Below are positions 1-48,032 of a DNA stretch of 48,032 bases, in pieces. The stretch is from a virus. Numbering within the stretch: position 1 is the stretch's first letter; every line of letters starts with the position of its first letter. The stretch spans positions 1 to 48,032 of the IMG/VR virus record IMGVR_UViG_3300030329_002133; one strand, 5' to 3'. A program made the position numbers and the translations under genes. The notes under the pieces were generated by a model. That model ran no database searches and was not told the DNA's origin. It saw only the letters and a list, made by a program, of their open reading frames with translations.

Positions 1-359
1 CTGATGAAGAGTTTTATACTTTAGTATACGGTGAATTAGTAGATGATTATAATGAAGAGTATGCTCGTGATTTAGGATATCAAAATGAATTATCATTATC
101 ATTAGGTGTAGATTATTACAAATACCTAGATCATAGTTGGATTCATATGTGGAGCACTATATATCCTTATAATAAAGGAATGTCTGACTATTCATTTAAT
201 TATGATAAAGCAGAAAATGACATAGATTATGATATGGGAATAGTAATTGGATGGAAATTATCTCCTAAATTTGGAGTATTTGTTCAAGGCCGTTATCTTT
301 CTATGTATGATGTACAAAGTTATGAAGCAATGACAGGAATAAATTGGTTGATATATTAA
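1..359 (+). CDS. Partial C-terminus of a beta-barrel-like outer-membrane-type protein
   Basis: The reading frame is open from the left edge (first full codon at base 3) to the TAA at 357-359, giving the last 118 or so residues. The sequence alternates polar and aromatic/aliphatic residues (for example MGIVIGWKLSPKFGVFVQGR) and ends in an aromatic residue (GINWLIY), as outer-membrane beta-barrel strands do. An internal ATG at 147 has no ribosome binding site, so it is not taken as the start. It precedes the lysis genes. The barrel assignment rests on pattern only; it could instead be a beta-rich virion protein. The N-terminus and any signal peptide lie outside the window. Confidence 0.5.
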   Translation, partial: DEEFYTLVYGELVDDYNEEYARDLGYQNELSLSLGVDYYKYLDHSWIHMWSTIYPYNKGMSDYSFNYDKAENDIDYDMGIVIGWKLSPKFGVFVQGRYLSMYDVQSYEAMTGINWLIY

Positions 360-399
360 TCAATAATTATTAAATTATGTATAAAATTTGGAGGAAAAA

Positions 400-1044
400 A
401 TGATACCAATGGGGAATGAAGAAAATAAATATGGAAGAGGCCCAGGTGCTCAAGCTGGAAGAGCAGCTACTATCGGAACTGCTGCAGCTTTAGGTGCTCC
501 TTATGCAATAAAGGGTGGATATTATCTTGGTAAAGGACTGTTAGGTGGACTTCAATGGAGTGCACAAGCAGCAGTCAATCAGTATAAAAATGCAGCTACT
601 TGGATTGGAAATAAAGTCAATCCACCAGTTCAACCAACAATAATACCTGAGTCTCGTAGATTACCTGCTCCTGGTGGCCAAACCAGCCCACCACTACAAT
701 TAGAAGGTCCAAGTGGTTCAGCTCAAAGAGGCAATGTACCAAAAGGCAATAGAATCCCACCACAAGGGTTTGATTCTGCTGATGAAGTTGCAAAATTTGG
801 AAAACAAACAGTTGCACTTGCAGACGATGTAGCTGCACAAGAACAAATAGCTAAAGCTCGAGGATTGAGTCATGCTGATTGGTTAAAAAATACTAGAGCT
901 GGTCAAGCAGTATCTCAGATTTTAAAGAGTAGAGCACTACAAAGCACTAATACATTTAGCCTACTTGCAATGTTGATGGGTCCTAGCTTACAAGCTTATG
1001 AGCAAATGATGACGCAAGATGGCAATATGGTTACATACCATTAA
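400..1044 (+). CDS. Hypothetical protein, Gly/Ala-rich N-terminus, Pro/Gln-rich middle
   Basis: I do not recognise this 214-aa protein. The ATG at 400 is chosen over an upstream TTG at 388 because GGAGG at 390-394 sits just before it. Residues about 15-50 are Gly/Ala-rich and weakly hydrophobic, followed by a Pro/Gln/Ser-rich stretch at about 70-120 and a helical, more charged C-terminus. The composition suits a virion or membrane-associated phage protein. It lies between the barrel-like protein and the holin region, so a role in lysis or at the virion surface is possible, but nothing specific can be assigned. Confidence 0.7.
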   Translation: MIPMGNEENKYGRGPGAQAGRAATIGTAAALGAPYAIKGGYYLGKGLLGGLQWSAQAAVNQYKNAATWIGNKVNPPVQPTIIPESRRLPAPGGQTSPPLQLEGPSGSAQRGNVPKGNRIPPQGFDSADEVAKFGKQTVALADDVAAQEQIAKARGLSHADWLKNTRAGQAVSQILKSRALQSTNTFSLLAMLMGPSLQAYEQMMTQDGNMVTYH

Positions 1045-1078
1045 ATTAGTATTTATTAAGTAAATAAAAGGAGACAGT

Positions 1079-1273
1079 ATGTCGAAAGAAAAAGTAAAAG
1101 AGCCTAGTATTAAAGAAAAAGCTAATACAGAAATGAGTTCTTTAGTAGAACAACATAACGAATTAGTCAGTTCATTACAAGAAATACAAGGTCGATTACA
1201 AGAAGTTAAATCAGCAATTATTTCTAAACAGGGATATTTACAAGCTTTAGAAGATTGCGAAGCGTGTGATTAA
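1079..1273 (+). CDS. Small coiled-coil protein next to the holin
   Basis: This is a 64-aa, mostly helical, charged protein with a heptad-like run (about residues 20-57) and a C-terminal CEACD that puts two cysteines close together. AAAAGGAGA lies just upstream of the ATG. It ends 9 bases before the holin gene and is probably co-transcribed with it. It has no membrane segment or lipobox, so it is not an obvious spanin. Function unknown. Confidence 0.65.
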   Translation: MSKEKVKEPSIKEKANTEMSSLVEQHNELVSSLQEIQGRLQEVKSAIISKQGYLQALEDCEACD

Positions 1274-1282
1274 GGAGGAATA

Positions 1283-1654
1283 ATGCCTAATTTACCTATG
1301 ATAGGAAGCATTATTGAAAAAATCACTGACAAAGTTGACGATTTTACGCTTGACAAACAAGAGAAAGCTGAGCTTATGCAAGAAATTAATAAAGCTCAAC
1401 TTGAAGTAAATAAAGTAGAAGCAGGTCATACTTCTAAGTTTGTAAGTGGCTGGAGGCCATTTACGGGCTGGATGTGCTCGATTGCATTGGGGTATCACTA
1501 TATTCTACAACCACTTTTAACTTTTATACTGTATTCATTTGGAAACGAAGTAACATTACCTGAGTTTGATATGACTACATTAACTACGGTACTTCTTGGG
1601 ATGCTCGGTCTCGGGGGAATGCGCAGTTTTGAAAAAGTTAAAAAGTCAGCCTAG
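1283..1654 (+). CDS. Holin of the GTA-type three-TM family
   Basis: This 123-aa protein has a charged helical N-terminus (about 1-50), then FVSGWRPFTGWMCS at about 52-65, two hydrophobic segments (about 62-86 and 97-113) and a basic tail. The S-G-W-R-P-F-T-G-W motif is characteristic of the 3TM holins found with gene transfer agents and many marine phages, which form inner-membrane lesions that release lysozyme or trigger lysis. TAAGGAGGAATAATG gives a strong start. The likely partner is the T4-type lysozyme at 7534-8037, which lies some distance downstream on the same strand. Confidence 0.85.
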   Translation: MPNLPMIGSIIEKITDKVDDFTLDKQEKAELMQEINKAQLEVNKVEAGHTSKFVSGWRPFTGWMCSIALGYHYILQPLLTFILYSFGNEVTLPEFDMTTLTTVLLGMLGLGGMRSFEKVKKSA

Positions 1655-1663
1655 GAGGTAATT

Positions 1664-2431
1664 TTGAAAATAAAAAAGCGTGGTATAATAATACCAGACC
1701 AGCATTATCCACTGGAGGATAAAGCTGCAGTTAATTGTGTAGTTAAAGCAATTGAAAAGATTAAACCTGACGTCTTTGTTAATCTAGGAGATGTTGGAGA
1801 ATGGGAATCTGTTTCTGCATGGAGATATAAAGATAAAAAACTACCTCCATTAGAATATCAAATTCCAATAATAGATGAAGACATAAGATTAGTTAATGAG
1901 GGATTAGATGTTTGGGATGAAGTTCTTAAAAAAGTTGGATGTAAAGAAAAATACTTACTCCAAGGCAACCATGATCTCTGGTTGGATAATTTTGTTACTA
2001 AATATCCCTATATGGTTAACTATTCTTTTGAAAAAGCATGTAAAATAAGAGAAAGAGGATATAAGTACACTGAATATAATTTACCTATACAAATTGGTAA
2101 GCTTACTTTTTTTCATGGTGCCTTCGCAACTACGTATCATGCAAAAAAGCATCTTGAAACTTATGGAGAAAATGTAATTTATGGTCATACACATGATTTA
2201 CAAAGACATACACAAACTAAACTAGGTGGAACTATAGGAGCTTGGTCATTAGGTTGTTTAAAAAATATGTCTCATGAAAATAATAAATGGCTAAAAGGTA
2301 GATTACATAATTGGGTACATGCATTTGCTATCGTAGATTGGTTCGATAATGGACAATTTAAGGTAGAGGTAGTAGAAATTATAAATGGTAAAACAAGTGT
2401 TTGGGGGGATATAATAGATGGAAACAACTAA
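1664..2431 (+). CDS. Calcineurin-like metallophosphoesterase
   Basis: This 255-aa protein carries the metallophosphoesterase ligand series: D12-x-H14 (IIIPDQHYP), GD at 42-43 (NLGDVGEW), a later GNHD, and GHTH in the C-terminal half. These bind a two-metal centre that hydrolyses phosphate mono- or diesters. The start is TTG at 1664 with GGAGG six bases upstream; no better ATG exists. It sits between the holin and tail genes and overlaps the next small gene by 14 bases. The substrate is unknown; nucleic acid, cyclic nucleotides or a nucleotide-based host alarm signal are all possible. Confidence 0.85.
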   Translation: MKIKKRGIIIPDQHYPLEDKAAVNCVVKAIEKIKPDVFVNLGDVGEWESVSAWRYKDKKLPPLEYQIPIIDEDIRLVNEGLDVWDEVLKKVGCKEKYLLQGNHDLWLDNFVTKYPYMVNYSFEKACKIRERGYKYTEYNLPIQIGKLTFFHGAFATTYHAKKHLETYGENVIYGHTHDLQRHTQTKLGGTIGAWSLGCLKNMSHENNKWLKGRLHNWVHAFAIVDWFDNGQFKVEVVEIINGKTSVWGDIIDGNN

Positions 2432-2561
2432 TACATTAAAAGGGAATCCTTGGCAAGGCTCTTCTATGGATGAAGGTAGAAGAATGAATAATGTTTCATA
2501 CAAGAAGAAGAAGAAAAAGAAAAAAATGAAAACTATGGAACAAATTACTAAGAATGCCTAA
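2418..2561 (+). CDS. Very basic 47-aa protein with a poly-lysine tract
   Basis: This short ORF starts with ATG at 2418, nine bases after a GGGGGG run, and ends at 2561. It overlaps the phosphoesterase by 14 bases and the following tail gene by 8 bases, a typical phage coupling arrangement. Its middle is a run of eight lysines flanked by SY and MK. Such a protein might bind nucleic acid or be a minor virion component. The tight overlaps and good ribosome binding site support its being real; its role is unknown. Confidence 0.5.
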   Translation: METTNTLKGNPWQGSSMDEGRRMNNVSYKKKKKKKKMKTMEQITKNA

Positions 2562-4959
2562 GAAGGTATTAAATATACAGGATTTCAGTGGCGGTTTAAA
2601 TAATAATACTAATCCAAGAGATTTAGATGATAATGAATTAGTAGAATTAAATCAACTCAACAATGAAATACCAGGTAAAATAGTCAATTGGGGTAAGGTA
2701 GCTGCTTTACCTGGAAGTCATGCTGTCTTTGATTCTACTGGTGAAATTGCAGTTCCTAGCATAGTTTATGGTAATGGATTGCATTATTTTAACTTAGATC
2801 GTGATGTAGATAGTGCTTCTAATGCAAGTGCTAATCGTGAATATTATGCTGCACACATACCTACTGCAAGCGATGTATATATATACAATGCATCAGAAAC
2901 TGATTGGGAAGCCAGTCCTCATATTATAGACACGGGAAGCACCACAGGTGTTGATATGCAATTAATAGATGGTCATTTAAGGGTTATGGGCTCATATGGA
3001 ACTGCATCTGCAGCATTAGGTAATGGTGGTAAAAAATACGGATATGTCAAGTATGATAGAGATATGGGAGATGTTACAAATACTGATTTAGACCAAGCCC
3101 ATGATGGTATGCTTGTTCAAGATATTCATATTGCACCTATCCAGGGAGGCAGTGTTGGAGGATATACTAATACTGGACAACTATATGACAAAGGAGATTA
3201 CTCCAAACCAGATTACAATAGTGAATTGTTTATGCCAGATAATACCATTATTGGTAATATAACTAGCACTGTTAGATATAATAAAACATTTGTTGAAGTA
3301 GAAAATGATTATTTAGATAACTATGATAACAGTTCTGATTATAGTGCAGCAGGTAAGGGATCGATGGCTGTAATAGCATATTTTAGTAACAATACAGCAT
3401 CATCTGATGAAGATAAGAGTGAGATAGTATGTTATCAAGATACTAAGAATAAGAATTATGGATTGTTTGGTTCTCTAATGTATGACAACCAAGAATCAGT
3501 TGATATTTATTTAGGAGATATAGCTCAACCTGTATTAAGTCAAAATAGTACAAGGTCACTCTATTTTGGATTAGTGGGTAGAATGCCTTCTGAAGCTTCA
3601 ATTACAGGATTTAAGATATATTATGCCCTAATAGACAATTTTAATGGTATTTCACCTATTAATGAAGGTAATGTAGGACAAAAATATCTTTTAGCAGAAG
3701 TCAGCTATGAAAAAGGTATAAGATTTGCTGGAAAAGAAACATGGGAACCATTTGGAATTGTAAGTTCAGGTACTAATCCACAATATGAATACCCAACTGG
3801 TAGTGGAGTAGGTTATAACAATGTTTCTTATTTCGTAGGAAAAGAAATTACTGAGTTATCTATAACAGAACCACACTTAGATGTTAAAAGGTCTGTAATA
3901 GGTAGAGCAAATACAGGATGGAAATGTTCTGCTATGGCTAATAGAAGACTTTATGTAGGAAATGTTCAATACTATACAGGAAAAAACAATGCAGATTTAA
4001 CGACTAAAAATGATAGAATTTTAAAATCTAATGTAAATCAATTTGATACATTTGAAGAAGATAGCTTTATAGACGTAGAAATAGATGACGGAGAAGACAT
4101 TGTTCAATTAATTGCTCTTGGTAATAAACTTCTTCAGTTTAAAGAAAATACCTTATATGTAATTAATATATCAAGAGATATAGAATTTTTAGAAAATACT
4201 TATAAGTATAAAGGGGTTAAGAAACCTTATCATGTAGTTGAGGGAGAAGGTTTTATATGCTGGTTAAATAGATTTGGTGTGTTTTTATATGATGGGCAAA
4301 GAGTTACAGATATTATTTTAGGAGATAAAGGTCAGCCAAGATTGTCTGATTGGACTTCTTCTTATAGTGATGATATGATTATTGGATATTTACCAAAAAC
4401 TAAGGAACTTTTTATAGGGAATAAGAGTAGAAACTTGTTTAAATTTGATATTAAGTCAGGTTCTTGGAGCAGAAGCTCTGCTAATGTTTCAGACAGATAC
4501 CTTGCTTTAGATACTACTAATTATGTTACAAATAAATCAGGTGATTTAGTTTGGTTAGAACATGATCCAAGTCCAGACAGTTTAACATTTAAAACATGGA
4601 GTCCATCAGCTCAAGCACAAACTGTAGATGATAGCACTATATTATTGCAAACTAAAGAGTATACTTTTGGAGAACCAGATGTCAAGAAAACTATTAAAAC
4701 AATTTATATAAATTATAAAGAAGGTGCTAATGTTGAAGTTAGGGGAGTTGTTAATGGTTCTGCTTTATCTTTACTATCTTCAGGAGAACATACTTTATCT
4801 TCAGGAGCATTTTCAACAGAAAAGATTAAAATAACTAATACTAGTTTAAAAAATATTAATTCTTTTGGATTACAGTTAGTAGCAACGGGAAGTGCAATGC
4901 ATGCAGACTTTACTTTAAATGATATACAAATAGTTTATAGGGATAAGAGTAGAAAATAA
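2554..4959 (+). CDS. Large virion protein with FSGGLN N-terminus, probable tail hub/nozzle
   Basis: This 801-aa protein begins with a short basic leader and then DFSGGLNNNT, followed by about 25 residues rich in N, L and E before a W-G-K segment. A GG(L/I) start followed by a conserved N/E block and a G-(K/R) element is a layout seen in T7 gp12-type nozzle proteins and their relatives in marine podoviruses. The rest is beta-rich with Asn/Ser/Gly/Tyr composition. It is followed immediately (TAATG) by two small appendage genes. The T7-nozzle comparison is by N-terminal pattern and position, so the structural role is likely but the exact part is inferred. Confidence 0.6.
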   Translation: MPKKVLNIQDFSGGLNNNTNPRDLDDNELVELNQLNNEIPGKIVNWGKVAALPGSHAVFDSTGEIAVPSIVYGNGLHYFNLDRDVDSASNASANREYYAAHIPTASDVYIYNASETDWEASPHIIDTGSTTGVDMQLIDGHLRVMGSYGTASAALGNGGKKYGYVKYDRDMGDVTNTDLDQAHDGMLVQDIHIAPIQGGSVGGYTNTGQLYDKGDYSKPDYNSELFMPDNTIIGNITSTVRYNKTFVEVENDYLDNYDNSSDYSAAGKGSMAVIAYFSNNTASSDEDKSEIVCYQDTKNKNYGLFGSLMYDNQESVDIYLGDIAQPVLSQNSTRSLYFGLVGRMPSEASITGFKIYYALIDNFNGISPINEGNVGQKYLLAEVSYEKGIRFAGKETWEPFGIVSSGTNPQYEYPTGSGVGYNNVSYFVGKEITELSITEPHLDVKRSVIGRANTGWKCSAMANRRLYVGNVQYYTGKNNADLTTKNDRILKSNVNQFDTFEEDSFIDVEIDDGEDIVQLIALGNKLLQFKENTLYVINISRDIEFLENTYKYKGVKKPYHVVEGEGFICWLNRFGVFLYDGQRVTDIILGDKGQPRLSDWTSSYSDDMIIGYLPKTKELFIGNKSRNLFKFDIKSGSWSRSSANVSDRYLALDTTNYVTNKSGDLVWLEHDPSPDSLTFKTWSPSAQAQTVDDSTILLQTKEYTFGEPDVKKTIKTIYINYKEGANVEVRGVVNGSALSLLSSGEHTLSSGAFSTEKIKITNTSLKNINSFGLQLVATGSAMHADFTLNDIQIVYRDKSRK

Positions 4960-5249
4960 TGGCAAAAGCATTACCAGATAATAAGAAAAAGTTAATTGAT
5001 AGATTGTTCGGTGAAAGAACGATATCAAATGGAAGACTTTTAAAGCATACTATTATGAAAGATTTAATGAAAAATAGAGAAAAAATAAGCAAACTAGAAA
5101 ACGACGTAGAAATACATAGCAAAGAATTTAAAACAATACCTAAAAACAGTGAAGGAAAAACTGGAGATAAAAGAATAGTTACCCTTGGAAATAAATCTTA
5201 TGTTTATTTTAAAGTTGGTAAAAAATGGATTAGGTTTGAACTATCATGA
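4959..5249 (+). CDS. Small appendage protein with TGD...KVGKKW module
   Basis: This 96-aa protein starts within the stop codon of the preceding tail gene (TAATG). The N-terminal 65 residues are basic and helical; the last 30 form a beta-like module, G-x-TGD-x-R-x-V...YFKVGKKW, that recurs near the N-terminus of the next protein. Its stop overlaps the next start (ATGA), so the two are translationally coupled and probably built into the same appendage. Exact function unknown. Confidence 0.6.
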   Translation: MAKALPDNKKKLIDRLFGERTISNGRLLKHTIMKDLMKNREKISKLENDVEIHSKEFKTIPKNSEGKTGDKRIVTLGNKSYVYFKVGKKWIRFELS

Positions 5250-6484
5250 GCATACAAAGATTAGAACAAAGTAGTGCAATAGTCACAGGGCAATCAAGAA
5301 ATGTTCCTTCTAATAGAGATGGATATACAGGAGATATGCGTTTTGTTCAACAAGATTTATATATTAAAGTAGGAGATAAATGGATGAAACCTTCTCCTAC
5401 AACTGGCACGTTAGAAGAAGTTTCTACAGGACTTGTTGTATATCCTTACACTATTACATGGTTAACATATCAAGATAGTCCTGATGCAGGATGGACTGAT
5501 TCTGAATTAACAGAATGTGCAGAGTTTATAGATACTACTGGATTAGGTGGAGACCAATCAGAGGCTACAAAGTTTGGAACAAGATGGTTAAATAATACCA
5601 CATTTGCTACCAATGGTAATACTTTGTATACACGAAGCAATGGTAGTCAAACTTTTGATGCTACTTTTGGACAATCAAATAGTGGTAGTGCTTGGTTTGG
5701 TTATAAAACTTCTTCTGGAGAATCAACTGTAAATAAAATATTTCAATGTAATCAAGATGGAGTTCTTTCTAATGTTATTAGTTCAGCACCAGATACTCCT
5801 CAATTAACATTATCTACGACTCACAGTGATCAGGTTTCTGTAAACATTGCTGGTGATATGAGAATTACAAGAAGTATACAAATAGAAAGAAAAGTAGGTA
5901 GCGGGGGAACCTATGCAGCTTTAACTGCGTCACCTTTGACACCAAGTTCTAAAGGGACTGCATCTGATAGCAATGTAACAACTACACATACTGATAGTCA
6001 AAGTGTTAGTGCTTCTACAACCTATTACTATAGAGTAAGGTCAGTAAATAATGCACACAATGGAGATTGGACAGTAGCAAATATTACAACACCAGCAGAT
6101 GGTGCAGCATGGAGTAATGTTCCAGCTGATTTTACTATCACTGCTATTAATTCAGGATTGTCTAGTGATTGTGAAGTATCTTCTGCTAAGCAAATAAATT
6201 TAACAAATGCAGATGGGAATACTACTATATCATGTAGTCAGTCAGGTTTAACTGGAGATTTAAAGGTGGCTGTTGCTACTGATCAAGACCCAGGAACTAA
6301 TGGAACAGGTGGTAATGCTAATGGATTTGCAGCTAGTCAAACAGTGGCTGCAGCAAGCACATATTATTTAAGATTTCAATATTGCGATTTAAAAGAATTT
6401 TCTAACGATACAAATCAGACGGTAACATTTACGAACGATGGAGTTAGTAACACAGACCTACAAATAAGATGTAGAGTATTATAA
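5246..6484 (+). CDS. Tail appendage protein with fibronectin type III-like domain
   Basis: This 412-aa protein has an N-terminal TGDMRFVQQDLYIKVGDKW module (about residues 29-48) shared with the small protein before it. A middle region is rich in Gly, Asn, Ser and Thr. A fibronectin type III-like unit follows at about 180-285, with the usual pattern of proline-containing entry, R-S-I-Q-I-E-R strand and the TTYYYRVRSVN strand. The C-terminal third is Thr/Ser/Asn-rich beta sequence. Such domains decorate phage tails and help hold host surface glycans. The start overlaps the upstream stop (ATGA). Confidence 0.7.
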   Translation: MSIQRLEQSSAIVTGQSRNVPSNRDGYTGDMRFVQQDLYIKVGDKWMKPSPTTGTLEEVSTGLVVYPYTITWLTYQDSPDAGWTDSELTECAEFIDTTGLGGDQSEATKFGTRWLNNTTFATNGNTLYTRSNGSQTFDATFGQSNSGSAWFGYKTSSGESTVNKIFQCNQDGVLSNVISSAPDTPQLTLSTTHSDQVSVNIAGDMRITRSIQIERKVGSGGTYAALTASPLTPSSKGTASDSNVTTTHTDSQSVSASTTYYYRVRSVNNAHNGDWTVANITTPADGAAWSNVPADFTITAINSGLSSDCEVSSAKQINLTNADGNTTISCSQSGLTGDLKVAVATDQDPGTNGTGGNANGFAASQTVAAASTYYLRFQYCDLKEFSNDTNQTVTFTNDGVSNTDLQIRCRVL

Positions 6485-6493
6485 GGAGAAATT

Positions 6494-7534
6494 ATGGCAA
6501 CAGAAACACAAAATATAATGGCTTCAATGAGAGCTTATTCAGGGCAATTGGATGCTGAAGAAGCAGAAATAATAGATGATTCTAAAGGATTAAGCCTTCT
6601 CAATACCTTAACAGCAGGATTGGGAATGTGGAGTGCTACACAAAGTATAGGTGGATTTGCAGCAGATGCACTAGACCTAAGAAATCCTATGCTTAAAGAA
6701 GCTGAAAAAGTACATGCGAAAAATTTACACTATAGAAATCTTATGGCTAATGTACCTGGCCTAGAGTATAAAGGAAATATGATGGATTTGCCAAATAGAT
6801 ATGCTGAGTTAAGTCAGCATATAAAGCAATTTGGATATGGCTCTGAATCAATGGAAGCATTTTGGTCTAATCAAGCTAATCAATCTACAAATGCTTATAC
6901 TGCAGGAACAAGATTAACTGGCTATGGTGCAGATGGAACACAGCACGATTTTAGTGCTGGATTAAATAAAGATTATCTCTTTGGAGGAAAATATGTTAAT
7001 CGTTGGATGACACCAGGTTGGGCTAAAGGTAAAGACCATGATACTTTAGTAAATAAAGTTATGGGAGTAGAAAGCGGTGGAGACCCTGATGCAGTTTCAG
7101 ATGTAGGTGCTCACGGATTAATGCAAGTAATGCCTGCTACTGCTATAGACCCAGGGATTGCTGGCACAGATTCTATTTTTGCATATGCTAAAAAACATGG
7201 ACATACAATCTATGAAGATAAGCTAAGTACAGAGCAAAAAACATCTTTAGCAAAATCACTATTAAAAGACCCACAAATTAATAAAGAGTTTGGTTCTGAC
7301 TATCTAAAATCTTTAATAAATAAATATAGCAGTTATGGTAAAAAAGGGTCTGTAGAAAGAGCATTGGTTGCATATAATGCTGGAATGAGTGTTGCAGATG
7401 ATTGGGATGGAAAAAGAGCATCATTGAAGTATGGTGGAGGATTTATGAAGGTTCATTACGATGATCAGGGTCAAGTAGATATGACTAGAACTGAAGAAAC
7501 TTACAACTATCTAAATAAAATTTTAGGGACATAA
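6494..7534 (+). CDS. Lytic transglycosylase (SLT-like) internal virion protein
   Basis: This 346-aa protein has a helical N-terminal half with a Gly-rich hydrophobic patch (about 36-58) and a C-terminal lytic transglycosylase domain. The domain shows the catalytic E193 in VESGGDPDAVS, the GLMQVMP motif at 208-214 and the ALVAYNAG motif near 300. Lytic transglycosylases cleave the MurNAc-GlcNAc bond. In podoviruses they are carried in the virion and open peptidoglycan for DNA entry. It is the first gene of a run of internal-protein candidates ending in the giant protein, which fits an ejection role. Start: AAGGAGAAATTATG. Confidence 0.85.
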   Translation: MATETQNIMASMRAYSGQLDAEEAEIIDDSKGLSLLNTLTAGLGMWSATQSIGGFAADALDLRNPMLKEAEKVHAKNLHYRNLMANVPGLEYKGNMMDLPNRYAELSQHIKQFGYGSESMEAFWSNQANQSTNAYTAGTRLTGYGADGTQHDFSAGLNKDYLFGGKYVNRWMTPGWAKGKDHDTLVNKVMGVESGGDPDAVSDVGAHGLMQVMPATAIDPGIAGTDSIFAYAKKHGHTIYEDKLSTEQKTSLAKSLLKDPQINKEFGSDYLKSLINKYSSYGKKGSVERALVAYNAGMSVADDWDGKRASLKYGGGFMKVHYDDQGQVDMTRTEETYNYLNKILGT

Positions 7535-8037
7535 TGTTTTTTAGAAAAAAATCAATGAATTTTAGAGAAAAGCTTTTAGAACATATTAAGTTACGTGAAG
7601 GTTTTAAAAACGAAGTTTATTTAGATACTTTAGGTAAACCCACAGCTGGAACTGGACATTTACTTACATTAAAAGAAAGAAAAGAATATCCAGTAGGTAC
7701 TAAAATAGATAATAAATTATTAGATACATGGTTAAAGCAAGATTTAGAATTTGCTTTATCAGCTTGTAATGACCAATGTATGGCTTTAAAAATATATGAT
7801 ACTGATTTTAAAATTGCATTAACATCAGTTAATTTTCAGTTAGGAACAAATTGGTATAATAAGTTTCCAAAAACATGGAAAGCTTTATGTGATAAAGATT
7901 ATGATTTAGCTATTGCTGAAATAACATATAAGAAACCAGGAGAACCAGAATATTCTGACTGGTATAAACAAACACCAATAAGAGTGAAAGACTTTGCGAG
8001 TGCCATTGAAAAAATTAAGGAGGACTATAATGGCTAA
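7534..8037 (+). CDS. T4-type lysozyme (GH24 muramidase, endolysin)
   Basis: This 167-aa protein shows the T4 lysozyme catalytic triad at the canonical spacing: E22 in LREGF, D31 in YLDTLG and T37 in KPTAGTGH (E-9-D-6-T). It hydrolyses the beta-1,4 bond of peptidoglycan. The gene overlaps the transglycosylase stop (TAATG); a second in-frame ATG seven codons in is an alternative start. There is no clear signal peptide, so it would need the holin at 1283-1654 to reach the wall, unless it is carried in the virion with its neighbours. Confidence 0.88.
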   Translation: MFFRKKSMNFREKLLEHIKLREGFKNEVYLDTLGKPTAGTGHLLTLKERKEYPVGTKIDNKLLDTWLKQDLEFALSACNDQCMALKIYDTDFKIALTSVNFQLGTNWYNKFPKTWKALCDKDYDLAIAEITYKKPGEPEYSDWYKQTPIRVKDFASAIEKIKEDYNG

Positions 8038-8740
8038 TAAATTAAAGAAAATAATAGAACAATATAATGCTAAATCTCAGGTGAGTTCAGAGCAAGCTGA
8101 AAATATAAAAGCAGCATTAGCTTTAGAAAAATTACATACTCCACCTGTGCAACCACCAGCATTTTTAACTGAAACAGTCAACCCAGATACAACTAGTCAT
8201 AATCTTTTAAATAATTTAAATGATGTAGACCCATCATATCATATAGACCCTGTAACTGGAAGATTAGGAGACACATATGGAGTACCTGATGCACCTAGTC
8301 CTGAATGGTTAGAGTATTTACGTATGCAGGAAGCTGAGGATGCAATGAGAGATGCAGGTATTATGCAAGACCCTAACTTAGAAGGAACTGGACAACCTGG
8401 AGAATTATATATGGTTCCTGGAAGTCCTGAGTGGGAAGAAAAATTTGGTCCTTATGAAAGACCTGAAGAAGATGATGTTGGAGCATGGATGAAAGACCAG
8501 GGGAAAGTTAAAGACGCAGATGGTATTTGGCAAGACGACCCTGACTATGCATATAGACAACAAGTCAAAGATGAAGAAAAAACTAAAGGAATGAGTCCAT
8601 TAGATTTAATAAATATGGATGCTAAAAAAGCAGCTTCTTGGGATGTTGCAGGTATAACAAGAAATCCTGGAGAGCCAAAATTTAGTATGGTTGATATTTT
8701 AGATGATGTAGGACTCATTTTTGATATGGAGGTAACATAA
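8030..8740 (+). CDS. Hypothetical acidic, proline-rich protein
   Basis: The ATG at 8030 with AAGGAGG at 8017-8023 is the likely start (236 aa); an upstream TTG would overlap the lysozyme by 44 bases. The protein is acidic, with many D/E/P/W residues and short repeated phrases such as PGSPEWEE and SPEWLEY, and looks largely extended or disordered with a helical N-terminus. It lies in the internal-protein cassette between lysozyme and a Gly/Ala-rich protein and is probably a minor or internal virion component. No family recognised. Confidence 0.65.
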   Translation: MANKLKKIIEQYNAKSQVSSEQAENIKAALALEKLHTPPVQPPAFLTETVNPDTTSHNLLNNLNDVDPSYHIDPVTGRLGDTYGVPDAPSPEWLEYLRMQEAEDAMRDAGIMQDPNLEGTGQPGELYMVPGSPEWEEKFGPYERPEEDDVGAWMKDQGKVKDADGIWQDDPDYAYRQQVKDEEKTKGMSPLDLINMDAKKAASWDVAGITRNPGEPKFSMVDILDDVGLIFDMEVT

Positions 8741-9711
8741 TGAGCGATCCTTATAATGCTTATAAAAACCCGTATAATACAACGGGTCAAACTATGTGGA
8801 ATCCTCAAGTAGGTTCAACTGGAAGTGCAGGAACAAACTTTTCTTTTAGTCCTCCTGGCCTTTTAGGAAATATGAACCTTAATCAGATTAGAACTGCTAC
8901 TAGCGTAGGACCATATGGAACTATAAATGTAAATCCAATGGCAGCTAATTCTTATAATACTGCAGCAGGACTAGGTGGAGGATTTCAAAATACTTATACA
9001 AGCTCAGTAACACCATCAGGGGTATCAGGAGTAAATGCAGCAGGAGCAAATGCAGTTGGTGCAGTAGGAGCAGTAAGTGGATTAGGTAATACACTAGGAG
9101 CAGGAGCAGTCACTGGGTATACACCTGGTTCATTTATGCACAAAGTAGCATCAAGTGGATTTGGTAAAGCAATGGGTAATTTATCAACGATTGCAACAAA
9201 AGCTATGCCTATTATTGCATTGGGAGCTGCAATAGGTGGAATGATTGCATCTAGAAGAGCTAAAAAAAGAGAACGTGCTAGAAAAAGAAAGGAAAAAAAG
9301 TTTGCACAAGAAACACAAACAAGATTAGTAGGAGCTGCAGGAAGAATCGGTGAAGATGTTTCTAGGCAAGCTCAATTCCAACGTGATGCTTTTGCATTGC
9401 AGGGAGAAGGTGCAGTTACACAATATGAAGGAGCCATGGATAAAGCAGAAGCTGCAATAGGAGCTACTAATTTAGCAGGAAGTGGTTCAGGACAGCAGTT
9501 AGCTGCAGATGTTACACAAGGATATCAATTAAATGCTAGACAAAGAGAATTAGCCTTTGCTGGTGATAGATATAGACTGGAAAGAGAATATGAATCTAGA
9601 ATTAGAGATGTTGAATCTAGTCTATTAGGATTACAACAACAAGCAGGTCAAAGAGGGTATTCACTTGGTAGCGTAAGTGTATTAGACAGATTAAATAGGG
9701 GGATAGGATAA
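8740..9711 (+). CDS. Internal virion protein candidate with one hydrophobic segment
   Basis: This 323-aa protein has a Gly/Asn/Ala-rich N-terminal half (about 1-145), one hydrophobic segment at about 153-168 (AMPIIALGAAIGGMIA), then a very basic stretch (about 169-185) and a long Gln/Arg/Glu helical C-terminus. One membrane segment next to a basic helix is the layout of small ejection proteins such as T7 gp14, which enter the host outer membrane. It starts in the preceding stop codon (TAATG) and its own stop overlaps the next start. Role inferred from layout and position. Confidence 0.6.
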   Translation: MSDPYNAYKNPYNTTGQTMWNPQVGSTGSAGTNFSFSPPGLLGNMNLNQIRTATSVGPYGTINVNPMAANSYNTAAGLGGGFQNTYTSSVTPSGVSGVNAAGANAVGAVGAVSGLGNTLGAGAVTGYTPGSFMHKVASSGFGKAMGNLSTIATKAMPIIALGAAIGGMIASRRAKKRERARKRKEKKFAQETQTRLVGAAGRIGEDVSRQAQFQRDAFALQGEGAVTQYEGAMDKAEAAIGATNLAGSGSGQQLAADVTQGYQLNARQRELAFAGDRYRLEREYESRIRDVESSLLGLQQQAGQRGYSLGSVSVLDRLNRGIG

Positions 9712-10400
9712 TGTCTTATGAAAAAGAAGTAGTAGAAGCCATTACAAGGCTTGTAGCCGTTACAGAAGGGCTTAAAGATGATGATGCAGCTGAATTAGCA
9801 CAAAAGCTAATATTACAGCAAGAATCTGCTAAAATGCAAGCAGATAACACATTGGGTATGGCTATAGTAACAGATATGATGGAAGCACAAAAGTCGAGTA
9901 GGTTAGCACTTTCTGAAATTCTGGGAACAACAGGTTCCACTACGATAGGTCCAGACGATAGACCATATCTAGGCCTTGGTGATCCAGATGCTCCAGAATC
10001 TAGAGCAGGATATGGAGAGCAATATCTCTTTGATGATGAACGAAGAGCTAGAGCTATGGTAGATTATGGAACAAGGATAGAAGCTAGATTACCATCGTTG
10101 GAGATGCAGGTAAATCAACTTGCTGCATCAAAATATCTTTTAACTGATACTGGTCCTTATGACCAGGCGGTTAATGAGCTAAAACAAATAAGGTCAAATA
10201 TAGCACAAACAAAAGAAAACTATGAAATGATAGATAATGCTGCACAAAAAATAGCAGAAGGCAGTGGTGCTAGATGGACTCAAAAATTGTTTAAAGGTAA
10301 AAAATTAGCTGCATATGAGTTAACTAATCAAAACTTAGCTAAAGTTGATAGCTTATTAGCTAGATTAGAAACTACAGATTCATCTTCAAGTAGCTATTAA
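9711..10400 (+). CDS. Helical internal virion protein candidate
   Basis: This 229-aa, mostly helical protein is rich in A, E, Q, L and has no membrane segment. It has a low-complexity SSSSSY C-terminus. It is coupled to the preceding gene (TAATG) and lies 12 bases before the giant protein. Together with the genes upstream it forms an ejection-type block, so it may be a core or adaptor protein of that complex. No family recognised. Confidence 0.6.
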   Translation: MSYEKEVVEAITRLVAVTEGLKDDDAAELAQKLILQQESAKMQADNTLGMAIVTDMMEAQKSSRLALSEILGTTGSTTIGPDDRPYLGLGDPDAPESRAGYGEQYLFDDERRARAMVDYGTRIEARLPSLEMQVNQLAASKYLLTDTGPYDQAVNELKQIRSNIAQTKENYEMIDNAAQKIAEGSGARWTQKLFKGKKLAAYELTNQNLAKVDSLLARLETTDSSSSSY

Positions 10401-10412
10401 TAGGAGTTTACA

Positions 10413-13400
10413 TTGGCAAGAAAGCCCGAACATAATTCCATAAAATATTTGGATAGATTAGCTGCTAATAATCTAATCACTATGCAAGATTATTTTAGCA
10501 GATTAGAGTTAGCATATAATTTAGCTCCTGATACTTTTTCTGAAGATGATGTAGATTATATTGAAAAGCAATTCAAGACTGCTGATTTAGAATTTAATCG
10601 TGATTTAGAAGCAGGTGGTAGAAATGTTTTAAAAGGAATGAATCAATTTGTTTCTGGATTAGTAGAAGGTTTTACTACTCTTGGCTGGGCAGAAGAACCA
10701 GAAACATCTGCACATGCAATTGCAAATAGACTTGGACACTTAATAGGTTTTGCTCCAGATGTCGTAGCTAGTTTCCTATCCCTTGGTACTTATATGCCAA
10801 TAGCTGCAGCAAAAAGAGCAGGTAAAGTTGGTTCTGGTTTAACCAGATATGGATTAGCAAAAGCAGGTGAAAAAGCTCCTGGATTTTTAAGAAAAGAAAC
10901 TGGTCCTAAAACATTTGCATTACAATCAATTCCTATGAAAGTTGCTGATAAAGCAGTTGATTTTGTTCAAGACGCATTAAAAGATTCCAATCTATTAACT
11001 CAAGGTTTTATGAGTAGAGGTATATTTAAATTACCTGAGTTTCGATCTATAGCTCATCAAAGTATGCACTTAGGTGTTGCACTAGCAGTTTCTTCATGGA
11101 AGGATGGACCTAAAGGTATGGTTGATTCTGCATTACATGGAGCAGCAGCAGGAGCAGTATTTGGAGGTATAGGTAATTATGTAAATATATCTAGACTTAT
11201 GGCTAATCCAAAAACACGAGATTTAGGTAAGCAAATGATAAGAAACAGAACTGAAGAGCTTACAAAAATGCAAGGATATAAAGAAAGAGAGCAAATGCAA
11301 CTTATAGATATGATGGCTAGAGGTGCAGCAGGTGGTGCATTTCAAGGTGGTATGGCTACAGCACAAGACCTTCCTTTGCCAGAACAAGTATATGAATATG
11401 CATTAGGAACATTTTTTGGAGCAACATCAAAAGGTGCTGGTGAGTTAGCAAGAACTAAATGGATATTTCAAAATAGAATACCTGTAGATGCTAATCTTGC
11501 AAAAGTTAAAAAAGGATTAAAATCAGATGCTGAATTTAATAAGTTAAATAAAGCAGACCAAGACTATATAGAAAGATATCTAGATGTTTTACAAGTTGAA
11601 CAAGTAAATAGATTTAATGCCCTTGGTGTTGACTTTGGTGAAAAGTTTTTACAACTAGCAAAAGAAAATGGTATAGATGTCTCTAATATTAAACCAGGTG
11701 AAGCTTTAAAACAACTACATGAAGCAGTAGCTAAAAAAGCTGGTTTAGATGATTTAACTGAAGTTAAATTTAATATTGTAGATGATATATCTAAGTCAAA
11801 CAAATTAAAACCACTATTTGAAGAATCTGAATGGGTTAGAATATTAGACCATTGGGGAATGAATAAAGATATAGGTGAAAAACTTCCTGAACTTCCTACG
11901 TTAGACCCTGTTGCTGATATTTGGATGAGTTTAAATAATAAAGCTGATAAAGTAACACGTAAAAGAGAATTAAATAAAATAGTTGAAGAATCTGAATTAA
12001 ACTATGATAAATTTTTAACCAATCTAAAGAAGGTAGAACCAGAATTAGTAAAGAAAATAGAATCAGACCATAACTTAAAAAGAGAAATCATTACATCTAT
12101 GAAGTATAGAAAGCATATACTTCAATTAGATAGATGGGAAATAGATATGACCAAAGATGAGCCTGAAATGGTTAAAATGGCTAATAAGTCTTTATTTGGT
12201 GATGATACAGGGGGAAGTAGACCTAGAAATATATATAATACATTATTTGGCAGAAAAAATGTAGGAAGAATTATTATAAATAAATCCTATGCTCAAGCAG
12301 TTGTAAAAGAACAGTGGGGAGAATATGGTTCTTTACAGGATAGAATTGTATTTGAAAGAAAAAATCCTTTAGATTATAATGCAGATGGAGATGCAGTATA
12401 TCGATCTACACAAAAGGGGTCACAACCTAAAATAGATGGAATTACTGGTGGAGATATTATACAACCATACACACATTTATCTCAAATAAAAGAAAGAATT
12501 TCTGATGAAATTATTATAAAAATGTCTAAAGATTTAACAAACAGCAAAAATCCTCATTATGTATTTAGCGGTGCAAAAGATAGTGGAACTTTAATCGTTC
12601 AAGCAATTCCCGATGCTATAGCTTACAATTTAAAGAACCCTGGTAAAAATGCAAAAGCTCAAGAAACAATGGAAAAAGAAATTTTAAAGGTTTTAAAAGA
12701 AGAAAAAATTAAAGTAGAGGATGGATTTGAAAGAGAAACAGCTGCTAATGTTTTATATGAGTTATATACATCTGGTCTTATACCTAGTTTAAATTTAACA
12801 GAATTAGCAAGTTTAAAAAGTAAAATAGATGTAAAAAATGCTATTAAAGAGTATATAAAAGATCCTCAATTTGCTACTGTTCAAAAGTTTAATAAATACC
12901 AAAATCTCTTTCAGGGTGCTAATATTCCATTAGATTTCAGTATCTTTACAGGAGTTAAAGATATGACTGGTTCAGATATATATGGATTTGAAACTGCAAA
13001 AGGAAGTAAATATGAATTTTCTAAGGATAAACGAAAAACCACAAGAACTAAAGTAGACAATACCAAAGGAGATGCAGGATTAAAGGATGAATCTATTGTT
13101 ACATTCTATTTACAGCCAAATCAATGGAAAGAAATAAATCAAGCTTGGGGAATTGCAAAATCATTAAAAGGTCCTGATGGAAGACCTCAGCCTTTTCCTA
13201 TAGAACCACAGGGTCCAGGAAAAGTAAAATTTGGAAAGAAAATATATGATGTAGAAACAAGTCCTAAATTAGGATTACAACCTTTTGAAATTCTTCCAGC
13301 AAAAGAAGGATTCGTTCAACACCATATTGGAAATAAGATAGTAAAAATTAATAAAGATGCTGGATTTTTTAATGTAATGCCTGTAGTTGATTTTCAAGGA

Positions 13401-16400
13401 AAATATGAACTATCTAAAGAATCTGGAACTGATGCTGTAGTTGTTCAAAGGCAAGACATCTATGATATTACAGCAAAAGACCATGGATATTCTAACGATA
13501 CAAGCTTTTTAAAACTTGTAGGTGCAAGTCTTCCTAGAAATGGAATAGGTAATATTTTATTAAAAACAGGGACACAAAGGGCATCAGACTCTTTAAATGA
13601 TTTCATGGTAAATAATAATATCCATTTTATAGTTAGGCAAACAGCAACTAAAACACAAAGAGGATTACAATATAATACCTTAAAATATGAAAAAAGTGGT
13701 TGGAAAACAGATGGCTTGTTTACATATAAAGCAAGACCAGAAGAGTTTCATATTAATTTAGGTGTTTATGAATCAATAGATTCTATAATGAAACCTCAAT
13801 TTATGATTAAACAAATGTTTGATAAAGATGACCCGATTTTAACTGAAGCATTTAATGAAGCAGCTGATCGAATGAGACAAGAATCTATTAATGGTGATGT
13901 AGAATTAAGTGAAAAATTTAGAAAGGCATTTAAAGAAAATGATTTAACATTTACAGATTACAATATAGATGAAATAAGTTTAGCTGCTATCTCAGAAGCA
14001 TTAGAAGGATATAATGTTAAAAATCAATTTGCTAAAGACCTTATAAAAAAAATAATTAAAAGCAATGAACTAGAACCTTTGGGTGAAAGATTTGACGTAG
14101 AAAATGCAAACCAATATAATTTAAACAACTTTGAGCTTCCAGAGTTCCTGAATAAAATAGATTGGCACATAGGAGGCATTATATATCCTACTAACTTAGA
14201 ATATATTAACAGGTCTATATATAGATATGCTATAAAAAGAGTTGTTAAGCCACCAGTTAAATATGCTGGAGAAGGAAAGTTGGCTGCAAGAGATGAAGAA
14301 ATAAGATTTAAGTTTCCACAATTGAATGAAAATACTTTTATGTTACATGATGGATGGAGAAAGTTTAAAGTTAAAGTAGGAGATTGGGCATCAGACCACA
14401 TGGCTCCTAATAGAGAAATGACCTTAGAAAAGCTATGGGAACATTTTGAATTTTTAAATAAAAATAAAACTAAAAATGCTATAGAAATACAAAGAGTTAG
14501 AGAAGATTTAACTATGGCTATGGCCCGTTCACCTATTAGTGGATTAAGTGGTATTAGAGTTTTAGAATTTGCTGGCTTTGTTAAACGAAGAGGATATGGT
14601 GTAGTTACTACATCTAAAACAGATTACTATTTAGGTGGTGCAGACAAAGATGGTGATGCTGTTAAGATATTTCAAAACATGCCAAAAGAAATGATGGATG
14701 GATATAAACGTTTTGAAAATCAGTTAGAAGGAATTGACTTTAAAGACCCGAATCAATTTTCACAATTCATTAGACAAAGAACTGGTGTGCAAGGAGAACA
14801 AAGTCCTCAAGATAAAATGTCTGATTTGTTTAGTTTGCAATCAAGATTAAATGTAGCAAGAAATGCCAGAATTGGTAAACAAAATATAGACCATATAGTA
14901 GCTGGCGTTGTTAGAATGCAACAAATGAGAAATATAGTTGGAGATGGATACAGTGCTATAGTTAATTATAGTCCAAAATGGAAAAAAGAGTTTAAAATTA
15001 CTCCTTTGAAATCATTGAAAGAGATACAATTAGATTCATTTAATTTAATCAATACAATGGCTGATGCTGCTGACTTTAATAAAATAGGTATTTACAATGA
15101 CTATTTAAACGATGCTATGAGAAGTTATTTTAAGATTGAAGTTAGAACACCTAATAAGAAGAAGAAGGGTGAATGGGGACCATGGAGAGAATACGATCCG
15201 CATAGAACAGTAGATGGTGTTAAATCTATTAATTTTTATGACTATTATAAAGACGTTCCATTATTAAAAGAATTAAATAGATTTCATCAACATGTAAACG
15301 ATAAGATGAATAAAGAAGTAAATATTGATTTATTAAAAACAGATGCTAAAAACTATAATGAAGCATTCTTCAACCATCCTTATAAAGTTCCTTACTACGA
15401 AGCATTGTCTAAAAACATAGAAGAAATTTCTAAATTTCAAATTAGCCCTTGGGAAGTATTTGGTGAAAATAGTGTACAAATAGTTAGAGCTATTACGTCT
15501 AAATTAAGAGGATTAATTCAAAAAGACCCTATATTTGAAAGATTTGGATTGTGGGATACTTATCAAAGAGAGATAGAGTGGGATATCAATTTTGATTATT
15601 TGGCTGAAAGCAATCCTAAAGTATTATGGAGAAAATTTCATGAATACCAAGGTTTGTATTATGCATTACAGCAGACTAAAAGATTTGAATTGGCTATGCA
15701 AGAACAAGGTATGGATGCAGAAGCTGTAAGAAGTTTTACAAAAGAAATTATGGATAAAACTTATGACTTAAAATTAGCTATATTTAGAAATAAATATAAA
15801 ACATTAACCAAAGACGCAGAATTAACTGATAATCCTACTGAAAAATTAGGCAATACTGAAATGGGTGTAGAAGATATTAATTATCAGATTGCTCATACAA
15901 AGAGAGATCTTCTTACTAATGATAAGTATAAGTCTTATAGAAATAATTTTGAAGATGTAGAAACATTGTATGATACTTGGTTATTGGCAAATCCAATGAA
16001 AGAAATTGCTGAAGGAGATATTTTAAGACCATTGATGAATGATGTGCAAAAACAATATGATAGACTTTCAGAAGAAATAAATTCTGGAAAAGGAAATATG
16101 AAATTAATAGAAAAACTTATGGATAATTTAGGGTCTGCTCATAATAAATTTAATCCTCAATTTAATCCTATAATTCGTTCTAGATTTATAAATCATAAAA
16201 ATATGCATAAATATTTTGTAGACCAAGCTATGATAATTGAAAGAGGAGTTGAGAAACTTCAAGATAAAATAGGCCAAATACCTGGTCGAAAATTTGCATT
16301 AGAACAGCATCAGATTAACCTTAAAAAAGGAACAGAATATCAACCCATAGAACAGTTTTATCAGGAAGCAATTGGACAAGAGCCTGGTCCGTCTCCTAAG

Positions 16401-19400
16401 CTGTTAGAGAATTATAAAGATATTATCAATCAAATAGAATCAGTTATTCCTGGACTTGAGTGGGTGGGTTATTTAAAAGATAATAAACAGGGATTTATTA
16501 CCTTTGAACAAGATAAACAAATAAAAAGATTGCAAAAAATTATAGGTAAAAACCCTGGAGCTATCCAAAACTTTGAAAGTTTCTTTATAGATATGATGGC
16601 AAATCAAGGAGTCTTGTATGATATTGAAACTGGAAAGTTAAGAAGAGCTGAAACTATGACAGCTGAAGAACTTACAAGACTAAACGATCAACTAGAGGTT
16701 ATATTTAGTGCTAAATCTTGGGGTCAAAAGACTAAGATAGTTGACAGAATAGGTGGTTCATTAATTAAAAAACCTGGGACTAAAGAGCAAATGTTAAATC
16801 CTGATATTATTGGTAGAGATTTAGCTAAGTTTGAAAACTTTTATTACACTAAAAGAGTTATTCAAGGAATAGATAGAGACGGCTCTTTAACTGCTTTGCA
16901 AATTAGATTACCTATGTCAACGCTAGAACTGGGGAGACAGTTTATAAATCTTGGAGATAATTTAGGTAAAGCACAGTCGTCTTTAGATGAAGATTTAGTA
17001 GATACTACTTTTGAGTATATTGTAAAAGCCCCTAAAGAAACTTTAAAACATATGGATACCTTAGTTGAAGCTGCTGTTAATAGAGTAGAGTATAATATTG
17101 GTGCTGATGGAAATCCAAGATTTGCTAGAGATTCTGAAGGAAAGTTACATTCAAGTAAAGAAGAAATATTATATATTACTGAATCTTTTAATGAGAGTGC
17201 TAAAGTCTTAAAAAAAATGAAAGATATGGGAATAAAGTTTACTGTAGATGAAAGCTTTTTAACTGATGCTGAAATAAAATTATTAGAATCTACTAAAACT
17301 GGTAGAGTAAGATTAAAATCTTATTTAGAAGGAGGTAAAACTAAAGAAGTTTCTCCTCAATATTATGTAGAAAAAATGGCAGATGACATGAATACTTTAA
17401 CAAGAAACTACTATAGAGATAGAGTAGAATCACGTCACGAAAGAATAAGAGAGATTGTTTTAAAAACTAAAAAAGATAAAGAAAACCTATATTTATATAA
17501 ACCTGACATTGAAATAGATATTAATGATCCACAAGCTGCTAAATTAATGTGGATACAACAGATGGAAAGAATGTTATTAACTGGAGAAGGTTTGTTAAAT
17601 GAAACAAGAGTAAAAAGAATTTATAAAAACTTACTATTAAGTCAACAAGATGCTATTAAAAAGCTAAATTTTGAAATGTTTTCAATCAATGATTGGAAAT
17701 GGCTAAAATACCAGAGACGTATTAAATGGCAAGCAGAGAATGAACTAATCAAAGAAAATGGCTTAGATGATAGCTTTGATATATACAATCCAGTTAAAAC
17801 AAGTAACGGTAAAGTCAATAAAGATATGGTGTATCAAAAAGTATCTGATATTAGAGTTGCTAAAAAGAATGATAAAGGATTAGACCATGACTTTATCAAA
17901 GAAACTGTAGGTTTTATTGCTGAAGGGTATTTCCCTAGAAATGGACACTTCTTAGTTAAAGAAAATATACCTGAAATAGAAAAATGGATAAACGATAAGA
18001 ATGAAAAGAAATTAGCACGTATTAAGGTAGAAGCAGATTTACCACATGCTATTCAAATGAAATTAAGATTAAGAGAAGATGGTATTACAGATGTAGCAAC
18101 TGCTAAAGCTTGGTATAAAGAGAATGTATTGGATGCACAAATGGAAAAAACTAAAGGTAACTCTTTAACTCAGCAACAATATGAATCTGAAATGCAATTA
18201 TATGATATAATGACTGGTAATAAAAAAGAATTTGAATTAGGTGAAAGAACTCATGCTAATTTCCAATCAAGAGGTGATGGATTTATGCCTTTCTATCAAA
18301 AGAATTTAGATGCAATTAGAAACTACTTAGATGGAGGTAGTAAAACTTGGTTAACTAATGTTATAGGGTTAAGAACTGAAATGGCTTTAGAAGAATTTTC
18401 TAGAAGAAATCAAGGTGAGGAATTTATGCCTAATTGGCTTAATTATATGAGAGGTAGTTTTGTTAGTATGATGGGTATGCCAACTGCAAGAGCATTAAAT
18501 TTAAATGGTATACAAAAGAAAGACCAAGATTTTCTTAGAAGTTATGTAAAGAATAAGTTAGACTCATCTAAGATGGGACTATTAGATACCTATAAAAAAG
18601 ATTTATTATATGATTTTGATATTGCAACATCTATTGGTGAAATGGAACAAAATATAATATGGGGTAATGCAAAAGATTTGTTTTCTTTAAGAGATCAACA
18701 AATAGCTTATGCTAAACAAAAAATGAATGAAGCTAGATTAAAAAAAGCTAAAGCTCTTGTAGAACAAGTAAATACTACTGGTATATATGGAACATTAAGT
18801 CATTATTATTCTGATGGTGTTGCAACAAGATTTTTTGATAAAGTAGATGGTATGTTTGGAGGTAACTTATATGGACCATTACCTAAAAATAAGAAAGCTA
18901 GACAAATGGCTAAACTTAAAAGAATTAAACAAATTTCAGATATTGAAGGTAAGTTTGAATTAATATCTTTGTTATCTCATCCTAAAACATTGTTAACTAA
19001 CTTATATGGTGGTATTCAAAATACCATATCTGATACTGGTTGGGAACCATTTAGAAAAGCAAATGACACTGACTGGTTATTAGCAGAATTTTTTGGTGAA
19101 AATGCTTATTATACTAAATATAACAAAGATACAAAATCATTTGAAAGAGAACCAATTAAAACTAAAAAAGATATAGAAGGTTGGCTAGAATCATTAGGTG
19201 TGTATGATCAGATGTTTACTGATATGGTTGGTTTAGATAGACGTTTTGGTAAAAAAAATCAAAGAAGATTTTGGATTGAATTTATTACAAAAATGAATAA
19301 ATCAGCTAGAAAGGGTGAATTTGAAACTCAAGAAGCTTATAATAAAAGAGCTAAACAAACTTATAGAGAGTTAGCTAAAGAATATAAAATAACTACTCCT

Positions 19401-20222
19401 TTTGTTGAAGCTGGTGCTTGGCCTATGAAATGGTCTGAAAGAAAATTACGTGGAACTGCATTCTTAGCTAATGCAATTAATATGAGATTTAATATTATGG
19501 GTCCTGCTGCAAAGGATATTGCTTTCGATAGTCCAGTAATCTTAGATTTTGCTATGAAAGGTGTATTAAGTTCTCAGTTCTTATATCAAGCAGCATATAG
19601 ACCTAATTTTGCTAACACATCAATGGGTCGTGTAATGACACGTTTCCATCCTTATGCTTGGAATAGTATAGCAAGAAGATTTAGATTGTATAAAGGGGCT
19701 GAACAAGAAGGTTGGAATAAAGAGTTACTTCAAACTAAACAATTTCAAAGACAATTTACTGCTGATATGATGTCTTTAGCCTTAGCTAACTTATTTGTTG
19801 CAAGTATATTTGAGTATGCACTATCTCCACCTATGTCATGGGCACAAGATACTGCACAATTATTGTTTGGTGACAAAGAAGAACGTGATAGAGCATTCTT
19901 TAGTCAATATCCATCTAAAGTTTTAGCACCATTACAAATAGTAACACCACCTATTGGACGTTTTGTATTGCCACCTATAACAAGCATGTTAAATAATGAT
20001 TATGAAATGTTAAGAAAATATCAAGTAGCTACATACTTTCCATATGGTAGATTACTTAGGGATTCATATAGAACATATCAAAACCCAGCAATGGCAGTAG
20101 ATTTCATGACTGGAATGCCTTTACATAGACTACATTCAATGAGAAGAGCTCAAATTGAAGAAGTACAAGCCCAAATAGAGGCTGAAACACCAATTGGAGA
20201 TGGAGATTTGTCTGAAAATTAG
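10413..20222 (+). CDS. Giant 3269-aa virion protein with RNA polymerase-like DxDGD site
   Basis: The start is TTG at 10413 with TAGGAG six bases upstream; the frame is open for 9.8 kb. Gly/Ala-rich hydrophobic segments lie at about 108-137, 235-255, 307-345 and 3115-3138, suggesting membrane contact during ejection. Between them is a long, charged, mostly helical chain. At R1372-S-P1374, then a G-I, then LGGADKDGDAVKIF with D1411, D1413 and D1415, it resembles the RNA polymerase beta-prime double-psi barrel (R-x-P, about 35 residues, A-D-F-D-G-D). K1051 (LLKTGTQRA) and K1080 are candidates for the beta-side lysines. crAss-like phages carry such an enzyme in a giant virion protein. The polymerase reading is inference; a virion role follows from size and position at the end of the ejection cassette. 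Confidence 0.65.
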   Translation: MARKPEHNSIKYLDRLAANNLITMQDYFSRLELAYNLAPDTFSEDDVDYIEKQFKTADLEFNRDLEAGGRNVLKGMNQFVSGLVEGFTTLGWAEEPETSAHAIANRLGHLIGFAPDVVASFLSLGTYMPIAAAKRAGKVGSGLTRYGLAKAGEKAPGFLRKETGPKTFALQSIPMKVADKAVDFVQDALKDSNLLTQGFMSRGIFKLPEFRSIAHQSMHLGVALAVSSWKDGPKGMVDSALHGAAAGAVFGGIGNYVNISRLMANPKTRDLGKQMIRNRTEELTKMQGYKEREQMQLIDMMARGAAGGAFQGGMATAQDLPLPEQVYEYALGTFFGATSKGAGELARTKWIFQNRIPVDANLAKVKKGLKSDAEFNKLNKADQDYIERYLDVLQVEQVNRFNALGVDFGEKFLQLAKENGIDVSNIKPGEALKQLHEAVAKKAGLDDLTEVKFNIVDDISKSNKLKPLFEESEWVRILDHWGMNKDIGEKLPELPTLDPVADIWMSLNNKADKVTRKRELNKIVEESELNYDKFLTNLKKVEPELVKKIESDHNLKREIITSMKYRKHILQLDRWEIDMTKDEPEMVKMANKSLFGDDTGGSRPRNIYNTLFGRKNVGRIIINKSYAQAVVKEQWGEYGSLQDRIVFERKNPLDYNADGDAVYRSTQKGSQPKIDGITGGDIIQPYTHLSQIKERISDEIIIKMSKDLTNSKNPHYVFSGAKDSGTLIVQAIPDAIAYNLKNPGKNAKAQETMEKEILKVLKEEKIKVEDGFERETAANVLYELYTSGLIPSLNLTELASLKSKIDVKNAIKEYIKDPQFATVQKFNKYQNLFQGANIPLDFSIFTGVKDMTGSDIYGFETAKGSKYEFSKDKRKTTRTKVDNTKGDAGLKDESIVTFYLQPNQWKEINQAWGIAKSLKGPDGRPQPFPIEPQGPGKVKFGKKIYDVETSPKLGLQPFEILPAKEGFVQHHIGNKIVKINKDAGFFNVMPVVDFQGKYELSKESGTDAVVVQRQDIYDITAKDHGYSNDTSFLKLVGASLPRNGIGNILLKTGTQRASDSLNDFMVNNNIHFIVRQTATKTQRGLQYNTLKYEKSGWKTDGLFTYKARPEEFHINLGVYESIDSIMKPQFMIKQMFDKDDPILTEAFNEAADRMRQESINGDVELSEKFRKAFKENDLTFTDYNIDEISLAAISEALEGYNVKNQFAKDLIKKIIKSNELEPLGERFDVENANQYNLNNFELPEFLNKIDWHIGGIIYPTNLEYINRSIYRYAIKRVVKPPVKYAGEGKLAARDEEIRFKFPQLNENTFMLHDGWRKFKVKVGDWASDHMAPNREMTLEKLWEHFEFLNKNKTKNAIEIQRVREDLTMAMARSPISGLSGIRVLEFAGFVKRRGYGVVTTSKTDYYLGGADKDGDAVKIFQNMPKEMMDGYKRFENQLEGIDFKDPNQFSQFIRQRTGVQGEQSPQDKMSDLFSLQSRLNVARNARIGKQNIDHIVAGVVRMQQMRNIVGDGYSAIVNYSPKWKKEFKITPLKSLKEIQLDSFNLINTMADAADFNKIGIYNDYLNDAMRSYFKIEVRTPNKKKKGEWGPWREYDPHRTVDGVKSINFYDYYKDVPLLKELNRFHQHVNDKMNKEVNIDLLKTDAKNYNEAFFNHPYKVPYYEALSKNIEEISKFQISPWEVFGENSVQIVRAITSKLRGLIQKDPIFERFGLWDTYQREIEWDINFDYLAESNPKVLWRKFHEYQGLYYALQQTKRFELAMQEQGMDAEAVRSFTKEIMDKTYDLKLAIFRNKYKTLTKDAELTDNPTEKLGNTEMGVEDINYQIAHTKRDLLTNDKYKSYRNNFEDVETLYDTWLLANPMKEIAEGDILRPLMNDVQKQYDRLSEEINSGKGNMKLIEKLMDNLGSAHNKFNPQFNPIIRSRFINHKNMHKYFVDQAMIIERGVEKLQDKIGQIPGRKFALEQHQINLKKGTEYQPIEQFYQEAIGQEPGPSPKLLENYKDIINQIESVIPGLEWVGYLKDNKQGFITFEQDKQIKRLQKIIGKNPGAIQNFESFFIDMMANQGVLYDIETGKLRRAETMTAEELTRLNDQLEVIFSAKSWGQKTKIVDRIGGSLIKKPGTKEQMLNPDIIGRDLAKFENFYYTKRVIQGIDRDGSLTALQIRLPMSTLELGRQFINLGDNLGKAQSSLDEDLVDTTFEYIVKAPKETLKHMDTLVEAAVNRVEYNIGADGNPRFARDSEGKLHSSKEEILYITESFNESAKVLKKMKDMGIKFTVDESFLTDAEIKLLESTKTGRVRLKSYLEGGKTKEVSPQYYVEKMADDMNTLTRNYYRDRVESRHERIREIVLKTKKDKENLYLYKPDIEIDINDPQAAKLMWIQQMERMLLTGEGLLNETRVKRIYKNLLLSQQDAIKKLNFEMFSINDWKWLKYQRRIKWQAENELIKENGLDDSFDIYNPVKTSNGKVNKDMVYQKVSDIRVAKKNDKGLDHDFIKETVGFIAEGYFPRNGHFLVKENIPEIEKWINDKNEKKLARIKVEADLPHAIQMKLRLREDGITDVATAKAWYKENVLDAQMEKTKGNSLTQQQYESEMQLYDIMTGNKKEFELGERTHANFQSRGDGFMPFYQKNLDAIRNYLDGGSKTWLTNVIGLRTEMALEEFSRRNQGEEFMPNWLNYMRGSFVSMMGMPTARALNLNGIQKKDQDFLRSYVKNKLDSSKMGLLDTYKKDLLYDFDIATSIGEMEQNIIWGNAKDLFSLRDQQIAYAKQKMNEARLKKAKALVEQVNTTGIYGTLSHYYSDGVATRFFDKVDGMFGGNLYGPLPKNKKARQMAKLKRIKQISDIEGKFELISLLSHPKTLLTNLYGGIQNTISDTGWEPFRKANDTDWLLAEFFGENAYYTKYNKDTKSFEREPIKTKKDIEGWLESLGVYDQMFTDMVGLDRRFGKKNQRRFWIEFITKMNKSARKGEFETQEAYNKRAKQTYRELAKEYKITTPFVEAGAWPMKWSERKLRGTAFLANAINMRFNIMGPAAKDIAFDSPVILDFAMKGVLSSQFLYQAAYRPNFANTSMGRVMTRFHPYAWNSIARRFRLYKGAEQEGWNKELLQTKQFQRQFTADMMSLALANLFVASIFEYALSPPMSWAQDTAQLLFGDKEERDRAFFSQYPSKVLAPLQIVTPPIGRFVLPPITSMLNNDYEMLRKYQVATYFPYGRLLRDSYRTYQNPAMAVDFMTGMPLHRLHSMRRAQIEEVQAQIEAETPIGDGDLSEN

Positions 20223-20302
20223 AATAAGGCATTAGATTGCCTCTCTATAAGACTTTCTTATTTTAGGCTTACTTAATTATAAAAAAAATTTTTTAAAAGC
20301 TT
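20223..20302. terminator. Convergent terminator region
   Basis: This 80-base gap separates the end of the giant gene on the plus strand from the end of the minus-strand operon. It holds a small hairpin (AGGCA 20227-20231 with TGCCT 20238-20242) and, near 20281, an A-run followed by a T-run able to form an A:T stem with a U tract in either direction. Position between convergent operons supports a two-way terminator, although the stems are weak. Confidence 0.45.
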
Positions 20303-20458
20303 CTAGGGGTATTTTAAACGACTTTTTTTAATTTCATCGTCAACTTTTTTCATTGCTTCGACTAATTTCCTGATTTTTGGATCTTTAAATATTATATTAT
20401 CTTTATTCAACTTTCCTTCTTCCTTAATGCTCCAAGTTTTATCTACTTTTGATTTCAT
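20303..20458 (-). CDS. Small basic protein, last gene of the minus-strand operon
   Basis: This 51-aa lysine-rich protein starts with the ATG at 20458, ten bases after an AAAGGGGGG ribosome binding site (20477-20469). A longer version from 20488 lacks such a site. Its leader contains the unusual RNA-like element annotated at 20465-20595, so its translation may be controlled by that RNA. It is a charged helix with no recognisable domain. Confidence 0.55.
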   Translation of the reverse strand: MKSKVDKTWSIKEEGKLNKDNIIFKDPKIRKLVEAMKKVDDEIKKSRLKYP

Positions 20459-20464
20459 AATTTT

Positions 20465-20595
20465 ATATCCCCCCTTTCTGTTATACATTAATATAGTTTG
20501 CCAACCAAGTTTGTATTTGCTTTAATAGTTTAAAGGGGTAAATAGGATTTTCACCTACCCGCTTCCTTTTAAAGCGTGTTATTTAAAGGGGGGAT
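20465..20595 (-). promoter_or_regulatory. Candidate riboswitch-like leader with B12-box-like sequence
   Basis: On the minus strand the leader reads AAAAGGAAGC, then GGTGAAAATCC (20555-20545), then CCCCTTT (20538-20532). The 11-mer fits the cobalamin-riboswitch B12 box consensus GGTGMAADTCC, and an AAAAGGAA lies a few bases upstream, as AAAGGGAA does in that family. TAGG and CCTA flank the loop as a stem. Two segments, CCCCCCTTT (20593-20585) and CCCCTTT (20538-20532), are each complementary to the downstream ribosome binding site AAAGGGGGG (20477-20469), a layout that would allow alternative pairings. The usual ACTGT part of the consensus is poor. It may be a degenerate or variant riboswitch, or another structured leader. 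Confidence 0.35.
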
Positions 20596-20599
20596 AATT

Positions 20600-20740
20600 C
20601 TATAATTCATTAATTTTATCTAATAACTTATCTATCAGAGCTATTTCTTGCTTTGATAGAAATGGTGCTTTTTTAAAGTTAACTAATGCAGACTTAATAA
20701 TCAACAAATCTGCAGTATCATCTAATTTTAAATTAATCAT
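20600..20740 (-). CDS. Small hypothetical protein, 46 aa
   Basis: This short minus-strand ORF starts with ATG at 20740, seven bases after a GAGG, and overlaps the end of the preceding gene by 8 bases. It encodes a helical protein rich in L, I, K and D (NLKLDDTADLLIIK start region). Coupling to the upstream gene supports it. It lies immediately before the riboswitch-like leader. No function can be assigned. Confidence 0.5.
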   Translation of the reverse strand: MINLKLDDTADLLIIKSALVNFKKAPFLSKQEIALIDKLLDKINEL

Positions 20741-20936
20741 TACAATCCTCACATTTTTGTGGACCTAAATAATCAGTCATATCATGATAGTCTTCAGATT
20801 TTCTAATAGTTTTTAAGTCACTTTTTAAATTCATTTTATTATATATCTTTTTTATTAGGGGCATGTTCTTTTCTATTGCTTCTACCACTTCTAAAAATGC
20901 TTCTACTTCTTCTCTTTCAAGGCTTGCTTTTGCCAT
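20733..20936 (-). CDS. Small hypothetical protein with C-terminal CEDC
   Basis: This 67-aa protein starts with ATG at 20936 after GGAG and overlaps the resolvase-like gene by 20 bases. It has an acidic/hydrophobic helix (about 5-30), a basic middle and a C-terminal KCEDCND with a Cys-x-x-Cys pair that might bind metal. It belongs to the replication-gene run but has no recognised family. Confidence 0.55.
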   Translation of the reverse strand: MAKASLEREEVEAFLEVVEAIEKNMPLIKKIYNKMNLKSDLKTIRKSEDYHDMTDYLGPQKCEDCND

Positions 20937-21255
20937 TATTCATCTCCTTTTCTATTTTTATTAACCTTATCCATTCTTTATATGGTATTACAGCTAATGC
21001 TTCTTTTCTATCCATGCGTGTAACAACAACATCTACATCATCGGCATGGTATTCTGGATATAACCATTGAGCTATTTTCTTTTTCATTTTAGCTTGAACA
21101 CCATATCTTTCTACTAAACAATCTACTTGTTCAGATTTTCCAAGTGCCATACCATTTGAGGCATAGGCCCTCTTTGCAGAGAGCCCTTCCTCTTTAGCTG
21201 AGTTGACGATCTCACGCTCTAAGTTGTTACCACGCACTTTGTTTCTATGCGTCAT
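20917..21255 (-). CDS. Hjc-like Holliday junction resolvase / PD-(D/E)xK nuclease
   Basis: This 112-aa protein has the layout of small archaeal-type Hjc and related phage nucleases. It has N-L-E-R-E near residue 12, a K-R-A-Y-A-S-N-G segment, then VDCLV with the putative metal-binding Asp, and QAKMKKK in place of the usual E-x-K. A C-terminal W-I-R-L helix follows. Such enzymes cut branched DNA before packaging or during recombination. The Gln in place of the usual Glu of E-x-K is a departure seen in some family members and weakens the catalytic claim. It follows the primase-helicase in the same operon. Confidence 0.6.
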   Translation of the reverse strand: MTHRNKVRGNNLEREIVNSAKEEGLSAKRAYASNGMALGKSEQVDCLVERYGVQAKMKKKIAQWLYPEYHADDVDVVVTRMDRKEALAVIPYKEWIRLIKIEKEMNNGKSKP

Positions 21256-21460
21256 AACTATCTTTTGAAGCCCAGATCATTAAACCTGGATTCCAAAACC
21301 TTAGTATGAAGTTTAATTCAAGTCGACCTATTCCAAGAACTATTCCATAATGTTTACCATGACTTGTTTCGTATGTTACGCCTAATCTAAGGAATAAAAT
21401 CTTAAGCGTCCAAGTCGAAATATCCTTTTGTTTTGTCTCCACTAATTTTAAGTACTTCAT
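21245..21460 (-). CDS. Hypothetical 71-aa protein between helicase and resolvase
   Basis: The ATG at 21460 follows GGAGG closely and lies directly after the primase-helicase stop; the end overlaps the resolvase start by 11 bases. The product is beta-rich with many aromatic and aliphatic residues (LGVTYETSHGKHYGIVLGIG). No known domain is recognised. The tight packing within the replication operon is the main hint about its role. Confidence 0.6.
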   Translation of the reverse strand: MKYLKLVETKQKDISTWTLKILFLRLGVTYETSHGKHYGIVLGIGRLELNFILRFWNPGLMIWASKDSYDA

Positions 21461-23260
21461 TTAACCTCCGTATCGTTTAAATGTCATAGTTTCACTATCA
21501 AAAACAGAAATCATTTCAAATCTACCTTCATCTCTTGATTTCTCAGAAGTGATTGTTCGATAAATTTCATTTCTATTTCCTTTTAAAACTATAACCTTGT
21601 CAGCTTTCTGAACAACGTTAGAACTTCCCTTTAAGGAATGCAGTCCAATGGTGTTCTGTTGTCCACTAACTTTATTTACATGGTGTATTGCAAATATGGT
21701 TGTATTATTTCTTTGAGCAATTCCTTTTAACGCATCAATAATAACGTTTTGTTTCTGTATATCACCATCGAATCTATCTACTTGTAATTCATCAGTAGTA
21801 TCAATTACAAGAACATTAGGTTCATGTTGTGCTATAACTTTTTTAACAGCTTCAATTTCTGGAGCTATTGTCATTATTTTAATGTGTTTAAGGTCTTCGC
21901 CCAAACTAGCATCTGGATCAGATTTATATTGTTCATACACCCATTGTTTGGATTTATTCCAAGCAATTTGAACGAATCTTCTCCATGTTAATACTTCACT
22001 CATTTCTAATGAAAGGAATAAAGTATCTTTTTTGGCTTTTGCAACAATATTTTGAACAAATGCTGTTTTACCCATACCAGTATCTCCTGAAAATATAATC
22101 AGTTCACCTGGTTTGAAGTAATAATCCTGACAATCTATAAAGATATCTTTCATATTGATACTTTTCTTTAACATGTCATTAGCAATATAGTTCTTAAAAT
22201 TATCTTCTAAAGATTCTACATCTTTAATATCTAACATATAATCTTTTCTTTTGAAGAAAATACATTTAGGGTCGCAATATTCTGACATAATTGCATCATC
22301 ACAACCATAAGTGTAATTGTTATCATATACATTAGTTACTGTTCTAATAACTTCTTTATCATCTAATTCGCCATTAGCCCATAGTTGTAATCCATTTAAA
22401 GATACCAACAATGGAATACCAGCTCTTTTGTAGCTACTAGCCATACGCATTAGTTTCATATTTCTAGAACCTTTTGATGGCCCTTCATTGAAAACATGTT
22501 GCATACAAGTAACTACTGAATTGGTATTACCCTTTTTTAGAGGGCCTTGTTCTTTTGCATTGGTATACTCTTTACCTGAAAGAATATGTCTTTGCAAATA
22601 AGGCTCTATATTATTTTCAACATTTAGATTGTTGCTAAAATTTTCTTTTGAAGCTCTATATTTATTATAAGCTCTTTTGGATTTAGCAACTTTGCAAACA
22701 TCTTGATAACTCATATCCCATATATCTTCTAATGGAATATAAACCTTATATAAATTAGTCTTTTTATTTAAAGACCATTTGGATCTAATTATTCTAGTTT
22801 TATCGTATATATTATCTCCAAAACTAAAATATTCAGACATTGTAGCTTTTACTTTTTCATGTAAGAACTTACTTGGTTGAAAGCCGAATACATTAAGTAA
22901 CTCAATATGATAACCAGAGCCACTGAACCAAATATTAACATGATTATTATCAATACCAAAATTAAACAACTCGTCAAGAGCATATCTAACATAATGTTGA
23001 ATACCTTCTTCATCTGCATCTCCTTTATCTATATCTATTGTTATTCTATCTATATATACTAAGCCGTCAAAACCTTTAACTGTTTTGTGCTTTTGAACAT
23101 AATTGTAATATGTTTTATCAAAAGCATAATAAGACCTATACATTTCATCTTTAAATGCATTAGAATCCTGCATTTTATTGTATACATCTAATGAAGTAAT
23201 TTGATTTCGAGATTTAATATCACCTTGAACTACTTCAACGATAGCTTCTTTACTTTCCAT
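21461..23260 (-). CDS. Primase-helicase: AEP-type primase fused to DnaB-like helicase
   Basis: This 599-aa protein appears to join two enzymes. The N-terminal half looks like an archaeo-eukaryotic-type primase: D76-I-D78 in TIDIDKGD, then S113-G-S-G-Y-H118 and a later RIIRSKWS basic motif. Cysteines at C252, C320, C329 and C333 could bind zinc or an Fe-S cluster, as in other primases. The C-terminal half is a RecA-fold helicase of the DnaB/Twinkle type: Walker A SGDTGMGKT with K398, then LSLEMS, Walker B VLVIDTTDE, and IHHVNKVSG. It would unwind and prime the phage fork. No separate DNA polymerase is seen in the window. Confidence 0.82.
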   Translation of the reverse strand: MESKEAIVEVVQGDIKSRNQITSLDVYNKMQDSNAFKDEMYRSYYAFDKTYYNYVQKHKTVKGFDGLVYIDRITIDIDKGDADEEGIQHYVRYALDELFNFGIDNNHVNIWFSGSGYHIELLNVFGFQPSKFLHEKVKATMSEYFSFGDNIYDKTRIIRSKWSLNKKTNLYKVYIPLEDIWDMSYQDVCKVAKSKRAYNKYRASKENFSNNLNVENNIEPYLQRHILSGKEYTNAKEQGPLKKGNTNSVVTCMQHVFNEGPSKGSRNMKLMRMASSYKRAGIPLLVSLNGLQLWANGELDDKEVIRTVTNVYDNNYTYGCDDAIMSEYCDPKCIFFKRKDYMLDIKDVESLEDNFKNYIANDMLKKSINMKDIFIDCQDYYFKPGELIIFSGDTGMGKTAFVQNIVAKAKKDTLFLSLEMSEVLTWRRFVQIAWNKSKQWVYEQYKSDPDASLGEDLKHIKIMTIAPEIEAVKKVIAQHEPNVLVIDTTDELQVDRFDGDIQKQNVIIDALKGIAQRNNTTIFAIHHVNKVSGQQNTIGLHSLKGSSNVVQKADKVIVLKGNRNEIYRTITSEKSRDEGRFEMISVFDSETMTFKRYGG

Positions 23261-23508
23261 CCTTTTACCTTACTTTTAAAATGTTCAACTTCTTCTAGTT
23301 CATATCCAAACTTATCTAAAGTATTACTTTGACGCATCTTTCTAAATGCCCTAGAATAAGTACTTACAGTATATGTTTTTTGATGAACTAATCTACCATA
23401 ACCTGGAACTTCAGATTCAAAATCATAGCTATAAAATATATTATTGCTATTGTTTTTGTATTTTCCAATTATCCAGTCTGTAATTATAGAATCTGCTGTA
23501 ACTCTCAA
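23230..23508 (-). CDS. Hypothetical 92-aa protein, possible winged-helix
   Basis: The frame begins with TTG at 23508, overlapping the SSB stop (TTTTGA), and overlaps the primase-helicase start by 31 bases. Basic and aromatic residues dominate, with a possible helix-turn-helix core (TYSRAFRKMRQ, about 50-60) and a Lys-rich end. No strong ribosome binding site precedes the TTG, so translation is probably coupled to SSB. A small DNA-binding helper of replication is plausible but unproven. Confidence 0.55.
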   Translation of the reverse strand: MRVTADSIITDWIIGKYKNNSNNIFYSYDFESEVPGYGRLVHQKTYTVSTYSRAFRKMRQSNTLDKFGYELEEVEHFKSKVKGWKVKKLSLK

Positions 23509-24059
23509 AATGGTAATCCGTCTTCAGCTTTAACATCATCAATTAGAGTTTCTTCTACAGCTTTAACCATTTCTGGAGATAACCCCCTTTCTGGTTTTTT
23601 GTAGTCTTTAGGATAACCTTTTTCTAATTGAGCTTTAAATCTGTTTTCTAGACTTTTGGCATCTTTAATACTTGAAACAACACCCCAAGTATTTCTTTTG
23701 TATTTGCCAGTAGATTGATAAGTAATACAAGCCACTTCTTTTTCAAGTAATGATTCTAATGATTTGGTATCTAATATACCAGCATCACTAACATTAAGAT
23801 CAGCTCCTGTAGCTAAAAATAGAGTATTTAAATCTTCTGGAAATTGTAATCCAGTCACTACTCCATTATTATCTTTTTCAAAGTTTTGATTAACAAAACA
23901 ATTATATGTGTAACCATTGTTTTTGTCTGTTAATACTACTTTTAGACTCATGTCTGTATATTGTGAATCCATTACTTCCACATCAGTAATACTACATTCA
24001 TTTATGAAATAGTTTTTATTACCACCTGTGGATGCTATTTTAGTACCTGTAATTGCCAT
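23505..24059 (-). CDS. Single-stranded DNA-binding protein with acidic C-terminal tail
   Basis: This 184-aa protein is beta-rich in its first 130 residues and ends in DDVKAEDGLPF. An acidic tail finishing in Pro-Phe is the classic partner-docking tip of bacterial and phage SSBs. It sits between a recombination gene and the primase-helicase, as expected for a fork protein. The start ATG follows AGGAGGAAGAATA. The OB-fold itself is inferred from strand pattern, not from a distinct motif. Confidence 0.7.
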   Translation of the reverse strand: MAITGTKIASTGGNKNYFINECSITDVEVMDSQYTDMSLKVVLTDKNNGYTYNCFVNQNFEKDNNGVVTGLQFPEDLNTLFLATGADLNVSDAGILDTKSLESLLEKEVACITYQSTGKYKRNTWGVVSSIKDAKSLENRFKAQLEKGYPKDYKKPERGLSPEMVKAVEETLIDDVKAEDGLPF

Positions 24060-24358
24060 TATTCTTCCTCCTGTATAGGTTTATTATCATTAGTCATATT
24101 GTCTTGCATATAATCATTATGAGTTTCACTCTCATTTTCATTGCACCAATCAGAGAGTTCAGATAATTGTCTCTCAACTCCCTTCATTGTTAGTGCATGA
24201 TTTGGATGATGATGATATGTATTTTCTTTAACCATTGGAACTTTAACTAATATATAAGTTCCGCCAACGTTTTGAATTAACTTAGCTTCACCATCTTGCA
24301 ATGCAATTTTGACTGTTTCAGTTTCTTTATTTGGAGACTTTTGTTTTTCTTTTGTCAA
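24059..24358 (-). CDS. Hypothetical 99-aa protein, His-rich middle
   Basis: It begins with TTG at 24358, seven bases after AAGGAGG, and overlaps the recombination gene by 32 bases. The product has a short beta-like core (about 15-45), a HHHPNH cluster near residue 50, and a strongly acidic Asn/Asp/Glu tail. It ends in the SSB start codon region (TAATG), so the three genes are coupled. It may be a recombination or SSB helper; no family recognised. Confidence 0.6.
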   Translation of the reverse strand: MTKEKQKSPNKETETVKIALQDGEAKLIQNVGGTYILVKVPMVKENTYHHHPNHALTMKGVERQLSELSDWCNENESETHNDYMQDNMTNDNKPIQEEE

Positions 24359-24938
24359 CTTTAGCCTCCTTGTTTTCTTTGAGCCATCTTTTTCTAGATA
24401 GTTCTAAAGAATTTTTTGTTGTAGTCCATTTTGCTTTTGTATCAAAATATCCTTCTTCTCTACGAAGAGAATATCTTGCTGTTGATTTAGCATCTAATGA
24501 ACCTTCTTTCTCCATTTCTTTCACAAGTTCATCTAATTCTTTTGTCATAGCAATAGTTACATTAGATTTCTTTTGTGCAGTTTGTGCATTGATTACTTCT
24601 TCTTTAGAAGCTATAGCAAAATCACCACCAAACCCAGCAAAAGCTAATGCTCTACCAACTGCTGATGTTTCACCGTTTTCAAGTGCACTTGTTTTATTAA
24701 CAAAACCTGTATTGTCTCTTTCAGCAGCTAAACCTGTGAAATAAACTTCTGGTTCTTGTATTGGATTAGGAATAACCTTTGCTTTAATAACATATTCATT
24801 GCACATCTCACCTGATGGTGAATCAACTATATTGTTGATTTGTAGCAATTCAGTTTCTATTGTAGCATTAGGATATTCTTCGTTGAATGCGATCAGACGA
24901 TCTTTAACTTCAGTATAATTGTTTATGTTAAATCCCAT
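24327..24938 (-). CDS. ERF-like single-strand annealing recombination protein
   Basis: This 203-aa protein has an N-terminal alpha/beta domain with the phrase ENGETSAVGRALAFAGFG near residues 86-103. That matches the E-T-S-A-(V/I)-G-R-A-L signature of ERF-type and related phage annealing proteins. These coat ssDNA and pair complementary strands. The C-terminal 60 residues are helical and Lys/Arg-rich. It opens the replication block (GGAGATTAAATG), right after the terminator that follows the ubiquitin-like cassette, and sits beside SSB, a usual partner. Confidence 0.65.
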   Translation of the reverse strand: MGFNINNYTEVKDRLIAFNEEYPNATIETELLQINNIVDSPSGEMCNEYVIKAKVIPNPIQEPEVYFTGLAAERDNTGFVNKTSALENGETSAVGRALAFAGFGGDFAIASKEEVINAQTAQKKSNVTIAMTKELDELVKEMEKEGSLDAKSTARYSLRREEGYFDTKAKWTTTKNSLELSRKRWLKENKEAKVDKRKTKVSK

Positions 24939-24973
24939 TTAATCTCCTTTTCTTTAGTTATTAATATTCTTAT

Positions 24974-25000
24974 AAAAAGCCTACTAATATAAGGCTTTTA
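24974..25000 (-). terminator. Intrinsic terminator after the E1 gene
   Basis: Arms AAAAGCCT (24975-24982) and AGGCTTTT (24992-24999) form an 8-bp stem with a 9-base loop. On the minus strand the stem runs into CTTTTTATA, a U-rich tail. It would separate the ubiquitin-like cassette from the replication genes. A weaker U tract also exists on the plus strand. Confidence 0.55.
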
Positions 25001-25025
25001 TTGTTTAAATCCAAATAAATAATTG

Positions 25026-25094
25026 AAGGCTTACACTATGAACTAACTTTGGATATGTGGGTAAGAACTGAGATATAACCACAGTGTAAGCCTT
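25026..25094 (-). other. Intergenic hairpin A with 12-bp perfect closing stem
   Basis: AAGGCTTACACT (25026-25037) pairs without mismatch with AGTGTAAGCCTT (25083-25094) around a 45-base interior that also holds a possible TGTGG/CCACA inner stem. It lies just downstream of the E1 stop and before the terminator in minus-strand order. No U tract follows directly, so it is not a plain terminator. It could be an RNA processing site, mRNA-end stabiliser or small structured RNA. Confidence 0.5.
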
Positions 25095-25141
25095 TACCAT
25101 CTAAGAAGAAAAATAAGATAAACTTAGATGTATATTAACAA

Positions 25142-25786
25142 TTATTTATAATCTAAATACATTGTAGGAAAATTAAAAGAAAATTCCTTATAATAAGGTT
25201 GTTCCATTAATATTTTCCTAATAGTATTTGATATGAAACTTCCGCTCATATTACTACAATAACTTGTAGCCTTAGCATTGCAAGGTTCAGAATCTCCTTC
25301 TTCATCACTATACCATGTAAGTTTATATTGAGAAAGTGTTGGTTTTTTAAATACATATTGCTGATAATGTTCTGCACCCATACGACCATCAATTAGATAC
25401 TCTGGTTTTTCGAAATTTAATATATTAGTAACTGCTTCTAATCTTGAAGACATCGAATCAAATCCTAATATTATAAAATCATTACCTGAAGGTAAATGTC
25501 TTTCAAATTCACCTTGTATGGCTCGCACATCACATTCTTGATTAATTTCTAAACACATTTTTTGTAATGCTTCTGTCTTGTCAAGACCAATATGTTTAGA
25601 ACTGAACATTGAAACTCCTATATTTTCATTACCTACTATATCCATATCATATAAATTAAGATTAGTAGCACCCATTCTTACCAATTGAGTGGCTGCGGAA
25701 CTGCCAATAGCTCCGCAACCTAATATATGATATGTAAAGGAATCAAAATTATCTACAATAGCATTATATCTTTGAGTTAAGTTCAT
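25142..25786 (-). CDS. E1-like / ThiF-family adenylating enzyme
   Basis: This 214-aa protein starts at ATG 25786, seven bases after GGAGG; an upstream in-frame start at 25819 lacks a site. It shows the ThiF/MoeB/E1 nucleotide fold: G23-x-G25-x-x-G28 (LGCGAIG), acidic D47 and D49 at the end of strand 2 (LYDMDIV), N53, K70 in GLDKTEA, and D110 with R115 in LGFDSMSSR. C169 and C177 are candidates for the thioester or metal-binding site. The family adenylates the C-terminal Gly of beta-grasp proteins. It overlaps the JAB gene by 23 bases and shares an operon with a Ubl, so that Ubl is the likely substrate. It is short for an E1 and close to ThiF size. Confidence 0.85.
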   Translation of the reverse strand: MNLTQRYNAIVDNFDSFTYHILGCGAIGSSAATQLVRMGATNLNLYDMDIVGNENIGVSMFSSKHIGLDKTEALQKMCLEINQECDVRAIQGEFERHLPSGNDFIILGFDSMSSRLEAVTNILNFEKPEYLIDGRMGAEHYQQYVFKKPTLSQYKLTWYSDEEGDSEPCNAKATSYCSNMSGSFISNTIRKILMEQPYYKEFSFNFPTMYLDYK

Positions 25787-26690
25787 TTCTACCTCCTGTG
25801 TAAGAGTAATTATACTCATCCATTTCAGCCTCTATCAATGCATCTTCAAATGACCATTTTTTACCATTGATGTAAATATATTTATCTGCTGGTAAAGTCA
25901 TTGCACATTGTTCAAGCTGATCTGCTTCCAATATAGCTACTCTAAGTTCAGATTTATTATCTTTTAAACCCTTATTTAAAGCTTCCATATTCTTTTTGTA
26001 ACCTCTATATGGAATTTTATCACCACGATTCCAACAGAAATCAGTTATGATATCATCTACTTTAGCTTCTAAATCAATCATTTCCTGATCATTGCTGTTA
26101 GTAGTTGTTGAAATATTGTTTTGATAACTCCATAATGCCATTTGACTACCTCTATTGTGTGTTGTGTAAATAGTAGGTTTAGGTTTTTCACATAAAGTAT
26201 CAACTTCCGAAGATATAGCTTTTGGAACTTTCTTCTTATCAGTTTTTCTGAGAATATCTAACTCTGTATCTAAATACATTGGATAAGGTTTCCAAAGATT
26301 AACACGTAATTTGTATTCTTCTTTAAGATTTACTACCAATGATATTGACATCTCACCATTAGACATTTCATCAATTGCTGTTAAGTCTGTTCCAGACCAA
26401 AATGCTGCCATAGTGTGATGGGAATGCCACCACACTAATTGAACATTTTTATTAGCATACTTCTTACCCATTTCTACATAGTAATGGGATAAAGCTTCCT
26501 TCTCTAAAACGGTATTACCGCCTGATATTGTCTGCTTTAGTATTGAAGGTTTGAATAATTTCCACTTACCTTCTTTGTCTTTTTGGGCAAGCATCATTCC
26601 ACCTATTTCGGAACTATACTCATCCCAAGCATATCTGCAATAATGTTGTATTTTATTCCAGTCTGCTTCTGTAATATAGAAATTAGCCAT
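25764..26690 (-). CDS. JAB/JAMM metallopeptidase (Ubl-processing or deconjugating)
   Basis: This 308-aa protein has a complete JAMM centre: E28 in SSEIGGMM and H89-S-H91, seven residues, S99, two residues, D102 (WHSHHTMAAFWSGTD). These bind a catalytic zinc that hydrolyses isopeptide or peptide bonds after the Gly-Gly of ubiquitin-like proteins. The C-terminal 130 residues are helical with no clear domain. The ATG at 26690 follows AGAGGAGG. The gene lies between the E1-like gene and the 720-aa gene. Its probable jobs are trimming the Ubl precursor tail and/or removing Ubl from targets. Confidence 0.88.
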   Translation of the reverse strand: MANFYITEADWNKIQHYCRYAWDEYSSEIGGMMLAQKDKEGKWKLFKPSILKQTISGGNTVLEKEALSHYYVEMGKKYANKNVQLVWWHSHHTMAAFWSGTDLTAIDEMSNGEMSISLVVNLKEEYKLRVNLWKPYPMYLDTELDILRKTDKKKVPKAISSEVDTLCEKPKPTIYTTHNRGSQMALWSYQNNISTTTNSNDQEMIDLEAKVDDIITDFCWNRGDKIPYRGYKKNMEALNKGLKDNKSELRVAILEADQLEQCAMTLPADKYIYINGKKWSFEDALIEAEMDEYNYSYTGGRNELNSKI

Positions 26691-28845
26691 TTCTACCTCC
26701 TCTCAATCCTGCGACCCATGTTCGCATTTGGTTTACTATTTCATCTTCTTCGTTTTCACTTAGATCTCTGTTGTGTTGTTCACCTTCAAGCATCTCAATT
26801 TGCTCATCAGTTGGTTCACTAATGTTATTCAACATCTCAATACCTTCTCTTGCTGCTTGTTCTGCTGGTGACTCATCGTGTTTATCTTCTTTTGTATTCT
26901 CAAGATTAAGCATTTCAATATATGTAGGTGCATCTATAGGTATTTCACCCTCTAGCTTTTTCAACATATATTTCAGAGCTTTATACCAATGACATTTATC
27001 TCTAAATTGACATTCAATATAATCTGAATATTCAGTATAGGCATAAGCAAAAGATATCGCAGCTTCCTTAAATGCTATTTCAGCTTTTTCTCTATCTCCT
27101 TCTGTTGCATCATCACCCGCATATATTGTTTGATTAAATTGAAATTTATTCATTCTCCACATCGGATCGAAGATATCATAACTCATAACATATAATTCAA
27201 GCTCTTCAAATCTTTCATCATAATGAAAATCATCCATCTCTTGTCTACCTGTAATGATAATATTATCTTCTACATGCTCTAACCATATTAGATTTTCTAT
27301 TCCTATCGTTCCTTGATTTGTCGAACCATAACTATCATCACTCATAGTTTGTCCATCCCTATTACGAGTTTGACGGTTATTAATCACGATGTCATCAGTA
27401 TGTTCTAATTCGGAAATGAAATTATATGCTGTTGCACGTGGACCAACAAATCTTGGTATTAACCAGTTAAGATGAACACCATTTATTGGATTAGCTACAA
27501 AATGAATAGTTTGTTGCACTGCATTTCTGCTAAGACTTTTACCAACTGCATTTTTAAATTGCGTTGAATAATGTCCTGGCATTCCTAAAAATGCTTCATT
27601 TATGGAATTTAATGGACCCGTTGAACCTATTGTAAATCTACACCATAATTGTAGTGTAATCAATAATCCAACTAAATCTAATTTAACTAAATGATTTCCA
27701 ACTTCACTTTCTAGATTTCCAAAACATATACCAGTTAACTTTTTATAGTCTGGTTCATCACCTAACCATTTTGTAAATGAATTAGTTAAGTTTCCCATAT
27801 ATTCATAGTTTGAACTTCTATTAAAGAATGGATGCAATATACCGTTTTGATTCCTATAGTCATTATGTTGACCATTAGGAACTGGTATTGAAACTTCTAC
27901 CTTTGGATACCATGCATTCCAAGTGTAAGATGTAATTTCATCTACAAAACCACATGTAGTTGCATACGAAATATGGTGACGACTACTTCTTCCACCAAAT
28001 GTAGATGGTGTTATTCTGTCTAATTCACCCTTTTGTTGAAGTGTATTGATAAAGGTTTCTAGATTTATATTGAATGTAATCCCACAAGGTGGTATTGGAA
28101 CTTCTCCCAAACTTTCATCACTTGTTGTTTGAACACCCATATTGAAGTCTTTAAACCAAACATCAAATACCAATACTGAACGTTGCCACTTAATAACTTC
28201 TGCTGTATTCTTATCATAGTTATTTGCTTTTAGATATTCTTCTTCAACTATTGGATATGTTACACGCATATCAACTTCTATTTTGTCTTTAAAAGAACTA
28301 TTCTCTATAAAATCTTGACATGCTTTGAATTGTTCTGCTAACATATCTTTAATAAGTTCTATAGATTCTTGTGCTTTTTCAACCTGATTATGGAAATTAG
28401 CACCATCTTTTCTTAATTGACGAAGAGTTTCGTCTATTGCGACAATTCTACTGATAAAATATCTTTTATCACGATCCATTCGATCTGGCCTTCTTTGTAG
28501 AATTAAACCTAAATCACCATTTAATTTTTCATATTGATTAAATCGTGAATTGATACACTCAATTAAAGTTTGTTTATATCCACGTTTCCAATTAAATGCT
28601 GGTGTAATTCCAACTGGATTTAATATAGGTAATCTTGATTTATTACCTGAAATCCAACTTCTTGTAAGATATTGTGCATTTATATCATCAATATCTCTCA
28701 TTACTTTATTTTTTGGTCCTACAATTATCTCTTTTGAAACTGAATCTAAATCAGGGTCAAAATTGCAAACTTCTACAGACTCATTTGTATAGTCTTCTCC
28801 ATGTTTTGCTATTGATCTTGTACGACTATTTGAGTAATAACTCAT
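26683..28845 (-). CDS. 720-aa protein of the ubiquitin-like cassette, candidate E2
   Basis: I do not recognise the whole protein. It lies where an E2 would be expected, between Ubl and JAB. A region from about 300 to 405 has E2-like order: a YP-containing strand (WYPKVEVSIPV, 312-322), HP at 338-339, a GIC with C374 (TGICFGN), and a following hydrophobic helix (LVGLLITLQLW, 391-401). The 34-residue gap between HP and the Cys is much longer than in typical E2s. An earlier beta-rich part (190-275) and an acidic tail (640-705) flank it. The start follows TAAGGAGA. The last residues (LRGGRNG) are encoded by the JAB ribosome binding site and should not be read as a ubiquitin tail. Confidence 0.45.
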   Translation of the reverse strand: MSYYSNSRTRSIAKHGEDYTNESVEVCNFDPDLDSVSKEIIVGPKNKVMRDIDDINAQYLTRSWISGNKSRLPILNPVGITPAFNWKRGYKQTLIECINSRFNQYEKLNGDLGLILQRRPDRMDRDKRYFISRIVAIDETLRQLRKDGANFHNQVEKAQESIELIKDMLAEQFKACQDFIENSSFKDKIEVDMRVTYPIVEEEYLKANNYDKNTAEVIKWQRSVLVFDVWFKDFNMGVQTTSDESLGEVPIPPCGITFNINLETFINTLQQKGELDRITPSTFGGRSSRHHISYATTCGFVDEITSYTWNAWYPKVEVSIPVPNGQHNDYRNQNGILHPFFNRSSNYEYMGNLTNSFTKWLGDEPDYKKLTGICFGNLESEVGNHLVKLDLVGLLITLQLWCRFTIGSTGPLNSINEAFLGMPGHYSTQFKNAVGKSLSRNAVQQTIHFVANPINGVHLNWLIPRFVGPRATAYNFISELEHTDDIVINNRQTRNRDGQTMSDDSYGSTNQGTIGIENLIWLEHVEDNIIITGRQEMDDFHYDERFEELELYVMSYDIFDPMWRMNKFQFNQTIYAGDDATEGDREKAEIAFKEAAISFAYAYTEYSDYIECQFRDKCHWYKALKYMLKKLEGEIPIDAPTYIEMLNLENTKEDKHDESPAEQAAREGIEMLNNISEPTDEQIEMLEGEQHNRDLSENEEDEIVNQMRTWVAGLRGGRNG

Positions 28846-28870
28846 ATTTTTTTCTCCTTAGATTAATGTG

Positions 28871-28909
28871 GTGTGACTATCCCATGCCCCTACATAAAGA
28901 TAGCCACAC
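28871..28909 (-). other. Intergenic hairpin B between Ubl and the 720-aa gene
   Basis: On the minus strand GTGTGGCTATC pairs with GATAGTCACAC (11 bp, 17-base loop). One pair is G-U on the minus-strand RNA but would be A-C on the plus strand, which favours a functional minus-strand RNA. It sits in an 85-base gap of the Ubl operon. No U tract follows, so it looks like a processing or stabilising structure, or a partial attenuator. Confidence 0.5.
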
Positions 28910-28930
28910 TTATAGTTTAACTTATACAGA

Positions 28931-29161
28931 TTAAGACTGATCTCCACCTGTTTTGTCTGATTTGACAATAGCAACATATCCACCATCAACTAGTGAAGTT
29001 GAATCATCTGTTGATACTACACCATCCAGATTTATTACTGCTCTATTATCTACAGCAAGATGCGATCTTAAATGCCCTACAGTAGTTACATTTGATGGTA
29101 ACTCTGTATCTGCAAAATTAGAACTATTAAACATTAACTTGATTGTCATTGATTGACTCAT
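28931..29161 (-). CDS. Ubiquitin-like beta-grasp protein (ThiS/MoaD-like) ending GG-DQS
   Basis: This is a 76-aa protein (ATG at 29161 preferred; 29164 is an adjacent alternative). The C-terminal half fits ThiS/MoaD/Ubl beta-grasp proteins: an I-N-L-D-G strand, a polar segment, SLVDGGYVAIVKSDKTGG in place of the usual L-x-D-G-D-x-V-x-I. The Gly-Gly at 72-73 is followed by only DQS. Loss of DQS would expose a Gly-Gly end for the E1-like enzyme. Overlap with the upstream gene and GGAGG support the start. It could be a protein modifier or a sulfur carrier; the adjacent JAB fits tail trimming. Confidence 0.75.
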   Translation of the reverse strand: MSQSMTIKLMFNSSNFADTELPSNVTTVGHLRSHLAVDNRAVINLDGVVSTDDSTSLVDGGYVAIVKSDKTGGDQS

Positions 29162-29592
29162 CATTTACCTCCTATTTCGGTAGTTTGTGTGTTATTTATT
29201 ATGTTATCAACTTTCTTTAAGTAATAGAAAGCATAACATAAATGGGCTATTCCCCTATTAATCTGGGTTCTTGACTCAGATTTTATTTGATTATCATCAA
29301 ATTCTGCTAATCGAAGTCTTGTTGCTATTGAATATATCAATGCATCATAAACTTCTTCTATTGATTCAGATAAATTGTTTCTATCTTCATCTTCGTGTTT
29401 AAATATTGGCACTTCTTTATTGTATTTCTTAGCACCATTAGCTAAACGTTGAATTAATTCTTCTGCAAACACTGATCTAATGTCTGCTAATTCATCCCAA
29501 GTGATAGTATTTTCAGCTTCAAGTTGTTCTCCCGTATTTTTAAGGCAACCTACTATCTCCTTAACTATCATTTCATTATTGCTCAAAGACAT
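29161..29592 (-). CDS. Helical protein, possibly MazG-like nucleotide pyrophosphohydrolase
   Basis: This 143-aa all-helical protein carries NGAKKYN followed by DRNNLSESIEEVYDALIYSI (about 71-90). A GAxKY segment and an E-E-x-x-D-A helix recall the metal-binding helices of MazG-type NTP pyrophosphohydrolases and related phage proteins. It starts after AAAGGAG and ends in the Ubl start codon region, so it is coupled to the cassette. It may clean up modified or host nucleotides, or simply be an early phage gene upstream. The family call is tentative. Confidence 0.4.
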   Translation of the reverse strand: MSLSNNEMIVKEIVGCLKNTGEQLEAENTITWDELADIRSVFAEELIQRLANGAKKYNKEVPIFKHEDEDRNNLSESIEEVYDALIYSIATRLRLAEFDDNQIKSESRTQINRGIAHLCYAFYYLKKVDNIINNTQTTEIGGK

Positions 29593-29787
29593 TTAAACTC
29601 CTTTCTTTCTGTATTGTTCAATCCAAGTCTTTTTATTCTGACGAATTGGCACACCTTGAAACATCCACCAACATCCATATTTTTTACGGAACTCTTCTGC
29701 TGTTTGTTTACGCCATTTTTTTGTCATTACAACCATCGGTTCTGGAACTCTGACTGGATTATTGTTTTTATCGTATTTAATTTTCAC
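29593..29787 (-). CDS. Small basic Trp-rich protein
   Basis: This 64-aa protein starts with GTG at 29787 after AAGGAGA and ends one base before the next gene's start. It is rich in K, R and W (KYGCWWMFQGVP) and looks like a nucleic-acid-contacting or inhibitor-type early protein. No family recognised. Confidence 0.55.
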   Translation of the reverse strand: MKIKYDKNNNPVRVPEPMVVMTKKWRKQTAEEFRKKYGCWWMFQGVPIRQNKKTWIEQYRKKGV

Positions 29788-29805
29788 TAATTCTCCTTAT
29801 ATGTA

Positions 29806-29871
29806 AAATGGGATAAGCGTATTTGCTGCGATTGATCGTAGATGTCGTCTTACGCACTACTTATCCCATTT
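29806..29871 (-). other. Intergenic hairpin C with 12-bp perfect closing stem
   Basis: AAATGGGATAAG (29806-29817) pairs perfectly with CTTATCCCATTT (29860-29871). The stem continues inward as CGTA/TACG (29818-29821, 29851-29854) across a 5-base bulge, and a further near-palindrome lies at 29826-29841. It fills much of the gap between two minus-strand genes. Its interior shares GACGACAT (minus strand) with hairpin D. Confidence 0.5.
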
Positions 29872-29899
29872 CTTGTTACCGAAAGGAAGATAACAATGC

Positions 29900-30256
29900 T
29901 TATACTTCTTGAAATTCTAAATGAAAATATTTTCTTTTAAAAACCAAGATTAACTTAAACTTCTTTCCATCTAACATAGCATTCAAAGCAAGTCTTAAGT
30001 TTTCTAACTTTAATAAAGTAGAGTAACTTAATACCACTGTATAAAACAATGGTGATTCATCATTATCCTCAAATTCTACCCAGCACATATTGTTATGATA
30101 GGTTTGATTTCGACCATAAAATTGCTTAATATCCTTAAATGATATTTCACAATCTATATCTTTCATAACTTCTTTATCTTGTAATATGGTATGTGGCCTA
30201 TATTTATATTCTGGGTGATACTCTATATTTGCTAACAACTCATATAGATGCATCAT
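29900..30256 (-). CDS. Hypothetical 118-aa protein
   Basis: The ATG at 30256 overlaps the end of the preceding small membrane protein by 17 bases; a longer form from 30280 is possible. The product has a mixed alpha/beta composition with many Tyr and Phe (KLILVFKRKYFHLEFQ at the C-terminus). No motif recognised. It belongs to the run of small early-type genes upstream of the Ubl cassette. Confidence 0.5.
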   Translation of the reverse strand: MMHLYELLANIEYHPEYKYRPHTILQDKEVMKDIDCEISFKDIKQFYGRNQTYHNNMCWVEFEDNDESPLFYTVVLSYSTLLKLENLRLALNAMLDGKKFKLILVFKRKYFHLEFQEV

Positions 30257-30389
30257 ATTTATTATTATTCCTATTATCAAGGTAGTCTAGTCTTTCCAAC
30301 AACCTTCCTTGCTTAATACCATTATCATATGAAATACCTATTATACCACATATCATAATAAGTATTGCAAATAACATTACAAAATTCAT
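30240..30389 (-). CDS. Small single-pass membrane protein, 49 aa
   Basis: The ATG at 30389 follows GGAG and overlaps the preceding stop (ATGA). Residues 2-20 form a hydrophobic segment (NFVMLFAILIMICGIIGI), followed by a charged Asn-rich tail. Small membrane proteins of this type in early phage operons often act on host envelope functions. The two overlaps and the ribosome binding site support expression; the role is unknown. Confidence 0.5.
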   Translation of the reverse strand: MNFVMLFAILIMICGIIGISYDNGIKQGRLLERLDYLDNRNNNKYDASI

Positions 30390-30559
30390 TCGTCATTCTC
30401 CTTTCTGAATTTCGTAGGCTTCACCCTAATATGTCTTGTTCGACTTTCTTTATAAGGTTTACCTACACGATTTTTCTTGTTCTTGTGTGTAGTTATCTCT
30501 ACAATTTGTTGAGTTCCTTTGTAAGGATTCTCAGATACCACAATTCTAACTTTTTCCAT
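30386..30559 (-). CDS. Small basic hypothetical protein, 57 aa
   Basis: It starts with ATG at 30559 after AAGGAAGGATA and overlaps the next gene by the ATGA quartet. The sequence is strongly basic (THKNKKNRVGKPYKESRTR) with a beta-like N-terminus. It looks like a small nucleic-acid-binding early protein. No family recognised. Confidence 0.5.
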   Translation of the reverse strand: MEKVRIVVSENPYKGTQQIVEITTHKNKKNRVGKPYKESRTRHIRVKPTKFRKENDE

Positions 30560-30780
30560 TATCCTTCCTTTCTAAATGTCAACCTGATACTCATTATTTT
30601 CATAAATAATATCTTAATACTATCTATTGCTCTAACAAACCAATGTGTTCTTCTATAGTTATTTAAAGCTTTAAGTATTACTATTGATTTAAATTCACTA
30701 TCTGAGTTGAAACGCACTAGATTATTATATTCTCTTGATCGCATTTCTGTCATTTCATTCCAATCATAATGTTCCATCAT
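30559..30780 (-). CDS. Small hypothetical protein with C-terminal hydrophobic stretch
   Basis: This is a 73-aa protein from a double ATG at 30780/30777, preceded by GGAGGATATGAAAA. It overlaps its upstream gene by 17 bases and its downstream gene by one base. The N-terminus is charged and the C-terminal half is amphipathic (IKILFMKIMSIRL). Function unknown. Confidence 0.5.
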   Translation of the reverse strand: MMEHYDWNEMTEMRSREYNNLVRFNSDSEFKSIVILKALNNYRRTHWFVRAIDSIKILFMKIMSIRLTFRKEG

Positions 30781-30997
30781 TTTTCATATCCTCCATTAAT
30801 TTTAGTCCTTTTACCATTCCTTCCACATAGCTAACTCCAATATGGTAATGTTCATGATACATCTTAAAAGTTTCACTATTTTTTAAATAGCATTCATACA
30901 TATCTTCATAAGACATTTCATAATCTTCTTCCAATTGATGTATTGTTTCTTTAATAGTTTTCTTTAAAGTATCTATTGCTTTTTTTAGTTCATTCAT
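30764..30997 (-). CDS. Small helical hypothetical protein, 77 aa
   Basis: The ATG at 30997 follows AAAGGAAAGATA. The product is an acidic/basic helix-rich protein with a coiled-coil-like first 30 residues and a Tyr/His/Glu-rich middle. It overlaps the following gene by 17 bases. No family recognised. Confidence 0.55.
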   Translation of the reverse strand: MNELKKAIDTLKKTIKETIHQLEEDYEMSYEDMYECYLKNSETFKMYHEHYHIGVSYVEGMVKGLKLMEDMKNDGTL

Positions 30998-31025
30998 TAT
31001 CTTTCCTTTCTTTTATTAATGCTTC

Positions 31026-31115
31026 GATAGTAGGGACATATCCCTTACGGTACTTAACAATGTCGTCACATAATTGTAGAGGAAACTCGAGTTTCCAAGA
31101 CTGCACCCTACTATC
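31026..31115 (-). other. Intergenic multi-stem structure D with 16-base palindrome
   Basis: GATAGTAGGG (31026-31035) pairs perfectly with CCCTACTATC (31106-31115), closing a 70-base interior. Inside are GGGA/TCCC (near 31033-31044) and the perfect palindrome GGAAACTCGAGTTTCC (31081-31096). No ORF with a start and ribosome binding site fits here. It is the most elaborate of the intergenic hairpins and could be a small structured RNA or a processing site; the palindrome could alternatively be a protein-binding site. Confidence 0.5.
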
Positions 31116-31144
31116 AAATAAGCCCAATTTCACGTTAGGCATTC

Positions 31145-31525
31145 TTACATTTTTGTAATTATCTCTAGCTTTTCTTTCACTGTTTTTAAGATTTCATTAA
31201 CTTTATGAACGTCTTCACCAATTTCTTTAACTTCCTTCTTAATAACACTTGATACTTTAACTTCATTTTGTATTGATTTTCCATTAAATCCTTCTAAAAA
31301 CCAATCTCTTTGAAGTGAAGCACCATTAATCCCCTCAAATGGAGGCCTTGCTGGTAAACATTTACCTTTCTTTTCTAATTTATTCCAGGTAACTCCCTTA
31401 ACTTTCTTAACTATTCTTCTTGCTATTGCATAATGCCCTTGACATAGTCCTCTTGAGACCACTTTCTTTTCACAACCATCATACATACAAATTTCAGTTT
31501 TTTTCTCTTCTACTAATTCAAACAT
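31145..31525 (-). CDS. Small protein with N-terminal CxxxxC...GLCxxH zinc-finger-like motif
   Basis: This 126-aa protein has CMYDGCEKK then SRGLCQGHYAIARR within residues 13-37. The Cys-4-Cys...Cys-2-His spacing is a treble-clef-type zinc site found in many phage proteins, some related to HNH or NinG-like families. The middle is basic with a WNKLEKKGKC segment and the C-terminal 50 residues are a heptad-rich helix. It starts after AAAGGAGATAATA. A DNA- or RNA-binding role is plausible; no nuclease residues are evident. Confidence 0.6.
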   Translation of the reverse strand: MFELVEEKKTEICMYDGCEKKVVSRGLCQGHYAIARRIVKKVKGVTWNKLEKKGKCLPARPPFEGINGASLQRDWFLEGFNGKSIQNEVKVSSVIKKEVKEIGEDVHKVNEILKTVKEKLEIITKM

Positions 31526-31735
31526 TATTATCTCCTTTGATGTATTGTATATCTTAACTTAAAAAACATAGACATTTTTAATTACACTGAAGACCAGAGT
31601 TACCACACCCTGGTATATCACGCTTCTGTTACAATAGGAATTATAATCAATAGTCTGGATTTCACTCTCTACACTACAATGTCACCATTGCAATGCAAAG
31701 CAAGTCTTATATGAATGTTGAATTTAGTGTTCCCA

Positions 31736-31852
31736 CTACATTCCGCTTGACTTCCTTGTGGTTACCCACTTTTGGCTTCGTCCAACCTTACCACTAACAG
31801 AGATTAACTGTAAGGATGCTATTGATACACTTGATTGGTGTTTGTTATACAC
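31736..31852 (-). CDS. Possible 38-aa small ORF
   Basis: A GTG at 31852 lies six bases after AAAGGAG (31865-31859) and opens a 38-codon frame rich in Ser, Lys and Gln. An ATG two bases earlier in another frame gives only an 11-residue peptide (MCITNTNQVYQ). The ribosome binding site is good, but the encoded sequence is not distinctive, so either could be a leader peptide or noise. Confidence 0.2.
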   Translation of the reverse strand: MYNKHQSSVSIASLQLISVSGKVGRSQKWVTTRKSSGM

Positions 31853-32088
31853 ATTTAACTCCTTTCTTAAGGTTTATTAGTTGTGTTTTCCTATACACGC
31901 AATAAATCTCTCAAATCTCTTTACAAGATATTCCTCCTCAAGACTACTTGAATTGGATGGTATTTCTACCTTGAGAATGCTGAACCGCTCAAAATGCTCA
32001 CGATCTTATCACAGCTTTCTTCACACGCTACAAAGACTGGCCTGTCCTGTATTGTGTTGTGTAATCAAAAATATCTAAAACTTTGCAA

Positions 32089-32115
32089 GAGTGGGGCTCA
32101 ACCGAACCCCTACTC
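32089..32115 (-). other. Short hairpin E, GC-rich stem
   Basis: GAGTGGGG (32089-32096) pairs with CCCC-ACTC (32107-32115, one bulged base) around a 10-base loop. It is among the strongest short stems in this AT-rich region and lies just downstream of the 69-aa gene in minus-strand order. The nearest U-rich run is more than 10 bases away, so terminator function is uncertain. Confidence 0.4.
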
Positions 32116-32149
32116 ACTGTTAATTAACTCGAACATTTATCTATATTAA

Positions 32150-32359
32150 TTAACTTTTCGATTGTGTCCCACTCAATCTTAATAATTTCTTATATTCATT
32201 GGAACGATAAAATGTTGCTTTACTCATATACAATATTTTACCTAACTCTATTGGCTCTAACAAATCGAAGTGCAAACTATTGCTTACTCTTCTACCGAAA
32301 TTGTAGTTGTATCGCCAACTCAACAACTCAACTAAATCGGTTTTATTATACATACTCAT
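32150..32359 (-). CDS. Small HTH-like protein
   Basis: This 69-aa protein has a C-terminal half that reads like a helix-turn-helix (IELGKILYMSKATFYRSNEYKKLL, with L-G-K-I-L then S-K-A-T-F-Y-R as recognition helix), as in small phage regulators and resolvase tails. The ATG overlaps the stop of a five-codon leader (MRHLV) that itself follows AAAGGAAAGATA, so translation is probably coupled. It is an early gene of the minus-strand operon and could regulate it. Confidence 0.5.
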   Translation of the reverse strand: MSMYNKTDLVELLSWRYNYNFGRRVSNSLHFDLLEPIELGKILYMSKATFYRSNEYKKLLRLSGTQSKS

Positions 32360-32420
32360 ACTAAATGTCTCATTATCTTTCCTTTCGTAAATTAACTTGG
32401 ATCTTGTGTATTGTGTAATT

Positions 32421-32442
32421 TAACTTAAATTGCATTAAGTTA
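32421..32442. promoter_or_regulatory. Operator-like inverted repeat in the early leader region
   Basis: TAACTTAA (32421-32428) and TTAAGTTA (32435-32442) are perfect 8-bp arms separated by 6 bases, a layout typical of a dimeric repressor site. The surrounding 32380-32581 gap also repeats TAACTTGGA (32393-32401, 32490-32498) and related TTGGA/TCCAA words. No clear sigma-70 promoter is assigned. The 69-aa HTH-like protein downstream is one candidate binder. Confidence 0.35.
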
Positions 32443-32581
32443 GCTTATGGTAAATATATCTTACTATTGAGTAGGGATTTAGCATAAACTAACTTGGACT
32501 GCATTACTTGTATTGTAGGGTATAATTTAAATGGACTTGGACTAACTGATTACTCACTTAATCCAAATCCAATTAGATAAC

Positions 32582-32929
32582 TTATATCTCGTCTGAACTA
32601 CTTTCTGAACTATTTCCAAAGCTAATCCAAACTCTCTTATTATCTTTGCATAATGTAGCACTTTCTAAACCATTAGGCGCTACTACTACATTATCTGCTA
32701 ATACATTAGTTAATTTACTCTTAACTAATGAAATTAGACTTTCTGACTTCTGGGTAGCATTAACGAAAATTCCACCACTTGCTGTTGCTTTCTCATCATC
32801 AAGCATAGGCTTATCTGTCTTGGCTTGTTCGTTTGCTTTCTTTATTAGCTTAACTGCTAACTTTCCATTTATAGTTTCATCTGAACTTAACACTAACTGA
32901 TTAATGGATATTTTTTCTGAATTACTCAT
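32582..32929 (-). CDS. Hypothetical 115-aa protein, first gene of the minus-strand operon
   Basis: It starts with ATG at 32929 after AAGGA and ends 222 bases before the next gene. The protein is Ser/Lys/Asn-rich with a central beta-like core (KRVWISFG near the end) and an acidic Ser-rich tail (NSSESSSDEI). As the first minus-strand gene beside the divergent start region it is likely among the earliest expressed. No family recognised. Confidence 0.6.
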   Translation of the reverse strand: MSNSEKISINQLVLSSDETINGKLAVKLIKKANEQAKTDKPMLDDEKATASGGIFVNATQKSESLISLVKSKLTNVLADNVVVAPNGLESATLCKDNKRVWISFGNSSESSSDEI

Positions 32930-33093
32930 AACTTATTTATTCCTTATATTAATGATTAAATTTAAACTAATTGGATTTGAATTAACTCAACGAAAAATTT
33001 AAAACAAACCCAAAACGATAAGGTGTAGTCCTTTAATATACCTCGTACACACAATCTAATTGCATTTTTGAAATATTGGCCTTAGATTATACC

Positions 33094-33321
33094 ATGGTGA
33101 AAGTACCAAAAAATATTTTGCGAAAAATTTTAGAATTATCGGAAGGACATCAAACCTTGTCAAAGTTTAATTCAGAAACGGGACAGTGGGAAGATGTGGA
33201 ATATGATCCAAGTAATGAGACACATACACAAATTAAAGAGGCTCATTTAGCAGAAGTTGAAATTATGTGTGTAATTGAAGCTATCAGAATGGGAGTAATT
33301 GAAAGAAGAGAGTTGGACTAG
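33094..33321 (+). CDS. Small acidic helical protein, first gene of the packaging arm
   Basis: This 75-aa protein is taken from the ATG at 33094; a TTG at 33076 would extend it by six residues. No ribosome binding site precedes either, so leaderless or weak initiation is possible. The C-terminal half is an acidic helix (AHLAEVEIMCVIEAIRMG). It stands 164 bases from the divergent minus-strand gene. No function recognised. Confidence 0.5.
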   Translation: MVKVPKNILRKILELSEGHQTLSKFNSETGQWEDVEYDPSNETHTQIKEAHLAEVEIMCVIEAIRMGVIERRELD

Positions 33322-33394
33322 TATACTTAAAGTATTACTATTAGTAATTAATACATAATTCTAAGGAATTATTAAGTATTTAACTAAAAGTGCT

Positions 33395-33416
33395 ACTATA
33401 AGTATACTATAAGTAT
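33395..33416 (+). repeat. Tandem 11-bp direct repeat before the packaging genes
   Basis: ACTATAAGTAT occurs twice in direct tandem (33395-33405, 33406-33416), immediately before AGGAGG and about 20 bases upstream of the 74-aa gene. Each copy contains a TATAAG/TATACT-like -10 word. It may be a promoter region or a regulator-binding repeat; the surrounding 33322-33394 stretch repeats similar AAGTAT words. Confidence 0.45.
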
Positions 33417-33436
33417 AGGAGGTTGTCAAGTAAAAA

Positions 33437-33661
33437 ATGATCATTGGACAAAAAAAATCAAAAAAACCTACAAATAAAGAATTAGTGGGAATGTTAACAG
33501 CATTAGCTATTCAAGTCGAACGTATTCAGATGCATATGTTAAATGGGGACAAAGCCTTAGATGAATATATGAAGATGAAGGGCGATAAAGAAAAGTTTGT
33601 TAAGTATTTAGAAGAAAACTATAAAGATGATAAAGATAGTAAGAAGGCTGAAGGCAAATAA
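33437..33661 (+). CDS. Small helical protein upstream of terminase
   Basis: This 74-aa protein has a Lys-rich N-terminus, a central amphipathic helix (LTALAIQVERIQMHML) and a highly charged tail ending in KKAEGK. AGGAGG lies 15 bases before the ATG, somewhat far. It overlaps the next gene by 35 bases. No family recognised; its place suggests a packaging accessory. Confidence 0.55.
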   Translation: MIIGQKKSKKPTNKELVGMLTALAIQVERIQMHMLNGDKALDEYMKMKGDKEKFVKYLEENYKDDKDSKKAEGK

Positions 33662-34412
33662 TTTTGAAGAAGCTGAGTTCTATATATACCCACTGGACGA
33701 ATTTAAAGGGAGGAACCAGAAATATAAGCATTGGAGCAAGTGTTCTCCTGGCGATTGGGGAGTTAGTGACGACAATTATGTGGCTGAGTGCTTACAGCGT
33801 AACATTTATGGCACAAATGTGGAAATGGTCTTCCCGTATGGTAGGCAATTTGTTACAAAAACTGGCAAATTAGAGTTTGAACCGCATTATTATAGCAAAA
33901 ACTATAGTAATGTATCTACAAAAGGCTATAATGAGCTAGAAGCCAATAGGGACAGGGCAGAATTAGCCATAGATGCTTATTTGGCTTACAAAATGGCAGG
34001 AAAATCGCCAGATATGGAGAAAATAGGTAAATTATATAGGCCAGATCAAAAAAACCCCGCTATGGCTGTAAAAAGATTATTAAAAACTAAAGAGACTAAA
34101 AAAATTATGACAGAAAAATTAAAAGAAGTGTTAATCGACCGAGATATTGATGAGGGATACGTTCTAGATATTATTAAGGATGCGGTAGACGTAGCTAAAA
34201 TGAAGGAAGATCCAGCTAATATGATACGTGCTGCTAAGGAATTATCAGAATTTCTAGAAATGAAGCCTAAACAAAAGCAATTGACTGAATCTGTAGAAAT
34301 GGACATCTCTCATCAGATATCTACAAACTTTGAAAAAGAAAGAAAAAAACTAAAGGCGACCAAAGTAAGTGAAATCGATAAAGAAGACAATAGAAGTACT
34401 ATCAAAGAATAA
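33627..34412 (+). CDS. Probable small terminase subunit
   Basis: This 261-aa protein has an N-terminal beta/aromatic part (about 1-85), then a helical DNA-recognition-like core with KLYRPDQKNPAMAVKRLLKTKE (about 133-154). A further helical region, RDIDEGYVLDIIKDAVDVA then AAKELSEFL, resembles the oligomerisation part of small terminases. The tail is basic/acidic and probably flexible. It lies immediately upstream of the large subunit, the usual place. The ATG at 33627 overlaps the previous gene with no strong ribosome binding site, so it may be translated by coupling. Confidence 0.6.
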   Translation: MIKIVRRLKANNFEEAEFYIYPLDEFKGRNQKYKHWSKCSPGDWGVSDDNYVAECLQRNIYGTNVEMVFPYGRQFVTKTGKLEFEPHYYSKNYSNVSTKGYNELEANRDRAELAIDAYLAYKMAGKSPDMEKIGKLYRPDQKNPAMAVKRLLKTKETKKIMTEKLKEVLIDRDIDEGYVLDIIKDAVDVAKMKEDPANMIRAAKELSEFLEMKPKQKQLTESVEMDISHQISTNFEKERKKLKATKVSEIDKEDNRSTIKE

Positions 34413-34494
34413 AGAAACTTTGGAACTATTTATAGCTACTATGAGAGAAGTCGCTCAAGACTTAGCTATAAAGGTTATTGTAAAGCGTAAATAG
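34369..34494 (+). CDS. Possible 41-aa bridging ORF between terminase genes
   Basis: A GTG at 34369 inside the small terminase end opens a 41-codon frame that ends exactly on the large terminase start (TAGTG overlap). The product is a basic helix with hydrophobic residues (LELFIATMREVAQDLAIKV). The start/stop overlap suggests it could couple translation of the large subunit, which otherwise lacks a good ribosome binding site. Size makes it uncertain. Confidence 0.35.
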   Translation: MKSIKKTIEVLSKNKETLELFIATMREVAQDLAIKVIVKRK

Positions 34495-35978
34495 TGGATA
34501 AAGAAAAAATTTTATTAGAGATGGAGAAAGATATGCTCCTATTCGGCCGCATGGTTATGCCGAATATGTTTAGTGAGAACTCTCCTAATTTTCACTACGA
34601 TATAGTTAAAAAACTCCATCACCCTAATACAAAACAAACAAATGTAATTGCTCCTCGTGGTCATGCAAAGTCCTCTATCGTAGCTGGTGTTTACCCTTTA
34701 TATCACTTAATGTTCGATAAAGGTGTTAAAGTCATTGTATTGGTTTCAAGAACACAAGGCCACGCAACTAAGTTATTAGGAACTCTCAAAGATGTTTTAG
34801 ATTATTCAGAACAGTTTAGATATTTTTTTGGATATTGGGGACAAAATTCAGCAAAGAAATGGACAAATACAGAGGTAGAGTTAAAAGATGGAAGTGTTAT
34901 TATATGTAAAGGGACTGGACAGCAAATACGTGGTATCAAGCATGGTAACCAACGTCCGACTCTTTTAATACTTGATGACCCTGAAGATGAAAATAATACT
35001 AAAACAGCAGAATCTATGGAGTATAATCTTCGTTGGTTGCTACAGTCTGGTGTTCCATCCCTAGATCCTCTTCGTGGAAAGATTGCTGTTATTGGTACTC
35101 CCCAACACCAGAGATGTATGGTAGAAACCTTAAAAGATATGAAAGGTTGGGATACTTTAGAGTTTAGACCTGTATTAGAAACAAATTACTCTTTATGGCC
35201 TGAAGTATGGCCCATTGAGAAATTAAAACAGAAAAAAGAAGAATTAGATAGTATTAATAGGTTATCTGTATTTTATAGAGAATATTTATGTCAAATTGTA
35301 GGTGACGAAGATAATTTATTTAGAGAAGAGCATTTAAACTATTATAAAGGATATTTAGAGAAAAATGAACAGGGATTGTCGAACCTCGTGCTGACGAGCT
35401 TAAATGGCGAGGAAGTCAAAGAGGTTAGACCTGTAAACGTGTTTACTGGCGTCGATCCCGCATCTAGCACTGCCCAGACTGCCGACTTCTCGGTAATATT
35501 TAATATTGCTATTGATGAAGATAATAATAGATTTGTTTTACCTTATTACAGAAAAAGAGCTAAACCTTTACAATTAGCAGATGCAGTAATAGATAACTTC
35601 AGACTTCATAAAAGTTCTAAAACTAGAATTGAGTCTGTTGGTTATCAAGAAATGTTAAGACAATATATTAAGGAAAAGTCAGAAGAGTCAGGTATGTTTA
35701 TACCAGGATTAGAAATTAAAGAAAATCCAAGAACGTCTAAATCTTATAGATTAGAAAGTTTGCAACCATTATTTGCTAGTGGAAAAGTGTTTATACAGGA
35801 TAATATGCAACATTTCGTAGATGAACTATTATTATACCCAAGAGGTAAGCATGATGACTTATTGGATGGTTTTTTCTATGCTAATAAAAATTGTTATAGA
35901 CCAGTGCATGATGTAGGTGAAATTAAGCAAAAAGAAGAGAATTTATATCAAAAAGCAAAGAATTGGAAATTATTTTAG
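34494..35978 (+). CDS. terL: Large terminase subunit (DNA packaging ATPase/nuclease)
   Basis: This 494-aa protein has an N-terminal packaging ATPase with Walker A APRGHAKSS (53-61), the VSRTQGHA segment and Walker B LLILDDPED. It also has a C-terminal RNase H-fold nuclease with FTGVDPASS and a late DDLLDGF acid pair. It translocates DNA into the procapsid through the portal and cuts the concatemer. GTG at 34494 overlaps a small upstream frame (TAGTG). It is followed by a good promoter candidate and the portal gene. Confidence 0.93.
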   Translation: MDKEKILLEMEKDMLLFGRMVMPNMFSENSPNFHYDIVKKLHHPNTKQTNVIAPRGHAKSSIVAGVYPLYHLMFDKGVKVIVLVSRTQGHATKLLGTLKDVLDYSEQFRYFFGYWGQNSAKKWTNTEVELKDGSVIICKGTGQQIRGIKHGNQRPTLLILDDPEDENNTKTAESMEYNLRWLLQSGVPSLDPLRGKIAVIGTPQHQRCMVETLKDMKGWDTLEFRPVLETNYSLWPEVWPIEKLKQKKEELDSINRLSVFYREYLCQIVGDEDNLFREEHLNYYKGYLEKNEQGLSNLVLTSLNGEEVKEVRPVNVFTGVDPASSTAQTADFSVIFNIAIDEDNNRFVLPYYRKRAKPLQLADAVIDNFRLHKSSKTRIESVGYQEMLRQYIKEKSEESGMFIPGLEIKENPRTSKSYRLESLQPLFASGKVFIQDNMQHFVDELLLYPRGKHDDLLDGFFYANKNCYRPVHDVGEIKQKEENLYQKAKNWKLF

Positions 35979-35985
35979 AAAGTTC

Positions 35986-36015
35986 TTGACAAATCCATAA
36001 AAATTCCCGTAATTT
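35986..36015 (+). promoter_or_regulatory. Sigma-70-type promoter candidate before the portal gene
   Basis: TTGACA (35986-35991) and TAATTT (36010-36015) are separated by 18 bases in the gap after the large terminase. The -35 is a perfect consensus and the -10 fair. It would drive the small ORF at 36032 and the portal, scaffold and capsid genes with host sigma-70 polymerase. Confidence 0.5.
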
Positions 36016-36031
36016 AACCCCAAATAGTTGT

Positions 36032-36190
36032 ATGTCAAAAAAAGATCTTAAAAAGTATACATTAAGTTTTAAATCTTTTCTTGAAAAGTTAGATTTACTT
36101 AGCAGATTGGAGATACCAGAGGGGTATAAAGTTATAGATGCCAGAAAACATTCAAAAAAGAAAAGCAAGAACAAGAACTCAGACGGATAA
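36032..36190 (+). CDS. Small basic protein overlapping the portal start
   Basis: This 52-aa ORF starts at ATG 36032, about ten bases after the likely transcription start of the promoter candidate, and overlaps the portal gene by 53 bases in another frame. It is a short amphipathic helix followed by a Lys/Arg/Asn-rich end. No ribosome binding site precedes it. It could be a leader that feeds ribosomes to the portal gene. Confidence 0.35.
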   Translation: MSKKDLKKYTLSFKSFLEKLDLLSRLEIPEGYKVIDARKHSKKKSKNKNSDG

Positions 36191-38465
36191 AGACAAGAAG
36201 ATTGTTTTTGGTTATGAAGATGGTCCAGCAATAAGTGTAAAAGAAATCCCTAAGGATGTACAACTATCAAAAGAATTATGGCATGAATACAACAATGAAA
36301 GACAGTTGTGGGCCCAAAAATTTCAAGAGTCAGTAGAGTTCCGTGCAGGAGCACAATGGACTAATGAAGAACAAGAAATCTTAGAAGCTCGTGGACAAGC
36401 TCCAATAGTAGTCAATAGAATACACCCTATCGTAGAAACAGCTAAATCTTTACTTACATACAACTCACCTCAATTTAGATCAAGTGCTAGGGAAGATTCT
36501 GACAGAGATACAGCCAAGGTATTTTCAGACCTTTTTGCTTATATCTGGGATAAGTCATCTGGAGATGAAGAATTAAAAAAAGCTATTGACGACTATTATG
36601 TAGGGGGCATGGGAGTATTTACAGTATTTCAAGACCCGATGGCAGATTTAGGAAAGGGTGAAGTAGTTATAAAGTCTGTAAATCCTTTAGATGTATATAT
36701 TGACCCAAATGCTAAAGATATATATGCAAGAGATGCTGCTCATATTTTAGTTGCTAAGTATTTAACTGATGAACAAGCAGAGCACTTATATCCTGAATAT
36801 ATGGATAAGATTGAAAATTCAGAAGAAGACAATGGTATGGGAGCAGGAGATTATCCTATTACTGATTTAGCTGCTACTGAAGGTCAAATGTTCCGTGCAG
36901 GAGATGATAATAGATTTCACACTAAACGTAAATATATCGAAAGATATACTAGAGAATTAGAATTTTATTATAATGTTTACGAACCTTTCTCTGATCGTGA
37001 ATTTTTATTTACGACTAAAGAACATAATAAATATAAACAGAGAGGGTATATAAAAATAAGAAAAATTACTGGTGAGGAACTAATTATTCATGATGAAGAA
37101 GCTATTTTGGATTTAATGAAAATTATTGTAAAAGACGGACCTCAGTTTCATTATCAATTACCAGAACCTCAGTATGATGAAATGGGTCAAATAATTCCTC
37201 AACCTCCAGTTAGAGTTCCAGGGCCAGAAACTAAAGACGCAATTCCAGGTAGTACAACTGTTTTAATACCTATTACTGTAGAAGAATTGATTGGGATGGG
37301 AGAAATAACATCAAACAAAGTAGAAAAACCTTGTATTAAACAAGTAGTTTCAGTTGGAGATACTTTACTTTACACAAGAATGCTACCAACAGAGGATTAT
37401 CCTATTATTTGTTTAATGAATGTCCATCACAGAAATCCATATCCTGAATCTGATGTAAGATTATATAGACCAATGCAAGAATATATTAACAAAATACGTT
37501 CTTTAATCATTGCACACGCAAGTACGAGTACAAATGTTAAGCTCTTAATACCTAGGGGCTCAGCAGATCTTCGTCAGATAGAAGAGGAATGGAGCAAAGC
37601 TGGAACCAGTGTTATAGAGTTTGATGCTGAGCTAGGTGCACCAATAGTTGCTGGTCCAGTTCCATTGCCTAATGAATTGTATAAAAATGAAGCAGATGCT
37701 AAATATGACCTAGAATATGGTTTTGGTATATTTGAATTGATGCAGGGAAGCACTCAAAGTGCTCCATCCACTTATCGTGGAACAATGGTTATAGATGAAT
37801 TTGGTCAAAGAAGAATTAAATCAAGAAGAGATGATATAGAAAACTTTTTAAATCAAGTCGCAAAGGTTGCAATACCATTAATACAACAATTATACACAGA
37901 AGAAAAAGTAATTAGGTTAGTGCAACCTAACGGCCTTGAAAAAGAAGAAAGAATTAATTTTTACACTGAAGTTGATGGAGAAACAGTTAAGAAATTCCAT
38001 GATATTGGTGTAGGAAAGTATGATTTAGTAGTTGTATCAGGCTCTACATTGCCAACAAATAGAATGGCATTATTAAATACTTACATGGAAATGTATAAGA
38101 TGGGTCTAATAGACCAAGTAGAAGTCTTGAAGAAGTCAGAAGTTGTAGATATAGAAGGTGTATTAACAAGACACGGACAAATGCAACAATTAATGGCACA
38201 AAACGAACAATTACAAGAAGAATTGAAGAAGGTCAAAGGAGACCTTCAAACTGCTTCACGTGAAGAAATGCACGCTAAGAAGCGTTTAGAAGTAGAAAAA
38301 TTCAGTGGTGATTTAGATAAGATATCGAATCGTGCTGAAATGGCATCTAGCCTTATGAAAGCTAGATTAAACGATGCAAAATCAAATCTGATAAACTCCG
38401 TTAAACCAGAAGGAGAAGAGTCTAGTGACCTATACGATGAGATAGCACAAGACGAATTACTATAG
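36138..38465 (+). CDS. Portal protein, P22-type
   Basis: This 775-aa protein has the P22-like portal order: a charged N-terminus, ELWHEYNNERQLW (about 46-58), QWTNEEQEILEARGQAPIVVNRI (about 75-97), YVGGMGVFTV, and VNPLDVYIDPNAKD near 186-199. A later YRGTMVIDEFGQRR clip/stem region and a long C-terminal coiled coil (barrel-like, about 680-750) follow. Twelve copies form the channel for DNA packaging and exit. It directly follows the large terminase and precedes scaffold and capsid genes. Confidence 0.88.
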   Translation: MPENIQKRKARTRTQTDKDKKIVFGYEDGPAISVKEIPKDVQLSKELWHEYNNERQLWAQKFQESVEFRAGAQWTNEEQEILEARGQAPIVVNRIHPIVETAKSLLTYNSPQFRSSAREDSDRDTAKVFSDLFAYIWDKSSGDEELKKAIDDYYVGGMGVFTVFQDPMADLGKGEVVIKSVNPLDVYIDPNAKDIYARDAAHILVAKYLTDEQAEHLYPEYMDKIENSEEDNGMGAGDYPITDLAATEGQMFRAGDDNRFHTKRKYIERYTRELEFYYNVYEPFSDREFLFTTKEHNKYKQRGYIKIRKITGEELIIHDEEAILDLMKIIVKDGPQFHYQLPEPQYDEMGQIIPQPPVRVPGPETKDAIPGSTTVLIPITVEELIGMGEITSNKVEKPCIKQVVSVGDTLLYTRMLPTEDYPIICLMNVHHRNPYPESDVRLYRPMQEYINKIRSLIIAHASTSTNVKLLIPRGSADLRQIEEEWSKAGTSVIEFDAELGAPIVAGPVPLPNELYKNEADAKYDLEYGFGIFELMQGSTQSAPSTYRGTMVIDEFGQRRIKSRRDDIENFLNQVAKVAIPLIQQLYTEEKVIRLVQPNGLEKEERINFYTEVDGETVKKFHDIGVGKYDLVVVSGSTLPTNRMALLNTYMEMYKMGLIDQVEVLKKSEVVDIEGVLTRHGQMQQLMAQNEQLQEELKKVKGDLQTASREEMHAKKRLEVEKFSGDLDKISNRAEMASSLMKARLNDAKSNLINSVKPEGEESSDLYDEIAQDELL

Positions 38466-38493
38466 GAAATGGAGAATTGGAAAAGGAGATAAG

Positions 38494-39444
38494 ATGAGTA
38501 ATAATGAAGACAACTTGACACAAACACAAGAACAAAAAGTGGAAGAAACGACTGCAAATCCTTCTTCCCCTACACAAGAAGACATATTTAACGAAGTATT
38601 TGGTGATTCAAAAGCTGATGAATTTGTAGCTAAAGTTCCATCAGAACCAAGTGAAACTGTTGAAAGTGGACCTTCGGATGTTCAAGATGTAAGTGAACAA
38701 GGGAATGAAGCCGATAGTTATAAGTATTGGCAAAGTCAAGCAGATAAAAGACAAGCAGAACTTGATGCTTTAAAATCTCAAGTAGCGGATATCGAAGATG
38801 TAATGCCAATTGCAAGACATCTTAAAAGAAATCCAGAGATAATTCAAAATCTTGCTAGTCAAGCTAATCAGGAGACAGTAGAACCTTTACAGAGACCTGT
38901 TAAACCTAAGAAGCCTGCAGACTATGATCATTCCGAAGCACTAGCTGACCCTGAGAGCGATTCTGGAAAGTATCTTTCTCAGAGAGAAGCGTATATGGAC
39001 GGTGTGACTGATTATATGGATAAACAAGAAGCAATCAGACAAGAACAGTTAGCTTTGCAACAGCAAGCTCAAATGCAACAAGCTAGAGACAATCAGGTTT
39101 CCAGTGAATTGCAGGGAAAACATGGAATGTCTGCTAGTGAAGCTCAACAGTTTATCAATGAAATGAGTCGTCCTGAGTCTTTAACTTTAGACAATTTAGT
39201 GAAATTGCACAAAATTAACACTGGACAAGGTGTTGATACAACTCAGGTTAGCCAATCTGTTACACAAGTAACTGAAGAAGCTAAAATGAAACAGCAAACA
39301 TTAAATAATAGAAAGGATAAGTTGGAAATACCTAGGCCAATAGGTGTCCAACCAGGTGCTTCAGTGCAGTCATCTAAAAGTGTAGAAGATAACATGATGG
39401 ATTCTATGATTAACAACTTTAACAAAAAGAATCCATTTCAATAA
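38494..39444 (+). CDS. Probable scaffolding protein
   Basis: This 316-aa protein is acidic and Gln/Glu/Ser-rich, with a disordered N-terminus (about 1-75), a helical middle (about 75-130 and 160-215) and a basic C-terminal patch (about 265-290) ending NNFNKKNPFQ. This is the usual composition of scaffolds that template the procapsid, and it sits just before the capsid gene. The start follows AAAAGGAGATAAG. No protease motif is seen. Confidence 0.75.
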   Translation: MSNNEDNLTQTQEQKVEETTANPSSPTQEDIFNEVFGDSKADEFVAKVPSEPSETVESGPSDVQDVSEQGNEADSYKYWQSQADKRQAELDALKSQVADIEDVMPIARHLKRNPEIIQNLASQANQETVEPLQRPVKPKKPADYDHSEALADPESDSGKYLSQREAYMDGVTDYMDKQEAIRQEQLALQQQAQMQQARDNQVSSELQGKHGMSASEAQQFINEMSRPESLTLDNLVKLHKINTGQGVDTTQVSQSVTQVTEEAKMKQQTLNNRKDKLEIPRPIGVQPGASVQSSKSVEDNMMDSMINNFNKKNPFQ

Positions 39445-39459
39445 AAAGGATGATGAATC

Positions 39460-40887
39460 ATGGCAGATCAATATAGTATAACTGCAGGGGATGCAATTCA
39501 GGGTACATCGATTAATGTCGATAGACGAATTTTTAACTTCGGTGAAAGAATTGCTGAATTAGCTCCCCAACAATCGCCTTTCTTCACATATTTATCTAAT
39601 GTTTCAAAGGTGCCAACAGACGATCCAGTCTTTAAGTTCTTAGAACAGAGACATCAATGGCAAAGACGTAACTTCCAAATCACCTCAGCAGGTGAAGTAA
39701 CTGGAGCAGCAGCTGGTACACCAGCAGATTCAGATTGGAACGTTACTGCATTTGACGTAGAATGTTTATATGACAAATATGGAAGAGAAGTGACAACAGC
39801 CGTTCGACCTGAGTATTTTGTAGTCGGACAAATGGTAGCAATAGAATGTGAATGGGATGAAGATGGTAGTGACGGAAGTGACAAACCTGCGATTGCTTAT
39901 TACAGAGTAACAGCAGTGGATAACTCAAATTCCGCAAAAGCTATTTTAGCAATGTCATTCGTAAAAGCTATGCTAAAAGCAACAAGAAGTGCCGATGGAG
40001 CAGACGCTGCAACTAAAGGACTTATCACAGTAACATCAGGGGATAAACTACGTTTTGACGCTGGTATGAAAGGACAAGTTATTGGTTCAGCTTTCGCAGA
40101 AGGTGGAACTGATCCAGAAGGATGGAAAGACGAGTTCTACAACAGAGAAGGATACTGTCAAATCTTTAAGACTTCAGTACCTCTATTCTCTGGTACAGCT
40201 CTAGCAACCAGATATCGTGGAGAATCAAATGAATATATGCGTGTATATCAAGAAAAACTTATGGAACATAAGATGGACCTTGAGCATGCTATGTTATTTG
40301 GTATCGGAACAGATTCAAACCCTGCCTCTGGCGGACCACTTCGTAGAACATGGGGTATCGTACCTTATACTGAAGCATATGGTAAAGTGAAAACTTTTGC
40401 TTATGCATCAGCTAACTACGATCACTTCATTGATTCTATGGAAGACGTTTTCTCACCAGAATCTGGAAACAGCGGTGAGAAACTTGTATTAGCTTCAAGA
40501 AAAGTTCTATCTTGGTTAAATAAACTAGGTGGAAGTTCATTCTTAGGTAATACCATGGCTTTAAATAGTCAAGTAGGAAGCGGTCTTGATATTCAAAATA
40601 TCAAGGGTAGCTTCGGTCATCAAGTCACAAGAGTTTCAACTCTTTATGGTAATCTTAACTTTGTTTTAGAACCTTTGTTCAGAAACCAACATGAGAATAC
40701 TGCGATTATGATTGACCTTAACAACGTAGCTTACAGACCATTAGCTGGTAACGGAGTATCTCGTGATACTCAAATTATCACTAACGTTCAAAATAGAAAC
40801 GTTGATGGAAGAAAAGATATGATTCTTACAGAAGCAGGTCTTGAAATCCAACTTCCTGAAACTCATACTGTATTACAGTTTAGTTAG
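39460..40887 (+). CDS. Major capsid protein
   Basis: This 475-aa protein begins with a short N-terminal arm, then RIAELAPQQSPFFTYL (about 28-43), VPTDDPVFKFLEQRHQW (about 51-67), and later the YCQIFKTSVPL and EYMRVYQEKLMEH segments (about 230-275). The early P-Q-x-S-P-F-x-T-x-L pattern is seen in SU10-type HK97-fold capsid proteins of podoviruses. It lies directly after the scaffold, and its codon use is less AT-biased than its neighbours, as expected of a highly expressed gene. The start has AAAAGGATGATGA upstream. Confidence 0.85.
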   Translation: MADQYSITAGDAIQGTSINVDRRIFNFGERIAELAPQQSPFFTYLSNVSKVPTDDPVFKFLEQRHQWQRRNFQITSAGEVTGAAAGTPADSDWNVTAFDVECLYDKYGREVTTAVRPEYFVVGQMVAIECEWDEDGSDGSDKPAIAYYRVTAVDNSNSAKAILAMSFVKAMLKATRSADGADAATKGLITVTSGDKLRFDAGMKGQVIGSAFAEGGTDPEGWKDEFYNREGYCQIFKTSVPLFSGTALATRYRGESNEYMRVYQEKLMEHKMDLEHAMLFGIGTDSNPASGGPLRRTWGIVPYTEAYGKVKTFAYASANYDHFIDSMEDVFSPESGNSGEKLVLASRKVLSWLNKLGGSSFLGNTMALNSQVGSGLDIQNIKGSFGHQVTRVSTLYGNLNFVLEPLFRNQHENTAIMIDLNNVAYRPLAGNGVSRDTQIITNVQNRNVDGRKDMILTEAGLEIQLPETHTVLQFS

Positions 40888-40899
40888 GAATAAACTAAT

Positions 40900-40931
40900 G
40901 AGGGGGGTTGAAATATACTCCCCTCTTATAG
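40900..40931 (+). terminator. Hairpin after the capsid gene, partial terminator candidate
   Basis: GAGGGG (40900-40905) and CCCCTC (40920-40925) form a 6-bp GC-rich stem with a 14-base loop, followed by TTATA. It sits between the capsid stop and the next start, where partial terminators often set a high capsid-to-downstream ratio. The U tract is short, so termination is probably incomplete. Confidence 0.5.
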
Positions 40932-40940
40932 GAGAAAATT

Positions 40941-41204
40941 ATGATAGGAAATAGAGCACACAGAGATTTTAAAAAAAGGGCAAGAGTTACTAAAGATATA
41001 GTAAAAGGAATTGTCAATGTTGTATCTTTTGTATTGCCTGGTGGAAAAGTTTATAAAGGAGTTCAAGCTGCTAGAAAATATAGTCAATATCAAAAAGTAA
41101 AAAAAATGCAAGCGGCTAGAGGAAAAAGAAGAGCAAAACTAGCTCAACAGGGAACACACACATTAGATGGTAGAACAATGGAAAGATTTTTAAAGGATAA
41201 ATAA
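40941..41204 (+). CDS. Small very basic protein after capsid
   Basis: This 87-aa protein is Lys/Arg-rich with a hydrophobic middle (IVNVVSFVLPGGKVYKG, about 24-40). It starts after GGAGAAAATT and overlaps the next gene by one base (TAATG). Its charge suggests contact with DNA or RNA inside the head, or a small connector role. No family recognised. Confidence 0.6.
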   Translation: MIGNRAHRDFKKRARVTKDIVKGIVNVVSFVLPGGKVYKGVQAARKYSQYQKVKKMQAARGKRRAKLAQQGTHTLDGRTMERFLKDK

Positions 41205-43894
41205 TGAGTTTTAAAACTGAGATAGAAGCAATAGTTGGTGATATAGATAGCCCTGATTACACATCAGAAGCTGGCTTATACTTAACTGAAGGTTTAAAAT
41301 ATATATTAAAATATGTTAGCAGAAACAGAGACATGGCTCAAAAGCTTACATCCAATGCTATTCTTAATAATACTAGCACAACATTAGATACTAGTTCTAT
41401 ATTAAGCATTGTTTCTGTTACTAGAGGAGATGGAACTAGAAATAGAGAAGCATTAGAAGTAGCTTTTGAAAATTTTGATGACTATAAAGATACTAATAGC
41501 ATTTATTATAGCAGTAAGTTTGATCCAGTATATTCAATTATAAATGATACATTATATGTTCAACCAGAACCTACTGCAACTCAAAATGCAGTAGTAAGAA
41601 AAATACAACCAGCAGCAATTAGTTTAGGTGGCACTTCAGTGGATAATGTTCCAGATGAGTTACATAGAGGAATTGTTTTATATGCTTCTAAAGAAATGTT
41701 AAGAAAATTTTTAAGCACTAAAAATGCAGGATTGCCAGCAAATTTAACCTTACCAAGTGTACCAAGTGCAGGTTCTGTAGCAACAGTAACATTGGGAAGT
41801 TTAGGAACTGCACCAACTTATAGCAAAACAGCTTTGACTCTAACTAGTGCACCAAGTATTAGTTCATTAAATGTTAGTGCTTCTGTTCCATCAGTAATAA
41901 CATTAGGAACAGTTGCTTATACAGATGCAAGTGTAGGCGATGCATCAACTACAGGAGAAGCTGTTGGAGCAATTACAATACCTTCTATTGCGGATGCAAA
42001 TGTAACTACTGTTGTTCCTGCCTATACTAAAACAGCTTTAACCTTAACTAGTGCACCAAGTATAAGTGCTTTAACTATAAGTGCTAGTGTTCCTTCGACA
42101 ATTAATTTAACTACTGTAAGCTATACAGATGCTAGTGCGGCAGACGCTTCTGCAGGAACTGTAAGTGCAGTAACTACTGCAAGTGTAGCAGATGCTAATG
42201 TAACTACATCAAATTCAGCTATATCTGCATTACCAGCTTATGCCCCAGCAAGTATTAATATGACAGGAGCACCTGGTATTAGCAATTTAGATGTAAGTGA
42301 AAATCCTCCAAGTGCACCAAGTATTGTTGATGTAGGTGTAGGTAGTTTAGGAAGTGCACCAGCATATGCACCACCATCTTTGGCATTAGATTTTGGAACA
42401 TTAAGCGGAACCGATACTACTGCTGGAACTGAATCAAATTTAGGTGTTGATGATTTTATTTATGAAGAAGATGTAGAGTTAGCACAAATATCATTACAAA
42501 AAATGGGAGTGCAAATTGATAAATATCAAAGTGATATACAAAATCAATTAAATGAATTTAATGAAAATATGACTGCTTACAATGCTAATGTTCAAAAAAT
42601 TATGAAACAAGCTGATATGGAAGAAAGTGAATCATTACAAGGTATTCAAAAATATGCACAAGAAATAAACTCATATCAAGCTACAATTAATAAAAAAGTT
42701 CAAGAGTGGCAAGTAAACACTGAAAAAGAACTTCAGTTATGGCAAACAAAAAGACAAACTGAATTACAACAATATTCAGCAGATATACAAAATAATTTAA
42801 ACGAATATCAAGAACATTTAAATGTTTATCAAGTAGAAGTTCAAGAAGAATTAGCTAAACAAAATGTAGCATTAGACAAAGTAAGAACAGATGCTCAAAT
42901 TGCTGCTCAAAAAGCACAACAAGATGCAGCTGCTACAACTGATGTTGCTAAATTTAATAAAGAAAAAGATTTACAAATAAGTATGGAAGCTAGAGCAAGA
43001 GATATGGAAGCAATAATTTCTAATAATAATGCTATCGTAGCTGACTATCAAGCAAGAGTTCAATCTTATGGACAACAAGTTAATGATCAACTACAAGAAT
43101 ATAGAGCTAACTTAGAAAGAGAATTACAATTATTTCAGTTAAAAAGAACTACAGAAATTCAAAAACACCAAAATGATATTCAAGACGAATTAAATGAGTT
43201 TAATAAAGATAATGTTCGTTATCAAGCAGAAGTGCAAGAAGAATTGACTAAACATAATACTGCTTTACAAAAAGCTATTGCTCAAGCACAAATAGATGCA
43301 GCAGACGCACAACAAGAAAGTGAAATTGCAGCAACTAGAAATTTAGCTAATATGAATAAAGATTTACAAATCAAGTTAGAAGCAGCTGCTAAAGATATGG
43401 AAGTTATTATATCTCAAAATAATGCTAAAGTAGCAGATTATCAAGCTAGAGTTCAATCATATCAAGCTCAAGTTGCTGAACAAGTTCAAGAATATCAAGT
43501 AAATTTAGAAAAAGAACTTGGATTATTTAATGCTAAAAGAAATACAGAATTACAGAAACATCAAAACGATATTCAAGATGAATTAAATGAGTATCAAAAA
43601 GAACTTTCTATATATCAAGCAGATTTACAACATAAAATTCAACAATCAGAGTTAAGTTCTGAAAAAGAAGCAATGGAAATACAACAATATGCAACAGAAG
43701 TAGAATCTTATGGACAGCAAGTAGTTAAAGAAGTTCAAAACTTTACAACTAAATTGCAAAAAATTACTACAGATTATCAATGGTATGTAGATCAATATAA
43801 CAAGGTAAGCCGAGATTTAGTAGAATTTTTATCATACTATATGGTGGTTCCACAAATACAGGAGCAAGGAAATGAAGCTACAGCAAATGATTGA
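41204..43894 (+). CDS. 896-aa adaptor-like protein with AST-rich repeats and long coiled coil
   Basis: The N-terminal 175 or so residues resemble a phage adaptor module (RNRDMAQKL, later VQPEPTATQNAVVRKI, DELHRGIVLYAS). Residues about 180-400 are Ala/Ser/Thr-rich beta repeats with recurring KTALTLTSAPSIS and YTDAS(V/A) phrases. Residues about 425-880 are a near-continuous Gln/Glu/Lys coiled coil with long internal duplications: YQARVQSY and QKHQNDIQDELNE each occur twice. It could form a rigid rod or wrap the connector. It sits where head-tail joining genes are expected. Confidence 0.6.
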   Translation: MSFKTEIEAIVGDIDSPDYTSEAGLYLTEGLKYILKYVSRNRDMAQKLTSNAILNNTSTTLDTSSILSIVSVTRGDGTRNREALEVAFENFDDYKDTNSIYYSSKFDPVYSIINDTLYVQPEPTATQNAVVRKIQPAAISLGGTSVDNVPDELHRGIVLYASKEMLRKFLSTKNAGLPANLTLPSVPSAGSVATVTLGSLGTAPTYSKTALTLTSAPSISSLNVSASVPSVITLGTVAYTDASVGDASTTGEAVGAITIPSIADANVTTVVPAYTKTALTLTSAPSISALTISASVPSTINLTTVSYTDASAADASAGTVSAVTTASVADANVTTSNSAISALPAYAPASINMTGAPGISNLDVSENPPSAPSIVDVGVGSLGSAPAYAPPSLALDFGTLSGTDTTAGTESNLGVDDFIYEEDVELAQISLQKMGVQIDKYQSDIQNQLNEFNENMTAYNANVQKIMKQADMEESESLQGIQKYAQEINSYQATINKKVQEWQVNTEKELQLWQTKRQTELQQYSADIQNNLNEYQEHLNVYQVEVQEELAKQNVALDKVRTDAQIAAQKAQQDAAATTDVAKFNKEKDLQISMEARARDMEAIISNNNAIVADYQARVQSYGQQVNDQLQEYRANLERELQLFQLKRTTEIQKHQNDIQDELNEFNKDNVRYQAEVQEELTKHNTALQKAIAQAQIDAADAQQESEIAATRNLANMNKDLQIKLEAAAKDMEVIISQNNAKVADYQARVQSYQAQVAEQVQEYQVNLEKELGLFNAKRNTELQKHQNDIQDELNEYQKELSIYQADLQHKIQQSELSSEKEAMEIQQYATEVESYGQQVVKEVQNFTTKLQKITTDYQWYVDQYNKVSRDLVEFLSYYMVVPQIQEQGNEATAND

Positions 43895-44150
43895 AATGGT
43901 TAAGAAGCATCATCCTGAACTTGGAACTAATGAAATTATTCATATGTTAAATCAAGCATCAGATGATTTTTCAGCAAGAACACTAATGTTAGATGAAGCT
44001 ACACAATTTGACACTGTAGCAAATCAAAGATACTACGGTTTAAAAGCAGAGATATTAGAAATTAAATCAGTAGATTTAGAAGATTCAGAAGGAAATGTTA
44101 AAAGAATTAAAAGATTAGTTGGTAGACCAGAATATAGGGACTTAACATAA
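43872..44150 (+). CDS. Small connector-like protein
   Basis: This 92-aa protein overlaps the end of the 896-aa gene by 23 bases, with GGAGCAAGGAA upstream of the ATG. It has an N-terminal helix, the phrase DDFSARTLMLDEATQFDTV (about 31-49), and YYGLKAEILEIKSVDLED, a pattern seen in head-tail connector/adaptor proteins. The last residues lead into the next start (TAATG). A joining role is inferred from pattern and position. Confidence 0.5.
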   Translation: MKLQQMIEMVKKHHPELGTNEIIHMLNQASDDFSARTLMLDEATQFDTVANQRYYGLKAEILEIKSVDLEDSEGNVKRIKRLVGRPEYRDLT

Positions 44151-44566
44151 TGCCAAATTATAATTATAGCAAAGTATATACAAGAACTACCAAACAACAT
44201 GTATGGTGGGTTGAAAGAGATTCAATAGGTCTTGCACTTTTCGATCCATTAGAAAGTGAATCAAGTAGATTTAAATCAGTTGATGAAGTGTTGACGATTA
44301 CTGTATTTTACTACAAAAAAGCAGAACATTTTAATACTTTAGATTCTGCTTCTTCTAGTATGACAGAAGTAAGTGAGCTCCCTACTCAATTTCATCAATA
44401 TTTAGTAGATAAGGCAATTCAATTAGGTTATGAAACTAAACCAGAAGGGCTAAATCATGCTAGATATTATTCTAAACGATATGAAGAAGGAGTAAAGGAA
44501 GCTAAAATGTTCAAAAACCGTGGTCGTATAAGCGGAATGGTATCCATAAAACAACAGGAGTTTTAA
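44150..44566 (+). CDS. Hypothetical 138-aa protein of the adaptor block
   Basis: It starts within the stop of the previous gene (TAATG). The N-terminal half is beta-like with Trp/Tyr (TTKQHVWWVERDS) and the C-terminal half is helical (QFHQYLVDKAIQLGYE) with a basic end. Size, order and coupling suggest a connector or tail-completion protein partnered with the 92-aa protein. No family recognised. Confidence 0.55.
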   Translation: MPNYNYSKVYTRTTKQHVWWVERDSIGLALFDPLESESSRFKSVDEVLTITVFYYKKAEHFNTLDSASSSMTEVSELPTQFHQYLVDKAIQLGYETKPEGLNHARYYSKRYEEGVKEAKMFKNRGRISGMVSIKQQEF

Positions 44567-44862
44567 TGGCTAAAACTTGGAGAAAAGGACATTTTGGATT
44601 AGAGAATTTTCAATCGATATATACAGCTTTAGATGATTTGTTAACTAGTTTTAATGATAATTTATCTGGTAATTTTACAGATAGAAATCAACCTTCAGAC
44701 CCATCTTATACCAATATATCAGATTCGAGCACTACTTTTACTGATGTAAGTGCAGTAGGTAATCCTACATTTACTGACATCTCTGATGTTTCTAATCCAA
44801 CATTTACTGATATTTCTGAACCTTCTGATCCAAATTATAACGATATAGGGAGGTCTACATAA
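44566..44862 (+). CDS. Small repeat protein with FTDIS units
   Basis: This 98-aa protein has a 40-residue helical N-terminus and then short repeats of about 10-12 residues: FTDVSAVGNPT, FTDISDVSNPT, FTDISEPSDPN, with weaker copies before and after. It overlaps both neighbours by one base (TAATG). Such repeats are common in small tail or fibre-linker proteins of marine phages. Confidence 0.55.
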   Translation: MAKTWRKGHFGLENFQSIYTALDDLLTSFNDNLSGNFTDRNQPSDPSYTNISDSSTTFTDVSAVGNPTFTDISDVSNPTFTDISEPSDPNYNDIGRST

Positions 44863-45113
44863 TGGGTGGAACTTTATCAAAACCAAATCAAATTAAAGAT
44901 GTATATACAAAATTGGTATTTTTTGATGGAAATAAATTGAAATATGACAATGGAACACAAGATGTTATTATCAATGAAGTAGATAATTTCTCAGGAGATA
45001 TTGTAGGAGGAGCAGGTATTACAGCTACAACATCTAATGGGCAAACAACAATAAGCGTAACAGACGCTGAAGTCTTGTTACAGAATGAAGACATAAACGG
45101 GGGAGTATTCTAA
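44862..45113 (+). CDS. Small tail-fibre-related protein
   Basis: This 83-aa protein is beta-rich (DVYTKLVFFDGNKLKYDNG, then GGAGITATTSNGQTTISV). The GAGI-T-A-T-T-x-NG-x-TTISV phrase is a common motif of fibre and fibre-attachment domains. It is coupled to both neighbours by TAATG overlaps and lies immediately before two fibre genes. Confidence 0.55.
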   Translation: MGGTLSKPNQIKDVYTKLVFFDGNKLKYDNGTQDVIINEVDNFSGDIVGGAGITATTSNGQTTISVTDAEVLLQNEDINGGVF

Positions 45114-45949
45114 TGGCAAATAAAATACAAATACATAGAACTTCTACTTATAATGCTACCAGTGCTCCTAGTTCTCTATCTTATGGAGAGTTAGCATGGG
45201 TTAATGGTAGCAATAAATTATATATAGGAGTTCTTCAAAGCAATAACAGTACAGTAAATGTAACTGAATTTAATAGTATAGTAACTGGACAGATTCCAGA
45301 TTCTGCAGCAGGAACTAAAGGTTTAGTAATAGTTGGTGCAGGAGAAGGAATTGATGTAAGTTATTCATCAGGTACCGCAACAGTAGCTGGAGAAGATGCA
45401 ACAACATCAAACAAAGGTGTAGCATCATTTAGTTCTGATAATTTTGCAGTATCAAGTGGAGCAGTAACCATTAAAGATAGTGGTGTATCAAATGATGAAT
45501 TAGCAGGTAGTATTGCTAATGCTAAATTGGCTAATAGTAGTGTTACTATTGGTGATTCAGCTATATCACTTGGTGGAACAGATACAACTTTAACTGGGCT
45601 AACAGACCTAGACATGACTGCTGGTAATAAAACAATTTTAGATGGTGTAGGTTCAAACACTTTAACTATCGGTGCAAGTGGAACTACAGTAGCTATTGCT
45701 GGTAATTTAACAGTAGCAGGCTCTACAACTACTCTTAACACTTCAACCTTAGATGTTGAAGATATTAATATTACAGTGGCTAAAGGAGCAGCAGATTCTT
45801 CAGCTGCAGACGGAGCTGGTTTAACAGTAGATGGAGCAGGAGCAAGCATCATATATGATCACACAGGAACTCAATGGGAGTTCAACAAACCTGTTGAAGC
45901 ACAACAAGGTTTTGTAGATACAACTTTAGACTGCGGTACTTATAGTTAA
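45113..45949 (+). CDS. Tail fibre protein with GELA attachment module
   Basis: This 278-aa protein begins KIQIHRTSTYNATSAPSS then LSYGELAWVNGSNKLYIG, the head module typical of many marine phage fibres. The rest is Ser/Thr/Gly/Ala-rich beta sequence with recurring AGNKT and TVAG units and ends in TQWEFNKPVEAQQG. It is probably a fibre shaft or base. The following gene starts with a similar short module. Confidence 0.7.
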   Translation: MANKIQIHRTSTYNATSAPSSLSYGELAWVNGSNKLYIGVLQSNNSTVNVTEFNSIVTGQIPDSAAGTKGLVIVGAGEGIDVSYSSGTATVAGEDATTSNKGVASFSSDNFAVSSGAVTIKDSGVSNDELAGSIANAKLANSSVTIGDSAISLGGTDTTLTGLTDLDMTAGNKTILDGVGSNTLTIGASGTTVAIAGNLTVAGSTTTLNTSTLDVEDINITVAKGAADSSAADGAGLTVDGAGASIIYDHTGTQWEFNKPVEAQQGFVDTTLDCGTYS

Positions 45950-45963
45950 TATAGGATTAAGAG

Positions 45964-48032
45964 ATGGCTAATGTTTTAAAAATTAAGCGAGGCTCTAGTG
46001 TACCTTCTAGTAGCGATCTAGCTGTTTATGAGTTAGGATATAGAACAGGAACAACTGAACTATATATTAACGATAATGGCACTTATCGTCAATTAGGAGG
46101 TGCATCCAGTGGAGCTGTAGATTCTATAGCTAACTTTTCTAACAATAGACTTCTTACAGCATCTGATGCCGATTCTATTAATGGCGAAGCCAATCTTACT
46201 TTTAATGGAAATAAGTTAAATATTGAAAGTTCTGAAAATGTTGTATTGGAAATTGATAGCACAAGCACTTATACTTTTATTGATTTAAAAAATGACGATG
46301 ATAATAGAGTTCAACTTGGTAATGCAAATGATGGAGATTTTATCGTTAGAACTGCTGATGCTATAAGATTAATTGTAGATAGTTCAGGAAATACAGGTAT
46401 AATAAATGAATTGTATCATTATGGAGATACTGATACTAAAATGGCTTTTACTGCTGATGCTATCACATTTACTGCTGGTGGAGAAACATTATTAACACTT
46501 ACTGAAAGTTCTCAAGATGTAGTAAAACTTGGAGATGGTGGAGATGTAGATATAAACCTTAATGATGATATGTTTATTCAAGGGTCATCTTCTAATGTCG
46601 GTATAGGAACTACCTCACCAAGTTATAATCTTCACGTAAAGAGTGCAAGTGGAAGCCACGCAGAAGTAAGAATTGAAACTCCTGACCAAACAAGTGGTTC
46701 AGTTCCAGCATTAAGTTTTAACAATGGTGATAGAATTTATAGTCTTGGTGTGATGACTGATGAAAGTTTTAGTATAAGAGATGGTAGCGATAGTTGGGCA
46801 ACAAGGTTATCAATTACTACTGCAGGTAATGTAATTTTAGAACAAGAATTATTTTTAAAAGACGATAAAGATTTAGTATTAGGTAATGGTAGTGATTTAC
46901 AACTTAAACACGATGGTAGCCATAGTTATATTAAAAACGATACTGGAGATTTATATATTCAAAATACTGCTGATGATAAAGACATTGTATTACAAACAGA
47001 CGATGGCTCTGGAGGAGTAACTGCTTACCTAACATTAGATGGTAGTGCTACTGCTATTAAAGTTGCTAAAAATTTAGAATTAGCAGATAATGTTGAAGCA
47101 AGATTTGGAGCAAGTGATGATATAAAAATTTATCACAATAGTTCTTCAGGTAATGCAAATATAGAAAATTATACTGGCAGTCTTTATGTTACTAATTATA
47201 CAGATGATGCTGATATTATCTTTAGAAGTGATGATGGCTCTGGTGGAACAGCAGAATATTTTAGGGTAGATGGAAGTTCTACTGCAACGATTGTATCTAA
47301 AAACTTTGCTTTTACAGATAATGTTAAAGCAAGATTTGGAACAGGTGATGATTTAGATATATGGCACGATGGTAGCAATACTTATATTGAAAACGAAGTT
47401 GGGGATTTGCAAATTTATAATAAAGCAAATGATAAAGATATTATATTATCTTCTGACGATGGTTCAGGTGGAACTACAGCTTATCTAACATTAGATGGAA
47501 GTTTAGGATATACTACTTCTTCAAAACATATTAAAATGGTAGATAATGCCAGTCTTCTGGTTGGAACTTCTGAAGATGCTGGGTTTTATCACGATGGAAG
47601 TGATACTTTTCTTCAAAATGGAACTGGCAATCTTTACATAAGACAATTAGTTGATGATGCAGATTTAATATTCCAATGCGATGATGGTAGTGGTGGTAAT
47701 GCTACTTACTTATATTTAGATGGAAGTGCAGAAACTGTTACTGTATCAAAGAAATTACTTGTAGAAGATAGTGTTTGGGTAGCTCTTGGTAATTCTTCTG
47801 ATGCTGCTTTATACCACGATGACAGCAATGCTTATTTTAGAAGCTGGAAAGGAAGTATATTCATTACAACTGAAACCGATGACCAAGATATAGTTTTATC
47901 ATCTGATAATGGAAGTGGTGGAACTACACAATATATAAGAATTGATGGTAGTGCAGGATTAACACAAATTGATAAAGATATGAAGTTTGTTGATAGTGTA
48001 AAAGCACAATTTGGAGATAGTTCCGATTTAGA
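45964..48032 (+). CDS. Tail fibre with tandem HDGS/DDGSGG repeats, cut by the window end
   Basis: The frame from ATG 45964 (AGGATTAAGAG upstream) stays open to the right edge, at least 689 residues. A head module (KIKRGSSVPSSSDLAVYELG, then ELYINDNGTYRQLGG) matches the previous fibre. After about residue 290 come repeats of about 75 residues with DL-x-I-x-HDGS-x-x-YI, GDL-x-I-x-N, DD-x-DI and SDDGSGG...Y-x-x-LDGS. This layout is common in marine phage fibres. The distal receptor-binding end lies outside the window. Confidence 0.8.
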   Translation, partial: MANVLKIKRGSSVPSSSDLAVYELGYRTGTTELYINDNGTYRQLGGASSGAVDSIANFSNNRLLTASDADSINGEANLTFNGNKLNIESSENVVLEIDSTSTYTFIDLKNDDDNRVQLGNANDGDFIVRTADAIRLIVDSSGNTGIINELYHYGDTDTKMAFTADAITFTAGGETLLTLTESSQDVVKLGDGGDVDINLNDDMFIQGSSSNVGIGTTSPSYNLHVKSASGSHAEVRIETPDQTSGSVPALSFNNGDRIYSLGVMTDESFSIRDGSDSWATRLSITTAGNVILEQELFLKDDKDLVLGNGSDLQLKHDGSHSYIKNDTGDLYIQNTADDKDIVLQTDDGSGGVTAYLTLDGSATAIKVAKNLELADNVEARFGASDDIKIYHNSSSGNANIENYTGSLYVTNYTDDADIIFRSDDGSGGTAEYFRVDGSSTATIVSKNFAFTDNVKARFGTGDDLDIWHDGSNTYIENEVGDLQIYNKANDKDIILSSDDGSGGTTAYLTLDGSLGYTTSSKHIKMVDNASLLVGTSEDAGFYHDGSDTFLQNGTGNLYIRQLVDDADLIFQCDDGSGGNATYLYLDGSAETVTVSKKLLVEDSVWVALGNSSDAALYHDDSNAYFRSWKGSIFITTETDDQDIVLSSDNGSGGTTQYIRIDGSAGLTQIDKDMKFVDSVKAQFGDSSDL
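46860..47990 (+). repeat. About five tandem 225-bp repeat units in the fibre gene
   Basis: Degenerate copies recur at roughly 46.86, 47.08, 47.31, 47.53 and 47.75 kb, each encoding an HDGS (or HDDS/HNSS) turn followed by a D(D/N)GSGG turn. The copies differ mostly at third bases and surface residues, as expected for an old, selected duplication. They continue past the window edge. Confidence 0.6.

Follow-up and report, generated by a model that had tools for sequence, protein, structure and literature searches.

Does a virus carry a ubiquitin-like protein (Ubl) conjugation pathway of its own, and which proteins would such a pathway modify? Ubl conjugation is best known from eukaryote-type cells and from bacterial antiviral defences. 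To our knowledge, the bacterial Ubl-conjugation systems described so far either serve in defence or are plasmid-borne with unknown roles. The window analysed here, i.e. the complete 48,032 nucleotides of a 48-kb virus record, contains a compact gene set that raises this question. With a probability of roughly 0.7, we interpret the set as a virus-borne pathway for Ubl conjugation and deconjugation that would belong to the replication module, a reading derived from sequence comparison and structure prediction.

Organization of the locus

According to the ORF list, the minus strand encodes, in the direction of transcription, a 143-aa ORF, a Ubl, a 720-aa protein, a JAB peptidase and a ThiF/E1 enzyme:

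29161..29592, minus strand: 143-aa upstream protein, whose ORF shares 4 nt with the start of the Ubl ORF; its status as a partner is uncertain
28931..29164, minus strand: Ubl, 77 aa; precursor ending in K71-T-G-G-DQS, predicted beta-grasp
26683..28845, minus strand: candidate E2-like conjugating protein, 720 aa; C374 is the candidate active site (conserved Cys, weak profile and fold matches)
25764..26690, minus strand: JAMM/JAB metallopeptidase, 308 aa; JAMM residues, predicted role in Ubl maturation and as isopeptidase
25142..25819, minus strand: E1-like ThiF-fold activating enzyme, 225-aa ORF; Pfam ThiF, probable start at 25786 (214 aa)
21461..23260, minus strand: primase-helicase (DnaB-like); conserved neighbour downstream of E1, outside the cassette proper

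The 720-aa/JAB and JAB/E1 ORF pairs overlap, and all four cassette genes are overlapping or nearly so. The initial annotation had placed four ORFs on one strand at this site, and their minus-strand positions are borne out by the ORF list. The location of the Ubl also stands, but its start lies at 29164 (MM) and not at 29161. E1 probably starts at Met12, because most homologues begin at the equivalent of this residue.

The primase-helicase ORF matches phrog_19 (3e-23) and DnaB_C (1.6e-12), and the window also encodes a terminase, a portal and a head protein. No tRNA genes were found in the window, and an Rfam search of it returned no match. For the 143-aa ORF, Pfam, PHROGs and NCBIfam gave no match of note, and 22 of 60 testable loci yielded an upstream homologue. 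By eye, the C-terminal half of this protein looks like all-alpha NTP pyrophosphatases, a resemblance supported by no library. Elsewhere in the window, the plus strand carries a GTA-type 3TM holin (1283-1654; Pfam 5.6e-13) adjoining a metallophosphatase-like ORF, and a 3269-aa ORF (10413-20222) without a PHROGs match.

The modifier, its activating enzyme and the peptidase

The AlphaFold2 model of the Ubl (mean pLDDT 83) adopts a beta-grasp fold and is paired by Foldseek with MoaD, the parkin Ubl, Caldiarchaeum ubiquitin, ThiS and SUMO, mostly at probabilities of about 1.0 and with weak E-values of only 0.002-0.04 (best 0.0018). By this measure, it is no closer to ubiquitin than to MoaD and ThiS. 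Its sequence has no match in Pfam, PHROGs, NCBIfam or PADLOC, and the matches of a PDB sequence search with the Ubl profile were discarded as low-complexity noise. In 21 aligned homologues, K71, G73 and G74 are invariant. A K-x-GG motif is near-universal, and GG is the exact C-terminus in many homologues; in others it is followed by a tail, with an overall range of 0 to more than 100 residues, while the window Ubl ends in GG-DQS. Thus, both features of a GG-type modifier are present, the beta-grasp fold and a C-terminal Gly-Gly that is either exposed or followed by a tail, and maturation is predicted to occur after Gly74. The earlier proposal of a beta-grasp protein ending in GG-DQS is upheld by the fold and the invariant GG; a model without a beta-grasp was not what we obtained.

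E1 matches Pfam ThiF at 5.1e-18, above the curated cut-off, and ThiF models are among its best NCBIfam matches. Its closest solved relatives are UBA5 (7.5e-14) and MccB, followed by other E1s, ThiF, MoeB and Cap2. The ThiF fold, an ATP-binding Gly loop (G34xGxIG) and acidic and basic residues (R17, D58, D60, K81, D121, R126) place it in the E1/ThiF superfamily, with C180 as the candidate catalytic cysteine. Invariant in 39/39 homologues are R17, G34, G36, I38, S40, D58, D60, N66, K81, D121, R126, C180 and K183, and adding the crAss-like, bajarodcaudo and Fpv1 enzymes to the alignment leaves these residues, C180 and K183 included, invariant. C180 is the only invariant cysteine, C35 and C188 being nearly so. 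ThiF and MoeB carry two Zn-binding CxxC pairs. This feature of the sulfur-carrier enzymes is missing from E1, as no CxxC pair occurs in the alignment of the 39 homologues or after addition of the crAss-like and Fpv sequences. The nucleotide-binding and acidic residues first noticed in this protein are therefore confirmed by the Pfam match and by their invariance.

The JAB protein matches Prok-JAB at 8.9e-5, just under the Pfam cut-off, and among solved proteins it is closest to the Rpn11 homologue of the archaeon Caldiarchaeum (1.7e-5). Despite the sub-threshold score, the perfect JAMM set reported initially holds: the E...HxH...S...D signature (E28/H89-S-H91/S99/D102) is invariant in 31 homologues. 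The JAMM residues are invariant even in phages whose Ubl has GG as its last two residues and therefore carries no tail to be trimmed; this pattern would indicate that the enzyme acts in deconjugation.

The 720-aa protein as a candidate E2

The weakest assignment concerns the 720-aa protein. Members of its family range from about 430 to 740 aa and share the layout P339-F-F ... GICFG (C374) ... W401 ... P411, in which C374 and P411 are conserved in 74/74, W401 in 73/74 and P339 in 71/74 sequences. C374 is preceded by P[YF] and followed by G or S and then by W401, so that this invariant, catalytic-type cysteine would fit an E2-like context. In the same 74 sequences, C612 and C618 near the C-terminus stand out in conservation and are a possible metal-binding pair.

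No E2 domain was recognised by Pfam, PHROGs, NCBIfam, PADLOC or a PDB sequence search; the PDB matches of the family profile were rejected as coiled-coil noise. Searching the PDB for folds with the full-length model, which is of low confidence (mean pLDDT 63.5), gave no match, to UBC folds or others. The profile searches of all four proteins suggested in the initial annotation hence succeeded for E1 through Pfam and brought the JAB protein near its cut-off, and left the Ubl and the 720-aa protein without a library match.

Profile-profile alignment with hhalign places the core of the 720-aa family onto the catalytic cysteine of PRTRC_B E2s with a score of 19.9, whereas the best of 150 column shuffles scored 17.1 and the profile in reverse 11.1; with an hhalign probability of 1.6%, this alignment is not significant by itself. 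The PRTRC_B reference E2s came from plasmids and genomes, mainly from plasmids, because a search of bacterial genomes for Prok-E2_D/Prok-E2_B yielded almost nothing. Comparison of the model with viral models (BFVD) by Foldseek retrieved six unnamed proteins at E < 1e-13. Weaker matches were an unnamed 420-aa protein (probability 0.98), which, judged from its length alone, may be Fpv1 gp57, and a 435-aa protein of the crAss-like phage cr128_1 (0.66). In cr128_1, the Ubl-like and JAB genes flank a gene whose product is 435 aa long, which fits the length of the matched protein. Aligning the E2-like profile of the uncultured phages with that of the crAss phages gave no significant hhalign score, yet the same cysteine was paired.

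The 720-aa protein diverges fastest among the cassette proteins: identity to its nearest relative (L003) is 46%, compared with 83% for Ubl and E1, and varies between 10 and 75% by block. Such fast divergence would fit a role in target choice. Taken together, the invariant cysteine, the synteny with crAss phages and the weak PRTRC_B match make it quite likely that the 720-aa protein is a divergent E2. The candidate E2 proposed at the outset is therefore retained as a candidate; its support is not decisive, and no UBC domain is recognised.

Distribution, genomic context and selection

A relative of E1 is encoded on 434 IMG/VR contigs, and the order Ubl-E2-JAB-E1 is found in dozens of them. Of 51 viral loci whose upstream flank is complete, 40 contain all four components as judged by HMM; six further loci in the same tally are bacterial ThiF loci and are not part of this count. 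Eleven of the 51 lack a Ubl HMM match, and all seven of these that were read carry a small GG-ending ORF directly upstream of the E2-like gene (tail of 0-10 residues). Among named phages, E1 relatives occur almost exclusively in crAss-like and Flavobacterium phages, and the examined ones keep the Ubl-E2-JAB-E1 order. Every locus that extends far enough to be tested (81/81) has a primase-helicase 1.2-3.4 kb downstream of E1. Scanning bacterial genomes with two short patterns returned seven weak ThiF matches only, which does not imply absence from bacterial chromosomes.

In all four genes dN is below dS, with the lowest value for E1. Because the set and its order recur across IMG/VR and all four genes show dN < dS, a chance cassette can be excluded, and the phage-encoded set of Ubl, E1, JAMM peptidase and 720-aa protein first noticed in this window is real.

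Proposed pathway and alternative explanations

In the proposed pathway, the JAMM peptidase would cut the Ubl tail, if there is one, after the second Gly. E1 would then adenylate the Ubl C-terminus and, as its residues suggest, form a thioester on C180. In the weakest step, the 720-aa divergent E2 may accept the Ubl on C374 and may select and modify targets via its fast-evolving extra regions. The same JAMM peptidase would finally remove the Ubl again. Because the cassette constantly adjoins the primase-helicase, which is the sole lead in this respect, phage replication and recombination proteins or host proteins encountered early in infection are the expected targets. The initial annotation had suggested host proteins, RNA polymerase or phage structural proteins as substrates, or interference with host conjugation defence; these uses are conjectural, and the genomic position would direct attention to the replication module and to early targets in the first place.

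The initial annotation had named a sulfur-carrier role as the main alternative. In such a system, E1 would adenylate the Ubl, a donor would convert it to a thiocarboxylate, and the sulfur would be passed to a nucleotide, tRNA or cofactor, with the JAB protein trimming the Ubl in the style of siderophore operons. Ubl-JAB-E1 sulfur operons are known (PMC1779556), and both the ThiF-like character of E1 and a Ubl as close to MoaD/ThiS as to ubiquitin agree with this option. We nevertheless consider it unlikely and favour conjugation and removal, because the JAB protein is kept intact where no trimming is needed, an E2-like protein with an invariant cysteine accompanies E1, and no gene for a sulfur acceptor or other sulfur-handling protein was recognised, rhodanese, ThiG/MoaE-like and cysteine-synthase genes being among those looked for in the scanned window proteins. 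The lack of CxxC pairs in E1 and of a tRNA gene in the window also speaks against sulfur transfer. A different objection accepts conjugation and questions only the E2: the 720-aa protein could be a dedicated target, scaffold or reader, with the Ubl passed on by E1 itself, as happens in the SAMP systems of archaea. That no UBC domain is recognised, that the length varies and that divergence is faster than in Ubl and E1 would suit such a role. On the other side stand the invariant cysteine, preceded by P[YF] and followed by W, a PRTRC_B alignment that is centred on the catalytic cysteine and beats all shuffles, and the position of the gene, which holds the E2 slot of PRTRC-like E2-JAB-E1 plasmid cassettes; we regard a non-E2 function as rather improbable.

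Counter-defence genes are usually patchy in distribution, whereas this cassette is fixed beside the primase-helicase. This constancy, together with a full set in which the catalytic residues are all conserved and which exceeds what a decoy needs, makes it very improbable that the genes act in counter-defence or superinfection exclusion by sabotaging Bil- or CBASS-type conjugation of the host, e.g. through a decoy Ubl or JAB protein. Such a function would accord with the PADLOC models for CBASS E1-E2 and JAB proteins, which match E1 and JAB, and with the presence of conjugation-type defences such as CBASS in hosts (PMC10097602).

Returning to Ubl conjugation and removal as the preferred explanation, we see even odds for a broader statement: that complete Ubl conjugation has long been maintained at the core of the replication module in several large phage groups (uncultured IMG/VR lineages, crAss-like Steigviridae and Flavobacterium phages), where it regulates replication or seizes host factors, and that this virus-owned, eukaryote-like way of modifying proteins employs a new E2 family. 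A full set beside a phage primase-helicase offers a tractable route to what such systems do for mobile elements, and its carriers include the cultured phages PhiCrAss001 and Fpv1, in which the genes are filed as 'thiamine biosynthesis'. It also contributes two families that the libraries searched did not recognise, one of fast-evolving candidate E2s and one of GG modifiers.

Comparison with known systems

We found no earlier description of the phage cassette in the openly licensed literature, including papers on PhiCrAss001, crAss-like and jumbo phages. In the crAss-like Steigviridae (crAss001 gp79-gp76) and in Fpv1 (gp58-gp53), the genes follow the same order of Ubl-like, E2-like, JAB and ThiF/E1, and adjoin primase and/or UDG and exonuclease genes; they are annotated merely as 'thiamine biosynthesis protein' and 'metalloprotease'. 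Their E1s share the invariant residues of the window E1 but only 25-32% identity. The JAB profile matches the crAss/Fpv JAB proteins at 1.3e-7 over the catalytic core, and the Ubl profile matches their Ubl-like proteins at 7e-4. Unlike the window Ubl, these Ubl-like proteins continue beyond a conserved SG(A/G) with a long C-terminal domain, which the JAB protein may cut off (L042-L045, L136). The Fpv1 JAB gene is interrupted: the opposite-strand endonuclease gene gp55 divides it into gp56 and gp54 just ahead of HxH (positions 3725-6017 of locus L044), which suggests an intron or homing-endonuclease insertion.

PRTRC plasmid cassettes are likewise carried by a mobile element and consist of an E2 (Prok-E2_D/PRTRC_B), a JAB protein and ThiF, arranged E2-JAB-E1, but the window proteins score far below their models (PRTRC_ThiF 19.6 against a cut-off of 144.75 bits; PRTRC_A 18.7 against 101.8 bits), and the E2 is only marginally alignable. 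PRTRC-like E2-JAB-ThiF cassettes occur on cyanobacterial and Chloroflexota plasmids (L118, L130, L132, L133), with the E2 annotated as a hypothetical protein.

BilABCD resembles the window in uniting Ubl, E2, JAB and E1 in one operon. In BilD, an inactive and an active adenylation domain are combined with a Cys domain of roughly 80 aa, and a CEHH motif is present in BilB (PMC11354881); by contrast, the window E1 has just one domain, of about 214 aa, and no conserved CEHH follows C374. Type II CBASS (Cap2/Cap3) shares the E1, E2 and JAB chemistry and, through its PADLOC models of a Cap2-like E1-E2 and a JAB protein, matches E1 and JAB; it differs in its E2-E1 fusion, whereas the window cassette has separate genes and its own GG Ubl, and no CD-NTase was recognised among the scanned neighbours. 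Phage lambda provides a further beta-grasp protein and JAB pair, TAPI/TAPK, which functions in tail assembly and was treated together with bacterial Ubl operons by Iyer et al. 2006 (PMC1779556). No E1 or E2 is described there, and the pair belongs to a tail module rather than to a replication module. By their defining features, the cassette is thus not Bil, CBASS or PRTRC; the likeness to PRTRC and Bil drawn in the initial annotation does not extend to membership and holds as one of functional analogues.
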